Of a stretch of DNA of 64,000 nt, positions 1 to 64,000 are shown one piece after another. A model generated the notes under the pieces. That model saw only the letters and a list, made by a program, of their open reading frames with translations, had not been told where the DNA came from and ran no database searches. Both the position numbers and the translations under genes were made by a program. Positions within the stretch are counted from its first letter, which is position 1. Each line of letters starts with the position of its first letter. Source of the stretch: a virus; the IMG/VR virus record IMGVR_UViG_3300020463_000001, positions 124,001 to 188,000 of that record; one strand, given 5' to 3'.

Positions 1-317
1 AAAATCGTTTATTCTTAGATATAGACTGGGAGGAGAGTCTGGATGTTGATGAATATCTAATTGTAGAAGTGTATCGTGTTTTGGATCCGGATACTTATAC
101 GGATGTTTGGAATGACAGATGGTTGAAGAGATACGCAACTGCACTTATAAAGAAGCAATGGGGAGAGAATCTATCGAAGTACGAAGGAATTCAAATGCCT
201 GGCGGCATGACATTTAGTGGGACAAGAATCTTGGACGAAGCAAACCAAGAGATAACTCAACTTGAGGAAGAGATGTCTACTAACTACGAATTACCTGTAG
301 ATTTCTTGGTAGGTTAA
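1..317 (+). CDS. 13: gp13-like neck protein (5' end missing)
   Basis: This is the C-terminal part of a gene whose reading frame is open from base 3 and whose start lies before the window. About 104 residues are visible. It is followed after one base by a gp14-like gene and then by gp15, gp16 and gp17, the fixed order of T4-like neck and packaging genes. That order is the main reason for calling it gp13, the head-completion protein that forms the neck with gp14. The tract with the motif KKQWGENLSKYEGIQMPGG resembles what I recall of the C-terminus of marine gp13 proteins. An ATG at base 69 exists but is internal. Confidence 0.75.
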   Translation, partial: NRLFLDIDWEESLDVDEYLIVEVYRVLDPDTYTDVWNDRWLKRYATALIKKQWGENLSKYEGIQMPGGMTFSGTRILDEANQEITQLEEEMSTNYELPVDFLVG

Positions 318-318
318 C

Positions 319-1179
319 ATGGCTGTCAATCAATACTTTAATCAGACAAGTCTAGCATCTGAACAAAATCTTTTGGAGGATTTGGTCGTTGAGTCTATTC
401 AGATTCATGGTCAGAACTTCTATTATATAGAAAGAACTGAAGTTAACTCTGATACTGTATTCAACGAAGCAACTCTAAGTGAATTCAATACCGCATATCT
501 GGTAGAGATGCATATAGAAGATACAGATGGATTTGCTGGTGAAGGAGACTTTCTTTCTAAGTTTGGTCTAGAAGTACGAGACCAATTAAATGTTATTGTA
601 TCAAAGAAAAGATTCACAGAAGCAACCAGTAAAACAATTCCTTTATCTGGAGACTTAATATATTTCCCTTTAGTTGATAGGTGTTTCGAAATTCAATTTG
701 TCGAAGATGAAGTGCCATTCTATCAACTTGGCAAAATGTATGTATTCAGATTGTCAACAGAGCTCTTCGAATACTCACACGAATCATTTGATACTGGTGT
801 TGCAGAGATAGACGATATCGGAACTGAGAATACAACATTCAGTGTAGACCTAACTTTTGGAACTGGAACTGGAGAATTTTCTGTAGGTGAGACTATCTAT
901 CAGGGAGCAGATCTTGCAAACGCAACTGCAACAGGAGAAGTAATCTCTTGGAACTCTGGAACTAATGTTCTGAGAGTTGGTTCACTTACCGGAACATTCG
1001 CACAGAATACAAATACAATCGGTGCAACCTCGTCAGCAGATTATCTCTTAGGTGCGACACAACAAATAACTTATATAGAAACAACAGAAAATGTAGTAGA
1101 TAATAGTTCAGATTTCTCTGGAACTGCTGACACAGTTATCGATTTTTCAGTCACCAATCCATTCAGTGAGAGTTACTAA
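319..1179 (+). CDS. 14: gp14-like neck protein
   Basis: A 286-residue protein, close to the 256 residues of T4 gp14. It begins one base after the gp13-like gene and its last base is shared with the ATG of gp15. gp14 joins gp13 to close the portal and form the collar where the tail docks. The first ~160 residues look like a compact alpha/beta domain. Residues ~165-270 are rich in G, T, S and N (motifs such as GETIYQGADLANATATGEV), like a beta-sandwich insertion of the kind found on virion surfaces. The assignment rests mainly on synteny and length. Confidence 0.75.
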   Translation: MAVNQYFNQTSLASEQNLLEDLVVESIQIHGQNFYYIERTEVNSDTVFNEATLSEFNTAYLVEMHIEDTDGFAGEGDFLSKFGLEVRDQLNVIVSKKRFTEATSKTIPLSGDLIYFPLVDRCFEIQFVEDEVPFYQLGKMYVFRLSTELFEYSHESFDTGVAEIDDIGTENTTFSVDLTFGTGTGEFSVGETIYQGADLANATATGEVISWNSGTNVLRVGSLTGTFAQNTNTIGATSSADYLLGATQQITYIETTENVVDNSSDFSGTADTVIDFSVTNPFSESY

Positions 1180-1931
1180 TGTTAGGCATAACCCCACAAT
1201 ATAGAGGAACTCTTCGAAACTATATTATAGGATTCGGTTCTCTCTTTGATGACATAGATATCCAGAGAAAAGATTCTTCTGGGAATGTTACGAGTATTAT
1301 AAGAGTACCACTTTCGTATGGGCCTGCCCAAAAGTATATCTCTAGAATTAACTCAGAGAGTAGTGATGTCGCAGTAGTTCTTCCCAGAATGAGTTTTGAG
1401 ATATCTGGCATCAGTTATGACTCAGGAAGAAAACTTAATAAGATGTCTGGATATACTGGTGCTCATACTCCAGAGGGAAGTAAAACATTTGTTTACAATC
1501 CTGTTCCTTGGGATATATCTTTGACGCTTTCTTTATTAGTAAAGAATGCAGAGGATGGTACACAGATATTAGAACAGATACTCCCTTTCTTTACTCCTTC
1601 CTTTATAGTACCTATAAAAGAAGTAGAAGAATTAGATATAGTAAGAGATACTCCAGTCATATTGGATTCAGTAGATGTTCAAGATACATATGAAGGAGAC
1701 TACTTAACAAGAAGAGTTTTAGAGTGGACTCTAGGTTTTACACTCAAAGGATATCTATATGGTTCTCAGGATAATAAGAAGACAATCAAAAAATCAACTG
1801 CGAAGATTGTCAATATAGATACAAACAGAGATTTTTCTCAACAAGAATATGAAATAGATCCTACTACTGCCACAGAACTTGATGATTATGGATTTGGCAC
1901 AAGTATAACAGAGTTTAATAATGAAGACTAA
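1179..1931 (+). CDS. 15: gp15-like tail terminator / proximal sheath stabiliser
   Basis: A 250-residue protein (T4 gp15 is 272). In T4 it forms a hexamer that caps the tail tube and sheath and connects the tail to the neck. The N-terminal tract (ITPQYRGTLRNYIIGFGSLF) followed by a central region with PWDISLTLSLLVKNAEDG matches my recollection of marine gp15 proteins. It overlaps gp14 by one base and the next gene, gp16, by 11 bases, indicating translational coupling. Confidence 0.8.
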   Translation: MLGITPQYRGTLRNYIIGFGSLFDDIDIQRKDSSGNVTSIIRVPLSYGPAQKYISRINSESSDVAVVLPRMSFEISGISYDSGRKLNKMSGYTGAHTPEGSKTFVYNPVPWDISLTLSLLVKNAEDGTQILEQILPFFTPSFIVPIKEVEELDIVRDTPVILDSVDVQDTYEGDYLTRRVLEWTLGFTLKGYLYGSQDNKKTIKKSTAKIVNIDTNRDFSQQEYEIDPTTATELDDYGFGTSITEFNNED

Positions 1932-2385
1932 AAGTGTGGACGAAAAACTCAACGATTTTCTTGGAATCGAAACTGAGATAAAAGAAACATCTCAGGAGTT
2001 AGTTGTGAGAGCCAATAATGATATACAAGAATATCAAGAAGAGAAAGATGAACAACGTCAAAAAGATATTGAGAATGATTATGATTTTCATCGTCACAAT
2101 CTACATGACTTAGTAGAGAAAGGTCAGGACACTCTGAATAATCTCATCGAACTTGCAAAACAGAGTGAACATCCAAGAGCATACGAAGTAGTAGGTCAAT
2201 TGATGAAAACTACTGGAGATCTCACAAAAGATCTCATAGAACTTCAAGTCACTATGAACAAGATACAAAATACAAAAGAAGGTGGGCCAAGTAAAGTAGT
2301 GAACAACAATGCAGTCTTTGTCGGTAATACAAATGACTTATTAGAAGTTATTAAAGGTAAGAACAGAGTTATAGATCATGAGTGA
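1921..2385 (+). CDS. 16: Small terminase subunit gp16
   Basis: A 154-residue, highly charged and mostly helical protein (T4 gp16 is 164 residues). The small terminase forms a ring that recognises or regulates DNA and stimulates the ATPase of gp17. Residues ~50-115 form a long coiled-coil-like stretch (HDLVEKGQDTLNNLIELAKQ), typical of the central oligomerisation region of this subunit. The gene overlaps both gp15 and gp17 by a few bases, the normal arrangement for terminase pairs. Confidence 0.85.
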   Translation: MKTKSVDEKLNDFLGIETEIKETSQELVVRANNDIQEYQEEKDEQRQKDIENDYDFHRHNLHDLVEKGQDTLNNLIELAKQSEHPRAYEVVGQLMKTTGDLTKDLIELQVTMNKIQNTKEGGPSKVVNNNAVFVGNTNDLLEVIKGKNRVIDHE

Positions 2386-4000
2386 TGTCTATTTAAATAA
2401 TCCTAATCTCAAAAATGCGGGGGTTGAAATTCAATGGACTCAGGAACAGGCACAAGAATATGTTAAGTGTTTAGAAGATCCAGTATATTTCATTAAGACA
2501 TATATGAAGATTGTAAACCTAGACACTGGTCTGGTTCCATTTGAGTTATATCCATTTCAAGAAAAAATGATTCAGACTTTCCATGAGGAGAGATTTACTA
2601 TATGTAAGATTGGAAGACAGTCCGGAAAGTCTATTACTTGTATTGCTTTCTTCCTTCATTATATACTCTTTAATAAAGATGTATCTGTTGCTCTTCTTGC
2701 AAACAAACTTGCAACTGCGAGAGAACTTCTTGGTAGATTGCAAAGAGCATACGAGAATCTTCCTCTTTGGTTGCAACAAGGAGTGTTGGTCTGGAACAAG
2801 ACTAATATAGAGTTGGAGAACGGTGCGAAGATAATGGCTGCTGCGACTTCATCCTCTGCTATAAGAGGTGGATCATTCAACATTCTATTCTTGGACGAAT
2901 TTGCGTTTGTTCCAAATGAAATTGCAGAAGAGTTTTTCAACTCAGTATATCCTACAATTTCTTCTGGAGAATCTACAAAAGTTATTATTGTATCTACTCC
3001 ACAAGGTATGAATCATTTCTATAAACTCTGGAATGATTCAGTTCAAAATACTAATTCTTATAAATCTATAGAAGTTCACTGGTCTGAGGTTCCCGGCCGG
3101 GATGAAGAATGGAAAGAACAAACAATTAAGAATACTTCTGAAGAACAATTTCGACAGGAGTTTGAGACTGAGTTTCTAGGTAGTACTAATACTCTTATTA
3201 ATACTGCGAAGTTAAAAAATCTTTCCTACAATACACCAATAAAGATGACTCGTAATGGAACCGTGAAAATATATGAGGAGCCACAAGAAGAAAGTACATA
3301 CTTTATTACTGTAGATGTAAGTAGAGGAAGAGGTCAGGATTATTCTGCATTATCGATATTTGACGCATCAGAAGTACCTTATAAGCAAGTCGCAACATTC
3401 AGATCTAATGAAATGCCTCCTATGGTATATCCGACACTTATAAAAGGACTAGCAGTTGAGTATAATGATGCGTATATACTAGTAGAGATTAATGACGTAG
3501 GACAACAGGTTAGTGATATTTTATACCATGATCTTGAGTACGAAAACATGATTTCGATTCATAACGATACTCGTAAAGGCCAGTCGATTAGTTCTGGTTT
3601 TGGTAAAGCCTTTACACTGGGAATCAGAACAACCAAGGCCACCAAAAAAATTGGTTGTTTTAACATGAAGAGTTTGGTCGAAGAAGACAAGATGATAATT
3701 AACGACTTCGATACCATAAACGAATTGACAACTTTTGTTTCAAAAGGACACAAATACGAAGCAGAAAATGGTAAGACAGATGACATGGTAGACACTGTGA
3801 TGTTATTCTCTTGGATGGTCACAGATCATTACTTCAGAGAACTGTCCGATTTAGACACCAGAAAGGAGATTTACGAAGAAAGAATTCGTATGTTAGAGGA
3901 GAATATGACGCCGTTTGGATACATTCAAGATGGTGCAGAAATTGGCAATTTTTCAGACGATGAAGGACAAGTCTGGCAAGTTGTTGAAAATAGTCTTTAA
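2378..4000 (+). CDS. 17: Large terminase subunit gp17 (packaging ATPase/nuclease)
   Basis: A 540-residue DNA packaging motor. Walker A is GRQSGKS around residues 79-85, and Walker B is LFLDEF with the acidic pair at D173/E174. Residues after ~300 form the RNase-H-fold nuclease domain, starting with YFITVDVSRGRGQDYSAL, whose first Asp is a metal ligand, and ending with KTDDMVDTVMLFSW carrying late Asp ligands. It is somewhat shorter than T4 gp17 (610 residues), as usual in marine relatives. The start overlaps the end of gp16 by 8 bases. No intein or intron interrupts it. Confidence 0.96.
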   Translation: MSDVYLNNPNLKNAGVEIQWTQEQAQEYVKCLEDPVYFIKTYMKIVNLDTGLVPFELYPFQEKMIQTFHEERFTICKIGRQSGKSITCIAFFLHYILFNKDVSVALLANKLATARELLGRLQRAYENLPLWLQQGVLVWNKTNIELENGAKIMAAATSSSAIRGGSFNILFLDEFAFVPNEIAEEFFNSVYPTISSGESTKVIIVSTPQGMNHFYKLWNDSVQNTNSYKSIEVHWSEVPGRDEEWKEQTIKNTSEEQFRQEFETEFLGSTNTLINTAKLKNLSYNTPIKMTRNGTVKIYEEPQEESTYFITVDVSRGRGQDYSALSIFDASEVPYKQVATFRSNEMPPMVYPTLIKGLAVEYNDAYILVEINDVGQQVSDILYHDLEYENMISIHNDTRKGQSISSGFGKAFTLGIRTTKATKKIGCFNMKSLVEEDKMIINDFDTINELTTFVSKGHKYEAENGKTDDMVDTVMLFSWMVTDHYFRELSDLDTRKEIYEERIRMLEENMTPFGYIQDGAEIGNFSDDEGQVWQVVENSL

Positions 4001-4022
4001 GATTATTAAAAAACACTTTTTT

Positions 4023-4030
4023 TATAAATA
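4023..4030 (+). promoter_or_regulatory. Late promoter (TATAAATA) for gp18
   Basis: An exact copy of the T4 late promoter octamer TATAAATA, recognised in T4 by gp55 with the gp45 clamp. It lies 63 bases upstream of the gp18 start in the gap after gp17. The predicted start of transcription is about 4036. Confidence 0.85.
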
Positions 4031-4092
4031 TTAATCAAAGAAGAATACACTTAAACTAATGAGTTTATGATAAATTTTAAGGAGATGATAAA

Positions 4093-6147
4093 ATGCCATT
4101 TCAAGTAAGTCCCGGCGTTAATGTATCAGAAGTAGACCTAACTACTACCACCCCAGCAGCTGCGGTATCCGTAGGTGCTTTGGTGGGTCAATTCGCAAAA
4201 GGCCCAGTAGGTGAAATAGTTACGGTTTCTAGTGAAACTGAATTGGCGCAAGTTTTTGGTAAACCAACAGACCAAAACTACAGATCTTTTTACACCGCCG
4301 CGAATTTCTTGGCATACGCTGGAAACTTGCAAGTTTCTAGAGTTGTTGGAAGCGGAACTTTAAACGCGGTCGCAGGAGTCCCTACTACATCGACTCCTAC
4401 TCTTGCAACAGAAACAGGAACTGCCGTCGTTGCAATAAGTGGAGAAACATTCACTGGTAACGGTGCAGATACAACATTTACTCTTTCTAGAGTTACTTAC
4501 GACGAAACTCTGACAGTGACTGTGGACGGAACTGCTACTACAGATTTCACAGTAGACGGAACTACACTGACATTTGACTCTGCTCCTACTGGAACTATTC
4601 TTGTAGATGTTCCTGCGAGAAGCATATTTGAAGTTTCTCAAACAGTTGGGGCAAATGACACAGTAGAAGTTGACGGATTTAGTATTGGTGTTGATTTTAC
4701 TGTTAGTGGTCAATCAATTGACTTCTCAACCGCTCCGGTAAGTGATATCACAATTACAGTCAAAGGCCCAACAGTTACATCATTTGCATATACCCCAGTA
4801 TTGGTTGGATCTTCTGACGATGTTTCATTTGGTTCCGGTCAAGCAGGCGGGGCCGAGTTTGTTGCAAGAACCCCTGGCCCTCACGGTAATTTTCTGAAGG
4901 TTTATATGGTCGATGCAGGAACTTTCTCAAGTTTATCCTCGACTTTTCAAAATGAATTTTCTGGAGCTCCAAGTGCAGGCGAAGTTCACGTTCTTGTATG
5001 TTCTTATGAGTCTGGAACTGATAAGGTTGTCGAGAAGTTTTCATTCCTGTCAAAGGCGTCTGATGGAAAGCTCGAAGACGGAACAAATATCTACTATGTG
5101 GATTATGTCAATGAATATTCAGATTTTATTTTTGTAGTAAATCACACAACAGAAGGAACAAACTGGGGAACTCCCGCATTAGGTACAACCTTTGCAACTT
5201 TAAGTTCTATGGTTTATGTAGAATTTTCTGGTGGCACTGAAGGTTCTGTTCCAACAGCAGGCGAAGCAATATCAGGATATGGAGTTTTTGAAGACTCAGA
5301 AACTACAGATGTTGCGTTAGTAATGTCTGGAGAGTGGGGAGATATTACAGATGGTAATACGGTACAAACACATATCATCGACACAGTTGCGGCTGGTCGA
5401 AGAGATGCAGTCGCTCTGATATCTGCACGATATGTAGATTGTGCAGGATCATCTCCAGCCTCTGATGTTATTAGTTATTTCACTTCTACAATGACTAGTA
5501 ACAGCAATTATGCATTTGTAGATTCAAACTACAAGTATCAATACGACAAGTACAATGATAAGTATCGATGGATTCCGCTAAATGGAGACATCGCTGGTCT
5601 TATGGCAAGAACTGACAGCGAAAGAGATCCTTGGTTCTCTCCTGCTGGCTTCAACCGTGGGGTTATCAAGAATGTTGTTAAAACGGCTTGGACACAAACG
5701 AAGGCAAACAGAGACGATCTTTACAGAAAAGCCTTAAATCCCGTTGTTACATTCCCAGGCCAAGGTACAGTTCTTTATGGTGACAAGACGTTCACTACAA
5801 AACCAAGTGCCTTTGACAGAATAAATGTAAGAAGATTGTTTATTGTTCTAGAGAAAACTATTGCAACAGCATCTAAGTTTACATTATTCGAAATGAATGA
5901 TGAATTTACGAGATCACAATTTGTATCTCTGGTAGAACCTTTCTTGAGAGAAGTAAAGGGCCGAAGGGGAATTTTTGATTTTAAGGTGGTTTGTGACTCA
6001 ACAAATAATACTGCTCAGATAGTAGATAGTAATGAATTTGTGGGTGACATCTTTATCAAGCCTGCAAGATCTATCAACTTCATCCAGTTAAACTTTGTTG
6101 CTACAAGAACTGGAACAGATTTTGAAGAAATTGTTGGATCTGTATAA
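4093..6147 (+). CDS. 18: Tail sheath protein gp18
   Basis: A 684-residue contractile sheath subunit (T4 gp18 is 659). The N-terminus (PFQVSPGVNVSEVDLTT) is the typical sheath start, and the C-terminal domain (WFSPAGFNRG; later FDRINVRRLFIVLEKTI and the extreme C-terminal strand region) is the conserved core that polymerises around the tube. Residues ~95-235 are a Thr/Val/Asp-rich segment with repeated TVDGT-like strands, probably the surface-exposed variable domains. A ribosome site AAGGAGAT precedes the ATG. It is monocistronic or followed by gp19, which has its own late promoter. Confidence 0.96.
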   Translation: MPFQVSPGVNVSEVDLTTTTPAAAVSVGALVGQFAKGPVGEIVTVSSETELAQVFGKPTDQNYRSFYTAANFLAYAGNLQVSRVVGSGTLNAVAGVPTTSTPTLATETGTAVVAISGETFTGNGADTTFTLSRVTYDETLTVTVDGTATTDFTVDGTTLTFDSAPTGTILVDVPARSIFEVSQTVGANDTVEVDGFSIGVDFTVSGQSIDFSTAPVSDITITVKGPTVTSFAYTPVLVGSSDDVSFGSGQAGGAEFVARTPGPHGNFLKVYMVDAGTFSSLSSTFQNEFSGAPSAGEVHVLVCSYESGTDKVVEKFSFLSKASDGKLEDGTNIYYVDYVNEYSDFIFVVNHTTEGTNWGTPALGTTFATLSSMVYVEFSGGTEGSVPTAGEAISGYGVFEDSETTDVALVMSGEWGDITDGNTVQTHIIDTVAAGRRDAVALISARYVDCAGSSPASDVISYFTSTMTSNSNYAFVDSNYKYQYDKYNDKYRWIPLNGDIAGLMARTDSERDPWFSPAGFNRGVIKNVVKTAWTQTKANRDDLYRKALNPVVTFPGQGTVLYGDKTFTTKPSAFDRINVRRLFIVLEKTIATASKFTLFEMNDEFTRSQFVSLVEPFLREVKGRRGIFDFKVVCDSTNNTAQIVDSNEFVGDIFIKPARSINFIQLNFVATRTGTDFEEIVGSV

Positions 6148-6154
6148 TAATCGT

Positions 6155-6162
6155 TATAAATA
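6155..6162 (+). promoter_or_regulatory. Late promoter (TATAAATA) for gp19
   Basis: An exact TATAAATA octamer in the 39-base gap between gp18 and gp19, 24 bases before the gp19 start. An AGGAGA ribosome site follows. Confidence 0.85.
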
Positions 6163-6186
6163 TAGTTAAAATTTTAGGAGAAAACA

Positions 6187-6738
6187 ATGGCGTTTGATAT
6201 CGCATCATTCAAATCAAGATTGAGAAACGGTGGAGCAAGACCTAATCTATTTGAAGTAGAAGTAGGAAATCCAATTGACGGTTCTGCAGATGACGTATTT
6301 CGTTTTCATTGCAGAGCGGCCCAGTTACCAGCATCCACAATACCCGCAATTGATGTTCCTTATTTTGGAAGACAGGTGAGGATTGCCGGAAACAGAACAT
6401 TTGAGCCTTGGACGGTTACAATTCTTAATGATGAAGATTTCTCAGTAAGAACTGCACTTGAAAACTGGATGGGTGGAATTAATGATCATGCATCAAATTT
6501 ACAGTTTAACAGTCAAACATCTTATAAGAATAGAGATTCTAAAGTCGTTCATTATGGTAAAGACGGTTCAGTTATTGCAACATACAAGTTTGTTGGTATT
6601 TTCCCAACAGAACTTGGTGCGGTAGAGCTCGCGTGGGATTCTAATGATCAGATTGAAGAATTTACTTGCACATTTGCATATGACTATTGGTTGCATGAAG
6701 AAGCAGCCGGAGGCCTGAGGGTTACCGTAAGTCTATAA
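6187..6738 (+). CDS. 19: Tail tube protein gp19
   Basis: A 183-residue tail tube subunit (T4 gp19 is 163). The sequence has the tube-protein pattern: an N-terminal strand, then CRAAQLPASTIPAIDVPYFG, then FEPWTVTILNDEDFSVRTALENW. These match the conserved beta-barrel and the long helix preceding the tube interface. It sits directly after the sheath gene under its own late promoter, which fits the high copy number needed for the tube. Confidence 0.95.
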   Translation: MAFDIASFKSRLRNGGARPNLFEVEVGNPIDGSADDVFRFHCRAAQLPASTIPAIDVPYFGRQVRIAGNRTFEPWTVTILNDEDFSVRTALENWMGGINDHASNLQFNSQTSYKNRDSKVVHYGKDGSVIATYKFVGIFPTELGAVELAWDSNDQIEEFTCTFAYDYWLHEEAAGGLRVTVSL

Positions 6739-6750
6739 TACTCCCGAATT

Positions 6751-6785
6751 TACACAACTATTTTTTCATTATAAATAGTTGTGTA
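6751..6785. other. Inverted repeat overlapping the gp20 late promoter
   Basis: A perfect 11-bp inverted repeat (6751-6761 with 6775-6785) separated by 13 bases. The right arm contains the end of the TATAAATA box at 6770-6777. No U-run follows the right arm, so it does not look like a standard terminator for gp19. Confidence 0.6.
6770..6777 (+). promoter_or_regulatory. Late promoter (TATAAATA) for gp20
   Basis: An exact late octamer 26 bases upstream of the portal gene start. It is embedded in the inverted repeat at 6751-6785. Confidence 0.82.
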
Positions 6786-6803
6786 GATTTAAGGTGATGT
6801 TAA

Positions 6804-8372
6804 ATGGCGATTAAACTTTTTGGATTCAATATATCTAGGAGTTCGGAGGAGAATAAACAAGTTCGTTCCTTTGTTCCTAGAGAAGATCAAACCGATGACG
6901 GCGCATTAACAGTTCAGAGTGGGTTCTCCGGAACCTACTTGGAATTGGAAAACAATGCTAAGTCAGATTCAGAACTTATAAACAAATATCGTGAAATGGT
7001 GATGCATCCAGAAGTGGAGATTGCCGTTGACGATATCACATCAGAAGCGATAGTTCATGACACTATCGAATACCCTGTCAAAATTCACACAAAGAATATT
7101 AAGAGTGCTTCTCTGAGAAAAACTATTGAAGAGGAATTTAATAATATTCTAAAACTTCTCAAGTTTAAAGAAAGAGGATATGACATTTTCCGCAACTGGT
7201 ACGTTGACGGAAGACTATTCTATCATATCATCATTAACGAGTCCAAACCAAAAGATGGAATTAGAGAACTTCGAAGTATCGATCCTCGCAAAATCAAAAA
7301 AGTAAAACAAGTTAAGAAAGACAAAGTTTCTCCGCAAGATCCGGTGAATACTGCAGGGATAGTTTCTAAACAAGAAGAGTATTATGTCTACAATCAAAAG
7401 GGAATTGTAAATGCGGAAGGTGTTTCTGGACTTCCAATTACTGTCGATTCTATTTGTCATATCACATCAGGACTTAAAGATGGCCGCAGAAACTATGTTG
7501 TAAGTCATCTCCATAAAGCAATCAAACCCCTCAATCAGTTGAAATTGGTAGAAGACTCCGTTGTCATTTACAGATGGACAAGAGCACCAGAAAGAAGAGT
7601 ATTCTATATCGATGTTGGTAACTTACCAAAACAGAAAGCAGAACAATATCTTTCTGAAATAATGACCAAACACAAGAACAAGATTGTCTATGATGGAACT
7701 ACTGGTGAAGTCAGGGACGATAGAAAACATCTATCAATGTTAGAAGATTACTGGTTCCCTCGTAGAGAAGGTGGGCGAGGAACAGAGATTGAAACATTGC
7801 CCGGCGGTACAAACCTAGGCGAGATGGATGATGTCAATTACTTCCTCAAGAAATTATACAAGTCTCTTAATGTTCCTATCTCAAGATTAGAACCAGAGAA
7901 TACTATGCAGTTGGGAAGGGCTCAGGAGATATCTAGAGACGAATACAAATTCAACAGATTTATCATACGACTGCGAGATAAATTTTCAGATCTATTTACC
8001 GATCTATTGAAAAAACAATTAGTTCTCAAAGGTTATATCAGTCTTGATGAATGGAAAGAGATGAGTCAAGATATTATATTTGACTTTACTCAAGACTCAT
8101 ATTATACAGAAATTAAGAATGCAGAAATGCTGCGAGATAGGATTGCCTTGGTTGCTGAAATGCAAGACTACATTGGTAAGTACTATTCTAATGAATGGGT
8201 GAGAAAAAATATTCTTAAGATGACTACATCCGAAATTAAACAGATGGATACTCAGATTAAGAAAGAATTGGAAAGTGAAGAACCTCAAGACCAACCGCCG
8301 TCAGGAGAAGACGGTGAAGGTGGAGAAGAGGGTGGAAACGATCAACAAGATAATGAACAAAATTTCATATAG
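6804..8372 (+). CDS. 20: Portal protein gp20
   Basis: A 522-residue portal protein, almost the same length as T4 gp20 (524). It forms the dodecameric ring at the capsid vertex through which DNA enters and on which the terminase docks. Conserved marine gp20 tracts are visible, such as PEVEIAVDDITSEAIV, then VIYRWTRAPERRVFYIDVGN, LPGGTNLGEMDDVNYF, and the acidic Gly/Gln-rich C-terminal tail after about residue 490. It is followed after 11 bases by the prohead-core genes. Confidence 0.96.
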   Translation: MAIKLFGFNISRSSEENKQVRSFVPREDQTDDGALTVQSGFSGTYLELENNAKSDSELINKYREMVMHPEVEIAVDDITSEAIVHDTIEYPVKIHTKNIKSASLRKTIEEEFNNILKLLKFKERGYDIFRNWYVDGRLFYHIIINESKPKDGIRELRSIDPRKIKKVKQVKKDKVSPQDPVNTAGIVSKQEEYYVYNQKGIVNAEGVSGLPITVDSICHITSGLKDGRRNYVVSHLHKAIKPLNQLKLVEDSVVIYRWTRAPERRVFYIDVGNLPKQKAEQYLSEIMTKHKNKIVYDGTTGEVRDDRKHLSMLEDYWFPRREGGRGTEIETLPGGTNLGEMDDVNYFLKKLYKSLNVPISRLEPENTMQLGRAQEISRDEYKFNRFIIRLRDKFSDLFTDLLKKQLVLKGYISLDEWKEMSQDIIFDFTQDSYYTEIKNAEMLRDRIALVAEMQDYIGKYYSNEWVRKNILKMTTSEIKQMDTQIKKELESEEPQDQPPSGEDGEGGEEGGNDQQDNEQNFI

Positions 8373-8383
8373 GAGTGTAAAAA

Positions 8384-8641
8384 ATGACTGACAATGAAGA
8401 AAATATAAATAATGAAGTAGATGCGACAACAAGTATTGTCGATGACATTGTTAATGGTGAATTATCAGATGCTCAGAATACAATCAAAGGTATACTGAGT
8501 CAAAATATGGCCGGCGAAATCGAAGGTCATAAACAAGAATTTGCGGGCACTCTTTTTCAAGATGAACCAGAAGTTGAGGTAGAAGATACCGAAGAAACAT
8601 CTGCAGAAGTCGAGACAGAGGTTGCAGAAACCGAAGAATAG
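8384..8641 (+). CDS. 67: gp67-like prohead core protein
   Basis: An 85-residue, strongly acidic protein with a C-terminal tract dominated by Glu, Val and Thr. It has the position and composition of T4 gp67, a small prohead-core component cut up by gp21 during head maturation. The gene lies between the portal and a second small core gene. Identification rests on synteny, size and charge rather than a diagnostic motif. Confidence 0.65.
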   Translation: MTDNEENINNEVDATTSIVDDIVNGELSDAQNTIKGILSQNMAGEIEGHKQEFAGTLFQDEPEVEVEDTEETSAEVETEVAETEE

Positions 8642-8649
8642 GAATTACT

Positions 8650-8919
8650 ATGAAGACTTTTTCTCAATTTTTAGAAGATGATTTAGACGAAGCGGTAAAA
8701 CGTAAAGTTGTTATCCGTGGCGGAAAACGCAAGATTAAGTTTAAGTCTGACAGGGCCGGATACAAAGTTGACGGCAATAAAAGAGAAGTCAAAATTTCTG
8801 CATCAGATAAAGTCAAAATGAGTTTGAGAAATAAAAAGTCTGCTCGAAAGAGAAAGGGCAAAGTTGCTATTTCTAATACTCGCAGAGCAAGGTCAATGGC
8901 CAAACGTACAGGAACATAG
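8650..8919 (+). CDS. 68: gp68-like prohead core protein
   Basis: An 89-residue, very basic protein (many K and R after residue 17) directly before the prohead protease, the place of gp68 in T4-like phages. Its first residues, MKTFSQFLEDDLDEA, resemble the capsid-targeting leader of T4 internal proteins (MKTYQEFIAEA) and contain possible gp21 cleavage points of L-x-E type. The basic body could neutralise DNA or the acidic gp67 and gp22 core. The name rests on synteny. Confidence 0.6.
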   Translation: MKTFSQFLEDDLDEAVKRKVVIRGGKRKIKFKSDRAGYKVDGNKREVKISASDKVKMSLRNKKSARKRKGKVAISNTRRARSMAKRTGT

Positions 8920-8921
8920 AC

Positions 8922-9569
8922 ATGAAACTAATCACAGAAATTTGCGAAGATCTAATTGTTGAAGAAAAAGGAAAAGACCTTTATATCGAAGGTGTTTTTC
9001 TCCAGTCAAATGTAGAAAACAGAAATGGCAGAGTGTATCCAAAAGAAGTTCTTGAGAAAGAAGTCAAAAGATATACAGAAAATTACATCAATAAAAACAG
9101 GGCATTCGGTGAATTAGGTCATCCGGATGGGCCCTCTATTAACCTAGAAAGAGTTTCCCACATGATTAAATCTCTCAAACTTGAGGGCGATAATTATGTC
9201 GGTAAAGCAAAGATTATGAAAGAAACTCCTTATGGTGCAATAGTATCAAATCTTATCAAAGAAGGTGCGTCTCTTGGTGTTTCTTCTAGAGGTATGGGAA
9301 GTGTGAAGTCTACGAAAGAAGGAAACAATGTAGTGCAAGGTGATTTTTATCTTGCGACTGCGGCCGATATCGTGGCGGATCCATCTGCTCCTGATGCATT
9401 CGTAAATGGAATCATGGAAGGAAAGGAATGGATTTGGGATAATGGTATTATCCGCGAAGCACAAATTGACAGTTATCGAAATGCAGTTAGGTCTGCAAAG
9501 TCTAAAGAGATGGAAACTACTAAGATAGGACTCTTTGAAGATTTCTTCGAAAAATTGTCTAAAAACTAA
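8922..9569 (+). CDS. 21: Prohead core protease gp21
   Basis: A 215-residue serine protease (T4 gp21 is 212) that assembles in the prohead core, activates itself and cleaves core and capsid proteins, mostly after Glu in L/I-x-E sites. The catalytic His is in GELGHPDG (H67) and the nucleophile Ser is in SLGVSSRG (S121 or S122), the herpesvirus-like protease fold. The N-terminus MKLITEICEDLIVEE looks like a self-cleaved propeptide. Two bases separate it from gp68. Confidence 0.93.
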   Translation: MKLITEICEDLIVEEKGKDLYIEGVFLQSNVENRNGRVYPKEVLEKEVKRYTENYINKNRAFGELGHPDGPSINLERVSHMIKSLKLEGDNYVGKAKIMKETPYGAIVSNLIKEGASLGVSSRGMGSVKSTKEGNNVVQGDFYLATAADIVADPSAPDAFVNGIMEGKEWIWDNGIIREAQIDSYRNAVRSAKSKEMETTKIGLFEDFFEKLSKN

Positions 9570-9574
9570 ATTAT

Positions 9575-9582
9575 TATAAATA
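9575..9582 (+). promoter_or_regulatory. Late promoter (TATAAATA) for gp22
   Basis: An exact late octamer 35 bases upstream of gp22, immediately after the gp21 stop codon. Confidence 0.85.
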
Positions 9583-9617
9583 TTTGGTAAAATCAACTCA
9601 ATTAGGAGAATAATACG

Positions 9618-10682
9618 ATGGCTAATGAACTAGAAGTCAATGAAGTTGAAGAACTAGAGAATTCAGTAGAGTCTGAAGAAATTTCTGAAGAGTCTCAAGA
9701 CGAACTAGTTCAAGAAGTTTCTGAAGAACAAGCTGACGAAGCGGTAGAAGAAATTCTTGCCGAGTTAGACGAAGAAGAAACTTCTGAAGAAAGTGAAGAA
9801 GAAGAGTCTTTGGCAGAAGGCGGTTACGGCAAGAAAAAAATGAAAGAAGCCGACGATGAAGAAGACGAAGAAGAACCTAAGAATTCTTTTATGATGAAGA
9901 AGAAGGTCAAGAAAGAAGATATTGATGTATCAGAGCACATTGATGCAATGTTGTCTGGTCATGAATTATCAGAAGATTTCCAAGAAAAGGCTCGCACAAT
10001 TTTCGAAGCTGCAGTTCTAGAACAAGTAAACAAAGAAGTTGAAAAGATAGATCAACAGTATGAAGAAGATTTTGAGAAGTCAGTTCTTGAAGTCAGATCA
10101 CAAATTGCAGAAAAGGTAGATGAGTATCTATCTTATGTTGCTAAAGAGTGGTTGGAAGAGAATAAGGTTGTTGTTGAAAGCAGCCTTAAACTTGAAATCA
10201 TGGAAAATTTCATTTCTGGTATGAAGACAGTTTTCGAAGAAAATTATATCGAAGTCCCAGAAGAGAAAGCAGATTTGTATGCAGAAGCAGTTGCTGAAGC
10301 AGAACAAGTCAAAGAACAACTCAATGAAGCAATCGAAAAGAATGTTAAACTTTCTAAAGAAGTTGAAACTGTTCAGAAAGATGGAATCATTAGGGATGTC
10401 GTGGAAGGTATGACTATACAACAGGCTGATAAGATTCGTTCTTTGTCTGAAGGTGTAGAATTTACTTCTGCTGAAGATTTTGCTGAAAAGGTTAAAGTCA
10501 TTAAGGAAAATTATTTTCCAAGTGAAGAAACTGTTTCTAGTGAAGTTGTAGATGGCGAAGAAGAAGTTACTGCGGTTGAAGATTCTGAGGTTGTTCTTGA
10601 AGAACAGGCTTCTAAGAAAACTTCTGATCCTGTAATGGAGAACTACGCAAGAGCAATCTCAAGGTTCAGTAGAAAACAGTAA
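9618..10682 (+). CDS. 22: Major prohead scaffold protein gp22
   Basis: A 354-residue scaffold protein, larger than T4 gp22 (269). It is rich in Glu, Lys and Val, with a very acidic first ~75 residues and long predicted helices from ~100 to 300. It would form the internal core around which gp23 assembles and then be degraded by gp21. It lies between gp21 and gp23 with its own late promoter. The extra length is mostly the acidic N-terminal segment. Confidence 0.88.
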   Translation: MANELEVNEVEELENSVESEEISEESQDELVQEVSEEQADEAVEEILAELDEEETSEESEEEESLAEGGYGKKKMKEADDEEDEEEPKNSFMMKKKVKKEDIDVSEHIDAMLSGHELSEDFQEKARTIFEAAVLEQVNKEVEKIDQQYEEDFEKSVLEVRSQIAEKVDEYLSYVAKEWLEENKVVVESSLKLEIMENFISGMKTVFEENYIEVPEEKADLYAEAVAEAEQVKEQLNEAIEKNVKLSKEVETVQKDGIIRDVVEGMTIQQADKIRSLSEGVEFTSAEDFAEKVKVIKENYFPSEETVSSEVVDGEEEVTAVEDSEVVLEEQASKKTSDPVMENYARAISRFSRKQ

Positions 10683-10695
10683 AAATCAAAATATT

Positions 10696-10703
10696 ATAAA
10701 TAA
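10696..10703 (+). promoter_or_regulatory. Late promoter (TATAAATA) for gp23
   Basis: An exact late octamer 61 bases before the gp23 start and 13 bases after the gp22 stop. The leader carries the ribosome site AAAGGAGA. Confidence 0.87.
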
Positions 10704-10764
10704 TAACTGAAAATTAAGAAAAACTTGACAAAAACTTAATTGAATTAATCCAAAGGAGACTACG

Positions 10765-12126
10765 ATGTATACAGAAATGCATTTGTCAGAGCAACTTCAA
10801 GAGAAGTGGAAGCCGGTAATCGAGCATCCCGATCTACCTAAGATCGAAGATTCTTACAAGAGAGCGGTAACTGCTATGCTTCTTGAAAACCAAGAAAAAG
10901 TTGCAAGAGAAGAAGCATCAATGTTGACTGAAGGGCCGATAAATGCAGTTGGTGGCGGTATGTCTCCAGTTGTCGGTGGTGAAGGCAACATTAAAGGTAT
11001 GGATCCAGTACTGATCTCATTGATCAGACGTTCTATGCCCAACCTGATGGCGTATGATGTTCTAGGTGTTCAACCTATGAGCGGCCCAACAGGTCTTATC
11101 TTCGCGATGAAATCACAATACGGCGATCAGGCCGGCGAAGCACTTTACGGCGAAGCAGATACTGCTTTCTCTGGTGCCTCAAGTCCTGTTCACAACGGAA
11201 CTGATCCATTCAGTGGTGTCGCAGTAACTGGTTCTGGCGCTTCTGCCGAACTTGATTACTCTGGTAGCGATTACACATCTGGAGGGCCCGCCGCTACTGC
11301 TAAGGCAGAAGCATTGGGAGACGGTACTGTAACTGGAATGGGTACAGGCGGTCACTTCAATCAGATGTCATTCTCAATCGATAGAGTATCTGTGACAGCG
11401 CAATCAAGAGCACTGAAAGCAGAATACACTATGGAATTGGCACAAGATCTGAAGGCAGTTCACGGTCTAGACGCTGAAAGCGAATTATCAAACATTCTTT
11501 CTTCAGAAATCACTGCTGAAATCAACAGAGAAGTTCTGAGAACAGTATACGCAGTTGCAAAGCCTGGCGCACAAGCTGGTGTAACTACGAAGGGTGTTTT
11601 TGATCTAGATGCTGACGCAGATGGTCGTTGGTCAGTAGAGAAGTACAAAGGTCTTCTTTACCAGATCGAAAGAGAAGCAAACGCAATCGCTAAAGAAACT
11701 CGTAGAGGAAAAGGTAACTTGGTTATCTGTTCTTCAGACGTTGCTTCGGCTCTCGCCATGTCAGGTGTACTAGATTACAACCCTGCGCTACAAACTAATC
11801 TTTCAGTTGATGACACAGGTCAAACTTTTGCCGGTGTTCTTAACGGAAGAATGAGAGTTTATATTGATCCTTACTTTACATCAACCTCTGGTTATGAGTT
11901 GTTGGTTGTAGGTTATAAGGGATCTTCACCTTATGATGCTGGTATTTTCTACTGCCCATACGTCCCATTACAAATGGTTCGCGCAGTGGGTGAAAATACT
12001 TTCCAACCTAAGATTGGATTCAAGACCCGATACGGAATTGTTGCAAACCCATTTGCATCAATGAGTTCTGGTTCAAACCAATACTACAGAAAGGTTGCCA
12101 TCTCAGGATTGACAGCAATCGGTTAA
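10765..12126 (+). CDS. 23: Major capsid protein gp23
   Basis: A 453-residue HK97-fold capsid precursor (T4 gp23 is 521; marine versions are shorter). The probable gp21 cleavage site is LTE-GPINAV, after E56, removing a helical propeptide. Conserved tracts include GMDPVLISLIRRSMPNLMAYD and, near the C-terminus, YRKVAISGLT. Its codon choice looks richer in C/G-ending codons than neighbouring genes, as expected for the most highly expressed protein. A late promoter precedes it and a strong terminator follows. Confidence 0.97.
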   Translation: MYTEMHLSEQLQEKWKPVIEHPDLPKIEDSYKRAVTAMLLENQEKVAREEASMLTEGPINAVGGGMSPVVGGEGNIKGMDPVLISLIRRSMPNLMAYDVLGVQPMSGPTGLIFAMKSQYGDQAGEALYGEADTAFSGASSPVHNGTDPFSGVAVTGSGASAELDYSGSDYTSGGPAATAKAEALGDGTVTGMGTGGHFNQMSFSIDRVSVTAQSRALKAEYTMELAQDLKAVHGLDAESELSNILSSEITAEINREVLRTVYAVAKPGAQAGVTTKGVFDLDADADGRWSVEKYKGLLYQIEREANAIAKETRRGKGNLVICSSDVASALAMSGVLDYNPALQTNLSVDDTGQTFAGVLNGRMRVYIDPYFTSTSGYELLVVGYKGSSPYDAGIFYCPYVPLQMVRAVGENTFQPKIGFKTRYGIVANPFASMSSGSNQYYRKVAISGLTAIG

Positions 12127-12150
12127 TCGATTACTTAAAATCTAAAAAGA

Positions 12151-12178
12151 AAAAAGGGACTTTCGAGTCCCTTTTTTT
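12151..12178 (+). terminator. Rho-independent terminator after gp23
   Basis: Stem AAAAAGGGACT / AGTCCCTTTTT around a TTCG loop (12162-12165), followed by more T. This ends the gp23 transcript. A nearly identical hairpin occurs at 19775. Confidence 0.93.
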
Positions 12179-12187
12179 GTGGTTGAT

Positions 12188-12195
12188 TATAAATA
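12188..12195 (+). promoter_or_regulatory. Late promoter (TATAAATA) driving a probable small RNA
   Basis: An exact late octamer 10 bases after the gp23 terminator. No reading frame with a credible start lies between it and the next terminator at 12266-12292, so its product appears to be non-coding. Confidence 0.8.
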
Positions 12196-12200
12196 GTTTG

Positions 12201-12292
12201 GTCGTTTAACGACTTCCATTCTTACTTAAATTATTAAAGAGCAATTCTTTATAAAAAAGGTGGTAGAAGGGGGCAATGCCCCCTTCTTTTTT
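12201..12292 (+). ncRNA. Candidate late small RNA (~92 nt)
   Basis: The predicted transcript starts about six bases after the late octamer at 12188 and stops at the terminator at 12266-12292. Its first 13 bases form a 5'-terminal hairpin (GTCGT-TTA-ACGAC). A ~50-base AT-rich open region follows, then the 9-bp GC-rich terminator stem and six T. No ATG with a ribosome site is present; the only ATG is in the terminator loop. This is inferred from signals only. It could instead be a vestigial leader. Confidence 0.5.
12266..12292 (+). terminator. Rho-independent terminator
   Basis: Perfect 9-bp stem GAAGGGGGC / GCCCCCTTC with a three-base AAT loop and six T. It lies between two late promoters and insulates the downstream operon from the transcript starting at 12201. 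Confidence 0.93.
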
Positions 12293-12313
12293 GGGAAAGT
12301 CAAATACTTTTTT

Positions 12314-12321
12314 TATAAATA
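12314..12321 (+). promoter_or_regulatory. Late promoter (TATAAATA) for the beta-propeller operon
   Basis: An exact late octamer 36 bases upstream of the ATG at 12357. It is the only late promoter seen for the three following large genes, which end at the terminator at 19775. Confidence 0.85.
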
Positions 12322-12356
12322 TAAGAAAATCATTTTACACTGGAGAGAGAGAATCC

Positions 12357-14633
12357 ATGCCTAATTCCAATCTAGTCAACGCAAAGAATAATATGAAAAC
12401 TAGAATCAGAAATCGTGTTTCTGGTTCTAATCCAAGAGATTTAGGAAGACTTGCAAAATCTGCAAGATTTGTCGGTCTTACCGATGATTCAGAAGTTGAA
12501 ACTGATATCGATACCGAAATGGCTGCAGTAATTCCTAGTGCATCAGTAGATGACCTAGTAGAAATGTCCGAAGGTCTTAAAGAATTAAGAACTGGTGCTG
12601 CGGATATGGGAACAGTTGCAAACGCAGATAGTCTCACAGAAGGCGGAAATAAGTTTCTAAACGCCGAAAGTGTTCAACCATCAATAAGTGTCTCTGGAGA
12701 TTTATCATACAACGGCGGTGTTGTTTCTTACACCGCTCCCACTGCTTCCGCACTACAAGTTGTTGCAACAGTCGGTGATTTGCCCGCTGGTGCTTCGGCC
12801 GGAGATCAAGCAGTTGTTCAATCAAATAATAAGTTATACATCAAAACTGCAGACGGTTGGTATGCAGTAGCATTAATTAACACTGCTCCAAGTATATCTG
12901 GGAACAGTGCTACATACGAGCTCGCCACTGACATGACTCCAACAGTTATCACATTAACTGCAACAGATCCAGAAAATGATCCAGTAACATTTTCATATGC
13001 AGTCACTTCTGGAGATCTCAATGGAACTACAGTACAACAGGCAGATAATGTATTCACTGTAAGTCCACACGGATTAAATGATGCTACTTTCGAATTAACA
13101 TTCTCCGCAAATGATACGGTGAATGTTGCAACATCAGTTTCTAGTTTTAGTTTGACTCATGGAATTGATTGGAGTAATCCAACTCAAATAGCTGTTCGAG
13201 GTTGGTGGGGAGTTAACATATACGAATCGCATGGTCTTAATGTATCCAGTAATCAAAATCAGTGGCCAGGCGGTTCAGAACAGACAGCAGTAGCGTCATA
13301 TTTTAAAAATGGAAAAAGTTGGGTTGTTGCTGGAGATTCTAAGGTAACAGATGGAAGTACTGATGGTTTAATTTATGGTCTCGCCCTACACCCCGCAGCA
13401 GGACTACAAGAAGAATATGGAGGTGATTGGGAAAATGCTCATTGGAGTTATCAGAATCCAAATCCATATTCTGCTTCATATGGCCAACCCGACTATTATG
13501 GTCAAAAGGTAGATGTATCACCAAATGCAACTTGGGTAATTACCGGAGCAGAAAATGAAAATCCTCCGCAAGATTTTGGTAGACAAGCTGCTGGAATGGC
13601 ATATCTATACAATTTAGATACAGATTCTTACGTTACAATAAATGACCCCAATATATCTCATATGGGGAATTGGGGAGAAGCAGTTGCGGTCAACGATACT
13701 CATTGTGCGGTTGGTAAAACAGATTATGATTCTAAATCTGGAAAAGTTGGTATTTTTGAAAATGCAACTGGAAATCTTGTAACTTGGGTATATCATACAG
13801 GAACTCATTATCAAGACACAAGATGGCCGACTGATTCTTGGCACACAACAGAAGCCAACGGTTACTTTGGATCACATATAGTAATGAATAATGAATATAT
13901 GTGTGTTTCTGCTTCAAACGAACAGCCCGCCAACGGCCATAACCAAATTGGTGCTGTGTATGTTTATGATATGACAAATCCTGCTAGTCCTGCATTTTTG
14001 TACAAATTAGAAAATCCGGATTATAGTGGTGCAAATGTTCCTACTTCAGTAATTGGTAATTCTCCATATCAAATGAATCACAGAGTACATTTTGGAGGTG
14101 ATTCGACAAATCCGATGAGAGCATCTAGTATCCAAATTTCTGGAACTAAACTTGCTGTCGGTGCGCCAGGAAACTATACTGCAGATTCTCTTTCTGGGAC
14201 TGGAGGAAGTCAAAACCAAGGATGGGGTGGAAGTTCATTTAATGTATCAGAAGAAGAGTATCAAAGAGGCGGAAAGATATTCGTATTTGATTTAACAACA
14301 GGAAATCTTATAACAGATATAGAACATCCAAACAATCAATCATATGGAAACAGAAACTCTACCTCATTTGGAGCTGGATTCTTAGGAAAGAATTTTGCAT
14401 TTAATGGAGATGTGGTTGTTGCTGGTAGAGGAAATACAAAAGACATCGATATTTATAGTGCGACAGATGGAAGTATAATCAGTACTTTGGTCGATGCAAT
14501 GCCCTTCACTTCGCAGATGGGTTATAGACCTCCTGCAGTTGCCATACAGGATGAATATATTGTAGTCTTTTACAAAGATGGAACAGACTACTATTCTGGG
14601 GGTCGGCCGACCATCAAGGTCTATAAAGCTTAA
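12357..14633 (+). CDS. Large beta-propeller virion/adhesin protein (paralog 1)
   Basis: A 758-residue protein without a family name I recognise. Domains: a helical N-terminal region (to ~85) shared with the next two genes; a short module ending DLPAGASAGDQAVVQSNNKL (~130-165) of the kind found in tail fibres; a cadherin/Ig-like module with TATDPENDPVTFSYAV (~175-260); and a long beta-rich part from ~265 with repeats such as WGEAVAVNDTHCAVG followed by GKVGIFENATG, like FG-GAP or WD blades. The start at 12357 has a ribosome site GGAGAGAGA. An in-frame upstream ATG at 12276 lies inside the terminator and is rejected. A late-expressed surface protein or receptor-binding protein is likely but not shown. 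Confidence 0.75.
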   Translation: MPNSNLVNAKNNMKTRIRNRVSGSNPRDLGRLAKSARFVGLTDDSEVETDIDTEMAAVIPSASVDDLVEMSEGLKELRTGAADMGTVANADSLTEGGNKFLNAESVQPSISVSGDLSYNGGVVSYTAPTASALQVVATVGDLPAGASAGDQAVVQSNNKLYIKTADGWYAVALINTAPSISGNSATYELATDMTPTVITLTATDPENDPVTFSYAVTSGDLNGTTVQQADNVFTVSPHGLNDATFELTFSANDTVNVATSVSSFSLTHGIDWSNPTQIAVRGWWGVNIYESHGLNVSSNQNQWPGGSEQTAVASYFKNGKSWVVAGDSKVTDGSTDGLIYGLALHPAAGLQEEYGGDWENAHWSYQNPNPYSASYGQPDYYGQKVDVSPNATWVITGAENENPPQDFGRQAAGMAYLYNLDTDSYVTINDPNISHMGNWGEAVAVNDTHCAVGKTDYDSKSGKVGIFENATGNLVTWVYHTGTHYQDTRWPTDSWHTTEANGYFGSHIVMNNEYMCVSASNEQPANGHNQIGAVYVYDMTNPASPAFLYKLENPDYSGANVPTSVIGNSPYQMNHRVHFGGDSTNPMRASSIQISGTKLAVGAPGNYTADSLSGTGGSQNQGWGGSSFNVSEEEYQRGGKIFVFDLTTGNLITDIEHPNNQSYGNRNSTSFGAGFLGKNFAFNGDVVVAGRGNTKDIDIYSATDGSIISTLVDAMPFTSQMGYRPPAVAIQDEYIVVFYKDGTDYYSGGRPTIKVYKA

Positions 14634-14651
14634 TTTAAATAGGAAAAACAA

Positions 14652-17534
14652 ATGTCAGATACAAATTTAGATCCTTCAATAACCGCCCTCACTAATAGGG
14701 CATCTACAGTTGCTGTCACTGCGACTGCAAGAGAGTTAATGAATCTTTCAAGGCTTGCTCCTAGTTTGGAACAGTCAGAGAACACAGATTTAGAAGTTGC
14801 AATCAACGCAAGGGCAGAAGATCTGGCTCCATCCGCGACTGCAACAGAACTCAAGAGTATTGGTAAGGCAATCGGTAATGTTCTAGAACCAGAAACATTT
14901 GTCGCTGGTGGGACACTTCCAAATCAAGCACAAAACTCTGGTAACTTCCTTGCAACAAATGGAACTGCAGAATCTTGGGGTGGACTTTCAGTCTCTACTC
15001 TTAGTGAAGTCAATATATCTTCTATCATGAATGACGAGACTTTAGTTTACAATCATGTCAATGGTCTCTTTGAAAATAACTCACAGGTTTTCAGAATCCA
15101 AGAAATCGGTTTAACAGAAAATATCCCTGCTTCTGGAGCATTTGAAGGACAGGTTGTTTTTGATCAACAAACATCAGAACTCAAATACTGGGACGGATCC
15201 GAATGGAAAGTTGCAGCGGTTGTTGCAGCTGCCGGTGGTGGTGGAACTTCTACGGTAGATTGGACAGGATCACAAACCACTCTTGCCACATTACCTCGCG
15301 GATCTGGTACAACTAGATTCGGAAGAATGGTTGTAATGAATAGTACTTATGTCGCGGTATCGGATTATGAATTCGATCAGGGCGGATATACAGACAACGG
15401 AAAGGTCACAGTATATCTAGTCGCAGATGGTTCTGAAGTATGGACTGTTTATGGGACGGAATCACATAATTATCATGGATACACTAATAACGGCGAGAAG
15501 GGGATGTTCATGTCCGAAAATCTTCTTGTTATCAATGATGGAGCTACTCGGTCATATGGAGACACTGGAGCAAGAGTTAGACTTTATGATGTGACCAATG
15601 GAAATTTATTAGGAACATTTGATGTTAGTGGTGATACGAATATAAGCGTAAATGCTAGCAATCACTATGGGCGTTCTGTTGCCATCAATGACGATGAAAC
15701 TAAACTTGCAATTGGGTCTCCCGAAGCTTCGCCATCGACAGGAGGGAAGTGGGGGAGATTTTCTGTATATGATATATCCGATTTAAATAACTTGTCAAAC
15801 ACACCCATTCATTCTGTTGGTGGAGAAGATTTACCAGCTAGTGATACTTACTCATTATTTGGATTTGATTTAGATTTTTCTGGAGTCAATACTTTGGTTG
15901 TAAGTGCTCCAGATTGGAAAGATGGTGGAGTTAAAACAGGTAGAACTTTTATATTTGATCTGACTGCAGCAGGAAATGGATTACAACAAAGTCTTCCCGG
16001 CAAAGCAGTTAGAGTTATTGCTTCCGGAGGAGAATATTCTGGTGGAAATTTAGTTGTTGTTGCTTCAGACTGGCAAGCAGATCCTACAGAAAACGGATTA
16101 GTTAAAATTTGGGATTCAAATAGTTTCGGAACTGCAACACCAACTGCGACTATAAATTATCCCGATGGGGGAGCAAACGCGAGATTTGGTCATTCAACTG
16201 CCTTTGATGGGAACTACATATTGGTTGCTGGTCTTTATGCAAATACTGATACAACAGGCGGTGGTCAGATTTATGTTTATAACTTAGATGGAACTTCTGT
16301 TAGTCAGATATCAAGCCCAAATCCTACTACATGGGGTTCATTCGGATTCTGTGTTGCAGTAGATGCTTCTGGAAGCGGAAAGTGGGCAGTGGGTGCTACT
16401 GGGGAAGCAAAGGTTTATGTATTCCAACAGGCGATGTCTGGAGGCGGTTCTGGTTCATCTTACACTGTAGTAGACTGGACTGCAGCAGACTCAACACTAA
16501 CCACAATATGGGGGTCTAGAATCGGTCACACTCTAACTTCTACTCAATTATCAGATGGTAGAAATGTAGTAATCGCGGCCGTCAATAGCGGTCATTTCTA
16601 CGCATATGATTTGGCAGATAACTCTCTGATATGGACTGTATCAACGTCGGGTCATGTCCCAGATGATAATGGAGCAATGGCTTCTTCCGGAGATTATTTT
16701 GCTGCTGTCGAAGGAGGGAGCGTTAGAGTTCGTTCAGCGCTTGACGGAAGTGCTGTTGACGGCGGGTCAGTTGAAAATGGAGTTGAAAGTATCCCAGGCT
16801 GGGGAATCTTCCAAGTCGAGAGTATTAGTATGCATGGAAATTATATCTTCTTACCCAGAACAGCGTATAACGAGTATGCCATGGTCAAATGGGATACAAG
16901 GGAGATAGTCTGGCAATATAACTCAAATAATCATCCTTGGAACATAGTTAATTCAAATCCAAATGCTGGTATCGCGGCTTATAACCACGACATGGGAGAA
17001 AATTATCTTGCAGTTCAAGATATGTATAGTCATTCCGGAGCATATCAAGCTGGATGTGTATATGTGGTAGATGTTCTTACTGGCCAAGAAATTTCTAGAC
17101 TTGACGATCCAAATCCTAGAGTTAATGGTAGATTTGGTGGTATTGGTGGGAGAGAAAATGGAATTGCAGTTTCTGGAGACAAGGCTATTATTGGTGATCC
17201 CGAAGACGGTCATGGTAAAGTCCACATTTTCGATATGCCCACAGGAACATTAGAATTCACAATAGATGAAAACACTGCTGGTGGGTCAGGCATAACCACT
17301 TATGCGCGACAGAGCATTGCTGGATACAATTTTGGTCAGGAAATCGAAGCATACGGAGACTACGCATTAATTTCTCACAATTGGGACTCTTTCATAGTTC
17401 AGATATCTACGGGCGAAATTAAACATGAAACTGACCTTCTTAATATTGACAGAGTAACTATAGTAGAGAACTATGCGATTGGCGGAGATTTGAATACACA
17501 AAATCTAAGAATCATAAAAGGAATAATTTCTTAA
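14652..17534 (+). CDS. Large double beta-propeller virion/adhesin protein (paralog 2)
   Basis: A 960-residue relative of the genes on either side. The N-terminal ~90 residues hold two related helical repeats ending DLEVAINARAEDLAPSAT. A small fibre-type module follows (EGQVVFDQQTSELKYWDGSE). Two successive propeller-like halves begin with similar segments, TVDWTGSQTTLATL (~200) and VVDWTAADSTLTTI (~605), separated by a Gly/Ser linker. Blade motifs such as YGRSVAINDDETKLAIG and FGHSTAFDGNYILVAG recur. It lacks the cadherin-like module of its two paralogs. It is co-transcribed with gene 1, with an 18-base gap. Confidence 0.75.
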   Translation: MSDTNLDPSITALTNRASTVAVTATARELMNLSRLAPSLEQSENTDLEVAINARAEDLAPSATATELKSIGKAIGNVLEPETFVAGGTLPNQAQNSGNFLATNGTAESWGGLSVSTLSEVNISSIMNDETLVYNHVNGLFENNSQVFRIQEIGLTENIPASGAFEGQVVFDQQTSELKYWDGSEWKVAAVVAAAGGGGTSTVDWTGSQTTLATLPRGSGTTRFGRMVVMNSTYVAVSDYEFDQGGYTDNGKVTVYLVADGSEVWTVYGTESHNYHGYTNNGEKGMFMSENLLVINDGATRSYGDTGARVRLYDVTNGNLLGTFDVSGDTNISVNASNHYGRSVAINDDETKLAIGSPEASPSTGGKWGRFSVYDISDLNNLSNTPIHSVGGEDLPASDTYSLFGFDLDFSGVNTLVVSAPDWKDGGVKTGRTFIFDLTAAGNGLQQSLPGKAVRVIASGGEYSGGNLVVVASDWQADPTENGLVKIWDSNSFGTATPTATINYPDGGANARFGHSTAFDGNYILVAGLYANTDTTGGGQIYVYNLDGTSVSQISSPNPTTWGSFGFCVAVDASGSGKWAVGATGEAKVYVFQQAMSGGGSGSSYTVVDWTAADSTLTTIWGSRIGHTLTSTQLSDGRNVVIAAVNSGHFYAYDLADNSLIWTVSTSGHVPDDNGAMASSGDYFAAVEGGSVRVRSALDGSAVDGGSVENGVESIPGWGIFQVESISMHGNYIFLPRTAYNEYAMVKWDTREIVWQYNSNNHPWNIVNSNPNAGIAAYNHDMGENYLAVQDMYSHSGAYQAGCVYVVDVLTGQEISRLDDPNPRVNGRFGGIGGRENGIAVSGDKAIIGDPEDGHGKVHIFDMPTGTLEFTIDENTAGGSGITTYARQSIAGYNFGQEIEAYGDYALISHNWDSFIVQISTGEIKHETDLLNIDRVTIVENYAIGGDLNTQNLRIIKGIIS

Positions 17535-17551
17535 TTTAAAGGAAAATTAAA

Positions 17552-19753
17552 ATGGCAAATACATTTACTTCGAGAGATACTCTCAAAACAAAACTCTTGG
17601 CCGCAGTAGGTTCTGCGACTACTGCAGATCAGATTGTAAAGTTGTCTCGTTCAATTGAGAGAGCAAATCTGGACGATGATGCAGATCTAGAGACTGCACT
17701 AGATACAAAAGTATCTGCAATGGCGACTAGTGCGTCCACTGCAGATATTGAGAAACTTGCATTTGGTGTCAAGAAACTCAGAACTCCGCCGGGCGCTGCA
17801 ACTCCGACATCTAGTATGATTGCGGAAGGTTCTAGTAATCTCTATGTAACTGACTCTAGAGTTAGAAGTTCATTCAGTGCATCTGGAGACTTATCATATA
17901 ATGCAGGAACTGGTGTTCTATCTTACACTGCACTACCAGACGCATTAACAGTTTACGCAACAGTCGCAGATTTGCCTGCAAGTGGAGTTGCAGCTGGTGC
18001 AAAGGGTATCGTAGAAGAGAATAAGAAACTCTACATCTTCACAGGTGCATCATGGGTTGGTGTAGGATTGGTTGATCAGAAACCAAACTTCACAACAACT
18101 CCAGATGGTTCTTATGCATTATCACCTGGCGCTGATACGGTGATCACTCTTGCTGCAACAGATCCACAAGGAGACGCAATCACATATAGTTATCAAGTAA
18201 CTGCAGGGGCCTTGGGTGGAACTACAGTATCACAGACAGATAATGTCTTCACAATTTCCGCAAGTTCTAATAGTGCGGATGCTGGTTCTTTCTCATTGTC
18301 ATTTACTGCATCAGACGGAACTAACTTAACAACCACAACTCCTTCAGAGTTTACTCTCGTGTTTGGTTTTAATTGGGACAGTATTGACATTTATACTCCA
18401 TATTCCAAAGACGAAAACAACAGTTTTGGTAGATGGATGGACACATCTGGTCAATTTTTCACAACCTCCAAGCCAGGTTATTTCGATATAGGAATGATAG
18501 ACATACAAGATAGTTCGTCCGGCACCAATCCTTTAGGACAACAAATAGATTATATTATTCCGACTTGGATATCTAGTAGTGTCGGTCAGGGGCCCGCGTC
18601 AAATAACGGTCATGGTTTGAGTTGGTTGACCGGAACATACACTCCACAAAACGCAGGAACAAGACTATGCCTAGATGGAAATCTGGTTGCATTCCAATCT
18701 CACAGTAATAATGGTGATGTACAGGTTTGGAAAGTAAATACAGACGGAACTCAAACATATGGCCAGCCAGTTGCTAAATTTATGTTCACTCCAAGAGATT
18801 CATATCTTGATCAACGAATACAAGATTATTGTTATTTTAATGGGTTCTCTGCGTTTGGTCAATCAATTGCAATGGGCGGCGGTTACTTGGCAGTCGGTGA
18901 TTACAGAGCGAAAATGAACCGGCTCGATTCTCCATATGACGGAGATGGAAATGCACTAGAAAATTCTGGAAAGGTTTTTGTATATGACCTTAGTCAATCG
19001 GACGAGGCAGCTGCATTTGCTAATGGATATGTTTTAGAAAGACCATTCACTCCATACAACGGAACCCCAGGCCAACCAGTTGGCGGATCAGGAACTCCAA
19101 GAGTTACCATAAGGTTTGGTAGTTCGATAGCGATAGCCGGAGACGCTGGACTTCTCGCTGTTGCCGCGGCAGGATATTCATATTCAAGCAATGAAAGGGT
19201 GAGTGGGGCAGTTTTCATCTACAACCTTGCGGATGGGTCTTTTGTACGAGAAATTGATGTATCTTCGCAGAGTGCAGATGGATTAGGAGACCAAGGCGAT
19301 GCAACCAGTGCGCCCGGAGCTTATCACGACCAACTGCGAATTACTCCAGACGGTTCTAGGTTGGTTATAGGAGATCAAAATACTAGACGATCAGGGTATA
19401 CTCAAAGAGGAGCAGTCTCCGTATATGATGTAAGTACTGGAGCTCACATAATTACTTGGAGATCTTCCGATCAGAGTGTCGGAGAAGTTAATACCAAATG
19501 GGGTAGTACGGTTGATATAACTCCCGATGGAAATTATGTATTATTTGGTGCTCAAGATTCATTCAGTGGAGATGTGGGAAGATGTTTTATGGTCAAGGTG
19601 GATGGAACTACATTTGACAATAATCTGCTGTGGTGGGATATTGATGGTAGGACTACTTCATTCAGTGGATTTGGAACCAGTGTCAGATTTGGAGATGATC
19701 AAATCTATATTGGTGTTGAAGTACAGGATGCTGTTGTTACATATAAAGCATAA
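17552..19753 (+). CDS. Large beta-propeller virion/adhesin protein (paralog 3)
   Basis: A 733-residue third member of the family. The N-terminal helical segment (SATTADQIVKLSRSIERA; DLETALDTKV) aligns with the other two. Then come the module DLPASGVAAGAKGIVEENKK, a cadherin-like module with LAATDPQGDAITYSYQVTAG that is clearly paralogous to gene 1, and a C-terminal propeller with blades such as FGQSIAMGGGYLAVGDY. No signal peptide or membrane segment is visible, which fits a virion component rather than a secreted protein. A terminator follows directly. Function unknown. Confidence 0.75.
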   Translation: MANTFTSRDTLKTKLLAAVGSATTADQIVKLSRSIERANLDDDADLETALDTKVSAMATSASTADIEKLAFGVKKLRTPPGAATPTSSMIAEGSSNLYVTDSRVRSSFSASGDLSYNAGTGVLSYTALPDALTVYATVADLPASGVAAGAKGIVEENKKLYIFTGASWVGVGLVDQKPNFTTTPDGSYALSPGADTVITLAATDPQGDAITYSYQVTAGALGGTTVSQTDNVFTISASSNSADAGSFSLSFTASDGTNLTTTTPSEFTLVFGFNWDSIDIYTPYSKDENNSFGRWMDTSGQFFTTSKPGYFDIGMIDIQDSSSGTNPLGQQIDYIIPTWISSSVGQGPASNNGHGLSWLTGTYTPQNAGTRLCLDGNLVAFQSHSNNGDVQVWKVNTDGTQTYGQPVAKFMFTPRDSYLDQRIQDYCYFNGFSAFGQSIAMGGGYLAVGDYRAKMNRLDSPYDGDGNALENSGKVFVYDLSQSDEAAAFANGYVLERPFTPYNGTPGQPVGGSGTPRVTIRFGSSIAIAGDAGLLAVAAAGYSYSSNERVSGAVFIYNLADGSFVREIDVSSQSADGLGDQGDATSAPGAYHDQLRITPDGSRLVIGDQNTRRSGYTQRGAVSVYDVSTGAHIITWRSSDQSVGEVNTKWGSTVDITPDGNYVLFGAQDSFSGDVGRCFMVKVDGTTFDNNLLWWDIDGRTTSFSGFGTSVRFGDDQIYIGVEVQDAVVTYKA

Positions 19754-19774
19754 TAATATACCTTATGACTTTAG

Positions 19775-19803
19775 AGGGACTCTTCGGAGTCCCTTTTTTT
19801 TTG
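19775..19803 (+). terminator. Rho-independent terminator after the beta-propeller operon
   Basis: Perfect 8-bp stem AGGGACTC / GAGTCCCT closed by a C(TTCG)G tetraloop, followed by a long T run. Stem sequence and loop are nearly the same as in the gp23 terminator at 12151. Confidence 0.95.
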
Positions 19804-19804
19804 A

Positions 19805-19812
19805 TATAAATA
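19805..19812 (+). promoter_or_regulatory. Late promoter (TATAAATA) for gp3
   Basis: An exact late octamer immediately after the terminator T run and 22 bases upstream of the GTG start at 19835. Confidence 0.85.
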
Positions 19813-19834
19813 ATAGTGTTACGGAGTATCTATT

Positions 19835-20356
19835 GTGGCGTTAAATGTCGATTTTGAAAATCCAAATTATCTGAGTAATCAGTCTTTCCAATTAAGTATT
19901 CTTAAGTGTCCTTCACTGAGTCCGTTTGTACAGGGTGTCAGTTTGCCTGGCCTCACATTCGGAGAAGCACTTCTTGGAACACCATTTGCGGATAGAAAGG
20001 AACCGGGCGATAAAATAATATTCTCAGTTCTTTCTGTAAGTTTTCTAGTCGATGAAGAAATGAAAACTTGGATGGAAATTTATGAATGGATCCGTGGTCT
20101 TGGATTCCCAGAAAGCTTTGATCAGTATCGAAGTTTTGCACAGGGAAGAAAACTTATCGGAACAGATGTTTATTCCGATGGATCTTTGATGATATATAAC
20201 AATCAGGGTGCTCCAATATATGAAGCAGTATTCAGAGATTTATTTCCAATTGCGTTAGGTGATATACCTCTATCATCCTTAGAAACTGGAGACGAACCTA
20301 CTGCGGCAACTGCAGATTTCCAATATACAACATATGAAATTAGAAAAATAGAATAA
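19835..20356 (+). CDS. 3: gp3-like tail completion protein
   Basis: A 173-residue protein (T4 gp3 is 176) in the place between gp23 and uvsY where marine T4-like phages carry gp3, which caps the tail tube. The sequence pattern, FVQGVSLPGLTFGEALLGTP followed by VSFLVDEEMKTWMEIYEWIRGL, is also reminiscent of the tail-tube fold family (gp19/gp54), so a tube-like fold is likely. The start is GTG with a GGAG site nine bases upstream. The exact T4 equivalent is less sure than the tail role. Confidence 0.65.
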   Translation: MALNVDFENPNYLSNQSFQLSILKCPSLSPFVQGVSLPGLTFGEALLGTPFADRKEPGDKIIFSVLSVSFLVDEEMKTWMEIYEWIRGLGFPESFDQYRSFAQGRKLIGTDVYSDGSLMIYNNQGAPIYEAVFRDLFPIALGDIPLSSLETGDEPTAATADFQYTTYEIRKIE

Positions 20357-20359
20357 AAT

Positions 20360-20794
20360 ATGAAACTAAGTGAACTCAAGGAAGAGGCTTCTCAAGACCT
20401 CCAAATTGACAGAACTGATATTGAAACCTCTATTCTCAATCTTTCCATGTTATGTTCTAAGTGGCATAACTATCGTATTGAACAGGCTTCTATTGTCAGT
20501 TTGAATCAATTCAAATATAAAAAACTCGAAGCAAAGAAAAAGAAATACTATCTAGGCAAACTTACAGAAGATGAGATGGATCGTCTTGGGTGGGAATCTG
20601 ATGGATATAAAGTTCTTAAAGGTGATGTACAAATGTGGTTAGATGACGATGATGATCTTATCACAGAGGCACAGAAACTCACCTACCAAAAAGAAATATT
20701 ACACTTCATAGAGAAACAGATGGATCTTCTTGATAGCAATAAATGGTTGATCAAGGATCTCATTAACGTGCGGAAATTTCTAGAGGGCGGTTAA
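20360..20794 (+). CDS. uvsY: UvsY recombination mediator
   Basis: A 144-residue helical protein (T4 UvsY is 137). It loads UvsX recombinase onto single-stranded DNA coated with gp32. The sequence is rich in charged helices (QFKYKKLEAKKKKYYLGKL; EILHFIEKQMDLLDSNKWLI), as in marine UvsY. It lies between gp3 and uvsW, and its last base overlaps the uvsW start, a conserved T4-like arrangement. No early promoter was seen directly upstream, so transcription from the late promoter at 19805 or read-through is likely. Confidence 0.88.
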   Translation: MKLSELKEEASQDLQIDRTDIETSILNLSMLCSKWHNYRIEQASIVSLNQFKYKKLEAKKKKYYLGKLTEDEMDRLGWESDGYKVLKGDVQMWLDDDDDLITEAQKLTYQKEILHFIEKQMDLLDSNKWLIKDLINVRKFLEGG

Positions 20795-22281
20795 TGCAAT
20801 CGGTTACTGCACAAAAACATAGCGAAGTGCATTACATTCTGGATTCGGATGAACTATTCATTCTGAAAGAATTGGTGGATTACTTTACCTACGAAGTGCC
20901 TGGCGCAAAGTTTATGCCTGCATACAGGAACAAAGTGTGGGACGGAAAGATTCGTTTGTTCAATCCTACCAATAGAAAGATATATGCTGGTCTTATCAAT
21001 CAGGTTCAAAATTTCTGTGAAAGGAATGAATATGAATTTTTCTGCGAAAAACCAGAAAAAAAATTATTCGGAGAAGATAATCTTAAGGAACTTGCAGAGT
21101 ATGTTAAACCTCAATCTAAAGGTCAACCTCTTACCTATAGAGATTATCAACTAGACGCGATACAAACTGCAATCAATAAAGATAGGTGTCTCTTACTATC
21201 ACCTACGGCTTCTGGTAAGTCTCTTATCATATACACTCTGATACGATTTTATCTTTTACATCCGGATCTGTCTGGTAAGAAGATATTAATAATTGTTCCG
21301 ACTACTTCTTTGGTGTCTCAGATGTATGCAGATTTCCAAGATTATGGATTTGATGTTAAGAATAAGTGTCATGTTATCTATCAGGGACAATCCAAGACTA
21401 CGGATAAGAGAGTGGTAATCTCTACATGGCAATCTATCTATAAAGAACGGAAAGATTACTTTGATCAATTTGGTGTAGTTATCGGTGATGAATGTCATTT
21501 ATTTAAGGCTAATTCTCTTACAAAAATTATGGAGAAAATGACTCAATGTAAGTATAGATTTGGAACTACTGGAACATTGGATGGAACTAAGACTCATAAG
21601 TTAGTTCTCACTGGTTTATTTGGAGATGTCAAAAAGGTCACAACTACAAGAAAATTAATTGACAATGAAACTCTTTCTAGTTTTAAGATTCAGTGTCTGG
21701 TTCTCAAATACTCAGAAGAACAATGTAAAGAAATAAAAAAGATGCCATATCAGGATGAGATTGATTGGATAGTGAGAAATGAAAAAAGAAACAACTTCAT
21801 AGTTAATTTGACAAATAGTCTTAAAGGTAATACACTAGTTCTTTTTAATTTTGTAGAAAAACATGGTAAGCCCTTATTTTCTCAGATACAAGAAAGGGTT
21901 GAAGAGGGGAGGCCAGTTTTTTATGTAAGTGGTGAGACTAAAGTAGACAATAGAGAGGATATCAGAACTACCACAGAAGAATCTGAAAATGCAATCATTG
22001 TTGCTTCTTATGGTACATTCTCGACTGGTATTAATATAAAGAATCTTCATAATATTGTGTTTGCTTCTCCCTCCAAAAGTAAGATAAGAAATCTTCAATC
22101 AATCGGAAGGGGATTGAGAAAGGGCGATAGAAAAGAGAATGCAGTACTCTACGATATTGTAGATAATCTCAAGTATAAGTCCTACACGAACTTTGCTTTG
22201 AGGCATTTTTTTGAACGTATAAATATTTACAACGAAGAGAAATTTGATTTTAAAATTAACGAAATAAGAATGTATAAATGA
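20794..22281 (+). CDS. uvsW: UvsW DNA/RNA helicase
   Basis: A 495-residue superfamily 2 helicase (T4 UvsW is 503) that processes branched recombination and replication intermediates and removes R-loops at origins. Walker A is PTASGKS (residues 137-143), motif II is DECH (232-235), motif III is FGTTGT, and motif VI is QSIGRGLRKG near the C-terminus. The N-terminal ~100 residues are the UvsW-type substrate-binding domain (VPGAKFMPAYRNKVWDGKIR). It overlaps uvsY by one base and the next gene by four. Confidence 0.96.
   Translation: MQSVTAQKHSEVHYILDSDELFILKELVDYFTYEVPGAKFMPAYRNKVWDGKIRLFNPTNRKIYAGLINQVQNFCERNEYEFFCEKPEKKLFGEDNLKELAEYVKPQSKGQPLTYRDYQLDAIQTAINKDRCLLLSPTASGKSLIIYTLIRFYLLHPDLSGKKILIIVPTTSLVSQMYADFQDYGFDVKNKCHVIYQGQSKTTDKRVVISTWQSIYKERKDYFDQFGVVIGDECHLFKANSLTKIMEKMTQCKYRFGTTGTLDGTKTHKLVLTGLFGDVKKVTTTRKLIDNETLSSFKIQCLVLKYSEEQCKEIKKMPYQDEIDWIVRNEKRNNFIVNLTNSLKGNTLVLFNFVEKHGKPLFSQIQERVEEGRPVFYVSGETKVDNREDIRTTTEESENAIIVASYGTFSTGINIKNLHNIVFASPSKSKIRNLQSIGRGLRKGDRKENAVLYDIVDNLKYKSYTNFALRHFFERINIYNEEKFDFKINEIRMYK
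22218..22225 (+). promoter_or_regulatory. Possible late promoter inside the uvsW 3' end
   Basis: An exact TATAAATA octamer within uvsW, 53 bases upstream of the gene at 22278. Spacing matches other late promoters in the window, but it is in coding sequence and could be chance. Confidence 0.4.
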
Positions 22282-22667
22282 ATCATAAAGTAGTCAGGTT
22301 ACAAAACGGAGAAGATTTGCTCACAGAATTGGTAAGTGAGAGTAGAGATTATTATAGGATTAGAAATCCTTGGTTACTCTCTAGAATTCCAACTGGTGTA
22401 AAACCTTCTGAGGCTTACCTTGCTTTTTCTGAGTGGAACCCCTACACAAATGAAAAAGATTTTTCTATTGCTAAAAGGGATGTTCTCATCATCTCATCTT
22501 GTAAGCAGGAAATTATAGATTTTTATGATCAACTGATTGAGTCAAAAAGCGGAGAGACTAACTTCCGAGCATTTGACGAAGTTATGGCAGAAAGAAGAGA
22601 GAAAGTAGAAAATGCCAAAGACTATATGCAAGTTCTAAAAGACTTCGATTCACCAGATAAACATTAG
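22278..22667 (+). CDS. Sm/Lsm-like small protein (paralog A)
   Basis: A 129-residue conserved protein of unknown function. The N-terminus, HKVVRLQNGEDLLTELVSES, has the look of an Sm-like strand-bend-strand fold, followed by YRIRNPWLL and a helical C-terminal tail. A second gene with the same N-terminal pattern is at 36555. Both lie in recombination/replication clusters (after uvsW, and before gp43). The structural comparison is my reading and no function is claimed. Confidence 0.6.
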   Translation: MNHKVVRLQNGEDLLTELVSESRDYYRIRNPWLLSRIPTGVKPSEAYLAFSEWNPYTNEKDFSIAKRDVLIISSCKQEIIDFYDQLIESKSGETNFRAFDEVMAERREKVENAKDYMQVLKDFDSPDKH

Positions 22668-22746
22668 AATAATCCTTAAATCACAACAGAATTATTATAC
22701 ACACAGAAGCACATTCTGTCAAGTATTAATTTAAAAAAATTAGTGT

Positions 22747-22775
22747 TTGACAAATCCAACCTCATTTGTTACAAT
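22747..22775 (+). promoter_or_regulatory. Host sigma-70 type early promoter for gp55
   Basis: TTGACA (22747-22752), a 17-bp spacer, and TACAAT (22770-22775). Transcription should start near 22782, just upstream of the ribosome site AGAGGA and the ATG at 22801. This rules out translation from the in-frame TTG at 22747, which is the -35 box itself. The preceding gap 22668-22746 holds nothing else that I can support. Confidence 0.88.
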
Positions 22776-22800
22776 GTATGCAACTTTTAAAGAGGATATA

Positions 22801-23352
22801 ATGGCCGAAAAAAAGAAAAACGCACACTATGTAGATAACAAAAAACTCCTTGCTGCGATGATAGAATTTCGTAATTCTGTTATTGAGGCGAAAGAGAATG
22901 ATAAACCAAGGCCCAGAATTCCTAATTACATTGGAGAATGTATTATGAAGATTTCTGAGCATTTGTCGTATCGTCCTAATTTTATTAACTACACATACAA
23001 AGATGAAATGATTTCCGATGGGATAGAGAATTGTCTCCTATACATAGATAACTTCAATCCAGAGAAATCTAAAAATCCCTTCGCATATTTTACTCAGATA
23101 ATCTACTATGCCTTTATAAGAAGAATGCAGAAAGAGAAGAAACAAACTTATGTTAAGTATAAGTCTCTTGAACGTCATGTCTTGGAAGATGATATACTTG
23201 AGGCCGGTGGAGTGACTAAGAAAAGTTATCTAGAGTTTATGCAGAATAATATGTCTGGATTTATCGAAGATTTTGAGAAATCACAGAAAGTCAAAAAGAC
23301 CAGAGCAAAAGCAAAGAAAAAGGAACAGAATGAAAATAGCCCTCTTGACTGA
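22801..23352 (+). CDS. 55: Late sigma factor gp55
   Basis: A 183-residue sigma-like factor (T4 gp55 is 185) that directs host RNA polymerase to TATAAATA promoters, with gp45 as activator. The conserved core is DEMISDGIENCLLYIDNFNPEKSKNPFAYFTQIIYYAFIRR, the sigma region 2-like part. A basic C-terminal tail follows (KKTRAKAKKKE) that would contact gp45. It is expressed from its own early promoter, as expected for a regulator needed before late transcription. The end overlaps gp47 by 23 bases. Confidence 0.95.
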   Translation: MAEKKKNAHYVDNKKLLAAMIEFRNSVIEAKENDKPRPRIPNYIGECIMKISEHLSYRPNFINYTYKDEMISDGIENCLLYIDNFNPEKSKNPFAYFTQIIYYAFIRRMQKEKKQTYVKYKSLERHVLEDDILEAGGVTKKSYLEFMQNNMSGFIEDFEKSQKVKKTRAKAKKKEQNENSPLD

Positions 23353-24376
23353 TACTCATTTTGGAGCTAGGGGTGATTCCCTAGTCTTCTTTGATTACAT
23401 GATGGAGTTCTATGACAATGTGTTTTTTCCATACCTGTCAGAGAACAATATTACAACTATGATTCATCTTGGAGATGTTGTGGATAGACGAAAGTTTATC
23501 AACTTCAATATTCTTCATGGCATGAATAGTCGGTTTATGAAACGATTACAAGACGATAAGATAGAATCTCATATCATTATTGGGAACCATGATACTTACT
23601 TTAAGAATACGAATGATATCAATTCTATGAATGAACTGATAGACTTCAACCACGAGTACTCTCCTAAAGTCTATTCGGATCCGGTTACTTTGAATTTTGA
23701 CGGCAGAGATATTTGTTTTATGCCGTGGATCAACTCTGGTAACTACACCGATTGTAGATCTCACATTAAAGATACCAAAGCAAAAACTTTATTCGGACAT
23801 CTTGAAATTGCCGGATTTGAAATGAGTCGCGGAATCAAGTGCGAAGATGGATTTGATATTCATATGTTTAAAAAGTTTGATTTAGTTTGCTCTGGACATT
23901 TCCATCATAAATCAAACAACGGAAATATTCATTATCTTGGAAGCCCATACGAAACAACTTGGATAGATTATAATGATCCAAGAGGCTTTCACATATATGA
24001 TACGGATACAAATGAAATTGAATTTATTCAGAACCCATATCGTATGTTTCATAAGATATATTATGATGAAGAAAACCTTGACCGAATAAATTACTCGACA
24101 TACAATCAGAAATATGTTAAGGTGATTGTCAAAAACAAAACAAAGCAACATTTATTGGATAATCTAATAGATGAATTATACAACAATGATGTCGTTGATG
24201 TATCTGTAGTTGACGATACATACGAGTTTGAAGGGATGGATGAGACACAATCTATAGAAGATACTATGTCTCTTCTCTCTGGATACATAGATGATTATAA
24301 TTTAGATTTGGATAAGAATCGGCTTAAAGGTTTGATTCAAGATTTATACATTACTGCGTTAAGAGAGCCTGCCTAG
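23330..24376 (+). CDS. 47: gp47 recombination endonuclease (Mre11-like)
   Basis: A 348-residue phosphoesterase (T4 gp47 is 339), the nuclease partner of gp46 in making single-stranded ends for recombination-dependent replication. Mre11 motifs are in order: LTDTHFG (D8, H10), HLGDVVDRR, IIGNHDTY, and SGHFHHKS for the last metal-binding histidines. The ATG at 23330 gives the right N-terminus; a longer in-frame start at 23273 lies inside gp55. It overlaps gp46 by one base. Confidence 0.95.
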   Translation: MKIALLTDTHFGARGDSLVFFDYMMEFYDNVFFPYLSENNITTMIHLGDVVDRRKFINFNILHGMNSRFMKRLQDDKIESHIIIGNHDTYFKNTNDINSMNELIDFNHEYSPKVYSDPVTLNFDGRDICFMPWINSGNYTDCRSHIKDTKAKTLFGHLEIAGFEMSRGIKCEDGFDIHMFKKFDLVCSGHFHHKSNNGNIHYLGSPYETTWIDYNDPRGFHIYDTDTNEIEFIQNPYRMFHKIYYDEENLDRINYSTYNQKYVKVIVKNKTKQHLLDNLIDELYNNDVVDVSVVDDTYEFEGMDETQSIEDTMSLLSGYIDDYNLDLDKNRLKGLIQDLYITALREPA

Positions 24377-26094
24377 TGTTAGAATTTCAAAAAATACGGT
24401 GGAAGAATTTTCTTTCCACTGGTGATAACTTTACTGAAATATTATTTGACAAATCTCCAACCACATTAATCCTTGGTGCAAATGGAGCCGGAAAATCTAC
24501 GGTTCTGGATGCACTCACCTTTGGATTGTTTGGTAAACCCTTTCGAAAGATAAACAAACCTCAGTTGGCGAACTCTGTCAATGAGAAAGATTGTCTTATT
24601 GAGATTGAGTTCAAGATAGGAAAGACTCAGTATAAGATTCGTAGAGGTATCAAGCCTGGCATCTTTGAGATATATCATAATAAAAAGATGATCAATCAGG
24701 ATTCCAAGATAAAAGACTATCAAAAATATCTAGAAGATAATATTCTCAAACTTAATTTTAAGTCTTTTACTCAAACAGTGATCTTGGGATCTGCTACTTT
24801 TGTTCCGTTCATGCAACTTTCGGCAAAAGATCGAAGAGACATCATAGAAGATCTATTAGACATTAAGATATTCTCTTCTATGAATGAGATACTGAAATCC
24901 AGATTAATAGACCATAAAGAAAATTTAAGAGAAACCGGCAATGAAAGAAATAATATAGACAATCAGATCCACTTACAAGAATCTAGCATAGAAGAAATCA
25001 AGAAGGATAGAAAGAAACTTATACAAACTTCTAAGAAAAAGATAGAAGAGTATCAATTAAAGATTGATGAAAATGATTCTTGTATAGAAAAACTTACCGC
25101 AAAGATTGGTATGTTAAATGATACACTTGTTGAATTAAAACCAGTACAAAAGAAAATATCCAAGATGGATAGTATTAGTGCTGGACTGACTTCTAAGATT
25201 AAGTCTCTTAAAGAAGATCAAGAGTTCTTTCACGATATTGATAATTGTCCTACCTGTAAACAAGATGTTGATGCATCTCATAAAGAAATGATGATTGCAG
25301 AAAGGAAAGATAAACAAAAAGAAATAGAACAGGCCATAGAAGATTTTAAGAGTGAATATGAAGTTATTAATGCAAGGATGGATAAATTATTAAATACTCA
25401 GAATAAAGTATCTAATCTTACTGCAGATATATCCGAAAAAACTTCTCACAATAAAGGCCTCAAAAGTTCTATAAAGGATTACGAAAGAGAAGTAGAAGAA
25501 CTTGAATCGACAGATACATCTACCACTAAGATGCGAAAAGATCTCAAGAAGTTTACTGATCAGAAAAATAGGATAGAAAGGATAAGAGAAGAACTTTTGG
25601 AAGAAAGAGAATACTTGAATGTTGCTTCTACACTTCTTAAGGATGGTGGTATTAAGACTTCTATCATCAAATATTATCTTCCCATTATGAATGGTCTGAT
25701 AAACAAGTATCTTCATCAAATGGATTTCTATGTTAACTTTACAATGGATGAAAACTTCTCAGAGAATATTAAGTCTCGCAATAGAGAAAACTTTTCTTAC
25801 AGCTCATTCTCCGAAGGTGAAAAGATGCGAATAGACCTGGCTCTACTCTTCACTTGGAGAGAAGTCGCGAAGATGAAGAATAGTGTTAATACAAATCTTT
25901 TGATACTGGATGAAGTATTTGATAGTTCTCTAGATAGTAATGGAACAGATGAGTTCTTAAAACTTCTCAATCAACTTGGCGGAAATAATGTATTTGTTAT
26001 TTCACACAAAGGAGAGATCCTCTACGATAAATTTAGAAGTATCATCAAGTTTGATAAAATCAAAAACTTCAGTAAAATAGTGGAAGAGAAGTAA
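24376..26094 (+). CDS. 46: gp46 recombination ATPase (Rad50-like)
   Basis: A 572-residue SMC-family ATPase (T4 gp46 is 560). Walker A is GANGAGKST (residues 34-42); a coiled coil spans ~160-420, with a zinc hook CPTC at C291-C294 in the middle; the C-terminal lobe has the signature FSEGEKMRIDLALL and Walker B LLILDEVFDSSLD. Together with gp47 it resects DNA ends. The start codon is GTG, overlapping the gp47 stop. Confidence 0.95.
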   Translation: MLEFQKIRWKNFLSTGDNFTEILFDKSPTTLILGANGAGKSTVLDALTFGLFGKPFRKINKPQLANSVNEKDCLIEIEFKIGKTQYKIRRGIKPGIFEIYHNKKMINQDSKIKDYQKYLEDNILKLNFKSFTQTVILGSATFVPFMQLSAKDRRDIIEDLLDIKIFSSMNEILKSRLIDHKENLRETGNERNNIDNQIHLQESSIEEIKKDRKKLIQTSKKKIEEYQLKIDENDSCIEKLTAKIGMLNDTLVELKPVQKKISKMDSISAGLTSKIKSLKEDQEFFHDIDNCPTCKQDVDASHKEMMIAERKDKQKEIEQAIEDFKSEYEVINARMDKLLNTQNKVSNLTADISEKTSHNKGLKSSIKDYEREVEELESTDTSTTKMRKDLKKFTDQKNRIERIREELLEEREYLNVASTLLKDGGIKTSIIKYYLPIMNGLINKYLHQMDFYVNFTMDENFSENIKSRNRENFSYSSFSEGEKMRIDLALLFTWREVAKMKNSVNTNLLILDEVFDSSLDSNGTDEFLKLLNQLGGNNVFVISHKGEILYDKFRSIIKFDKIKNFSKIVEEK

Positions 26095-26282
26095 TGGATG
26101 GCGTGGATCTAGAAATCAAAAGGAAGGATTCTACTCTGTTGATAAAAGTCAACAAAGAAGAGAAGAAAAAGTTTATTGCTCTGTGTGAGTTGAATGATTC
26201 CAGTGCATCCAGAGAGATTCGCAGATTTATGAAAGAATATATTAATAATTTTTCGGTGGAAATAAAACTTGACAACGGCTAG
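26094..26282 (+). CDS. Small ribbon-helix-helix-like protein
   Basis: A 62-residue protein overlapping the end of gp46 by one base. The pattern KKKFIALCELNDSSASREIRRFMKEYI resembles the two helices of an Arc/MetJ-type ribbon-helix-helix DNA-binding domain, preceded by a short strand (STLLIKV). If so it would bind DNA as a dimer. The sigma-70 type promoter of the next gene overlaps its 3' end. The call is by pattern only. Confidence 0.55.
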   Translation: MDGVDLEIKRKDSTLLIKVNKEEKKKFIALCELNDSSASREIRRFMKEYINNFSVEIKLDNG

Positions 26283-26297
26283 AAAATTTGAGACAAT
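26269..26297 (+). promoter_or_regulatory. Host sigma-70 type promoter for the DNA methyltransferase
   Basis: TTGACA (26269-26274), a 17-bp spacer, and GACAAT (26292-26297). It overlaps the 3' end of the small gene before it. The predicted start near 26304 falls at or after the first ATG codons of the methyltransferase, so either the mRNA is nearly leaderless or upstream transcripts are the ones translated. Confidence 0.65.
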
Positions 26298-27492
26298 GGT
26301 TCCCATGTATCAACCTTATACTCTAAAGGATGTGTTTGCAGCATCCGCACAGAATAAATTTAACGTCATATCTACATTCGCTGGCGGTGGTGGATCTAGT
26401 ACTGGTTATCGTCTTGCTGGCGGTAATGTATTGTGTGTAAATGAATTTGTCGAAGAGGCACAAAATACCTACGCAGAAAACTATCCAAACACTCCTATAC
26501 TACCTAACGATATTAAGGAGTTGAGTGGATCAGACTTTTTAGATATTGTCGGATTGGGTGTGGGCGAGTTAGATATTCTTGATGGTTCGCCACCGTGTTC
26601 TGCATTTTCAGTTGCAGGAAAACTATCTCACAATGTTAAAAAGGAAGAGATGGTTGATTTGTTTGGAGAGACAACTATAGTCAATGTGTCTGGAAAACAT
26701 TCAGATGGTTGGGGTCAGACTAAGAATTATTCTGACGGAAAGATGGTAGAGAATATCGAAGATCTTTTCTTTGAGTTCCTTAGAGTTGCAAATGATATCA
26801 AACCCAAAGTGATTGTTGCGGAGAATGTTAAAGGATTGACCATAGGCGAGGCGAAACAATACTATAATAAAATTCTCAACGAGTTCGAAAAGATAGGGTA
26901 TGATGTTTCATCTCAAGTCATGGACGCAAGATATTATGGTGTTTCTCAGACAAGAACTAGGGTAATCTTTATCGGCATTAGACACGATATTACTGAGAAG
27001 GCTGGTTTTAACTTTATGACTGTTGGAAATATTTTTCCGCAACCGTCCAGAAAAATAATTCCCTTGATGGATGCCCTAGTAGATTTAGAATACGATCAAG
27101 AAGAAGTTGATTATCTCACAGAGAAGTTTACTAAAACTGCGTATTGGTTACAGACCGGAAGTAAGATGGAAGACGATCCAAAGAAAGTTTTGACTGGAAT
27201 GGATTATCATCCGAAAGGACATCACTTTAACCTCAAAAGAGTGTCCAGATACGCACCAGCACCCACGCTAACGGCGATGGGGAGTAATGACACTACAGCA
27301 GGTGCATTCCACTGGGCCGAACCTAGAAAACTCACTCTGGGGGAATTAAAGAGGATTCAGAGTTTACCTGATGACTTCAAGTTGACCGGAAAATGGAACC
27401 AGAAATCAGAAAGAATCGGTAGAATGGTTCCGCCAAAAATGATGCAGTCAATTGCTGCGTCTATCTATGAAAATGTATTGGAGAAAATATGA
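26296..27492 (+). CDS. C5-cytosine DNA methyltransferase
   Basis: About 398 residues with the standard order of C5-methyltransferase motifs: motif I TFAGGGGSSTGYRLAGG binds SAM; motif IV LDGSPPCSAFS holds the catalytic Cys (C101 from this start); motif VI is AENVKGL; motif VIII is QTRTRV; motif IX/X ends with RMVPPKMMQSIAASIYE. It would protect phage DNA from host restriction or alter regulation. The start is uncertain: ATG 26296, ATG 26305, or TTG 26269 (with GGTGGA upstream) are all in frame. No cognate restriction enzyme is recognised next to it. Confidence 0.93.
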   Translation: MVPMYQPYTLKDVFAASAQNKFNVISTFAGGGGSSTGYRLAGGNVLCVNEFVEEAQNTYAENYPNTPILPNDIKELSGSDFLDIVGLGVGELDILDGSPPCSAFSVAGKLSHNVKKEEMVDLFGETTIVNVSGKHSDGWGQTKNYSDGKMVENIEDLFFEFLRVANDIKPKVIVAENVKGLTIGEAKQYYNKILNEFEKIGYDVSSQVMDARYYGVSQTRTRVIFIGIRHDITEKAGFNFMTVGNIFPQPSRKIIPLMDALVDLEYDQEEVDYLTEKFTKTAYWLQTGSKMEDDPKKVLTGMDYHPKGHHFNLKRVSRYAPAPTLTAMGSNDTTAGAFHWAEPRKLTLGELKRIQSLPDDFKLTGKWNQKSERIGRMVPPKMMQSIAASIYENVLEKI

Positions 27493-28037
27493 GCAACGTA
27501 AGCCAATTGATCGCTAAACATAATGGTGATGATCCTTTTAACGATGAAGCCCAAAGAAACGCGCTTAAAAGTTTCCTTCGCACAGACCTTGATTTTGTCA
27601 GATTTATTTTAGACTATGCAGAAATAAAAAGTGACGCTAAGCCATGTGATATTATAGATGACCCTTTAGGAGAAAAAAGAGTAGACTTGGGAATAATAGA
27701 TAAAAATTCTAATGTTCGATGTTTAGTTGAAGTTGATTACTATTTCAAATGGGATCCATTTTGGCCAAAAAACTATAAAAATGCTCACGCATTAGAGAGA
27801 AAAATAAAATATTGGAGGGGCAAAAATATCCCATATATTGGTTGTACTTTTAGTAAAAATCTCGATAAGATGATAGTAATTACAGATGAACTTATAACAG
27901 AGTATATGCACACCAAACGAAAAAAGTGGGTAGAACTTCATGGCGAGTTGGTAGAAGATGTTTTCATTAGTATACCCCCCTTCAGAGCGTTTAAGTTTGG
28001 AGATTGGCAAGACGACGAATTACGGAGAGTTTCATAA
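27489..28037 (+). CDS. Unknown protein coupled to the methyltransferase
   Basis: A 182-residue protein overlapping the methyltransferase stop by four bases (ATGA). I do not recognise the family. Its middle has the order RVDLGII (D66), a short loop, then LVEVDYYFKW (E81, D83), and later ALERKIKYWR followed by YIGCTFSKN. This is loosely like the strand-loop-strand core of PD-(D/E)XK nucleases, but the usual final Lys is replaced (E-V-D). It is soluble with no signal or membrane segment. A nuclease role is only a possibility. Confidence 0.6.
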   Translation: MSNVSQLIAKHNGDDPFNDEAQRNALKSFLRTDLDFVRFILDYAEIKSDAKPCDIIDDPLGEKRVDLGIIDKNSNVRCLVEVDYYFKWDPFWPKNYKNAHALERKIKYWRGKNIPYIGCTFSKNLDKMIVITDELITEYMHTKRKKWVELHGELVEDVFISIPPFRAFKFGDWQDDELRRVS

Positions 28038-28723
28038 TGGCAGACTTTACTTTTGCACACAGAAAAGAGGGCTTCGATGCTCACATAGATGCATCTATTC
28101 GTCACTACTCATCACTTCATGATGATATAGTTGCAATGTCTAGATACTTTGTAGAGAATGATACCAGTGTAGTTGATATTGGTTGCTCTACTGGAAAAAC
28201 TCTAGGGGCAATGATTGACCAGAATAAGGAATCGGCTCCTAATGCACAGTATCATGGAGTTGAAAACGCAGATGGATTTGCGGAAGATATGAAATCCAGA
28301 GAAGAAGAATATGTTGATTCTAATCTCAGTTTACATTTTCAAGATGTAAGAAACTTTGTATTTCCTGTTGATTCTTCATTCATAACGAGCATATTTACTT
28401 TACAGTTTATTCCAAAACGAGATCGACAATCTATTCTGGATTCGATATATGATTCTCTTCTTCCCGGCGGAGCATTCGTTTTTTCTGAGAAGACTTATGC
28501 CTCATCTCCAGAACTAGAACAGATACTCACATTCCTCTTTTATGACCATAAAAGAAAAGAGTTTTCCTGTGAAGATATTATGGACAAAGAATATACTTTG
28601 AGATCAATGCTGAAACCAATGCACTGGGACGATTTACTATCCATGATGTACGAGGCAGGATTCCAAGAAGTTCAACCTTTTTGGAGAAATCATCTATTCG
28701 TAGGAGCAATCGCTATAAAATAG
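28037..28723 (+). CDS. CmoA-like SAM-dependent enzyme
   Basis: A 228-residue class I methyltransferase fold. Motif I is VVDIGCSTGKT (residues 45-55). The rest follows E. coli CmoA (carboxy-SAM synthase for tRNA wobble-uridine modification) as I remember it: RHYSSLHDDI with Y24 near CmoA Tyr39; TLQFIPKRDRQSILDSIYDS; LLPGGAFVFSEK; a YDHKRKEFS segment; and a C-terminal AGF...FWRNHLFVGAIAIK. R189 in LRSML may correspond to CmoA Arg199, with a small insertion. The ATG at 28037 overlaps the previous stop (TAATG). No cmoB partner is in the window. Alternatives are other methyltransferases of the same fold. Confidence 0.75.
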   Translation: MADFTFAHRKEGFDAHIDASIRHYSSLHDDIVAMSRYFVENDTSVVDIGCSTGKTLGAMIDQNKESAPNAQYHGVENADGFAEDMKSREEEYVDSNLSLHFQDVRNFVFPVDSSFITSIFTLQFIPKRDRQSILDSIYDSLLPGGAFVFSEKTYASSPELEQILTFLFYDHKRKEFSCEDIMDKEYTLRSMLKPMHWDDLLSMMYEAGFQEVQPFWRNHLFVGAIAIK

Positions 28724-28768
28724 TTATAACGATATTCCAAAAAGTTCTATAAATCGCCAAATAATTAG

Positions 28769-28797
28769 TTGACATTCGCCAACTAGCCCCTTAGAAT
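28769..28797 (+). promoter_or_regulatory. Host sigma-70 type promoter for the VWA protein
   Basis: TTGACA (28769-28774), a 17-bp spacer, and TAGAAT (28792-28797), in the 103-base gap before the gene at 28827. The heptamer TCGCCAA occurs twice nearby, at 28754 and 28776, flanking the -35 box, and could be an operator. The predicted leader is ~25 bases. Confidence 0.85.
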
Positions 28798-28826
28798 AGC
28801 TGTATAGTTTGTTGATAGAGAACCAA

Positions 28827-31145
28827 ATGACCGAAGTTACCGTCTCCAAGAATTCCAAGAGTCTTCTTGCTCGTCTACTTGCGGAAGAAAACATTCGCGT
28901 CGAACACTCTTCAGAAGTTGTGACAGCGAGTTTCAATGTAGAGACTCGACTATTACTTCTTCCTATCTGGAAAGATGAATCATATACTCCTGATATATAT
29001 GACCTTTTTGTTGGCCATGAAGTTGCTCACGCATTATACACTCCAAGTGATCTAGAAGTTCTAGAAGAAGCCATGAAGCGATCCAACCATGCGTTTCTTA
29101 ACGTAGTGGAAGATGCGCGAATTGAGAAGTTAATGAAGCGAAAGTTTCAAGGTCTTCAGGCTCCTTTCAAGAATGCGTATCAAGATCTTTACGAGAGAGA
29201 CTTTTTCAGTCTTAAGGGTCAACCTATTCAATCTCGCAATTTCATTGACCGCATCAATCTCTTCTTTAAGTTGCGATATGCGCTGAACCTATACGCACCA
29301 TCCATCTTCAATTCAGAAGAAATGACTTTCATTCGCAGGATCGATGATGCAGAAACTTATGTGGAAGTTGCGGATATCTGTGAAGATCTTTACAAGTATC
29401 TGAAAGAGAAGCAAGAAGAACAACAGCAACAGGCACAAATGTCTCCCAGTTCTTCTAATTCTGAAGGAGAACCTCAAGAAGGCGAGACTTATGAAATGCC
29501 TTCTGATGATGAAGAAGAAGAATCTGAGGGGTCAACAGAGGCTTCTGGATCCGGAGAAGAAGAATCAGAAGAAGGGCCCAAGGAATCTTCTGGATCATCT
29601 TCTGAAGAACAACCAGAAGAGTCTGGAGAAGAGACCGAAGAACAATCTACCGCATCATCTTCTGAAGAAAAGAAAAATCCTCAAGATGGAAATCAGTCAA
29701 GCGTCTTTACCGATGAGTTCACTTCAGAGACTAGTGAGTCTCTAGAAGAAAATCTCAAGGAGATGGTTAATGAAAATACTCGCGAAAGTGTTTACATCAA
29801 TCTTCACAGTAACTATGAACTAGAGAAGTATGTCCATGACTATACAGAAGTTCAGGCAGACTTTGAACGCGAGGTATCTGCAGTAGAAGTACTTCATCGT
29901 CAACAATATAGTCACGGTGATGCACCAGAGTTAAATTTTCCTTCTCTGAAAGAATTGATCTCAGAAAACTCAAAGACCATTTCTTATCTTGTAAAAGAAT
30001 TCGAAATGAAGAAAGCTGCTCGCGCACAGGCATTGAGTTCAGAATCCAAGACTGGTGCGATCAACACTTCCAAGTTGTGGAGTTATCAAGTCAACGAAGA
30101 TATTTTCCTTCGTAAGACTAACACTCCAGACGGCAAGAATCATGGTATGGTTATGGTAGTAGACTGGAGTGGATCTATGGGATCTACTGTTCTTAACACT
30201 GTCAAACAGACCATCGTTCTCGCAACATTTTGTAAGAGAGTTGGAATTCCTTTTGAGGTCTACAACTTTACCAGTGTTAATAAGAAGGCTGTTCCGGAAC
30301 CAAGTATCTTGCCATTATCGGAAGGAGACATTCTTCTAAGGAGTATCGCATTGCGAAATACGTTATCCAGTAGAATGAGTGGCAAGGTCTTTAATCAGGC
30401 CTGTCAAAACTATCTGAACATTGCTGCGATAGTAGGGAATGCGATAGGGGCATACTACATTCCTTATCGATTGATGCATACTGCAGTCTCTGAGGATCAG
30501 TTTGGTGCCACTCCTACTAATCAGGCACTGGTTCTTCTAGACAGAGTGATTCCTAAGTTCCGCAAAGAAAATTCTTTAGAGAAGGTTAACTTAGTTCTAT
30601 TGACTGATGGAGAACCTACCGATCATCTTACTTATAAGAAAATAGATGATGACTATCCAACGGAACGAACAACTAGATATGCTTCGAACATTTATGTGCG
30701 AGATACATCTACTAATGAGACTTATCGCATGGTTGCTGAGAATGAGTATAGTGGAATTGACGGTTTCGACTCTTCTAAGTTTCTTATCAAGATCTTGCGA
30801 GAGAAGCATGGGATCAATTCTATTGGATTCTATCTCTTGAATTCTCATGGGAGAACTGAGATTAAACGAGTCATTCAAAGATTTGTTAACTACAATCTAC
30901 AACCATACATGGAAGAGTATCGCACTCTGCGAAAAGAATTCAACAAGAATAACTTCTTTGTTGCGACTAACTCAGGACACAATGAGTACTATATCATCAA
31001 TGCGAAGGTAGATCCTAAGACTGATGAGTTGGATGTAAATTCATCTATGTCAAAGGCTGCAATCGCAAAAAGCTTCATGAGTCACAATAGATCTAAGGTT
31101 GTAAACCGACAATTATTAAATAAATTTGTCGATTTAGTAAAATAG
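28827..31145 (+). CDS. VWA-domain protein with zincin-like N-terminus (CobT-like)
   Basis: A 772-residue protein. The N-terminal domain has GHEVAHAL (HExxH, residues 64-68) and LNVVEDARIEK (~91-101), the usual layout of a zinc metallopeptidase with a distal Glu ligand. Residues ~195-310 are a very acidic Ser/Glu-rich linker. A von Willebrand A domain follows, with the MIDAS motif DWSGSMG (D446) and LLTDGEPTD. This architecture resembles the CobT subunit of cobaltochelatase and other partners of MoxR/CobS AAA+ ATPases, and such an ATPase is the next gene. ATG 28827 is chosen over the in-frame TTG 28809. Its role in infection is unknown. Confidence 0.82.
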   Translation: MTEVTVSKNSKSLLARLLAEENIRVEHSSEVVTASFNVETRLLLLPIWKDESYTPDIYDLFVGHEVAHALYTPSDLEVLEEAMKRSNHAFLNVVEDARIEKLMKRKFQGLQAPFKNAYQDLYERDFFSLKGQPIQSRNFIDRINLFFKLRYALNLYAPSIFNSEEMTFIRRIDDAETYVEVADICEDLYKYLKEKQEEQQQQAQMSPSSSNSEGEPQEGETYEMPSDDEEEESEGSTEASGSGEEESEEGPKESSGSSSEEQPEESGEETEEQSTASSSEEKKNPQDGNQSSVFTDEFTSETSESLEENLKEMVNENTRESVYINLHSNYELEKYVHDYTEVQADFEREVSAVEVLHRQQYSHGDAPELNFPSLKELISENSKTISYLVKEFEMKKAARAQALSSESKTGAINTSKLWSYQVNEDIFLRKTNTPDGKNHGMVMVVDWSGSMGSTVLNTVKQTIVLATFCKRVGIPFEVYNFTSVNKKAVPEPSILPLSEGDILLRSIALRNTLSSRMSGKVFNQACQNYLNIAAIVGNAIGAYYIPYRLMHTAVSEDQFGATPTNQALVLLDRVIPKFRKENSLEKVNLVLLTDGEPTDHLTYKKIDDDYPTERTTRYASNIYVRDTSTNETYRMVAENEYSGIDGFDSSKFLIKILREKHGINSIGFYLLNSHGRTEIKRVIQRFVNYNLQPYMEEYRTLRKEFNKNNFFVATNSGHNEYYIINAKVDPKTDELDVNSSMSKAAIAKSFMSHNRSKVVNRQLLNKFVDLVK

Positions 31146-31148
31146 CCC

Positions 31149-31177
31149 TTGACAAAGAGCTAAGAATAGATTAGCAT
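31149..31177 (+). promoter_or_regulatory. Host sigma-70 type promoter for the CobS-like ATPase
   Basis: TTGACA (31149-31154), a 17-bp spacer, and TAGCAT (31172-31177), within the 65-base gap. The ribosome site is GAGAGAGA before the ATG at 31211. Confidence 0.8.
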
Positions 31178-31210
31178 ATAAACTGGAATTTTTAACTGAG
31201 AGAGAAAATT

Positions 31211-32380
31211 ATGCCTCGCACTGCAAACCTAGAAACCCGAAAGACTCTTCTTACCGCCCTTCAAGAAGAAGCGGTTGATGGAATTGTCACTACAGGTCAA
31301 ATCAAGGCTGCTGCTAAGAAGATTGGATCTTCTAGTACTAAATGGTTGCGTTCAATGGAACTGAAAGTTTCTTACGGAAAGTATCAACTTCCGGAAAGTG
31401 TTGCCGGAACTCCGCCAACTAAAACTCAAACAGTATCTAAGGTTGTCGAAGAGACTTCTATCGATATTTCATTGGAACAAAATCTGGTTCCGGCAAAAGA
31501 TCCCAACTTCGTCAAGTTTGGATTCTACAATGATCTCAAGACCATCGTAGGTTCTAAGATGTTCTATCCGGTATTCATCACTGGTCTTTCTGGAAATGGT
31601 AAGACTCATGGTGCTCAACAAGTTTGTGCGGCTCTCAAGCGAGAGTGTATCACCATCCCGATAACTGTTGAGACAGATGAGTCGGATCTTTTAGGAGATA
31701 AGACTCTAGTGGATGGAAACATCCGATTTGTTCCTGGCCCTGTAGTTCGGGCGATGGAAACTGGTGCGGTTTTGATCTTGGATGAGATTGACCTTGCATC
31801 AAATAAGATTATGTGTCTTCAGTCTATCATTGACGGCAAGGGAGTTTTTCTTAAGAAGGACAACCGATTCGTAATTCCTAAGAAGGGATTCACTGTCATT
31901 GCGACTGCGAACACTAAAGGTAAAGGATCCGACGATGGTCGATTCATTGGAACCAATGTCCTAAACGAAGCTTTCCTAGAGCGATTCAAGGTTACTTTCG
32001 AACAAGAGTATCCTACTCAGGTTACTGAGAAGAAGATTCTAAACAACTACCTTGAATCCTTCGGCGTGAAGGATGCAGAGTTCGCGGAAGATTTGACCGT
32101 ATGGGCTTCTGCAATTCGTAAGACCTTCATGGAAGGCGGTTGTGATGAGTTGATCTCTACTCGCCGCCTGGTTCACATTGTCGAGACTTTCTCAATCTTC
32201 AAGAACAAAATGAAGTCTATTGAATTGTGCGTCAGTCGTTTTGATGAAGATACTAAGGCATCATTCATCGATCTCTTTGAGAAGATCAGTGACCCGAATG
32301 AAGAGTTTCAAGACTCTTCATGCGAGGGTCAGATTCCAGAAGGATCCGACTATGCCTCTGATAATGACACTGCGTTTTAA
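31211..32380 (+). CDS. cobS: CobS-like AAA+ ATPase
   Basis: A 389-residue MoxR/CobS-type AAA+ ATPase. Walker A is GLSGNGKT (residues 125-132), Walker B is AVLILDEIDLAS, sensor 1 is VIATANTKG, and the arginine-finger region is LNEAFLERF. The first ~100 residues are a separate DNA- or partner-binding-like domain. Genes of this type are widespread in T4-like marine phages and are annotated cobS, but participation in cobalamin synthesis is not established. The adjacent VWA gene suggests the two form an ATP-driven remodelling complex. Confidence 0.88.
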   Translation: MPRTANLETRKTLLTALQEEAVDGIVTTGQIKAAAKKIGSSSTKWLRSMELKVSYGKYQLPESVAGTPPTKTQTVSKVVEETSIDISLEQNLVPAKDPNFVKFGFYNDLKTIVGSKMFYPVFITGLSGNGKTHGAQQVCAALKRECITIPITVETDESDLLGDKTLVDGNIRFVPGPVVRAMETGAVLILDEIDLASNKIMCLQSIIDGKGVFLKKDNRFVIPKKGFTVIATANTKGKGSDDGRFIGTNVLNEAFLERFKVTFEQEYPTQVTEKKILNNYLESFGVKDAEFAEDLTVWASAIRKTFMEGGCDELISTRRLVHIVETFSIFKNKMKSIELCVSRFDEDTKASFIDLFEKISDPNEEFQDSSCEGQIPEGSDYASDNDTAF

Positions 32381-32389
32381 GGATCGAGA

Positions 32390-32734
32390 ATGTCGGCAGA
32401 ATTAAATAAACTAATCCAACAACAGTTGGGAGAAATTAGCAACTATCCGATTGAATACAAGTTCAATGAAGATGAGTTGCTAAAAGAACTTAAAATATAC
32501 ATTGACAAAACCTACTCAATGCATTATTCTAAGAACCAGTTTCAATCGACAGAGTTTATCATTGACTCTGGCCATGGAACTGGATTTTTAATTGGGAATA
32601 TTATGAAGTATGCCCAGAGATATGGAAGGAAGGGATCACCAGAAGAGTGGCGAAGAGATCTGATGAAGATCATACACTACTCTCTTTTGGCCCTTTATAA
32701 TCATGACAATGACGGAGATTTAAATGATGATTAG
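32390..32734 (+). CDS. DUF3310-type protein
   Basis: A 114-residue protein with the pattern IDSGHGTGFLIGNIMKYAQRYGRKGSPEEWRRDLMKIIHY, typical of DUF3310 proteins common in phage replication regions and sometimes labelled nucleotide kinase without evidence. There is no Walker motif. It overlaps the gp45 start by 11 bases, so its translation is coupled to that of the clamp. Confidence 0.75.
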   Translation: MSAELNKLIQQQLGEISNYPIEYKFNEDELLKELKIYIDKTYSMHYSKNQFQSTEFIIDSGHGTGFLIGNIMKYAQRYGRKGSPEEWRRDLMKIIHYSLLALYNHDNDGDLNDD

Positions 32735-33419
32735 TGAAGATACTCAAACTATACTAAGGAACTTTTCGGGTATTAACCCTTCAATTTTATTGACTGGTAA
32801 TAATCGAATTGCCACAATGTCAGTAATGCGAAACATTCTCGCAACTGCTGATATCGAAGAAGAGTTTCCAGAAGAATTTGGCATCTATGATTTGCCTCGG
32901 TTCTTGGGAAACCTTGCGGTATATCCTGAGTTGAACTTTGGTGACACTTCTGTAATTATGGCAGATGGGTCTAAGACCTACAAGTTCATGGCTGCGGAAC
33001 CAAGTGCGATTATCCATCCTACAACTATGTTTGCGATGGAAGGATCTAGGAACAACCCTGAGAACGTGAAGGCGACTCCTGAGTATGATATCAATGTCAC
33101 TCTGCCCAGTTCTACTCTTGCGACAATCCAAAAAGTCGCTGCGATAAATTCTTTACCAGACTATGGATTGATCACCGAAGGTGGAGAGATATTCTTTACT
33201 GCGTTAGATAAGAAGTCTGATACAACTGATATCGCAAAAGAGCCAGTTGGGAGTAGCAATGTCAATTTCAAGATGTACTTCAAGTCTGAGAATCTTAAGT
33301 TGATTGAAGGCGATTATAATGTGAGTGTGTCTCGCAATGCGATATCTACTTTCAGACATCAGACTAGGCCCATTCAATACTGGATCACTCTGGAATCAGA
33401 TTCTCAGTATGATATTTAA
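32724..33419 (+). CDS. 45: Sliding clamp gp45
   Basis: A 231-residue trimeric sliding clamp (T4 gp45 is 228). It tethers gp43 polymerase to DNA and, as a tracking activator, contacts gp55 for late transcription. The N-terminus ISEDTQTILRNFSGINPSILL and the two-domain beta-rich organisation match. It is followed by the clamp loader genes gp44 and gp62, the conserved T4 order. Two consecutive ATG codons are present; the first is used here. Confidence 0.95.
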   Translation: MMISEDTQTILRNFSGINPSILLTGNNRIATMSVMRNILATADIEEEFPEEFGIYDLPRFLGNLAVYPELNFGDTSVIMADGSKTYKFMAAEPSAIIHPTTMFAMEGSRNNPENVKATPEYDINVTLPSSTLATIQKVAAINSLPDYGLITEGGEIFFTALDKKSDTTDIAKEPVGSSNVNFKMYFKSENLKLIEGDYNVSVSRNAISTFRHQTRPIQYWITLESDSQYDI

Positions 33420-33430
33420 GGCGAAGTCTA

Positions 33431-34369
33431 TTGAAAGATTTATTATTATGGGTGGAGAAATATCGTCCACAAACAATTGATGACTGCATTCTCCCCGAAG
33501 AGTTGAAAGATACTTTTCGGGAGTTTGTGGCCAACAAAGAAATTCCAAACCTACTTCTTAGTGGTGCGCCAGGCGTCGGTAAAACGACTGTAGCGAAGAT
33601 ATTATGCAAAGAGGTAGGTTTGGATCACCTTATGATAAACGGGTCTGAGGATGGAAATATAGACACTCTTAGAACCAAAATAAGGCACTATGCGTCTACC
33701 GTGTCATTCTCTGGTGAAGGTAAGTGTGTGATTCTGGATGAGGCAGATTATCTCAATCCACAATCCACACAACCAGCCCTGCGTGGGTTCATCGAAGAGT
33801 TTGCGGGCAACTGTAGATTCATTCTTACTTGTAACTTCCGCAACCGAATTATCGATCCATTACATAGTCGATGTTCGGTAGTGGAGTTCAAGATTCCTAA
33901 ATCAGAGAAACCAAAACTCTCAGCTGGATTCTATGAAAGAATCAAAAACATTCTTGCAGAAGAAGGCATTGAATACAAACAGAAATCTCTGTTGGAACTT
34001 ATCAACAAGTACTATCCTGATTGGCGTAGAGTTCTGAATGAACTTCAACGATACTCTGTCGGCGGAGAGATAGATGAAGGGATTCTAGTTAATGTCAGTG
34101 AGTCTAGTCTTAAGAGATTAAGTAATACTCTCAAGGATAGAAAGTTCACCGATATGCGAAAGTGGGTTGTCGATAATCTTGACAACGATCCTTCAACAAT
34201 CTTCCGGACAGTCTATGACGGATTGTATTCTTATATGGAACCACAATCTATTCCACAGGCTGTGGTTACGATTGCTGATTATCAACACAAGTCCGCCTTT
34301 GTTGCGGATCAAGAAATCAACATGGTTGCGTGTTTGACTGAATTAATGGTCGAGTGCGATTGGAAATAA
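33431..34369 (+). CDS. 44: Clamp loader large subunit gp44
   Basis: A 312-residue AAA+ clamp loader ATPase (T4 gp44 is 319). EKYRPQTIDDCILP is the family N-terminal motif, Walker A is SGAPGVGKTT (~44-53), Walker B is VILDEADYLN, and the SRC motif is HSRCSVVEF. The start is TTG (33431) with AAGGCG upstream; a GTG seven codons later is the alternative. It is separated from gp62 by one base. Confidence 0.95.
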   Translation: MKDLLLWVEKYRPQTIDDCILPEELKDTFREFVANKEIPNLLLSGAPGVGKTTVAKILCKEVGLDHLMINGSEDGNIDTLRTKIRHYASTVSFSGEGKCVILDEADYLNPQSTQPALRGFIEEFAGNCRFILTCNFRNRIIDPLHSRCSVVEFKIPKSEKPKLSAGFYERIKNILAEEGIEYKQKSLLELINKYYPDWRRVLNELQRYSVGGEIDEGILVNVSESSLKRLSNTLKDRKFTDMRKWVVDNLDNDPSTIFRTVYDGLYSYMEPQSIPQAVVTIADYQHKSAFVADQEINMVACLTELMVECDWK

Positions 34370-34370
34370 T

Positions 34371-34754
34371 ATGTATGATCTATTTAAAGATTATGTCCCA
34401 GCTTTGTCTCATACAAAAGAGAACCTTTTAGACAACGAGGATGAACTATGGGAGAAATCTTACCAACCATACTTGATAAATAAAACATTCTCATACTATA
34501 TGGACACTATCATGTATGCGAATGAGATGAATCAATATTCTATGATAGATAATAAACTTCAATTCGACTATTTACTAAATAGTGTAAGACCAAGGAAAAG
34601 ATTTTCTCCTTGGGCTAAAAAAGAAATCAACTCTGATATTGATTTGATTAAAGAATATTATGGGTACAGTAATAGAAAAGCTGAAGAAGCGATGTCCATT
34701 TTATCTAGTTCGCAGTTAGAATATATCAGAACTAAACTATACAAAGGCGGATAA
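34371..34754 (+). CDS. 62: Clamp loader small subunit gp62
   Basis: A 127-residue helical protein in the gp62 position (T4 gp62 is 187; marine versions are shorter). It completes the gp44/62 clamp loader. Conserved-looking tracts are YLINKTFSYYMDTIMYANEMN and LLNSVRPRKRFSPWAKKE. The call relies on position between gp44 and regA plus these tracts. Confidence 0.9.
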   Translation: MYDLFKDYVPALSHTKENLLDNEDELWEKSYQPYLINKTFSYYMDTIMYANEMNQYSMIDNKLQFDYLLNSVRPRKRFSPWAKKEINSDIDLIKEYYGYSNRKAEEAMSILSSSQLEYIRTKLYKGG

Positions 34755-34755
34755 T

Positions 34756-35166
34756 GTGGATTTTCTGAACATAGAAGACTTAGTAGAGGTGACTCTAAAA
34801 GATCCGGAAGATTTTCTCAAAATACGAGAAACTCTGACACGGATTGGTGTGTCTTCAAAAAAGGAAAAGAAGCTTTATCAATCCTGCCACATTCTGCATA
34901 AACGTGGAAAATACTATATCGTCCACTTCAAAGAATTATTCAAATTAGATGGAAAACCATCAGACTTTTCTGACAATGACAGAGCAAGAAGAAACGCTAT
35001 TGTCAATTTATTAGAAGAGTGGAAGTTAGTTGATGTTCCAGTGAAAGATGTTATGGATCCTGCCCCATTGTCTCAAATAAAAATCATTTCGCATAGAGAT
35101 AAATCTGAATGGGAACTGGTGCCCAAGTATAATATCGGCAGAAAGACTAAACCAGTTGACAAGTAA
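34756..35166 (+). CDS. regA: RegA translational repressor
   Basis: A 136-residue protein (T4 RegA is 122) that binds ribosome sites of early mRNAs to repress translation. The sequence is clearly RegA: LKDPEDFLKIRETLTRIG, KLYQSCHILHKRGKYYIVHF, and the C-terminal SEWELVPKYNIG. The start is GTG, one base after the gp62 stop. The promoter of hsp20 begins at the end of this gene. Confidence 0.96.
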   Translation: MDFLNIEDLVEVTLKDPEDFLKIRETLTRIGVSSKKEKKLYQSCHILHKRGKYYIVHFKELFKLDGKPSDFSDNDRARRNAIVNLLEEWKLVDVPVKDVMDPAPLSQIKIISHRDKSEWELVPKYNIGRKTKPVDK

Positions 35167-35184
35167 GAAATAAACCTGTATAGT
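35156..35184 (+). promoter_or_regulatory. Host sigma-70 type early promoter for hsp20
   Basis: TTGACA (35156-35161, at the end of regA), a 17-bp spacer, and TATAGT (35179-35184). A late promoter box begins three bases later, giving the same gene early and late expression. Confidence 0.82.
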
Positions 35185-35186
35185 GT

Positions 35187-35194
35187 TATAAATA
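35187..35194 (+). promoter_or_regulatory. Late promoter (TATAAATA) for hsp20
   Basis: An exact late octamer with predicted start near 35200. The transcript would begin with a small hairpin, TGAGGA / TCCTCA (35199-35204 with 35217-35222), followed by a leader of ~80 bases, the longest in the window. A ribosome site AAGGAGAT precedes the ATG. Confidence 0.8.
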
Positions 35195-35281
35195 TAAATG
35201 AGGATTGCGTAAAGAGTCCTCACTTAGTCTTGCGACAATGGTCGGAGACAATATATAACTCGCTTATACAAGGAGATAACA

Positions 35282-35728
35282 ATGGTTACAATGAGAACCT
35301 TAGCTGAGTTCGATCCATTTTTGAAGAGAACTATCGGATTTGATAGTTTGTTTAGAACATTAGATTCTATGACCGAAGGAACTCAGGACAACTATCCGCC
35401 CTATAACATCGTCAAGAACGATAAATTATATCGAATAGAAATTTCGGTATCAGGCTTTTCGGAAGAAGATCTTTCTGTAGTACATGAAAATTATGTACTT
35501 ACTGTATCTGGTTCAAAGACAACACAAGAACCCGAGCAAGAGTATCTTCATAAAGGAATTGCATCTAGAGACTTCGTTAAGAAGTTTACTCTATCTAAAG
35601 ATCTAGTTGTTGTGGATGCCACAATTAACGACGGCCTTTTGGTAGTCACTCTAGAATTGGTTGTTCCAGAAGAGAAAAAACCAAGAGTTATTGACATAAC
35701 AAGTTCCCCTAAATTACTGGTGGACTAA
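35282..35728 (+). CDS. Small heat shock protein (Hsp20/alpha-crystallin)
   Basis: A 148-residue chaperone. An N-terminal FDSLFRTLDSM segment precedes the alpha-crystallin domain: LYRIEISVSGFSEEDLSV, then YLHKGIASRDFVKKFTL, then DATINDGLLVVTL. A short C-terminal tail follows. Hsp20 genes in this position after regA are common in marine T4-like phages and may help scaffold or protein folding during virion assembly. Two promoters (early and late) serve the gene. Confidence 0.95.
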   Translation: MVTMRTLAEFDPFLKRTIGFDSLFRTLDSMTEGTQDNYPPYNIVKNDKLYRIEISVSGFSEEDLSVVHENYVLTVSGSKTTQEPEQEYLHKGIASRDFVKKFTLSKDLVVVDATINDGLLVVTLELVVPEEKKPRVIDITSSPKLLVD

Positions 35729-35730
35729 AT

Positions 35731-35767
35731 AATTGTAGTGGGGGTACTCTGTACCCCCTCTATAATT
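35731..35767 (+). other. Strong hairpin between hsp20 and the next gene
   Basis: An extended inverted repeat of 17 paired positions with one mismatch and one G-U pair around a TCT loop. The inner part is GGGGGTAC / GTACCCCC. It is not followed by a clear T run, so it may be a weak terminator, an mRNA-stabilising or a processing element. Confidence 0.7.
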
Positions 35768-35781
35768 TACCGGAGACTACA

Positions 35782-35964
35782 ATGGAAACGCATGAACAAC
35801 TTATCGTTTTATTAGAACAATACAAATTTGAGAATGAGAAGTTTGCGAGAGGAAATAAATCTGCTGGCGTTAGAGCTCGTAAGGCACTCATGGAAATAAT
35901 CAAGGCTTCAAAGGTTCGTAGATCAGAGATTCAAGAAGAAAAGGAATGGATAGTCAAGAAGTAA
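35782..35964 (+). CDS. Small Hc1/histone-H1-like protein
   Basis: A 60-residue basic protein. The central pattern KFARGNKSAGVRARKALMEI, followed by KVRRSEIQEEK, resembles the N-terminal domain of bacterial Hc1-type histone-like proteins (GNKAAGTRARKAL), without the long Lys/Ala tail. It might bind nucleic acid. The ribosome site is CCGGAGA. Its end overlaps the next gene by 19 bases. Confidence 0.6.
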   Translation: METHEQLIVLLEQYKFENEKFARGNKSAGVRARKALMEIIKASKVRRSEIQEEKEWIVKK

Positions 35965-36308
35965 AGTATGATGTTCATCTAAGAAAAGATGAAGAAACTG
36001 GAGAACCGATTCTATACAGAACTAAAAATAGATCGAATTCGTTTGGTGATGTGAGAATGACTCCAGCACTTCCCAATCAAAGAATTATAGAACTGATTTG
36101 TAACAATAAAAAACTGATGCAAGAACAGCCTCAGGTTGTACAAAGAGTTCTCAACATGGAGTGGCGGTATATCGAAAGAAGAATCGTCCGATGGTTAGGT
36201 AATGTTCCCGAAGCACTAGAGTTAAAGGAACTGCTAAGAAACCACATTAAAAGTGAAAAAAAATGGTATCGTGAAAAGGGAAAAGATTATGAAATTCAAC
36301 TACGTTAA
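35946..36308 (+). CDS. Conserved protein of unknown function
   Basis: A 120-residue charged protein I cannot assign. It is mostly helical after residue ~40 (QRIIELICNNKKLMQEQPQVV; NMEWRYIERRIVRWLGN), with no membrane segment or recognisable motif. It sits in a run of overlapping small genes between hsp20 and gp43, overlapping both neighbours, so it is probably co-expressed with replication proteins. Confidence 0.65.
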   Translation: MDSQEVKYDVHLRKDEETGEPILYRTKNRSNSFGDVRMTPALPNQRIIELICNNKKLMQEQPQVVQRVLNMEWRYIERRIVRWLGNVPEALELKELLRNHIKSEKKWYREKGKDYEIQLR

Positions 36309-36555
36309 CAGTCCATTAACTGCTGCATTGATACGAAAGTACGAATACGAAAGAGATCAGGCAATCGCCAATCTTAATGTATACTTTACAAATCCAGCAG
36401 GAATTGGTGAACATGGAGACATAGTTTCGCAGATGGATGCACAGATAAATAAATTGGCGGTGGCAGAAGGAAATCTCAAAACATTTATATCAACTTTTGT
36501 TAATATTCCTCAGCAAGCACCGCCTGGCGCACCCGAAGAAACCGAAGAGTCCTAA
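36289..36555 (+). CDS. Conserved small protein of unknown function
   Basis: An 88-residue protein from the ATG at 36289, preceded by AAAAGGG; an in-frame GTG at 36253 lies further inside the previous gene. The sequence has a helical centre (AALIRKYEYERDQAIANL; DAQINKLAVAEGNLKTF) and a Pro/Glu-rich C-terminus. It resembles small genes seen next to gp43 in marine T4-like phages. No function is known to me. Confidence 0.65.
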   Translation: MKFNYVNSPLTAALIRKYEYERDQAIANLNVYFTNPAGIGEHGDIVSQMDAQINKLAVAEGNLKTFISTFVNIPQQAPPGAPEETEES

Positions 36556-36929
36556 TGTCTATAAATGATATAAAAGTTATTCGCCTGATCTCAGGTGAAG
36601 AACTAATGGGAGAAATAACTGAGGATGGAGAGGATACATACAGAATTAAAAATGTATGTCAAATCGCAAGTTCTTATGCGGATCCAACATCTGCGACTGC
36701 AAGAATTGGTATCGCACCATTTCTTCCATATACTAAAGTCAAGGACGGACTCACTCTTAACAAATTTTATGTAGGATTTGTTATTGAGCCGGTTAATGAA
36801 CTACTGAGTGAATATAACAAAGTCTTTGGAAGTGGTATTGTATTGCCGCCTGAAGGTACGCAGTCTATTAAGTCTACTACCGCAAATGCAGCAACATCCT
36901 CTTCCAATTCTGCGTTTGTTAAATTATGA
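36555..36929 (+). CDS. Sm/Lsm-like small protein (paralog B)
   Basis: A 124-residue protein whose start, DIKVIRLISGEELMGEITED followed by YRIKNVCQI, parallels the protein at 22278 (KVVRLQNGEDLLTEL, then YRIRNPWLL). The fold looks like a small Sm-type beta barrel, followed by a low-complexity Ser/Thr/Ala tail. It lies immediately before the DNA polymerase. Function unknown. Confidence 0.6.
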   Translation: MSINDIKVIRLISGEELMGEITEDGEDTYRIKNVCQIASSYADPTSATARIGIAPFLPYTKVKDGLTLNKFYVGFVIEPVNELLSEYNKVFGSGIVLPPEGTQSIKSTTANAATSSSNSAFVKL

Positions 36930-36941
36930 TTCGGAGATTGA

Positions 36942-39437
36942 ATGAGATTTTACACTAATGTTCAGTGTGTAAAAAACAAAATCTTTCTCAGAGAAATTGA
37001 TGGAAATAAACGTCGAGAAGTCAAGATAGACTACTCGCCGTCTCTGTTTATATCTGGAAAGAAAGATTCTTTATACAAAACTCTAGACGGAAAACCTCTA
37101 GATAGAGTCCAGTTTGGTTCTATCGCAGAGGCCAGAGAATTCAAAGAGAAGTATAAAGACATAGATAATATGAAGGTATATGGCCATGACCAATATCTTT
37201 ATCCGTTCATTTCTGATGAATATCCTTCCAATATTGAGTATGATTTCTCTAAACTCAACATCTGCAATATCGATATTGAGGTAGAATGCGAAACTGGATT
37301 CCCAGAACCAACCGAAGCAATAGAAAGAGTTAACGCCATCACTATGAAGATGGGCGGATTCTATGTTGTTCTTGGTCTTGGTGACTGGGAAAATAAAGAC
37401 AATCTTCCCAGAATAAAGTACATGAAGTTCAAGGATGAGCACAGTCTTCTCCGCAATTTCTTACAAATTTGGGAAAGTTCTAAGATTGATATTGTGACTG
37501 GTTGGAATGTAAACCAGTTTGATATGACTTATCTTGTCAACAGAATTGAAAAACTCTTTGGCGAAAAAGAAGTCAGAAGAATGTCTCCTTGGGGAATGTA
37601 TTCTAGGATAGAAAAAGTTTTGTTCGGTAGAACACAAACTCAAGTCAAACTACCTGGCCTCGCCATTATAGACTATCTAGATTTATACAAGAAGTTTACT
37701 TATGTGAACCGTGAAAGTTATTCTCTGGACTTTATTGCCCATGTCGAACTTGGCGAAAGAAAATTAGATCACTCAGAATTTGAGCAGATGCATCTGTTCT
37801 ATAAATTAGACTACCAGAAGTATATCGATTATAATATCAAAGATGTAGAGTTGGTTGATAAACTTGAGGATAAACTGAAGTTGATGGAACTTCTAGTGAC
37901 TCTTGCTTATCAGTCTAAAGTTAATTTTGAAGATGTTTTCTCTCCTGTTAAGATATGGGATACAGTCGCGTTTGATGAACTAAAGAAAACTAAAACTGTA
38001 GTTCCCAATAAATCTAGAAATGAAAAATCTGAATCTTTCGAAGGGGCTTATGTAAAAGATCCAGTTGTTGGGCTGCATAAGTGGGTAGTATCATTTGACT
38101 TAAATAGTCTATATCCTCATCTAATCATGCAGTATAATATCAGTCCAGAAACATTGATAGAAGGAGAAATTATACCAACTTCCATCGATGAATTGTTAGA
38201 AAAGAAGACAGATCTATCTGGACTAAAAGATGAAACTGTCTGCCCTACTGGTCATATGTTTTTAAAATCAAATAAAGGATTTCTTCCCAAACTGATGCAG
38301 AGGATGTATGATGATCGTGTCCAGTATAAGAAGGAGATGATACAGTGGAAACAAAAGAAACAATCAGGCCAAGGTGATCCTGTAGAGATAGATAAGAAAA
38401 TATCTCAATTAGATAATAAACAGATGGCCGCTAAGATTCTTCTTAATTCCGCTTATGGTGCGTTGGGAAATCAGTGGTTTCGATATTATGATATTCGACA
38501 GGCAGAATCTATAACTACCGCTGGTAAGTTGTCTATCAAGTGGATTGAAAATAAGGTCAATGATTACTTTAATAAACTAATGGGCAATGAAGAACCGAAG
38601 AGTTATGTTATTGCGAGTGATACTGATTCAATCTATGTTGCCCTTGGTGATTTTGTGGAGAAAGTATTTAAGGAAGTTCCCGAAGATAGTAAAGTGGTAG
38701 ACTTTCTTGATACAGTCGCAAAGGATAAGATAGAACCTTATATCGATAAGTGTTATCAGGAACTTGCAGACTATATGAATGCATATGATCAGAAGATGTT
38801 TATGAAGCGAGAAGTGATTGCATCTAAGGGCATATGGACTGCAAAGAAGAGATACATTCTTAATGTTCACGATAACGAGGGAGTTAGATACAAGTCTCCG
38901 GAACTTAAGATTATGGGAATAGAGGCTGTCAGATCTTCGACACCACAGGCCTGCAGAGAAAAGATTAAAGAATCACTAAAGATCATCATGAACAGTTCGA
39001 ATGAAGATCTGATGAAGTTCATTATAGATTTTGAAAAAGAATTTAAAACATATCCGGTGCCGGATATATCGTTTCCGCGAGGAGTCAACGGAATAGAAAA
39101 ATATAAAGACTCAAAGGATGTATTTAAAAAGGGCACTCCTATTCATGTAAAGGGTGTTCTCTTTTATAACTTATTGATAGATCAATATAAATTGGGTAAT
39201 ATATATCAAAAGATAAAGAATGGAGATAAGATTAAATTTGCATATCTTAAAACTCCAAACCCAATACAAAATAATGCAATTGCGTTAATGTCTAGTTTGC
39301 CCAAAGAGTTCAATCTAGAAAACTATATTGATTATAACATACAATTTGAAAAATCGTTTTTAGAACCAATTAAAACAATCACAGATTCTATTGATTGGCA
39401 ATTGAAAAAACAATACACACTTGATGACTTTTTTTAG
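36942..39437 (+). CDS. 43: DNA polymerase gp43 (family B)
   Basis: An 831-residue replicative polymerase (T4 gp43 is 898). Exonuclease motif Exo I is NIDIE (D111, E113), with Exo II in WNVNQFDMTYL. Polymerase motif A is SFDLNSLYPHLIMQYNISPE, motif B is KILLNSAYGALGN, and motif C is ASDTDSIY. The C-terminal QYTLDDFF is a clamp-binding tail. No intein or split was seen. It precedes uvsX with a ten-base gap. Confidence 0.97.
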   Translation: MRFYTNVQCVKNKIFLREIDGNKRREVKIDYSPSLFISGKKDSLYKTLDGKPLDRVQFGSIAEAREFKEKYKDIDNMKVYGHDQYLYPFISDEYPSNIEYDFSKLNICNIDIEVECETGFPEPTEAIERVNAITMKMGGFYVVLGLGDWENKDNLPRIKYMKFKDEHSLLRNFLQIWESSKIDIVTGWNVNQFDMTYLVNRIEKLFGEKEVRRMSPWGMYSRIEKVLFGRTQTQVKLPGLAIIDYLDLYKKFTYVNRESYSLDFIAHVELGERKLDHSEFEQMHLFYKLDYQKYIDYNIKDVELVDKLEDKLKLMELLVTLAYQSKVNFEDVFSPVKIWDTVAFDELKKTKTVVPNKSRNEKSESFEGAYVKDPVVGLHKWVVSFDLNSLYPHLIMQYNISPETLIEGEIIPTSIDELLEKKTDLSGLKDETVCPTGHMFLKSNKGFLPKLMQRMYDDRVQYKKEMIQWKQKKQSGQGDPVEIDKKISQLDNKQMAAKILLNSAYGALGNQWFRYYDIRQAESITTAGKLSIKWIENKVNDYFNKLMGNEEPKSYVIASDTDSIYVALGDFVEKVFKEVPEDSKVVDFLDTVAKDKIEPYIDKCYQELADYMNAYDQKMFMKREVIASKGIWTAKKRYILNVHDNEGVRYKSPELKIMGIEAVRSSTPQACREKIKESLKIIMNSSNEDLMKFIIDFEKEFKTYPVPDISFPRGVNGIEKYKDSKDVFKKGTPIHVKGVLFYNLLIDQYKLGNIYQKIKNGDKIKFAYLKTPNPIQNNAIALMSSLPKEFNLENYIDYNIQFEKSFLEPIKTITDSIDWQLKKQYTLDDFF

Positions 39438-39446
39438 GAGATTAAT

Positions 39447-40484
39447 ATGTCAAAATTGATGGATAAGTTGAGAACTAACACAACTATCAAAGCAGCACAA
39501 CTGCTTAAAGATTCTGATTTTATGAATAATGAAATGGTTCCTACCGACATCCCTGCAGTTAATATTGCGTTATCAGGGACTATCTGTGGTGGATTGACAT
39601 CTGGACTGACTACAATTGCAGGGCCATCTAAACACTTTAAGACTGCATTTGGTTTATTGATGATGAAGGCATATCTGCAGTCAAAACCAAATGCGATTGC
39701 GTTATTCTATGACTCAGAGTTTGGTACTCCCCAGAAATACTTTGAGACATTTGACATCGATATGTCCAGAGTATTACATTCACCGATTATGGATGTAGAA
39801 CAATTAAAGATTGATATCGTCAAGCAGTTGGATCAATTGGAAAAAGAAGATGAAGTCTATATTTTTGTAGATTCTATTGGTAATCTTGCGTCACACAAAG
39901 AAGTCCAAGATGCTCTGGATGGAAAGATGGTTGGTGATATGACTAGAGCAAAATCTATCAAGTCATTATTCCGATCAGTTACTCCATATCTGAAGTCAAA
40001 GAATATTCCGATGGTTGTTGTGAATCACACATATGACTCTCAGGAAATGTTCTCCAAGCCAGTAGTGTCTGGGGGAACTGGTATCTACTACTCTTCTGAT
40101 ACAATCTGGATCGTCGGTAGGAGACAACAGAAAGAAGGTTCTGATGTCACTGGATATCAGTTTGTCATTAATGTAGAGAAGTCTAGATACGTCAAGGAGA
40201 AGTCTAAGATCCCTGTCAGCGTCAGTTTTGACGGCGGTATTGATAAGTGGTCGGGTCTTCTTGATATGGCCTTAGACGCCGGTGTAATAAGTCGTAGTGG
40301 TGCTTGGTATCAGTTGACGGATCTGGAAACTGGAGAGATCATAGAGAAGAAGTATCGTGCAAAAGAACTTGTAGGAAATGACCTGTGGAATCCTATCTTG
40401 AAGAGCGAATCTTTTAAGAATTATGTGAAAGAAAAATATATGTTAGTCACCGATTCTATTATGGAAGAAGAAATTGAGGCATAA
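39447..40484 (+). CDS. uvsX: UvsX recombinase (RecA-like)
   Basis: A 345-residue strand-exchange protein (T4 UvsX is 391). Walker A is GPSKHFKT (59-66), Walker B is VYIFVDSIGNL, and later MVVVNHTYDS and SGGTGIYYSSDTIWI match the DNA-binding loop region. It acts with UvsY and gp32 in recombination-dependent replication. It overlaps the next gene by one base. Confidence 0.96.
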   Translation: MSKLMDKLRTNTTIKAAQLLKDSDFMNNEMVPTDIPAVNIALSGTICGGLTSGLTTIAGPSKHFKTAFGLLMMKAYLQSKPNAIALFYDSEFGTPQKYFETFDIDMSRVLHSPIMDVEQLKIDIVKQLDQLEKEDEVYIFVDSIGNLASHKEVQDALDGKMVGDMTRAKSIKSLFRSVTPYLKSKNIPMVVVNHTYDSQEMFSKPVVSGGTGIYYSSDTIWIVGRRQQKEGSDVTGYQFVINVEKSRYVKEKSKIPVSVSFDGGIDKWSGLLDMALDAGVISRSGAWYQLTDLETGEIIEKKYRAKELVGNDLWNPILKSESFKNYVKEKYMLVTDSIMEEEIEA

Positions 40485-40804
40485 TGGCATTCTTCGCATC
40501 TGCGTTCATTTACAAAGAAAGGCTGTCTATATGTAAGACTTGTGAGTATTACATAAAGTCGGCTCATATGTGTAAAGAATGTGGGTGTTTCATGCCCGCA
40601 AAGGCAAAGATTGCGAAACTTAGATGTCCAAAAGATAAATGGGTTGAAGTCTACGGAACTGAAGAACGAGAACCGGAGACACTCTTATCGGAAGAACAAG
40701 CTATAATGACGGAAGAACGAAAAAAAGAAAAAATAGAAAATACTATAGTTTCTTTAGAAAGAGAGATAATTAAATTAAAGGATGAGTTAAATGGAAATAA
40801 ATGA
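40484..40804 (+). CDS. Small zinc-ribbon protein
   Basis: A 106-residue protein with four or more Cys in the N-terminal half: CKTCEYYIKSAHMCKECGCF, then RCP, consistent with a structural zinc site, followed by a charged helical C-terminal half. Proteins of this type are common next to uvsX in marine T4-like phages. No function is established. Confidence 0.7.
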   Translation: MAFFASAFIYKERLSICKTCEYYIKSAHMCKECGCFMPAKAKIAKLRCPKDKWVEVYGTEEREPETLLSEEQAIMTEERKKEKIENTIVSLEREIIKLKDELNGNK

Positions 40805-41120
40805 AAACTTTTTTACCGTAATGGAATCTGATCAAGAAGACCATTTTGCATTTAGGATCGATGAAGGTGATTATAAAGATGTTATCTTCAAGATAGGTAA
40901 TGTAAAATTAGAAGAAGATGGCGACGAATCAGGAGCCGCCTGTACCTTCGATTATAATGCATTGCGTCCAAATGAAACGTATACAATAGAAGAACTTGAC
41001 AAAGATATCATATTTGGTACAATAGTAGGTGAAGTTTTAAATTTTATGTTGACAACTTCAATACAGGACGCCATGAATGGAATTAACGGAACTCACAATA
41101 CTGCAGAACTTAGTCAATAG
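40791..41120 (+). CDS. Small acidic protein of unknown function
   Basis: A 109-residue acidic protein overlapping both neighbours (14 bases with the zinc-ribbon gene and 44 with the helicase). The beta-rich start (HFAFRIDEGDYKDVIFKIGNV) is followed by a helix near the C-terminus. It is not recognised. Because it carries the helicase promoter inside its coding sequence, it belongs to the same regulatory unit. Confidence 0.6.
   Translation: MEINENFFTVMESDQEDHFAFRIDEGDYKDVIFKIGNVKLEEDGDESGAACTFDYNALRPNETYTIEELDKDIIFGTIVGEVLNFMLTTSIQDAMNGINGTHNTAELSQ
40996..41023 (+). promoter_or_regulatory. Host sigma-70 type promoter for gp41
   Basis: TTGACA (40996-41001), a 16-bp spacer, and TACAAT (41018-41023), inside the preceding gene and 54 bases upstream of the gp41 start. 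Confidence 0.7.
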
Positions 41121-42459
41121 AGAAGATTACTCTAGAAAAGTAATTCCCTTTATTGAGACTGAATATTTCTCCGAAGAAAGAGACAGAGAAATATTTAAAA
41201 TGGTTTATAACCATATAGAAAAATATAATGCCCTGCCGGAAAAAACAAGTCTTCGAATAACACTAGAAGATCTTAATCTGTACGATGCCCTCCACAAAGA
41301 GTGTATCGAAACTATCGGTGTTATTGAAGAATATGATTCGAATATAAATATAGATTGGTTGGTTGATGTCACAGAGAAGTGGTGTCAAGACCGAGCAATA
41401 TATAATGCTATATTTAAATCTATTAAGATTATTGAAGATGATAATACTAAAGAAGATCCCGGCTCCCTACCAAAGATATTACAAGATGCTCTCGCCGTAT
41501 CTTTTGATAACCATGTTGGTCATGATTTTATTGATGACTCGGAAGAGCGTTTTGAATTCTATCAGAGGGTAGAAGAGAAACTTCCTTTCCATCTTGAGAA
41601 ATTCAATGAGATAACCAAAGGTGGATTATCCAAGAAAACTCTCAACATTGCGTTGGCTGGTACTGGTGTGGGTAAGTCTCTCTTTATGTGCGATTCTGCG
41701 TCTGCACAACTCTCTCAGGGAAAGAATGTTTTATATATTACCTTAGAGATGTCTGAAGAAAAGATCGCTGAGAGGATAGATGCGAACCTTCTGAACGTCC
41801 CTATTCAACAAATACCAGAGATGAGTAAAGATATGTTTGAGAATAAAATCAAACGTATTGAAAAGAAAACATCTGGCAAAATGGTTATTAAAGAATATCC
41901 TACTGCATCTGCAAACGCAAATCATTTCCGACATCTTCTTAATGAACTCCAAATGAAGAAGAACTTTTATCCGGATATAGTCTTTATTGACTATCTAAAT
42001 ATTTGTAGTTCTGCGAGAATCCGCGGCGGTGCAAATGTTAATTCATATACCTACATCAAATCTATTGCGGAAGAACTCAGAGGATTGGCTGTAGAGTTTA
42101 ATGTCCCGATAGTGAGTGCAACACAGACAACTAGATCTGGTTTCACTAGTTCAGATATTGGACTAGAAGATACTTCAGAGAGTTTTGGTCTGCCTGCGAC
42201 TGCTGACTTTATGTTTGCGATTATATCTACAGAAGAACTGGAAGATATGAATCAGATTCTAATTAAACAATTGAAGAATCGATATAATGATCCGAATATG
42301 AACAAACGATTTGTGGTTGGAATTGACAGATCTAAAATGAGATTATATGATGTGGAAGAATCTGCCCAATCTGATTTGATTGAAGCACCATATGAAGATA
42401 CGACAAATTTTACAAAGAATACTAAATCTAAATTTGGTAAAGTAGAGGTTACATTATGA
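41077..42459 (+). CDS. 41: Replicative helicase gp41 (DnaB-like)
   Basis: A 460-residue hexameric 5'-3' helicase (T4 gp41 is 475). Walker A is LAGTGVGKS (~residues 194-202), Walker B is DIVFIDYLNI, and an RecA-fold core ends with KNRYNDPNMNKRFVVGID. The N-terminal ~150 residues are the helical domain that contacts primase. The start overlaps the preceding gene by 44 bases; the N-terminus matches T4 gp41 in layout (a short leader before EDYSRKVIPFIETEYF). Confidence 0.95.
   Translation: MELTELTILQNLVNREDYSRKVIPFIETEYFSEERDREIFKMVYNHIEKYNALPEKTSLRITLEDLNLYDALHKECIETIGVIEEYDSNINIDWLVDVTEKWCQDRAIYNAIFKSIKIIEDDNTKEDPGSLPKILQDALAVSFDNHVGHDFIDDSEERFEFYQRVEEKLPFHLEKFNEITKGGLSKKTLNIALAGTGVGKSLFMCDSASAQLSQGKNVLYITLEMSEEKIAERIDANLLNVPIQQIPEMSKDMFENKIKRIEKKTSGKMVIKEYPTASANANHFRHLLNELQMKKNFYPDIVFIDYLNICSSARIRGGANVNSYTYIKSIAEELRGLAVEFNVPIVSATQTTRSGFTSSDIGLEDTSESFGLPATADFMFAIISTEELEDMNQILIKQLKNRYNDPNMNKRFVVGIDRSKMRLYDVEESAQSDLIEAPYEDTTNFTKNTKSKFGKVEVTL
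42323..42351 (+). promoter_or_regulatory. Possible sigma-70 type promoter before the 2OG oxygenase
   Basis: TTGACA (42323-42328), a 17-bp spacer, and TATGAT (42346-42351), inside the gp41 3' end and 105 bases upstream of the next gene. It is a good match but lies in coding sequence. Confidence 0.5.
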
Positions 42460-43064
42460 CAGAACAATTAGAAGAAGTTGAACTTGAATCAGAAGAGATA
42501 GAAATACCAACAGAACCATCGGCTGCAAAATCTTATATCTGTATGTGGGATGATGCATTGCCTCCCGATTACTGTGAGGAAACAATTGATCTTTTTAAGG
42601 AATCTATTCCGCGAAGAGTTGATGAAGAAAATTACGGTTGCTTTGAACTTGATATTCTGGATGAAAATCTACTGAAAATTAAACCAAGATGGAAAGAAGT
42701 TTCTTATTTCGTACTGCAAAGACTCCAGCGATATAGTGAAATATATCGACAATTTTATAACATTGAATTCTTCCCTTCGCAGGCTGTCAATGAACAACTG
42801 ATGATGAGAAAGTATATTCCGACAGATGAGGTAGGGTATCATTCTGATGTTATGATTGATGACGAACACAAAAGATTTTTGACTGTAAACTTTTTTCTCA
42901 ACAATACAGAAGACGGTCAATATACTCTGCCCGACTATAATATCGGCGTAGAATCGCGCACAGGAAGAGTTCTTATACACCCTTCATTCTGGACTCATCC
43001 TTCCCAAATAACTCCCTCAAAGGAAGAACGATACGTTATATCAACATTTTTGCGGTATCAGTAA
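42456..43064 (+). CDS. 2-oxoglutarate/Fe(II)-dependent oxygenase
   Basis: A 202-residue prolyl-4-hydroxylase-type dioxygenase. The iron triad is GYHSD (H129, D131) and FWTHPS (H181), on a jelly-roll with FLTVNFFLNN between. The substrate may be a protein or DNA base and cannot be told from sequence. Such genes are frequent in marine T4-like phages. The first ~20 residues are acidic and probably disordered. It overlaps gp41 by four bases. Confidence 0.85.
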   Translation: MTEQLEEVELESEEIEIPTEPSAAKSYICMWDDALPPDYCEETIDLFKESIPRRVDEENYGCFELDILDENLLKIKPRWKEVSYFVLQRLQRYSEIYRQFYNIEFFPSQAVNEQLMMRKYIPTDEVGYHSDVMIDDEHKRFLTVNFFLNNTEDGQYTLPDYNIGVESRTGRVLIHPSFWTHPSQITPSKEERYVISTFLRYQ

Positions 43065-43067
43065 TAT

Positions 43068-43075
43068 TATAAATA
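43068..43075 (+). promoter_or_regulatory. Late promoter (TATAAATA) for the 43098 cassette
   Basis: An exact late octamer 22 bases upstream of the ATG at 43098. It probably drives the closely packed genes down to the next late promoter at 48939. Confidence 0.85.
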
Positions 43076-43097
43076 TTCTATTAAAGGAATATTTTTG

Positions 43098-44351
43098 ATG
43101 CACGATTTTACTGATTTCTTAACGGAAGCGAAAGGTGGAAAAAATCTACACCTAGAACATATAGAAGAAGAAATCATCAATCATGGAATTGATGGTGGAC
43201 GCGCTGCATTAAATTTTCTTCGTTCTCTTCGTAATATGCTCGCCGGAACATCAGGTTCTAGAGTTAATATGACCGTTAAGTGGGACGGAGCTCCAGCAAT
43301 ATTCGCCGGAGTTGATCCATCAGACGGCAAGTTCTTTGTCGCAAAGAAAAGTGTTTTCAATGTCAACCCAATACTTTATAAGAGCATTAAAGATATTAAT
43401 GATGATACTTTATCTGCCCAACTTGATTCCAAATTCAAAATAGCATTTAATGAGTTCAAGAAACTCAATATCAAAGGTGTCATACAGGGAGACTTGATGT
43501 TCACCGATGATGTCTCTACTACCAAGATAGATGGTAAAACCTATTATACATTTCAACCAAACACTCTAGTATATGCTGCAGAAGTAAATTCTGATCTTGG
43601 TAAACAAATTAATAAGGCCAAGATTGGAGTAGTTTGGCACACCACATATAAAGGAAGTGATCTACAAGATATGTCTGCATCATTTGGTGTCAATATATCC
43701 GGACTTAAAAAGTCTTCTTCTGTTTGGATGGACGATGCGACATATAAAGATGTCTCTGGTAGTGCGAAGTTTACTAAATCCGAAACCGATCAAGTGACTA
43801 AAATATTATCTGGCGTTGGAAGTTCATTCAGAAAAATTAAATCATCTGAATTAAGAAAGTTCTTATCTATGCAGGATAAGAGTTTTTCTAAGTCGAAGGT
43901 CGGCGGGTCATTCAAAACATATTTAAATCAATTCATCAAATCTGGGAATAATTTTTCTGTACAAAATGTCAAAAACCTAAATTATTCTATGTACGTTAAA
44001 AAGTATTACGATGAAAAAGTAATATCGAAATTGAAGTCTGCAAGGGGCAGAGAGGCAAAAGAACAAGAGAGAGATGAATTAGTAAAACAATTGATCTCGT
44101 ATGATAAATTAATAATAAACTTGGTAGAATTCATGCAAGGATTAGTTTCTGCGAAGTCAATTATTGTAACGAAGTTGAATAAAGTGAAACAACTTACCGA
44201 TATCTTTATAAGAACTTCAACTGGATATGAAGTAAGTAATCCGGAAGGATATGTTGCTATTGATAGGAGTGGTAAGGGTGCGGTAAAACTGGTCGATAGA
44301 TTAGAGTTTAGTTATAATAACTTTACTGCTGCGAAAAACTGGGATAAGTGA
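43098..44351 (+). CDS. Putative capsid-targeted protein with KxDG nucleotidyltransferase motif
   Basis: A 417-residue protein, probably DUF6267 from memory. The leader MHDFTDFLTE-A matches the T4 internal-protein leader (MKTYQEFIAE-A), with Glu at position 10 and an L-T-E site as in gp23 here. From ~60 the sequence reads TVKWDGAPAIFAG (K61-W-D63-G64), then FFVAKKS, IQGDLMF (~129-135) and KIGVVWHTTYKG (~175-186), which resemble motifs I, Ia, III and IV of RNA/DNA ligases and capping enzymes. Lys61 would be the adenylated residue. The C-terminal half is basic and helical. The start ATG 43098 follows AAAGGAA; an in-frame TTG at 43095 is less likely. Ligase activity is a hypothesis. Confidence 0.7.
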   Translation: MHDFTDFLTEAKGGKNLHLEHIEEEIINHGIDGGRAALNFLRSLRNMLAGTSGSRVNMTVKWDGAPAIFAGVDPSDGKFFVAKKSVFNVNPILYKSIKDINDDTLSAQLDSKFKIAFNEFKKLNIKGVIQGDLMFTDDVSTTKIDGKTYYTFQPNTLVYAAEVNSDLGKQINKAKIGVVWHTTYKGSDLQDMSASFGVNISGLKKSSSVWMDDATYKDVSGSAKFTKSETDQVTKILSGVGSSFRKIKSSELRKFLSMQDKSFSKSKVGGSFKTYLNQFIKSGNNFSVQNVKNLNYSMYVKKYYDEKVISKLKSARGREAKEQERDELVKQLISYDKLIINLVEFMQGLVSAKSIIVTKLNKVKQLTDIFIRTSTGYEVSNPEGYVAIDRSGKGAVKLVDRLEFSYNNFTAAKNWDK

Positions 44352-44352
44352 T

Positions 44353-44820
44353 ATGTACAAGTATAGAGTTGATGTGATAAAAGTTATTGATGGTGACACA
44401 GTAGATGTTGATATCGATTTAGGATTTGGTGTTTGGTTAAAGAAAGAACGAGTTAGATTATATGGAATTGACACTCCAGAGTCCAGAACCAGAGATTTAG
44501 AAGAAAAGAAATTTGGATTACTCGCAAAAGACTTCTTACAGGAAGCCTTAATGGGAGATAAATATGATGAGGTATTACTACAAACTCACAAAGACGAAAA
44601 GGGTAAGTTTGGTAGAATACTTGGTGAGTTTATTGTAGTAGATAACGCTGGTCATCCTACGTTTGAAGTAGAATTAAATTTAAACGATATGATGATAGAA
44701 CGCAAGATGGCGGTTGCCTATTACGGTCAGAGCAAAGATGATATTGAAGAAGGTCATCTAAAGAATAGAGAATACCTCTATGAGAATGGAACGGTAGAAT
44801 TTGAAATTGCGGAAAGTTAA
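44353..44820 (+). CDS. Thermonuclease (staphylococcal nuclease homolog)
   Basis: A 155-residue SNase-fold nuclease. DGDTVDVDIDLGF is the calcium-binding start, RLYGIDTPE supplies Arg35 and Glu43, and GKFGRILG supplies the second Arg (R88), the three classic catalytic residues. There is no signal peptide, so it acts in the cell or in the virion rather than being secreted. It has no capsid-type leader, unlike its neighbours. It overlaps the next gene by one base. Confidence 0.93.
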   Translation: MYKYRVDVIKVIDGDTVDVDIDLGFGVWLKKERVRLYGIDTPESRTRDLEEKKFGLLAKDFLQEALMGDKYDEVLLQTHKDEKGKFGRILGEFIVVDNAGHPTFEVELNLNDMMIERKMAVAYYGQSKDDIEEGHLKNREYLYENGTVEFEIAES

Positions 44821-46181
44821 TGAGAGATTATAAACAAATATTCCTCAACGAGAAACTCAAGAGAGTTGCACAGGACAAAGATATCGAAGATAAAGAAGGT
44901 ACTCAACCGAAGAAGTACTACGCTGGAGATATGTCTAAATCAACTAAAGATAAACGTGCAGCACACTTCAAAAAGAAGAAGTCTGGGCCTGCTCCAGGCG
45001 ATGCTGGTGCGAAAACAAAACCATCCAAACATACATTAAAGTATAAGAAGATGTATGGTGAGGAAGAGAACGAAGCAGTATCTCCTGCCCAACAGGCAGC
45101 GATTGCCATTGCAAAAAAAGAAAAGAAAAAACAACAAGAGAAACTTGATCCTAAGAAGGATGATGCCGGAGATTATATAGACGATTTCCGCAAGTCAGAC
45201 GCTCCTCAGTTTAAGGGTAAGTCTGACAAAAAGATTCAAAAGATGGCCATCGCAGCATATCTCAAAGACAAAGAAAAATCAGAAGAAGTAGATTTAGAAG
45301 AAGGCATAAATGATCCTTCTATATTCAAGGCAGTATTCCTCGCAGGAGGGCCCGGATCCGGTAAATCATTCATTGTAGGTCAAACTGGACTGGTTGCGCT
45401 TGGCATGAAACTTGTTAATTCAGATCCAGCATTTGAGAAGTTACTCAAGAAAGCAGGATTATCAACAACTCCAGATGATATAATGTCGCCGCAAGGACAA
45501 GCAGTCAGAGGTAAAGCAACTAAGCTGACAGACATTCAGAAGTCAATGTATATTAAGGGAAGATTGGGACTTGTCATCGACGGAACTGGGAAGAACTTCA
45601 AGAAGATATTAACACAAAAGAGATACTTAGATCAACTAGGATATGACTCTGCAATGATTTTTGTCAACACAGATCTTGAGACTGCATTAGAAAGAAACCG
45701 AAATCGTCCAAGACAATTGCCAGACGCAGAAGTAGAAAAGATGTGGAAGGGAGTTCAGAAGAATATCGGTAGATTCCAGAACACATTTAAGACAAATTTT
45801 TATGTGGTGGACAACTCTGACGGTGCAGATTTCGCAAGAGACTCAAAGAGAGTTTATAAAGATATTAAAACTTGGTCTACTAAACCTCCCAAGAATAGTA
45901 TCGGCAAAGATTGGATAACTCAGGTGAAGAAACAAAGAGGTATCAAGGAGGATTATTCTATGGACATATATGAAGATCAAGAATCGAAGATGGCATTAAC
46001 TCAACTCAGAGCCCTCGCAGATAAAGCAGAACAACTCTCAGATGAACTAATTGGTCTTCTGCGTGATTCTCCTAATCAGGATATCGAATTGGACGCATGG
46101 GTTCAGGCAAAGATTACTAAGGCAAGTGATTATATGACATCCGTCTATGATTACATGATGTATTCGGAGAAAGAAGATTGA
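44820..46181 (+). CDS. P-loop kinase-like protein with capsid-type leader
   Basis: A 453-residue protein. The first residues MRDYKQIFLNE-K give an L-N-E site at 9-11. Residues 30-150 are basic and disordered, with KRAAHFKKKK and AIAIAKKEKKKQQ. A second L-E-E site at 159-161 immediately precedes a folded P-loop domain, AVFLAGGPGSGKSF (Walker A 176-183), followed by VIDGTGKNF and RNRNRPRQLPDAEVEKMW, as in zeta-toxin or polynucleotide-kinase-like AAA_33 enzymes. The C-terminal ~80 residues form a helical module (DAWVQAKITKASDYM). Cleavage at the second site would release the kinase. Substrate unknown. Confidence 0.75.
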   Translation: MRDYKQIFLNEKLKRVAQDKDIEDKEGTQPKKYYAGDMSKSTKDKRAAHFKKKKSGPAPGDAGAKTKPSKHTLKYKKMYGEEENEAVSPAQQAAIAIAKKEKKKQQEKLDPKKDDAGDYIDDFRKSDAPQFKGKSDKKIQKMAIAAYLKDKEKSEEVDLEEGINDPSIFKAVFLAGGPGSGKSFIVGQTGLVALGMKLVNSDPAFEKLLKKAGLSTTPDDIMSPQGQAVRGKATKLTDIQKSMYIKGRLGLVIDGTGKNFKKILTQKRYLDQLGYDSAMIFVNTDLETALERNRNRPRQLPDAEVEKMWKGVQKNIGRFQNTFKTNFYVVDNSDGADFARDSKRVYKDIKTWSTKPPKNSIGKDWITQVKKQRGIKEDYSMDIYEDQESKMALTQLRALADKAEQLSDELIGLLRDSPNQDIELDAWVQAKITKASDYMTSVYDYMMYSEKED

Positions 46182-46501
46182 AAGACTTTAAACAATACAT
46201 GACAGAAAAAGTCAAGGTAGAAGTACAGAATCCACAAAGTCTTGAAGATTTCGAAGATCCTCAAGTATACTTTAATGGAATATATACATATAGTACTCTC
46301 AATATGAAGTTGAGGGGTTATGTGGATCAACTATCTCGCGCAGTCAAAATGAAAAACTGGAAACAAGCCGGAAGTCTTATGGAGAAGGGTGGGATGTCTA
46401 TGAATATTCCAGACCTCATAGAAGCAATTGAACAAGTTGAAAAGGAAATGGGTTCTAGGACATGGAAATCCAAGAGAACCAAAATGAAAAAGAAAGGATA
46501 A
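46178..46501 (+). CDS. Small protein with capsid-type leader
   Basis: A 107-residue protein. The start is TTG at 46178 overlapping the preceding stop, with GGAG nine bases upstream. The leader MKDFKQYMTE-K has the same spacing as the T4 internal-protein leader, with Glu at position 10. The rest is helical and basic, ending KSKRTKMKKKG. It could be an internal head protein. No known domain. Confidence 0.6.
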   Translation: MKDFKQYMTEKVKVEVQNPQSLEDFEDPQVYFNGIYTYSTLNMKLRGYVDQLSRAVKMKNWKQAGSLMEKGGMSMNIPDLIEAIEQVEKEMGSRTWKSKRTKMKKKG

Positions 46502-46504
46502 ATT

Positions 46505-46681
46505 ATGTGTGTTAGTGAAAAACAAGATTTAGTAAATACTCTGAGAAGAGAAATTGCTTATGCAGAGTCACAGGTTCGTCCATCTGCGACAGGAAATATT
46601 ATTACCGCAATCAGTTGGATGAAAACTAGAGTGGAAGAATTAGAAACACAACTCAACGAAGAGTACTTGGAAGCAATGTAA
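46505..46681 (+). CDS. 58-residue helical protein
   Basis: A short gene from ATG 46505 (ribosome site AAAGGA) to a TAA that overlaps the next ATG (TAATG). The 58 residues begin MCVSEKQDLVNTLRREIAYA and end with a helix, KTRVEELETQLNEEYLEAM. It looks like a small coiled coil. Its tight coupling to both neighbours supports that it is real. Function unknown. Confidence 0.65.
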   Translation: MCVSEKQDLVNTLRREIAYAESQVRPSATGNIITAISWMKTRVEELETQLNEEYLEAM

Positions 46682-47232
46682 TGAAAAGTTTCGCGTCTTA
46701 CAATAAGACTATATGTGAAGATTGCAGCGAAGCAATCCGATTTCATTTAGAGAATGATATACCATTCCTAGAGAATATATTTCGTATGGGTTCTGAAGGA
46801 TTTTTTGAATTCTTTATAGAGGCCAAAGGATTATATCATGAAGGTAAATTAGAACACCTAAATGAATCCGACATAGAGATATTAAATACCGACATAGGAG
46901 ACTTTGCGGAGTTTGAAGGCGAAGAAGTCCCACTGGATTTACCTATGTCAGAAGAAGAAAAAGATGTGGAACTGAATAAACCCAAGAGAGGCGGCAGTAA
47001 AAAATATTATGTTTATGTTAAGAATGATAAAGGAAATGTTATAAAGATTTCGTTTGGTGATGATACTGGACTCTCTGCAAAAATCAATGACCCCGAAGCA
47101 AGAAAATCCTTTAATGCTAGGCATAAATGTGCTCAAAAGAACGACAAAACAAAGGCCGGATACTGGGCTTGTCGTTTACCGAAGTATGCTAAATCATTGG
47201 GACTTTCTGGCGGGGGTAACTTCTTTTGGTAG
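46681..47232 (+). CDS. DUF5872-like conserved protein
   Basis: A 183-residue protein. The N-terminal half is acidic (FEGEEVPLDLPMSEEEKDVE). The C-terminal half has the basic compact motif KYYVYVKNDKGNVIKISFGD, then KSFNARHKCAQKNDKTKAGYWACRLPKYA, which I recall as the DUF5872 type, frequent in virion-associated proteins of marine myoviruses. The start MKSFASYNKT is only weakly leader-like. Overlaps the next gene by seven bases. Confidence 0.65.
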   Translation: MKSFASYNKTICEDCSEAIRFHLENDIPFLENIFRMGSEGFFEFFIEAKGLYHEGKLEHLNESDIEILNTDIGDFAEFEGEEVPLDLPMSEEEKDVELNKPKRGGSKKYYVYVKNDKGNVIKISFGDDTGLSAKINDPEARKSFNARHKCAQKNDKTKAGYWACRLPKYAKSLGLSGGGNFFW

Positions 47233-47501
47233 AACCATACGTTCAAACCTCAATAACATCAAATAAATTCCTCAGAACATTCCCAGAAACAGTCGATGAA
47301 GATTCTCTCGTATGGCATAGAGATATAAACACAAGACACATGAGAGTAATAGAAGTAGGAGATTGGTATTTTCAGAAAGATAATATTTTACCAGCAAAGT
47401 TAAAATTTGATGATGAGTTTATTATATGGGAAATGGAATATCATAGGTTAATAAAAAAAAGTGGCCACCTTATTATCGAAATTACTGAGTTCCGGAAATA
47501 A
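47226..47501 (+). CDS. Small cupin-like conserved protein
   Basis: A 91-residue protein with the recurring marine-phage pattern SLVWHRDINTRHMRVIEVGDW, DNILPAKL, and EYHRLIKKSGHLIIEITE, which suggests a small beta barrel such as a cupin fold. The start is TTG at 47226. It overlaps the preceding gene by seven bases. No catalytic role can be assigned. Confidence 0.6.
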   Translation: MVEPYVQTSITSNKFLRTFPETVDEDSLVWHRDINTRHMRVIEVGDWYFQKDNILPAKLKFDDEFIIWEMEYHRLIKKSGHLIIEITEFRK

Positions 47502-47523
47502 CGAACAGATAAATACAAGTACT

Positions 47524-47940
47524 ATGAGTAAAGAATACAAATACGAAGATATAGATTACGGTTTCACTGCCGTCGATGAAGACGAACTTGCGGAACTCCG
47601 ATCTGCGCCTCAAGAAGTCTCGGTCAAGATTGACGGTGTAGATAGTGAAATACAAAATCTTGGTATCAAAATACAAGAATTAGTAGAACTTCAGACAGAT
47701 ATTATGTCTGAGTTGGTCGATACGAAACAACTGTATCAGGAAAAACTGAGCGGATTAGATATAACCAGTGAAGTTACGGAAGATAAGTTAATGAAAGTAG
47801 AAAAACTTATTATGCCACTTCTTTATAATTTATTGAAGAACAAAGAGAAAGATTATATTTACTGGCCCAATCGTGAACCGATTATCAAAACTCAGATAGA
47901 AAAGATACTTGAAATAACAAGGACTTCCGATGAAGGATAA
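47524..47940 (+). CDS. Coiled-coil protein of unknown function
   Basis: A 138-residue protein starting at ATG 47524; upstream in-frame starts lie within the preceding gene. After a short acidic start, residues ~35-90 form a coiled coil (NLGIKIQELVELQTDIMSEL), and the C-terminus DYIYWPNREPIIKTQIEKIL is a tract I recall from marine T4-like phages. Overlaps the next gene by 11 bases. Probably a structural or assembly factor. Confidence 0.6.
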   Translation: MSKEYKYEDIDYGFTAVDEDELAELRSAPQEVSVKIDGVDSEIQNLGIKIQELVELQTDIMSELVDTKQLYQEKLSGLDITSEVTEDKLMKVEKLIMPLLYNLLKNKEKDYIYWPNREPIIKTQIEKILEITRTSDEG

Positions 47941-48934
47941 AGTAGTCTTCACATTCGGAAGATTTAATCCTCCAACAATAGGACATGAGAAGTTGTTGGA
48001 TAAAGTCTATGCGGTTGCTTCTAGAGAGGGGGCTGATTTCTTGGTGTTCCCTAGTCACTCTCAAAACCCAAAGAAAGATCCATTGGATTTCAGATCCAAG
48101 GTCAAATTTATGAAGAAGATGTTTCCGAAGTATTCTAAGAACATTATGTCAAATAATAAAGTCAAGACTGCGTTTAATGCTGTCAGTCTTCTTCATGAAC
48201 TGGGATACAAAGAAGCGTTAATGGTTGTGGGTGGAGATAGAGTATCAGAGTTTAATAGTGTCCTTAATAAGTATAATGGAGTTGAAGGCAGACATGGTTT
48301 CTATGACTTCGAAGGTGGAATCAAAATAGTATCTGCAGGAGAAAGAGATCCAGATGCGGAAGGTGTCTCCGGTATGTCTGCGTCTAAGATGAGAACAGCC
48401 GCTGCAGCAAATGACTATGACTCGTTTAAAAATGGATTGCCATCTAAGTTTAGAGGCGGAGACCTTCTATTTAAAATGTTGCGTAAGGCAATGAAAGTAG
48501 AAGAAACAGAATTAGGAATATTTCTTGGTTCTGATGTTAATACTTTCAGAGAATTTATAGAGTCTCCTACAGTAGAATCTATAGAAGTATTTAATGATAA
48601 GGAACTCATACAAGAATTTTATACCCCAGTTAATCTACAGAAGAGAGAATCATCTATCTCAGGTTTCAAGTCTTTTCTTAGCGAAGAGAATGTCGAAGAA
48701 GATTTTACTAATATTCCTTGGATTGATGATACTCTAGATAGATTGTTTAGAAGAAGTAGATATAAGATGGCGCTTCAATACTTTTTCAAGTTTTACGACA
48801 AAGATCCACAACATAATTCTAGAAATGCGTTAGATAGGGCCTCTAAAGTTTTGGGATTAGAACCTTTACCTCTTCAAAAATATGTCATATCTTTAATTAA
48901 AAAAGGTAAGATCCCGAAAAAGTACTCTTTCTAA
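47930..48934 (+). CDS. Nucleotidyltransferase (NMN/cytidylyltransferase-like) with C-terminal extension
   Basis: A 334-residue protein. The first ~185 residues form an HxGH-superfamily nucleotidyltransferase: TFGRFNPPTIGHEKLL (T-x-G-H), VVGGDRVSEF, and GMSASKMR, the equivalent of the ISSTxxR signature. NAD salvage or a sugar/nucleotide transfer reaction is possible. After a linker there is an internal segment SGFKSFLSE-E (245-253), like the capsid leader of the neighbouring genes, followed by an ~80-residue helical domain (IDDTLDRLFRRSRYKMALQ). It ends just before a late promoter. Confidence 0.8.
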   Translation: MKDKVVFTFGRFNPPTIGHEKLLDKVYAVASREGADFLVFPSHSQNPKKDPLDFRSKVKFMKKMFPKYSKNIMSNNKVKTAFNAVSLLHELGYKEALMVVGGDRVSEFNSVLNKYNGVEGRHGFYDFEGGIKIVSAGERDPDAEGVSGMSASKMRTAAAANDYDSFKNGLPSKFRGGDLLFKMLRKAMKVEETELGIFLGSDVNTFREFIESPTVESIEVFNDKELIQEFYTPVNLQKRESSISGFKSFLSEENVEEDFTNIPWIDDTLDRLFRRSRYKMALQYFFKFYDKDPQHNSRNALDRASKVLGLEPLPLQKYVISLIKKGKIPKKYSF

Positions 48935-48938
48935 AAAT

Positions 48939-48946
48939 TATAAATA
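48939..48946 (+). promoter_or_regulatory. Late promoter (TATAAATA) for the ~960-aa modular protein
   Basis: An exact late octamer five bases after the preceding stop codon. The predicted RNA start near 48952 gives a very short leader for the following gene. Confidence 0.82.
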
Positions 48947-48966
48947 TTGAGGATAAATATACCTAA

Positions 48967-51849
48967 ATGGGGATCGTTATGGAATCTGGTCACAATTCAT
49001 TCAAAAATTTCCTTGAGTGGCATAAGAAAGAAGGCGCAGAAAGAAGAGTCCGTGGTGGAGATAAGAGGAAACCTCATAACAAAGAGTTAGAGGAATCTGA
49101 TGAAGCACTTAAAGGCAAAGCCGAAAAAAGTGGTATCTCTCTTGGAATTCTAAAACAAGTCTACAATCGTGGAATGGCTGCATACAAGACAGGTCATCGC
49201 CCCGGCACAACTGCACAACAATGGGCACTTGCCCGTGTCAACTCCTTTATCACCAAAGGAAAAGGAACATGGGGTGGTGCGGATAAAGATCTCGCTGCTA
49301 AAGTCGGTGGTGGAACCAAGAAAGAACAAGCTCCTTGTTGGGATGGATATAAACAAATAGGAATGAAAAAGAAAGGGAACAAGATGGTTCCCGATTGTGT
49401 CCCAGAGTCTTTTAGTGGAGCAGAGAAACAACCATTCAAATCCAAGGCTGGTGCTGGAGAATTTGCATCCAAAGAACTAGAAAAGAAATATCGCAAAGGA
49501 ACTCCTGGCCAACCAAAGAAAAAGATTGAAGATGCCACGATAACAGAAAAACTAGATTATGATTTGTATCACAAAACATTTTCTGCCGCAATGCAACATT
49601 CTTACAAGGTGGCAAAGAAAAGAGGATTCAAAGTATCTGCAGATTCGATAGATACACAGGTCGCATTTGGCCCTCGCAAACCATCAAACGGAAAGATGAA
49701 CAGTTATCATTTAGACTTGGATGGAGAAAGAAATAAGAAACTTCGCGTTCAAGTATACAACACCGGAAAGTCATACGAACTGAATATGTATATTGAGTCT
49801 ATGGAACTTAATGAGAGAATGTCCAGAAAAGACTTTGAAAAACTGAAGAAAGGCGATAAGGTAGAAATAAATTACGGTAGCACCATGTCTGGTTCTACGA
49901 CTAGAGAGTTTTCTGTAGTCAATAGATCCAGAAGTGCGAAGTATGATGTTGATAAGATAAGACTACAACCGACAGACAAGACTGGCGGAATGAAATTCTT
50001 TCTCTATAGCAGAAAGGGTGGAGATGCCACCCTCGCACTTGGAGATATGGGCGCATCCATTAAGAGTTATAGATTGACAGAAGAAGTCGAACTTCGAGAG
50101 AAGAAGTACAGTCCTTCTGATGAAAAGAAAATCCAAAAAACAATTAGTATTATGAAGAAGTATCCAGACAATAAAAAGAAGTCGGATAAAGAATTAAGAG
50201 ACGGTGCGATTGAATATCTATTCCACAATAGAACTATGAAAAGAAAGAAGGTAGAAACTACAGAAGGTTTCACCACATCACAGATTGGTAAACTGAAGAA
50301 GGCATACTCTACTGTTTCTACTGTAGATCCTACTAGTTCTTCTTATAAAAAATTAACAAAGATGATTAAGTCTCAGGATAAAGAAGCTCTGACTCAAATT
50401 GCAAAGGCAAAGGTTAACTTTGTCTCTCAGATAGCTGCAACAGAACTTCGAAGAACTCACAACATTAAACTGAAGGCTTCTGAATTTATGGAGGAAATTG
50501 AGATGAATGAGTCAGAATTTAAGACTGTCAAAGGAAAAGATGGTAAGAAGTATGACGTTAAGATTTCTATGGACGGCAAAAAGTTCAAGTTTAGAGTGAC
50601 GGATAAGACCGGAAATGTAGGCGCATTTAAGGTTATATCTCTAGGCCAGGCTGCAAAACTCTTTGAGAACCTAGAAGAACTTATAGATATCACTGAAGAA
50701 AGTGGTATCGAACTTGCTCGTAAAATTGTTGACAGAAAACAACACATGAAGGGAATTGATTTGACCACTGCTGGTCTTATTCTACAAGTTTATGATAAAG
50801 TAAACGATAAGAATAAATCGAAGATGGAGAAGATGTCTGGAAAACAACTTGCTTCTGTTGTCTACAAAATGCTTTCTAAAGAAGAAGTTCAAGAGGAACA
50901 TGATATGTATGGATATAAATTATTCAATGAAGAAGTTGAACTTGATGAGAAATTGAAAGTTGGGGATAAGGTCAAGTTCAAGAAAGGCATCGACCCAAAG
51001 ACTGCTAGAAGTTATGGAGACGCAATAAGGAAGTCTGGCAAGGTTGTGAAGGACTACGGTGATGGTGATGTCAAAGTAAACTTTGGTGGTAATAATGATA
51101 AGTCTGTTGATGCTAAACTATTAGTAAAAGAAGAAGTAGAACTAGAAGAAGCGACAGGAAAAGAAATTGCTGCACTCATGAAGAAATCCAAGACTATGAA
51201 AGGATTTGCTGCTAAAGTTGCGAAGATGAAGACTGTCACCGTAGATGATCTAGAAGATATGCTTCCCGATTATGTTTCTGGTGGAGATATCAGAAAGATG
51301 TTCGAAGCTCATTGTAGTTCTAAGAAAATGAAGAAAGAAGGAATTACCGATGAAGATGTTGCACAGTTTATTGGTGCCGCGTCTGCTGCTAAGAAGGCTG
51401 GAAAGAAAAATTTCTCATTTGGTGGTAAGTCTTATCCAGTAACGATCTCTGGAGATACTGCAAAGAAGGTTCTTGAGGACTCTCTTGAGGAATCCTTGCA
51501 AGAAAAGATGGATCCTACAGAACACGTTGAGAAAAATAAAGAAACTGGGATGTATTGTGTCTATGATGCCAACGGGAAGAAAGTAAAAGAATTTGAGGAT
51601 AAGGAAGAAGCAGATGACTATGCTATCAAGAATCACGAAAAATTGATGGCTGTAAAGGAGTCTAAATATACAGACATAGAAGAATTAATTGAGTCTTCTG
51701 ATAAAAAAGACGCAGCAGAGATGTCGAAGTTAGTGAAAGAATTGCAACCAAAAATTTCTAACTCTGAATTGAAGAAAGAGGTTCATGCAATGGCAATGGA
51801 AAAATATAAGAACAAAACTAGAGCGAAGAAGATCGCCAGTTTTGCATAA
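48967..51849 (+). CDS. Modular ~960-residue protein, possible prohead-protease polyprotein
   Basis: A 960-residue Lys/Glu-rich protein made of small modules. An in-frame ATG at 48979 has the better ribosome site (GGGGA) and gives MESGHNSFKNFLEWH. Residues ~56-110 (SLGILKQVYNRGMAAYKTGH) are DUF5824-like from memory; ~123-146 hold CWDGYKQIGMKKKG. Two SH3/KOW-like modules follow (FEKLKKGDKVEINYG and KLKVGDKVKFKKG), plus several helical ones. Modules are separated by acidic linkers with L-x-E: MELNE (279-283), EVELRE (373-378), EVELDE (656-661), EVELEE (723-728), SLEESLQE (839-846). This layout suggests cutting by gp21 inside the prohead. Confidence 0.7.
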   Translation: MGIVMESGHNSFKNFLEWHKKEGAERRVRGGDKRKPHNKELEESDEALKGKAEKSGISLGILKQVYNRGMAAYKTGHRPGTTAQQWALARVNSFITKGKGTWGGADKDLAAKVGGGTKKEQAPCWDGYKQIGMKKKGNKMVPDCVPESFSGAEKQPFKSKAGAGEFASKELEKKYRKGTPGQPKKKIEDATITEKLDYDLYHKTFSAAMQHSYKVAKKRGFKVSADSIDTQVAFGPRKPSNGKMNSYHLDLDGERNKKLRVQVYNTGKSYELNMYIESMELNERMSRKDFEKLKKGDKVEINYGSTMSGSTTREFSVVNRSRSAKYDVDKIRLQPTDKTGGMKFFLYSRKGGDATLALGDMGASIKSYRLTEEVELREKKYSPSDEKKIQKTISIMKKYPDNKKKSDKELRDGAIEYLFHNRTMKRKKVETTEGFTTSQIGKLKKAYSTVSTVDPTSSSYKKLTKMIKSQDKEALTQIAKAKVNFVSQIAATELRRTHNIKLKASEFMEEIEMNESEFKTVKGKDGKKYDVKISMDGKKFKFRVTDKTGNVGAFKVISLGQAAKLFENLEELIDITEESGIELARKIVDRKQHMKGIDLTTAGLILQVYDKVNDKNKSKMEKMSGKQLASVVYKMLSKEEVQEEHDMYGYKLFNEEVELDEKLKVGDKVKFKKGIDPKTARSYGDAIRKSGKVVKDYGDGDVKVNFGGNNDKSVDAKLLVKEEVELEEATGKEIAALMKKSKTMKGFAAKVAKMKTVTVDDLEDMLPDYVSGGDIRKMFEAHCSSKKMKKEGITDEDVAQFIGAASAAKKAGKKNFSFGGKSYPVTISGDTAKKVLEDSLEESLQEKMDPTEHVEKNKETGMYCVYDANGKKVKEFEDKEEADDYAIKNHEKLMAVKESKYTDIEELIESSDKKDAAEMSKLVKELQPKISNSELKKEVHAMAMEKYKNKTRAKKIASFA

Positions 51850-51859
51850 GTGAGGTATC

Positions 51860-52219
51860 ATGGGTAAGTTTACGCCGCCTAAGTGGGCAAAATTCGCAGT
51901 CGCGACAGATAAGGGATGGGAAGATTCCAGAACTGGAGAACTCTTAGTTTCTATGAGAAACTTAAAGACCGATATGGAAGCCGCCGCAGCACCTGTCGTT
52001 GCAGAACCAGAGCCTGTTGAAGAACCAGTGGTCGAAGAGAAACCCAAGAAGAAACGCGAACAGAAAAATCATTTCGCAGCAAAACCAGAATCGCCAGACT
52101 TTGAATCAATGACAAAAGAAGAACTGGAACTCTGGGCAAGAGAACACATAGATGTCGAGTTGGACAGAAGAAAGACTAAGAAAAGTCTTATCGAAGAAAT
52201 ACAGGAAAATTTAAAGTAG
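51860..52219 (+). CDS. Small protein with Rho-N/SAP-like C-terminus
   Basis: A 119-residue protein. The N-terminus GKFTPPKWAKFAVATDKGWED is followed by an Ala/Pro/Glu-rich linker (~40-75) and a C-terminal helical segment MTKEELELWAREHIDVELDRRKTKKSLIEEI. That segment resembles Rho N-terminal or SAP-type helix-extended-loop-helix domains that bind nucleic acid. It sits between the modular protein and the fibre genes and is probably a virion component. Confidence 0.6.
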   Translation: MGKFTPPKWAKFAVATDKGWEDSRTGELLVSMRNLKTDMEAAAAPVVAEPEPVEEPVVEEKPKKKREQKNHFAAKPESPDFESMTKEELELWAREHIDVELDRRKTKKSLIEEIQENLK

Positions 52220-52238
52220 AAATACTTTAGGAGGAAAA

Positions 52239-52451
52239 ATGGCAGTATCACAATTTGGTCAAGAGAACTATATCGCAAACGGCCTAGGAATCCCTGCCCA
52301 CGATTTTATAGAAAACTCATACGAATCCTCTACTAATAATTTGATTGCAGTTGAATACAAACTTGGAGGTTCGTCCGGTACAGTGGTTGCCCGTTTAGAT
52401 TTTACATATGATTCATCCGGAAACTTACTGACTGTTGAAAGGACGGCGTAA
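52239..52451 (+). CDS. Small protein upstream of the tail fibre
   Basis: A 70-residue protein with an excellent ribosome site (AGGAGG). It is beta-rich with alternating hydrophobic strands (LIAVEYKLGGSSGTVVARLDF). Its last base overlaps the fibre start, so the two are translationally coupled. It may be a fibre-associated or baseplate-attachment protein. Not recognised beyond this. Confidence 0.65.
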   Translation: MAVSQFGQENYIANGLGIPAHDFIENSYESSTNNLIAVEYKLGGSSGTVVARLDFTYDSSGNLLTVERTA

Positions 52452-55400
52452 TGAGTTATAGATATAATCCACTATCCGGAAAGATAGAATTTGTAGGAAT
52501 CTCAACCTCAGATGGAACATCTCTCGAAGCAACTATCAATGAGAAAGTTGCAAACTTAGTAGATTCTGCACCAACTACATTGGACACGCTCAATGAGTTG
52601 GCTGCTGCGTTGAATAATGATCCTAACTTTGCGACATCTACCGCGACATTGCTTGGCGAAAAGGCACTCGCAACTGATTTGGCGTCTTTGGCTGCGTCTC
52701 TGAACCAAGTTGCAACATCTGGTTCTTATGCAGATTTGACCGGCACTCCTACTTTGGTTAATATTGCAACATCTGGTTTATATGCGGATTTAACTGGTGC
52801 TCCCGATTTGTCTGATGTCGCAACATCTGGTTCTTACGCCGACTTGACCGGAACTCCTACTAATGTTTCTGATTTTACAAATGATGAAGGATTTATCACT
52901 GATTATACTGTAACAGAATCTGACGTAACAGGACATGAGGCGTCACTAACTTTAACTGAATCACAGATTAGTGATTTACAATCTTATTTAACTACAGTTG
53001 CATTTGCAGATTTAACATCTAAACCAACCACTGTCTCTGGTTATGGAATTACTGATGCATTTGATGGAGATTATGGTTCACTGACAAATAAACCAGATCT
53101 TTTTGACGGCGCATATTCTAGTTTATCCGGAGCTCCCACTAATGTTTCTACATTTACAAACGATTCTGGATATATCACTGGTTATACCGTCACTGAATCT
53201 GATGTTACTGGTCATGAGTCTGCACTCACCATAACTGAATCTCAAATATCTGACTTGGGATCATACTTAGTTGCTGCAGATTTATCATCTTATGCTACAC
53301 AAACATATGTAAATGCCCAAGGATTTATTACTGGTTATACCGTCACTGAATCTGATGTTACTGGTCATGAGTCTGCACTCACCATAACTGAATCTCAAAT
53401 ATCTGATTTGACACCATATTTAGTTTCCGCCGATCTGAATGGATATGCGACAGAAACCTTTGTTGGTTCGCAGGGATATATCACTGGTTATGCAGTCACT
53501 GAATCTGATGTTACTGGCCACCAAACCGCATTATCAATTACAGAATCACAGATTAGTGATTTACAATCTTATTTAACTACAGTTGCATTTGCAGATTTAA
53601 CATCTAAACCAACCACTGTCTCTGGTTATGGAATTACTGATGCATTTGATGGAGATTATGGTTCACTGACAAATAAACCAACAATACCTACCGTCCCAAC
53701 AACGGTGAGTTCTTTCACTAATGATTCTGGATATATTACAGGATATACTGTTACTCAGGATGATCTTTCTGGATTAACTATAACTGAATCTCAAATAACA
53801 GATTTGGGAGCTTATCTAGTTGCGTCTGATTTATCAACATATGCACTGACAACGTATGTAGACGCTCAAGTTGCTGGAGTTGTAAATTCTGCTCCGGAAA
53901 CATTAAATACCTTAAATGAACTGGCAACTGCCCTTGGAAATGATCCAGACTTTGCCACATCAACTGCTAATTTAATTGGCACAAAGGCAAACACTGCGGA
54001 TTTGTCTTCTGTCGCAACATCCGGTGCATACGCAGATTTAAGTGGTGTTCCTTCTTTGTTTGACGGCGCATATTCTAGTTTATCTGGAGCTCCCACTAAT
54101 GTTTCTACATTTACAAACGATTCTGGATATTTAACAACAGTTTCTTTTGATGATCTGTCTTCTTCCCCGACAACTGTCTCTGGTTATGGAATTACCGATG
54201 CGTTCTCAGGAGCATATGGAGATTTGACTGGTGTTCCTACTAATATTTCTACATTCACAAATGACTCAGGGTATTTAACTACTATATCTTATGCAGAAGT
54301 AACTGGTAAACCAACATTATTTGATGGTGCATATTCTAGTTTGTCTGGTGTTCCTACTAATATTTCTGATTTTACAAACGATTCTGGATATTTAACAACA
54401 GTTGCATTTGCAGATTTAACATCCAAACCAACCACTGTTTCGGGCTACGGAATCACCGATGCCTTTGATGGTGCATATTCTAGTTTATCCGGAGCTCCCA
54501 CTAATGTTTCTACATTTACAAATGACTCTGGTTATTTAACAACAGTTTCCTTCGAAGACTTAACATCAAAACCAACGACTATCGATGGTTATGGAATTAC
54601 TGATGCTTTTGATGGTGCATATTCTAGTTTATCTGGTGTCCCTACTACTGTTTCTACATTCGCAAATGACTCAGGGTATTTAACAACAGTTGCATTTGCA
54701 GACTTAACTTCTAAACCAACAACTGTTTCTGGTTACGGAATCACTGATGCATTTGATGGTGCGTATTCTAGTTTATCTGGAGCTCCCACTAATGTTTCTA
54801 CATTTGCAAATGACTCTGGCTATTTAACAACAGTTGCATTTGCAGATTTAACTTCTAAACCAACTACTATATCTGGTTATGGAATCACAGATGCATTTGA
54901 TGGAGATTATACTAATTTAACAAATAGACCAACTATACCGACTGTCCCAACTGCATTAAGTTCTTTTTCTAATGATACTAACTTTATCACTCTAGACGAA
55001 TCTCAATCTGGAGTCAGTGTTACCAGCGTATCCGCAAGTGGCTCCGGTTCACTTAACTATAATAATTCTAGTGGCGTATTTACATTTGCTCCTGCAGATT
55101 TGAGTTCTTATCTAGTTGCGTCTGATTTATCAACTTATGCATTAAAGACTTATGTTGATACTCAGGTTGCTGGTGTAGTAAGTTCTGCTCCAGAAACTTT
55201 GGATACTTTGAATGAATTGGCGGCCGCGTTAGGAGACGATCCAAACTTTGCAACAACAGTATCAAATCAGATTGGTACAAAGGCTGAATTGGGCGACTTT
55301 AGTGTTTCTACTGTTGCTGAAAGTGGTGCCGGATCTCTTAACTATAATAATGCTGGAGTATTTACATTTGCTCCTGCAGATCTAAGTTCTTATTTAACAA

Positions 55401-56926
55401 CAGTTGCGTTTGCAGATTTAACATCTAAACCAACCACTGTCTCTGGCTACGGAATTACTGATGCATTTGATGGAGATTATAATAGTCTTACAAATCAACC
55501 AGTAATCCCCGAAGGTGCAGATCTTACAGGGTATGCAACAGAAATTTATGTTAATGATCAGGGTTTTATCACAGGAATCTCATTCGCAAATGTATCCGCA
55601 AAACCAACTACTATTGCTGGTTATGGAATAACTGATGCCTTCTCTGGTGCATATGGAGATTTGACTGGAGCTCCTACTTTATTTGACGGTGCATATTCAT
55701 CGCTTACAGATGCACCTACTGCATTAAGTAGTTTTTCTAACGATACAAACTTTATTGATTTGACCAGAGTAAGTGTCTCCAGTGTCGCTGCAAGTGGTTC
55801 TGGTTCTCTTAACTATAATAACGCAAATGGAGTATTTACATTCTCTCCTGCAGATTTGAGTTCTTATTTGACTTCTTCTGATCTATCAACATACGCAACA
55901 GAGTCTTTTGTCTCTACTCAAGTTGCAAATGTTGTTAATTCTGCGCCAGAGGCATTAAATACTCTTAATGAACTTGCTGATGCTTTGGGAGATGATCCAA
56001 ATTTTGCAACAACTATTTCAACTCAAATAGGAACTAAGGCAGCTCTTGGAGATTTGGATGTCAACACCGTATCTTCAAGTGGTTCTGGTTCTCTTAATTA
56101 TGATAGTTCTACTGGTGCGTTTACATTTGCACCAGCAGATTTGAGTTCGTTTTTAACTTCTTATACCGAGACAGATCCAGTATTTACTGCCCATCCTTCC
56201 TCTGGAATTACGACATTCCACATCCAACAATGGAATACTGCATATACTTGGGGAGACCATAGTACTGTAGGATATTTAACTACAGAGACACAATCAGACT
56301 ATAATCAAACAGATAGTAGTGCTGTAGATTTTATCAAGAACAAACCTTCTTTGTTTGACGGTGATTATGATTCTTTGACTAATAAACCATCTTTATTTGA
56401 TGGCGATTATGGAAGTTTGAGCAATCAACCGTCACTATTTTCTGGTGCATATGCGGATTTATCTGGAAAACCTACTATCCCATCAGCACAAGTTCAATCA
56501 GATTATGATCAGACAGATGATACTGCGGTAGATTTTATTAAGAATAAACCAACATTATTTGATGGCGACTACAGTTCTCTGACTAATCCGCCTTCACTAT
56601 TCGATGGGGATTATGGTTCATTGACTAATACACCTTCTCTATTCGATGGGGATTATGATAGTTTAAGTAATAAACCTACATTGTTTGATGGAGACTATAC
56701 AAACTTAACAAACCAGCCAACCATACCAACTAACAATAATGAGTTGACTAATGGTGCTGGTTATCTTGCTTTAGTTTCTGTACCATCAACATCTAAGGGA
56801 GCGTCAGGAGATGCCTCTGGAGATGTCGCGATGGATAATGATTATATATATAGATGTACTGCGAATTATACTGATGGAAATGCCGATATTTGGAAGAGAG
56901 TAGAATTCTCAACTGATACTTGGTAA
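52451..56926 (+). CDS. Long repeat-rich tail fibre protein
   Basis: A 1491-residue fibre. The N-terminal ~75 residues (SYRYNPLSGKIEFVGIS, then NLVDSAPTTLDTLNELAAAL) form the base; that Asn-Glu-Leu module recurs near residues 480, 910 and 1160. The shaft consists of ~20-35-residue repeats with GYGITDAF (nine copies), FDGAYSSLSGAPTN and FTNDSGYLTTV. The C-terminus (SGDVAMDNDYIYRCTANY, ending WKRVEFSTDTW) is a conserved tip seen in other marine phage fibres. It would mediate host attachment, like T4 gp34/gp37. No chaperone gene is recognised next to it. Confidence 0.9.
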   Translation: MSYRYNPLSGKIEFVGISTSDGTSLEATINEKVANLVDSAPTTLDTLNELAAALNNDPNFATSTATLLGEKALATDLASLAASLNQVATSGSYADLTGTPTLVNIATSGLYADLTGAPDLSDVATSGSYADLTGTPTNVSDFTNDEGFITDYTVTESDVTGHEASLTLTESQISDLQSYLTTVAFADLTSKPTTVSGYGITDAFDGDYGSLTNKPDLFDGAYSSLSGAPTNVSTFTNDSGYITGYTVTESDVTGHESALTITESQISDLGSYLVAADLSSYATQTYVNAQGFITGYTVTESDVTGHESALTITESQISDLTPYLVSADLNGYATETFVGSQGYITGYAVTESDVTGHQTALSITESQISDLQSYLTTVAFADLTSKPTTVSGYGITDAFDGDYGSLTNKPTIPTVPTTVSSFTNDSGYITGYTVTQDDLSGLTITESQITDLGAYLVASDLSTYALTTYVDAQVAGVVNSAPETLNTLNELATALGNDPDFATSTANLIGTKANTADLSSVATSGAYADLSGVPSLFDGAYSSLSGAPTNVSTFTNDSGYLTTVSFDDLSSSPTTVSGYGITDAFSGAYGDLTGVPTNISTFTNDSGYLTTISYAEVTGKPTLFDGAYSSLSGVPTNISDFTNDSGYLTTVAFADLTSKPTTVSGYGITDAFDGAYSSLSGAPTNVSTFTNDSGYLTTVSFEDLTSKPTTIDGYGITDAFDGAYSSLSGVPTTVSTFANDSGYLTTVAFADLTSKPTTVSGYGITDAFDGAYSSLSGAPTNVSTFANDSGYLTTVAFADLTSKPTTISGYGITDAFDGDYTNLTNRPTIPTVPTALSSFSNDTNFITLDESQSGVSVTSVSASGSGSLNYNNSSGVFTFAPADLSSYLVASDLSTYALKTYVDTQVAGVVSSAPETLDTLNELAAALGDDPNFATTVSNQIGTKAELGDFSVSTVAESGAGSLNYNNAGVFTFAPADLSSYLTTVAFADLTSKPTTVSGYGITDAFDGDYNSLTNQPVIPEGADLTGYATEIYVNDQGFITGISFANVSAKPTTIAGYGITDAFSGAYGDLTGAPTLFDGAYSSLTDAPTALSSFSNDTNFIDLTRVSVSSVAASGSGSLNYNNANGVFTFSPADLSSYLTSSDLSTYATESFVSTQVANVVNSAPEALNTLNELADALGDDPNFATTISTQIGTKAALGDLDVNTVSSSGSGSLNYDSSTGAFTFAPADLSSFLTSYTETDPVFTAHPSSGITTFHIQQWNTAYTWGDHSTVGYLTTETQSDYNQTDSSAVDFIKNKPSLFDGDYDSLTNKPSLFDGDYGSLSNQPSLFSGAYADLSGKPTIPSAQVQSDYDQTDDTAVDFIKNKPTLFDGDYSSLTNPPSLFDGDYGSLTNTPSLFDGDYDSLSNKPTLFDGDYTNLTNQPTIPTNNNELTNGAGYLALVSVPSTSKGASGDASGDVAMDNDYIYRCTANYTDGNADIWKRVEFSTDTW
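52958..53095 (+). repeat. 138-bp exact direct repeat, copy 1 (tail fibre)
   Basis: Within the fibre gene. It is identical base for base to 53543-53680, 585 bases downstream and in the same frame. It encodes a segment including LTTVAFADLTSKPTTVSGYG. Confidence 0.9.
53177..53253 (+). repeat. 77-bp exact direct repeat, copy 1 (tail fibre)
   Basis: Identical to 53330-53406, 153 bases downstream and in frame. It encodes TGYTVTESDVTGHESALTIT. Confidence 0.85.
53330..53406 (+). repeat. 77-bp exact direct repeat, copy 2 (tail fibre)
   Basis: Second copy of the 77-bp repeat at 53177-53253. Confidence 0.85.
53543..53680 (+). repeat. 138-bp exact direct repeat, copy 2 (tail fibre)
   Basis: Second copy of the 138-bp repeat at 52958-53095. 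Recombination between the copies would delete 195 codons without a frameshift. Confidence 0.9.
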
Positions 56927-56948
56927 TTTGAACTACTAAGATTATTTT

Positions 56949-57344
56949 ATGCAAAAATTTGACAACTTGACGGAAGAAAACGTCTTGATGTATCAAATGA
57001 AGTCTTACGATAATCCGCAATGTCACACATACGAAGAGTTTGTGGATGATATGAAGCGGATAAAATATATCAAGAGACTTTTTTTTAGATACCACACAAA
57101 ACGTATATTGAAAGAAAGATTGATTATCAATCACCTAATTATTTTATATAATGTTTTAGGGAATAGCGCGGCTTCGCGAATTCTCTTTTTAAAGATAGAC
57201 CCTTCTCAGTATTATATACTAAAGAGTTTTCTAGTCTTTATAAACAAGATGCCAAACCGCATTTATGGGGTAAATGGGTCTGATATAAATAGTATTGACA
57301 TACCCATAGATGATGATATAATAGAAACACTCAGGAAATTATAA
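56949..57344 (+). CDS. Conserved small basic protein
   Basis: A 131-residue protein. The pattern TYEEFVDDMKRIKYIKRLFFRY, then LKERLIINHLIILYNVLGNSA, then LFLKIDPSQYYILKSFLVFINKMP, recurs in many tailed phages near structural genes, as I recall. It is rich in hydrophobic helices but has no clear membrane span. Function unknown. Both promoters of the next gene lie in its 3' end, and its stop overlaps the next start. Confidence 0.65.
   Translation: MQKFDNLTEENVLMYQMKSYDNPQCHTYEEFVDDMKRIKYIKRLFFRYHTKRILKERLIINHLIILYNVLGNSAASRILFLKIDPSQYYILKSFLVFINKMPNRIYGVNGSDINSIDIPIDDDIIETLRKL
57284..57291 (+). promoter_or_regulatory. Late promoter (TATAAATA) for the gene at 57344
   Basis: An exact late octamer 52 bases upstream of ATG 57344, adjacent to a sigma-70 type promoter. 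Confidence 0.65.
57295..57322 (+). promoter_or_regulatory. Consensus sigma-70 promoter for the gene at 57344
   Basis: TTGACA (57295-57300), a 16-bp spacer, and a perfect TATAAT (57317-57322). It begins three bases after the late octamer. It may also feed the lysis genes downstream. Confidence 0.75.
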
Positions 57345-58009
57345 TGGCATCAGTCTTTAACGCATTTCTAGCATACAAATTTATCAAAGTTATAACGACT
57401 CCTTGGAAAGACATGGAGGCATTTGAACACGGTATTGTAGATGCGAATGGAAAACAGTTAAAGAAATCTAATCAATTGAAAACTTCCGAAGAAAAATCTT
57501 CGTACACACTCTTTCATAGATTGATATTTAATCTTAAACGAGTATTAGAAAAGTTTCCTTTTGGTAAGAGTCGTATTGCAAGTTATGCGGCCGCATTTGC
57601 ACTTCTCAGAGAAGAAAGAAACAAGTCTCTCAAAGATATGGATGACGAAACATATGAACAAATAGAAGGTTTCTTGTGTGACTATGTTAATATACTTGAA
57701 GAGAAAACACAAGAACTTTTGATGGAAGATGCTCCAGTTAATTCTATTGGAGACGCAAGTCATCTTGCAGGGTTGGGTAAAATGCCTCCGACATCTTTTG
57801 CTGGAATGCGAGTTTTTAGAATAAAAAATGATACTTATAATAAACTTCTCAAAGGAAAGAAGAAGTATGCGAGATGGCAGAATTATATTTCTGCGGAAGA
57901 AGCATCAGATATTAGAGATTATATAAGAAGAAATCCAAAGAAGAGTGTGGTACTCATGGATGATTCTTATGGAACTATGACTATATTAAGAAGACACAAC
58001 GAGATTTGA
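57344..58009 (+). CDS. Conserved virion-region protein of unknown function
   Basis: A 221-residue protein. The start FLAYKFIKVITTPWKDMEAFEHGIVDANGK and the tract SYTLFHRLIFNLKRVLEKFP belong to a family I recall from several phage groups, often near structural or lysis genes. The second half contains MPPTSFAGMRVFRIKNDTYN and ends with a short hydrophobic strand. No enzymatic motif was seen. Early plus late promoters suggest it is needed throughout infection. Confidence 0.65.
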   Translation: MASVFNAFLAYKFIKVITTPWKDMEAFEHGIVDANGKQLKKSNQLKTSEEKSSYTLFHRLIFNLKRVLEKFPFGKSRIASYAAAFALLREERNKSLKDMDDETYEQIEGFLCDYVNILEEKTQELLMEDAPVNSIGDASHLAGLGKMPPTSFAGMRVFRIKNDTYNKLLKGKKKYARWQNYISAEEASDIRDYIRRNPKKSVVLMDDSYGTMTILRRHNEI

Positions 58010-58010
58010 A

Positions 58011-58415
58011 ATGGCATTTTTCAGTACATTTAAGATAGTTATGATACTCATTCCTCTCCTTATGGGAGCTGGGGGGTGGTACTATATCAAGGGATTGAAA
58101 GAATCTTTGGAACAGATGAAAATCAACGCTGCACAGATGGAAGACGCAATCAATTCCAAAGATGGAGAGATAAATAGACTGAATGAAAATATTAACGTAC
58201 TGAGAACAGTCACGGACGAAGTTCAGGCAGTCAGGAACAATTTAGAAAAAGAAGTAGACAAGTTAAGAGTAACTCTTGGAGAACACGATTTGGGTTATCT
58301 TGCGAGTAAGAAGCCCGGTTTGGTAGAAAAAATAGTAAATAGAGCAGTAGATAGAGATGTTAAACAACGTCTTGATAGAATTACAGGAAATGTAGATGAA
58401 GATAAAGATTCTTAG
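58011..58415 (+). CDS. Putative i-spanin (Rz-like)
   Basis: A 134-residue protein with an N-terminal membrane anchor (IVMILIPLLMGAGGWYYI, residues ~9-26) and then a long periplasmic coiled coil (LKESLEQMKINAAQMEDAIN to ~95), the layout of inner-membrane spanins. The following gene, overlapping by 20 bases, encodes a lipoprotein, the normal partner. Together they would fuse inner and outer membranes at lysis of a Gram-negative host. Confidence 0.75.
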   Translation: MAFFSTFKIVMILIPLLMGAGGWYYIKGLKESLEQMKINAAQMEDAINSKDGEINRLNENINVLRTVTDEVQAVRNNLEKEVDKLRVTLGEHDLGYLASKKPGLVEKIVNRAVDRDVKQRLDRITGNVDEDKDS

Positions 58416-58791
58416 TTTATTATTACTAGTATTTTTGATGACAGTTTCTACTGGTTGTTCAATACTAAGACCAGAACCAGTTGAAAAAATAATTACTAAA
58501 GAGGTTTTAATTAAAAAACTTCCTCTTAAATTGAAAAATCCGGAACCAATTGATTGGTTGGGTATAAAGTGGATGATCATAACTCCGGAAACATATGAGT
58601 CCAGAATAGAAGAATTGAAGAGGGACGGAAAAAGTTTAGCGATATTTGCATTAGACAAAGATTCGTATGAGGCCATATCTATAAATATGGCTGAGATCTT
58701 AAAATATATGGAAGAGCAAAGTTTCATTCTTGCTCAATACCGAGAGTATTACGAATCGGAAGATGAATCTGAAGAGTCTGAAGATAAATAA
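58396..58791 (+). CDS. Putative o-spanin lipoprotein (Rz1-like)
   Basis: A 131-residue protein with a lipoprotein signal peptide: MKIK, a hydrophobic run, then VSTGC with the lipidated Cys at 21 (the -3 position is Ser rather than the usual Leu, but the rest fits). The mature part (KKLPLKLKNPEPIDWLGIKW) is periplasmic, and the C-terminus is acidic. The start overlaps the i-spanin gene by 20 bases in another frame, typical of Rz/Rz1 pairs. It is longer than most Rz1 proteins. Confidence 0.75.
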   Translation: MKIKILSLLLLVFLMTVSTGCSILRPEPVEKIITKEVLIKKLPLKLKNPEPIDWLGIKWMIITPETYESRIEELKRDGKSLAIFALDKDSYEAISINMAEILKYMEEQSFILAQYREYYESEDESEESEDK

Positions 58792-58802
58792 TAGGAACAA
58801 TT

Positions 58803-59144
58803 ATGTCAGCACAAGACGGCGTGGACAGTGTAGAAGACTTTCAAGATTCTGTTAAACAGAACACAGATAGGATACATTCTATGGAACAAAGAATACAAAC
58901 AGTCGCAATGGTTTTGATTGTTGGTTTTTTGACATGGGTTGGCACTGGATTGGTAGATGTAAAAGTAGGACTCGCTCAAGTTTTATCTGAGTCCGTATCA
59001 CTGAGAGGTTCACTCGATTCTCAGGGTAGAAGGTTGGTTGATATTGAAAAGGATATTCAAGAGATCAATAAAGAGATGGCAAGTTACATCACCAGAGACG
59101 AATTTAGAGAAGAATTAAAAGAATTGAAGGAAAGTAAAGATTGA
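58803..59144 (+). CDS. Single-span membrane protein, possible holin or antiholin
   Basis: A 113-residue protein. A charged N-terminal helix (DSVKQNTDRIHSMEQRIQ) is followed by one membrane segment (VAMVLIVGFLTWVGTGLVDV, ~35-55) and a C-terminal coiled coil. The organisation resembles XhlA-type lysis proteins. Its place right after the spanin pair supports a lysis role. No endolysin gene is in the window, so this is a tentative call. Confidence 0.55.
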   Translation: MSAQDGVDSVEDFQDSVKQNTDRIHSMEQRIQTVAMVLIVGFLTWVGTGLVDVKVGLAQVLSESVSLRGSLDSQGRRLVDIEKDIQEINKEMASYITRDEFREELKELKESKD

Positions 59145-59169
59145 CAAGACACAAATAAGAGTGTAGAAT
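59141..59169 (+). promoter_or_regulatory. Host sigma-70 type promoter for primase
   Basis: TTGACA (59141-59146, ending in the stop region of the preceding gene), a 17-bp spacer, and TAGAAT (59164-59169). The leader to the ATG at 59194 is ~18 bases and has no obvious ribosome site. Confidence 0.82.
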
Positions 59170-59193
59170 GGTTTCTAAAATTCGTACACCCTT

Positions 59194-60279
59194 ATGTTAT
59201 ATATTGATCATACCTACATAAATCTAGTTGGTAGTAAACTAGAAAGATTTGCAAAGAAACGAGATAACCTATACAATTGTAGGTGCCCTCTATGTGGTGA
59301 TTCTCAAAAACACTCTTATAAAGCCAGAGGGTTCTTCTTTGAGAAGAAGAGTAAGTTCTTCTATATGTGTCATAATTGTGGTGCGTCCATGTCTCTTGGT
59401 AAGTTCTTAAGTATAGTTGATGGAGAAATTCATAAACAATATAGACTTGAGAAGTGGAAAGATAATAATCCAAAGAAAGAACAAAAGAAGGAAGAACATA
59501 AACCTCTAAAGTTCTATTACGATTTTAGGGATAATTCAGTACTTGTTAAAGAAGAACAGACCGAGTTCAATATAGACTTCAAGGCAAAGTTCAAAGACAA
59601 ATTACAGGGTATGACTCCAATTAAAAAGTTGGATGATTCACACCCAGCCAAACGATATTTGGTAAACAGAAAAATTCCTAACTTGGATGTATTATATTAT
59701 ACTGAAGACTTTAAGTCAACAGTCAATACATTACTTTCTAAGTTTGGTGACAATTCTAGATTGTATGACAGACTTGTAGATAATGAAAAACGGATTGTAA
59801 TTCCCTTCTTCAACGAAAACAAGAAACTTGTCGCATTACAGGGTAGAGCATTAGACTCTTCTGGTATGCGATATATTACTATCAAGATAGATGAAGACGC
59901 AGAAAAGATCTATGGATTGGAGAGAGTAGATAAGAGTAAAACTGTATATGTGACAGAGGGCCCAATCGATTCTTTGTTTCTTGATAATGCAATCGCAATG
60001 GCGGGTAGTGATGTTGGTTTGAAGTACTTTGACAAGTTCAGTGACGTTGTTTTTGTGTTCGATAATGAACCCAGAAACCCCCAAATTGTCAAGAGAATGT
60101 TGAATGTAATCCAGACGGGATTTAGTATTTTTGTCTGGCCAAATAAAATAAAAGAAAAAGATATAAATGATGTGATACTGTCAGGAATGAGTGTTTTAGA
60201 ATTACAAGACATTATAAGTAAAAACACATCAAATGGATTAGAAGCGAAATTAAAAATTTCCGCATGGAAAAAGTGTTAA
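59194..60279 (+). CDS. 61: DNA primase gp61
   Basis: A 361-residue primase (T4 gp61 is 342) that makes RNA primers with gp41. The N-terminal zinc domain has CRCPLCGDSQKHSYKARGFF and CHNCGASMSLGKFL. The Toprim-like catalytic centre includes VTEGPIDSLFLDN (Glu) and VVFVFDNEPRNP (Asp). It has its own early promoter. No Shine-Dalgarno sequence is apparent. Confidence 0.94.
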   Translation: MLYIDHTYINLVGSKLERFAKKRDNLYNCRCPLCGDSQKHSYKARGFFFEKKSKFFYMCHNCGASMSLGKFLSIVDGEIHKQYRLEKWKDNNPKKEQKKEEHKPLKFYYDFRDNSVLVKEEQTEFNIDFKAKFKDKLQGMTPIKKLDDSHPAKRYLVNRKIPNLDVLYYTEDFKSTVNTLLSKFGDNSRLYDRLVDNEKRIVIPFFNENKKLVALQGRALDSSGMRYITIKIDEDAEKIYGLERVDKSKTVYVTEGPIDSLFLDNAIAMAGSDVGLKYFDKFSDVVFVFDNEPRNPQIVKRMLNVIQTGFSIFVWPNKIKEKDINDVILSGMSVLELQDIISKNTSNGLEAKLKISAWKKC

Positions 60280-60290
60280 GGTGAGTACGG

Positions 60291-62048
60291 ATGAAGTTGA
60301 GATTAGAATATGAGAGAGATGAGAAGTTATCAGAACAGTCCTACAAATTATTGAAAGATTATTATTGCATTGAAGGTGAAAATTCCCCCCAAGATTCATT
60401 CGCAAGAGCCGCAGTATCGTACTCTTACGGAGATAAAAAACTCGCCCAGAGAATATATGAAGGTGCGTCGAAGGGTTGGTTTATGTTCTCTTCACCAGTA
60501 TTATCTAACGCACCGAAACAAGGAAAACAACCAAAGTCCCTGCCGATTTCTTGTTTTCTCTCATATGTTCCAGACACACTAGAAGGTCTTATTTCGCACT
60601 CATCTGAATTGAGATGGTTGTCAGTGAAGGGTGGTGGTGTTGGTGGTCACTGGAGCACTGTCCGTTCAGTCTCTGATAAAGCACCCGGCCCTATTCCCTT
60701 TATGCACACCGTAGATGCGGATATGACAGCGTACAGACAGGGCAAAACTAGGAAGGGGTCTTATGCAGCATACCTTGATATAGACCATCCAGACATCTTA
60801 GAGTTCGTAGGAATGCGTACTCCAACTGGTGATGTGAACAGAAAGAATCTTAATCTACATCACGCAGTCAATATAACCGACAAGTTCATGGAAGCAGTCA
60901 AAGAAAATTTAGACTGGGATTTAATTGACCCAAATGAAAAGACTGCAAAGGATACAATACGGGCTAGAAAGTTATGGGAGACTATTCTGGAAACCCGATA
61001 TAGAACCGGAGAACCATATTTAAACTTCATCGATACCGCAAATCGATCACTCCCAAAAGAGATGAAGAAGAAAGGATTAAAGATACATGGGTCTAACTTA
61101 TGTAACGAGATTCATTTACCTACAAGCGAAGATAGAACCGCTGTTTGTTGTTTGTCATCACTAAATATCGAGAAATATGACGAATGGAAAGAATCTAATA
61201 TTGTCAGAGATTTGATTAGATTCTTGGATAATGTATTACAATATTTTATAGACCATGCCGGAGATGAGATATCAAAGGCAAAATACTCCGCACAGATGGA
61301 GAGGTCTCTGGGATTGGGTGCAATGGGATTGCATTCCTATTTCCATAAAAATAGAGTCTCTTTCGATTCGGAAGAAGCAAGAGAAATGAACAATGAGATA
61401 TTTAAGTTCATTAAAGATCAGGCTTCAGAAGAATCTAAGTTACTCGCTGAAGAAAGAGGGGAGTGTCCGGACATGGAAGGTTCTGGACTTCGTAACTCAC
61501 ATTTATTGGCTATTGCGCCCAATGCGAATAGTTCAATTATTGTGAATACTTCTCCCTCAATTGAACCTCTGAAGGCAAACGCCTATACCCATAGAACCAG
61601 AGTTGGTTCACATTTGGTTAGGAACAGATACTTAGAGGAAGAATTGGAAAAAATCGATAAAAGTACTGACGAAGTATGGAGTTCGATAATCACTAATGGT
61701 GGTTCTGTACAACACCTAGCATTCTTAAGTGATCATCTTAAAGAGGTATTTAAGACTGCGATAGAAATTGATCAGATGGCATTGATAGAACAAGCAGCAG
61801 ACCGACAGAATTATCTCTGTCAGGGACAGTCGTTGAATATATTCTTTCCGCCATCTGCAGATAAATCGTATATACATAAAGTCCATTATAGAGCTTGGGA
61901 AAGTGGATGTAAAGGACTTTACTACTTGAGAACTGAGAGTTCAAGTAGAGCAGAGAATGTTGCACAAAAGGTTACTAGAATTGCATTGAAGGATTACGAA
62001 ACTCCAACCGATGAAAGTCAGGAAGAATGTGAAGCCTGTCAAGGTTAG
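60291..62048 (+). CDS. nrdA: Ribonucleotide reductase alpha subunit (NrdA)
   Basis: A 585-residue class I ribonucleotide reductase large subunit, much shorter than T4 NrdA (754). It appears to lack the N-terminal ATP-cone, so it may not be switched off by dATP. Active-site features are present: PISCFLSYV (first redox Cys), NLCNEIHLP (radical Cys and Glu), VCCLSSLN (second redox Cys), PNANSSIIV, the Tyr pair in GLYYLRT, and a C-terminal CEAC pair for reduction by glutaredoxin. It is followed by nrdB after nine bases. Confidence 0.94.
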   Translation: MKLRLEYERDEKLSEQSYKLLKDYYCIEGENSPQDSFARAAVSYSYGDKKLAQRIYEGASKGWFMFSSPVLSNAPKQGKQPKSLPISCFLSYVPDTLEGLISHSSELRWLSVKGGGVGGHWSTVRSVSDKAPGPIPFMHTVDADMTAYRQGKTRKGSYAAYLDIDHPDILEFVGMRTPTGDVNRKNLNLHHAVNITDKFMEAVKENLDWDLIDPNEKTAKDTIRARKLWETILETRYRTGEPYLNFIDTANRSLPKEMKKKGLKIHGSNLCNEIHLPTSEDRTAVCCLSSLNIEKYDEWKESNIVRDLIRFLDNVLQYFIDHAGDEISKAKYSAQMERSLGLGAMGLHSYFHKNRVSFDSEEAREMNNEIFKFIKDQASEESKLLAEERGECPDMEGSGLRNSHLLAIAPNANSSIIVNTSPSIEPLKANAYTHRTRVGSHLVRNRYLEEELEKIDKSTDEVWSSIITNGGSVQHLAFLSDHLKEVFKTAIEIDQMALIEQAADRQNYLCQGQSLNIFFPPSADKSYIHKVHYRAWESGCKGLYYLRTESSSRAENVAQKVTRIALKDYETPTDESQEECEACQG

Positions 62049-62057
62049 GAGAAAAAT

Positions 62058-63296
62058 ATGGATGTATCTATCTATTCAAAATCGGGTTGTCCCTTTTGCG
62101 TAAAGGCAAAAGATTGGTTTGAAGATTTTGATATTAAATATACAGAGGTTGTTCTTGATGATGAAGAACAGCGTCTATCATTTTATCAAAGAATAAATGG
62201 TTCAAAAGAAGTTCTAGGGACAGGTTCGTTCCCTAGAAGAGTTAACTCTATGCCTCAGATATTTGTCGATGACAAACATATCGGTGGGTATGATGATTTG
62301 ATGGTTAGTGCAGATAAGATACTGAAGAAAGTATCTGGTGGATTGACAAAAGTATCTCAGACATATAAACCATTCTTTTATCCTTGGGCAGTAGAACTGA
62401 CTACGAAACATGAAAAAGTTCACTGGATCGAAGATGAAGTTGACCTATCCGAAGATGTGATGGATTGGAAGACTGGTAGGGTGTCAGAAACAGAAAAGGA
62501 ATACATAACAAACATCCTTAGATTGTTTACTCAATCAGATGTGGAAGTTGGTAAGAACTATTACGATCAATTCATTCCCAGAATTAAGAATAATGAAGTT
62601 CGTAATATGTTGGGGTCATTCGCTGCGAGAGAAGGTATCCATCAAAGGGCCTACGCACTGTTAAACGAGACTCTTGGATTGCCTGATAGTGAGTATCACG
62701 CATTCTTGGAGTATCAGGAAATGACCGACAAGGTAGAGTTCATGACAGACTCCGATCCTTCTACTGTAAGAGGTTTGGGGCTCGCCTTCGCAAAATCTGT
62801 ATTCAACGAAGGTGTCGCACTGTTTGCCTCATTCGTAATGTTGCTCAACTTCCAGAGATATGGAAAGATGAAAGGAATGGGTAAGGTCGTAGAGTGGTCT
62901 ATCAGAGACGAATCTATGCACGTTGAGGGAAACGCAAATCTATTCAGATCATACTGTTCAGAACATCCAAGAATTGTAGATGATTCCTTTAAGAAAGAAA
63001 TTTATGAAATGTCCAAGACTGCAGTTAAGTTAGAAGATAAGTTTATTGACTTGGCTTACAGTCTAGGAGATATTGATGGACTGTCTTCAAATGAGGTGAA
63101 AGTTTATATTAGATATATAACTGATAGAAGATTACTTCAATTGGGACTAAAACCTGTGTTTAAGGTAAAAACGAATCCTCTTCCTTGGTTGGAATGGATT
63201 CTAAATGGCGCAGATCACACCAACTTCTTCGAAAATAGGGTTACGGAATACGAAGTTGCAGGGCTGGTTGGAAGTTGGGATGATGCCTACGCATAA
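62058..63296 (+). CDS. nrdB: Glutaredoxin-NrdB fusion (ribonucleotide reductase beta subunit)
   Basis: A 412-residue protein joining two functions. Residues 1-~92 are a glutaredoxin with CPFC (C11, C14) and MPQIFVDDKHIGGYDDL. Residues ~105-412 are a class I R2 subunit with all metal ligands visible: D161 (TQSD), E192 and H195 (REGIH), E251 (FNEGVALF), E285 and H288 (RDESMH), and a radical-type Tyr199. The glutaredoxin could reduce the NrdA C-terminal Cys pair. The reading frame is continuous through the linker. The ribosome site is AGGAG. Confidence 0.94.
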   Translation: MDVSIYSKSGCPFCVKAKDWFEDFDIKYTEVVLDDEEQRLSFYQRINGSKEVLGTGSFPRRVNSMPQIFVDDKHIGGYDDLMVSADKILKKVSGGLTKVSQTYKPFFYPWAVELTTKHEKVHWIEDEVDLSEDVMDWKTGRVSETEKEYITNILRLFTQSDVEVGKNYYDQFIPRIKNNEVRNMLGSFAAREGIHQRAYALLNETLGLPDSEYHAFLEYQEMTDKVEFMTDSDPSTVRGLGLAFAKSVFNEGVALFASFVMLLNFQRYGKMKGMGKVVEWSIRDESMHVEGNANLFRSYCSEHPRIVDDSFKKEIYEMSKTAVKLEDKFIDLAYSLGDIDGLSSNEVKVYIRYITDRRLLQLGLKPVFKVKTNPLPWLEWILNGADHTNFFENRVTEYEVAGLVGSWDDAYA

Positions 63297-63308
63297 ATAG
63301 GAATGTAG

Positions 63309-63521
63309 ATGTCAAGAGATAACGCATTAGAGATTCTAGAGTGTCGTTATTGTTCTTGTTACTTTGAAATATTTTTAAGAAATATAGATGATAGTGTGAA
63401 TTATTGCCCGAATTGTGGAGAACAAATTTCGGGCAGTTACTCTTTAGAAGATGATGAAGATGAAGATGAAGATGAGGGTAGAGATTTATATAATGAAACT
63501 AATAGGTTATGGTCAGATTAG
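63309..63521 (+). CDS. Small zinc-ribbon protein with acidic tail
   Basis: A 70-residue protein with two CxxC knuckles (CRYCSCYF and CPNCGEQ), followed by a run of Asp/Glu. Probably a structural zinc ribbon. It is translated from ATG 63309 and overlaps the start of the next gene by 13 bases. Function unknown. Confidence 0.65.
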   Translation: MSRDNALEILECRYCSCYFEIFLRNIDDSVNYCPNCGEQISGSYSLEDDEDEDEDEGRDLYNETNRLWSD

Positions 63522-64000
63522 GCGGAATTGATTACAGTTTAACATCACCATCTGTATGTGTATACACAGGAGAACCAGAAGATTTTTCATTTGAGTCTTG
63601 TGGTGTGTACTTCCTGTCACCTACTAAAAAATATTCAGAGTATTCTTTCAAGAACATAGACGGTCAATCGACAATATTTACTTATGAGTATCCCGAAGAG
63701 AGATATGATTTTATATCCGATTGGGCGATAGATATTGTATTGACAAACGAGATAGAATCTGTTTATATAGAAGATTATAGTTATAACTCTACAGGAAAGG
63801 TATTTCATATCGCAGAAAACTGTGGCCTTCTGAAGTGGAAACTATGGAATTCGGAGATAGATTATCATCTAGTATCACCAGCGGAGATTAAAAAGTTCGC
63901 TTCTGGTAAAGGAAATGCGAATAAAGAACTGATGTATGAGAGTTTTATTTCTTCTACAGATGTTGATCTGAAGCAGTATCTAGAATCTAAATCTACAAAA
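63509..64000 (+). CDS. RuvC-like Holliday junction resolvase (3' end missing)
   Basis: 164 residues are visible, reading to the window edge. The start ATG 63509 overlaps the preceding gene. The N-terminal strand GGIDYSLTSPSVCV supplies the first Asp of an RNase-H fold. A Glu-containing strand VYIEDYSYNSTGKVFHIAE follows, then LLKWKLW and the tract VSPAEIKKFASGKGNANKEL, the order seen in RuvC-type resolvases of marine T4-like phages. It would resolve branched DNA before packaging. The last catalytic Asp lies beyond the window. Confidence 0.78.
   Translation, partial: MVRLGGIDYSLTSPSVCVYTGEPEDFSFESCGVYFLSPTKKYSEYSFKNIDGQSTIFTYEYPEERYDFISDWAIDIVLTNEIESVYIEDYSYNSTGKVFHIAENCGLLKWKLWNSEIDYHLVSPAEIKKFASGKGNANKELMYESFISSTDVDLKQYLESKSTK

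Follow-up and report, generated by a model that had tools for sequence, protein, structure and literature searches.

A gene cassette of a T4-like phage (43098-52219) was found to encode proteins that begin with a short leader resembling the capsid-targeting sequence (CTS) of the T4 internal proteins. The conclusion that these proteins are tagged for the head appears well supported; they would bind to the prohead core, be cut by the protease gp21 and be delivered with the DNA. Capsid-targeted packaging had been proposed in a sequence-only reading of the same DNA, and the proposal gained support from conservation of the leader on unrelated protein bodies and from the virion proteomes of leader-bearing relatives. 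The leader pattern, the conservation of particular leader columns and the spread of the leader over unrelated bodies were observed in a phage that also encodes gp21, gp22 and gp23. Packing of the cassette proteins into the head is probable. We infer core binding, gp21 cleavage after the leader glutamate, injection and a role in the host, injection being likely once packaging is granted. The window, i.e. the whole stretch of DNA analysed, comprises 64,000 nucleotides (positions 124001-188000 of a 200,733-base IMG/VR record), and the cassette features, their promoters and the head genes located below lie on the + strand.

The cassette, its promoters and the head genes

The phage is related to the Kyanoviridae (cyanophages, pelagiphage HTVC008M, methylophage Melnitz). 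A megablast search with the cassette against phages gave no match. The cassette lies between gp41 (41077) and gp61 (59194), and homologous cassettes occupy the same gp41-gp61 slot in S-SM1, S-SZBM1 and S-CRM01. Late promoters had been proposed at 43068 and 48939, and the T4-type octamer TATAAATA was found at both, at 43068-43075 (30 nt upstream of 43098) and at 48939-48946 (28 nt upstream of 48967). Of the 17 copies of TATAAATA in the window, 16 lie on the + (coding) strand, and further copies are located upstream of gp18, gp19, gp20, gp22 and gp23, the late promoters of the cassette being of the same type as those of the head genes. Overall enrichment of ATAAATA was rejected as promoter evidence (25 copies vs 23 expected); only strand bias and placement upstream of late genes are informative for a late promoter.

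A gp21-type prohead protease (8922-9569; phrog_207, E=6e-77) and a gp22 scaffold (core) protein (9618-10682; phrog_237, E=3e-72) are encoded in the window together with [LI]xE sites. By inspection, the gp23 major head protein (10765-12126; phrog_138) has a putative maturation site, ASMLTE/GPINAVGG (10924-10932; a slash marks the predicted cut here and below), of the same [LI]xE type as the leaders. The sequence MKTFSQFLEDDLDEA of a gp68-like core protein (8650-8919; phrog_3503, E=0.001) also resembles the leaders.

The DUF6267 protein (43098-44351; PF19782, Pfam E=5e-100) had been described as a ligase-like KxDG protein. A KWDG motif is indeed present and invariant among homologs, and the likewise ligase-like EGYVAID and VKLVDR are well conserved; a ligase was not confirmed by searches with either sequence or fold. 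A fold search of the AF2 model (pLDDT 74) against the PDB gave no significant match, and the ligase idea stays motif-based. A PDB sequence search with three cassette proteins gave nothing useful. Next are an SNase-like protein (44353-44820; Pfam) and a protein (44820-46181; pI 9.3) in which a basic module precedes the P-loop kinase that had been claimed, of Zeta toxin/AAA_33 type according to Pfam. An internal EVDLEE/G site (45285-45302; linker scan) immediately precedes the kinase domain. This kinase is encoded by a separate gene in HTVC008M, whose product starts with MIPFILKE/G. A 107-aa protein (46178-46501) and a GGSKKYYVYVK-module protein (46681-47232; phrog_7595) are followed by the proposed nucleotidyltransferase (47930-48934), which was recognised as a cytidylyltransferase/NMNAT-like protein by a match to Pfam CTP_transf_like (PF01467, E=2e-5, above cutoff) and by the nucleotide-binding signature GRFNPPTxGH. 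The signature is retained in relatives, which are annotated as cytidyltransferase or NadR-like, and the protein has profile homology to the virion protein family T4-GC190. The predicted modular protein (48967-51849; likely start 48979) is a lysine-rich product of 960 aa with DUF5824 and other modules. A 119-aa protein with a SAP-like C-terminus (51860-52219) gave a weak match to phrog_8608 (prohead protease inhibitor, E=4e-6); the match is C-terminal and is probably to the SAP-like motif, and the gene lies directly behind the putative gp21 substrate. Several cassette proteins are strongly basic, with pI values of 9.2-9.4. Confidence in the enzyme assignments, made from profiles and motifs, is moderate.

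Leaders and their conservation

Four leader-like segments had been reported in the cassette and all were present. The DUF6267 protein starts with MHDFTDFLTE/A (43098-43127; ATG at 43098-43100), with the cut predicted after Glu10. The kinase fusion starts with MRDYKQIFLNE/K (44820-44852), a variant longer by one residue with Glu at 11, and two relatives (L091, L095) retain EIFLRE/KL. The 107-aa protein starts from TTG with MKDFKQYMTE/K (46178-46207), and the leader was found in 7 of 12 members of its family. Judged by a T4-type leader (an aromatic residue at 4, an aromatic or hydrophobic one at 7, Leu or Ile at 8 and Glu at 10), the leaders at 43098 and 46178 agree fully, the latter with Met at 8, and that at 44820 is shifted by one. 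The fourth segment, SGFKSFLSE/E (48659-48685), is internal and comprises residues 244-252 of the 47930 protein; in relatives it reads SGFKHFLPE, SGFNSFLKE or SGFKSFLIE, according to the same FxxFLxE rule. The window's own copy of this cytidyltransferase has no N-terminal leader. As a feature of the whole cassette the pattern held in part: it was found at 43098, 44820 and 46178, was only degenerate at 46681 and 48979, and was absent from the SNase gene (44353) and from the 47461 gene. The homolog of the 46681 protein in phage C48C1 has an intact leader, MKKFKQYIDE. In the same phage the start of the cytidyltransferase gene (L004:6951-8360) is annotated too far downstream (7017), and an upstream in-frame start gives the leader MIKNFSQYLLE.

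Conservation was concentrated in particular leader columns. Among 25 DUF6267 homologs, columns 4, 8 and 10 had entropies of 0.25, 0.74 and 0.24 bit, and columns 2, 3, 5, 6, 7 and 9 were variable (1.5 to 2.8 bits). All of 80 cyanophage GC190 cytidyltransferases start with MK[KSN]F[SN]AFLxE/A, the residue preceding Glu being free. In the T4 IPIII leader, residues 4 and 7 matter for targeting and residues 8 and 10 for processing (PMC9026906). The T4 record gives MKTYQEFIAE/A as the leader of IPII and IPIII and FGSFLTE/A at the gp23 site. The conserved columns agree with what mutations of residues 4, 7, 8 and 10 showed in T4. In this comparison of homologs, which the sequence-only reading had suggested as a check, many unrelated bodies retained the leader at the positions that are critical in T4, and at the level of sequence the match to the T4 capsid-targeting sequence appears specific. 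The idea that T4-like phages use the CTS to load proteins of various kinds has already been put forward for T4 (PMC9026906).

The leader-bearing bodies include DUF6267 (PF19782) and DUF5824 proteins, several proteins without a family, an adenylate kinase (L165:4106), a RimK-like ATP-grasp protein (L033:7257), a HAD acid-phosphatase-like protein (L023:12206) and HD_4 hydrolases (L130:2056-2622, L110:9508-10302) with the leader MISFKQYISE or MKRFKTYINE. The HD_4 Pfam family includes MESH1/SpoT-like enzymes, and a packaged HD_4 nucleotide hydrolase would make an early effector that can be tested. The products of S-CRM01 g127-g131, which lie in the gp41-gp61 slot, have the leader-like starts MKLFNQFFKE, LSLDSFIKE (after a short extension), MKKLDQFLTE, MISFDQFLSE and MNFSEFLE. 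The DUF6267 proteins of S-SM1, S-SZBM1 and S-CRM01 are without a leader. So are the cytidyltransferases of the jumbo phages 121Q, CBB and PA5oct, and the tag is therefore not tied to the enzyme family. Several public phage records (KM507819.1 gene 418, KF156340.1) wrongly label cytidyltransferase-like genes "ribonucleotide reductase A".

Virion proteomes and alternative explanations

Data on virions of relatives were taken from the text of open-licence papers. A protein of the T4-GC190 family is reported there from purified S-SM1 virions (PMC3037559), and in a scan of the whole S-SM1 genome SSM1_190 was the only real gene with a leader. The S-SZBM1 cytidylyltransferase _140, which starts with MRFRQFIIE/A, was detected in virions according to the text and table of PMC9146016. 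The leaderless DUF6267 protein S-SZBM1_141, adjoining _140, is absent from that text and table, and S-SZBM1_191 and _192 have good leaders, yet are missing from the MS list given there. For S-CREM2, the virion proteins named in the article include ORFs 6, 13, 14, 136 and 154 (PMC10665884). The leaders of the MS-detected enzymes are MKDFDSFLEE (SAM hydrolase), MKRFDAFLTE (APH-like kinase) and MKNFSSFLTE (cytidylyltransferase), and ORF13 and ORF136, also detected, start with MKDLHSFLTE and MQTFSMFFSE; by the published list, all five of these proteins with good leaders were detected. When all called S-CREM2 ORFs were compared with that list, 6 of the 8 leader matches were in it (Fisher p=0.001; p=0.006 with an F/Y-only pattern). 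The MS-detected S-CREM2 Cas9 (ORF12, L255:7704-10313, OR473000) has FASFMAE/A from residue 19. N-termini homologous to that of ORF12 keep a similar segment, LSLDSFIKE/A in S-CRM01 g128 and FSNFLKE/A in S-N03. An S-CRM01 kinase, reported in virions in the literature covered, starts with MISFDQFLSE.

The sequence-only reading knew of no description of such a capsid-targeted set. This stood for the leader as a targeting signal, since no description of the leader or of capsid targeting in cyanophages was found in the main text of the open-licence papers covered. It did not stand for the presence of cytidyltransferase and kinase-like proteins in virions, which these papers had published, with entry into the host speculated upon.

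Short N-termini could resemble a loose pattern by chance, and sporadic matches to the loose pattern were seen elsewhere in the genome and one, antisense, in S-SM1. Clear matches on plausible genes among the 250 ORFs of the whole phage genome were those at 43098, 44820 and 46178. In 171 sources (related loci and the window), 274 of 2369 ORFs matched the leader pattern at a possible start vs about 31 with shuffled N-termini, and with one ORF per body cluster 18-25 of 621 matched vs 3-9 after shuffling. A control with methionines inside the same proteins is stricter than shuffling: in the same sources the strict leader was found on 184 of 1645 distinct + ORFs, in 24 of 403 body clusters, vs 14 of 9308 internal methionines. 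Leader frequencies are inflated by the sampling of loci via cassette genes, so the resulting 11% of N-termini (vs 0.15% of internal methionines) is not a genome-wide figure; counting by cluster gives the fairer measure. The column-specific conservation also speaks against chance, an explanation already refuted for the families of 43098 and GC190 and of negligible probability overall.

The leader could also be an ordinary N-terminal helix or a signal of a different kind, such as one for binding to a membrane or a replication complex, with detection in virions caused by contamination with abundant late proteins. CsCl preparations can carry contaminants, and in their article the S-CREM2 authors allow for contamination and call for verification (PMC10665884). 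Such an origin is nevertheless very unlikely: unrelated bodies share the same conserved residues, which end in a gp21-type [LI]xE site, leader-bearing ORFs are over-represented in virion MS, and the leaderless DUF6267 protein beside the detected leader-bearing gene was not detected according to the published text and table. Packaging via the leader could on the other hand serve structural or DNA-associated internal proteins with no enzymatic role in the host, T4 scaffold-derived internal peptides being internal and without such a role. The strongly basic proteins and the lysine-rich modules that dominate the 960-aa protein would fit this explanation, which is considered unlikely, since many proteins behind the tag can be recognised as enzymes and have conserved motifs (adenylate kinase, HD_4, ATP-grasp, SAM hydrolase, Cas9).

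Predicted processing and proposed role in infection

The 960-aa protein contains four EVELxE-type linkers vs 0.17 expected; no other ORF of the genome has more than one. At the linker EVELRE (50083-50100) an extra module is inserted in relatives, in some of which it is bounded at EVELRE/K by VELDE or VELEE and by ELQE or ELEE. The linker scan also gave EIEMNE (50494-50511). The clearest sign of modularity came from alignment with relatives, in which a 67-aa module was seen between the linkers EVELDE and EVELEE (50932-51150 with both linkers); five relatives are without the module, which is flanked by EEVELDE/ and EEVELEE/, and one linker together. Edges of homologous modules fell at [LI]xE sites in 34% of cases vs 13% under circular shifts (p=0.005). 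The boundary test was not significant for the kinase protein alone, and the AF2 model of the 960-aa protein (pLDDT 42) was uninformative on the linkers. LxE density alone was rejected as evidence of processing because an unrelated repeat protein (52451) is also LxE-rich; the only informative signs are the E[VIL]x[LIM]xE linker and where it lies. The repeat protein (52451-56926; 1491 aa, likely a tail fibre) has a significant excess of LxE (13 vs 4.4 expected) and no other signs of processing. The 960-aa protein looks like a gp21-processed polyprotein, and the natural reading of the linkers would be that gp21 cuts the kinase fusion and the 960-aa precursors into modules in the prohead.

In the proposed mechanism, the cassette genes would be expressed late and their products tagged for the head. 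The first 10-11 residues would bind the gp22-containing prohead core, as in T4 IPII and IPIII, through the aromatic residue at 4, the aromatic or hydrophobic residue at 7, Leu/Ile/Met at 8 and Glu at 10. gp21 would cut after the leader Glu, and at further [LI]xE sites would divide the 960-aa protein and the kinase fusion into separate modules. The mature enzyme would stay in the head and reach the host together with the DNA. T4 IPI acts against a restriction system. The company in which the tag is found in relatives (SAM hydrolase, Cas9, kinases, NMNAT-like protein) fits early host takeover or counter-defence, and a host role of the tagged set would probably be of this kind.

The mechanism class is known from T4. 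IPI, IPII and IPIII (Mullaney and Black; PMC9026906) likewise have a ten-residue leader with aromatic residues at 4 and 7, Ile/Leu at 8 and Glu at 10, followed by Ala or similar, and the leader is common to unrelated bodies, expression is late and gp21, gp22 and gp23 are encoded. The cassette differs from the T4 internal proteins in that its cargo is made up of enzymes as well as modular proteins, encoded in a slot fixed between gp41 and gp61; the internal leader copy of the 47930 protein and the polyprotein-like linkers are features not described for them. The published cyanophage virion enzymes (T4-GC190, APH-like kinase, SAM hydrolase, Cas9) have the 47930 family and the cassette slot in common with the window and were detected in purified virions; the articles give no targeting signal or processing site in their text and leave contamination possible (PMC3037559, PMC9146016, PMC10665884). 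N-terminal signals or propeptides are also present on head-packaged, ejected proteins in P1 (DarB; PMC9024508) and in the giant phages SPN3US and phiKZ (PMC5694885), in the latter two with cleavage after Glu as predicted for the cassette. No sequence similarity was seen between these signals and the cassette leaders. P1 appears to be without a separate scaffold, and in SPN3US the motif is AxE and most propeptides are long, unlike the cassette leaders. New are the extension to an enzyme cassette of Kyanoviridae, a link that would explain the published virion enzymes, the internal leader copy and the polyprotein arrangement.

It can be proposed, tentatively and at slightly less than even chance, that Kyanoviridae keep a dedicated gp41-gp61 locus for injected proteins, in which the T4-type tag has moved onto ever-changing enzymes and large lysine-rich polyproteins are cut by gp21 in the prohead into several small effectors, one gene thus giving several proteins that reach the host as infection begins. 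T4-like cyanophages, pelagiphages and methylophages abound in the ocean, and a readable leader predicts their cargo from sequence: NMNAT-like enzyme, kinases, DUF6267, SAM hydrolase and even a phage Cas9. Packaging and injection of Cas9, if real, would mean that a nuclease protein is delivered along with the phage DNA. For one published set of virion enzymes, left as possible contaminants, the leader turns the question into a sequence prediction, and it gives the mature N-termini to be expected in existing MS data. It also points to a tag by which reporter proteins of choice might be loaded into such heads, and the cassette is a natural place to seek early-acting counter-defence proteins.
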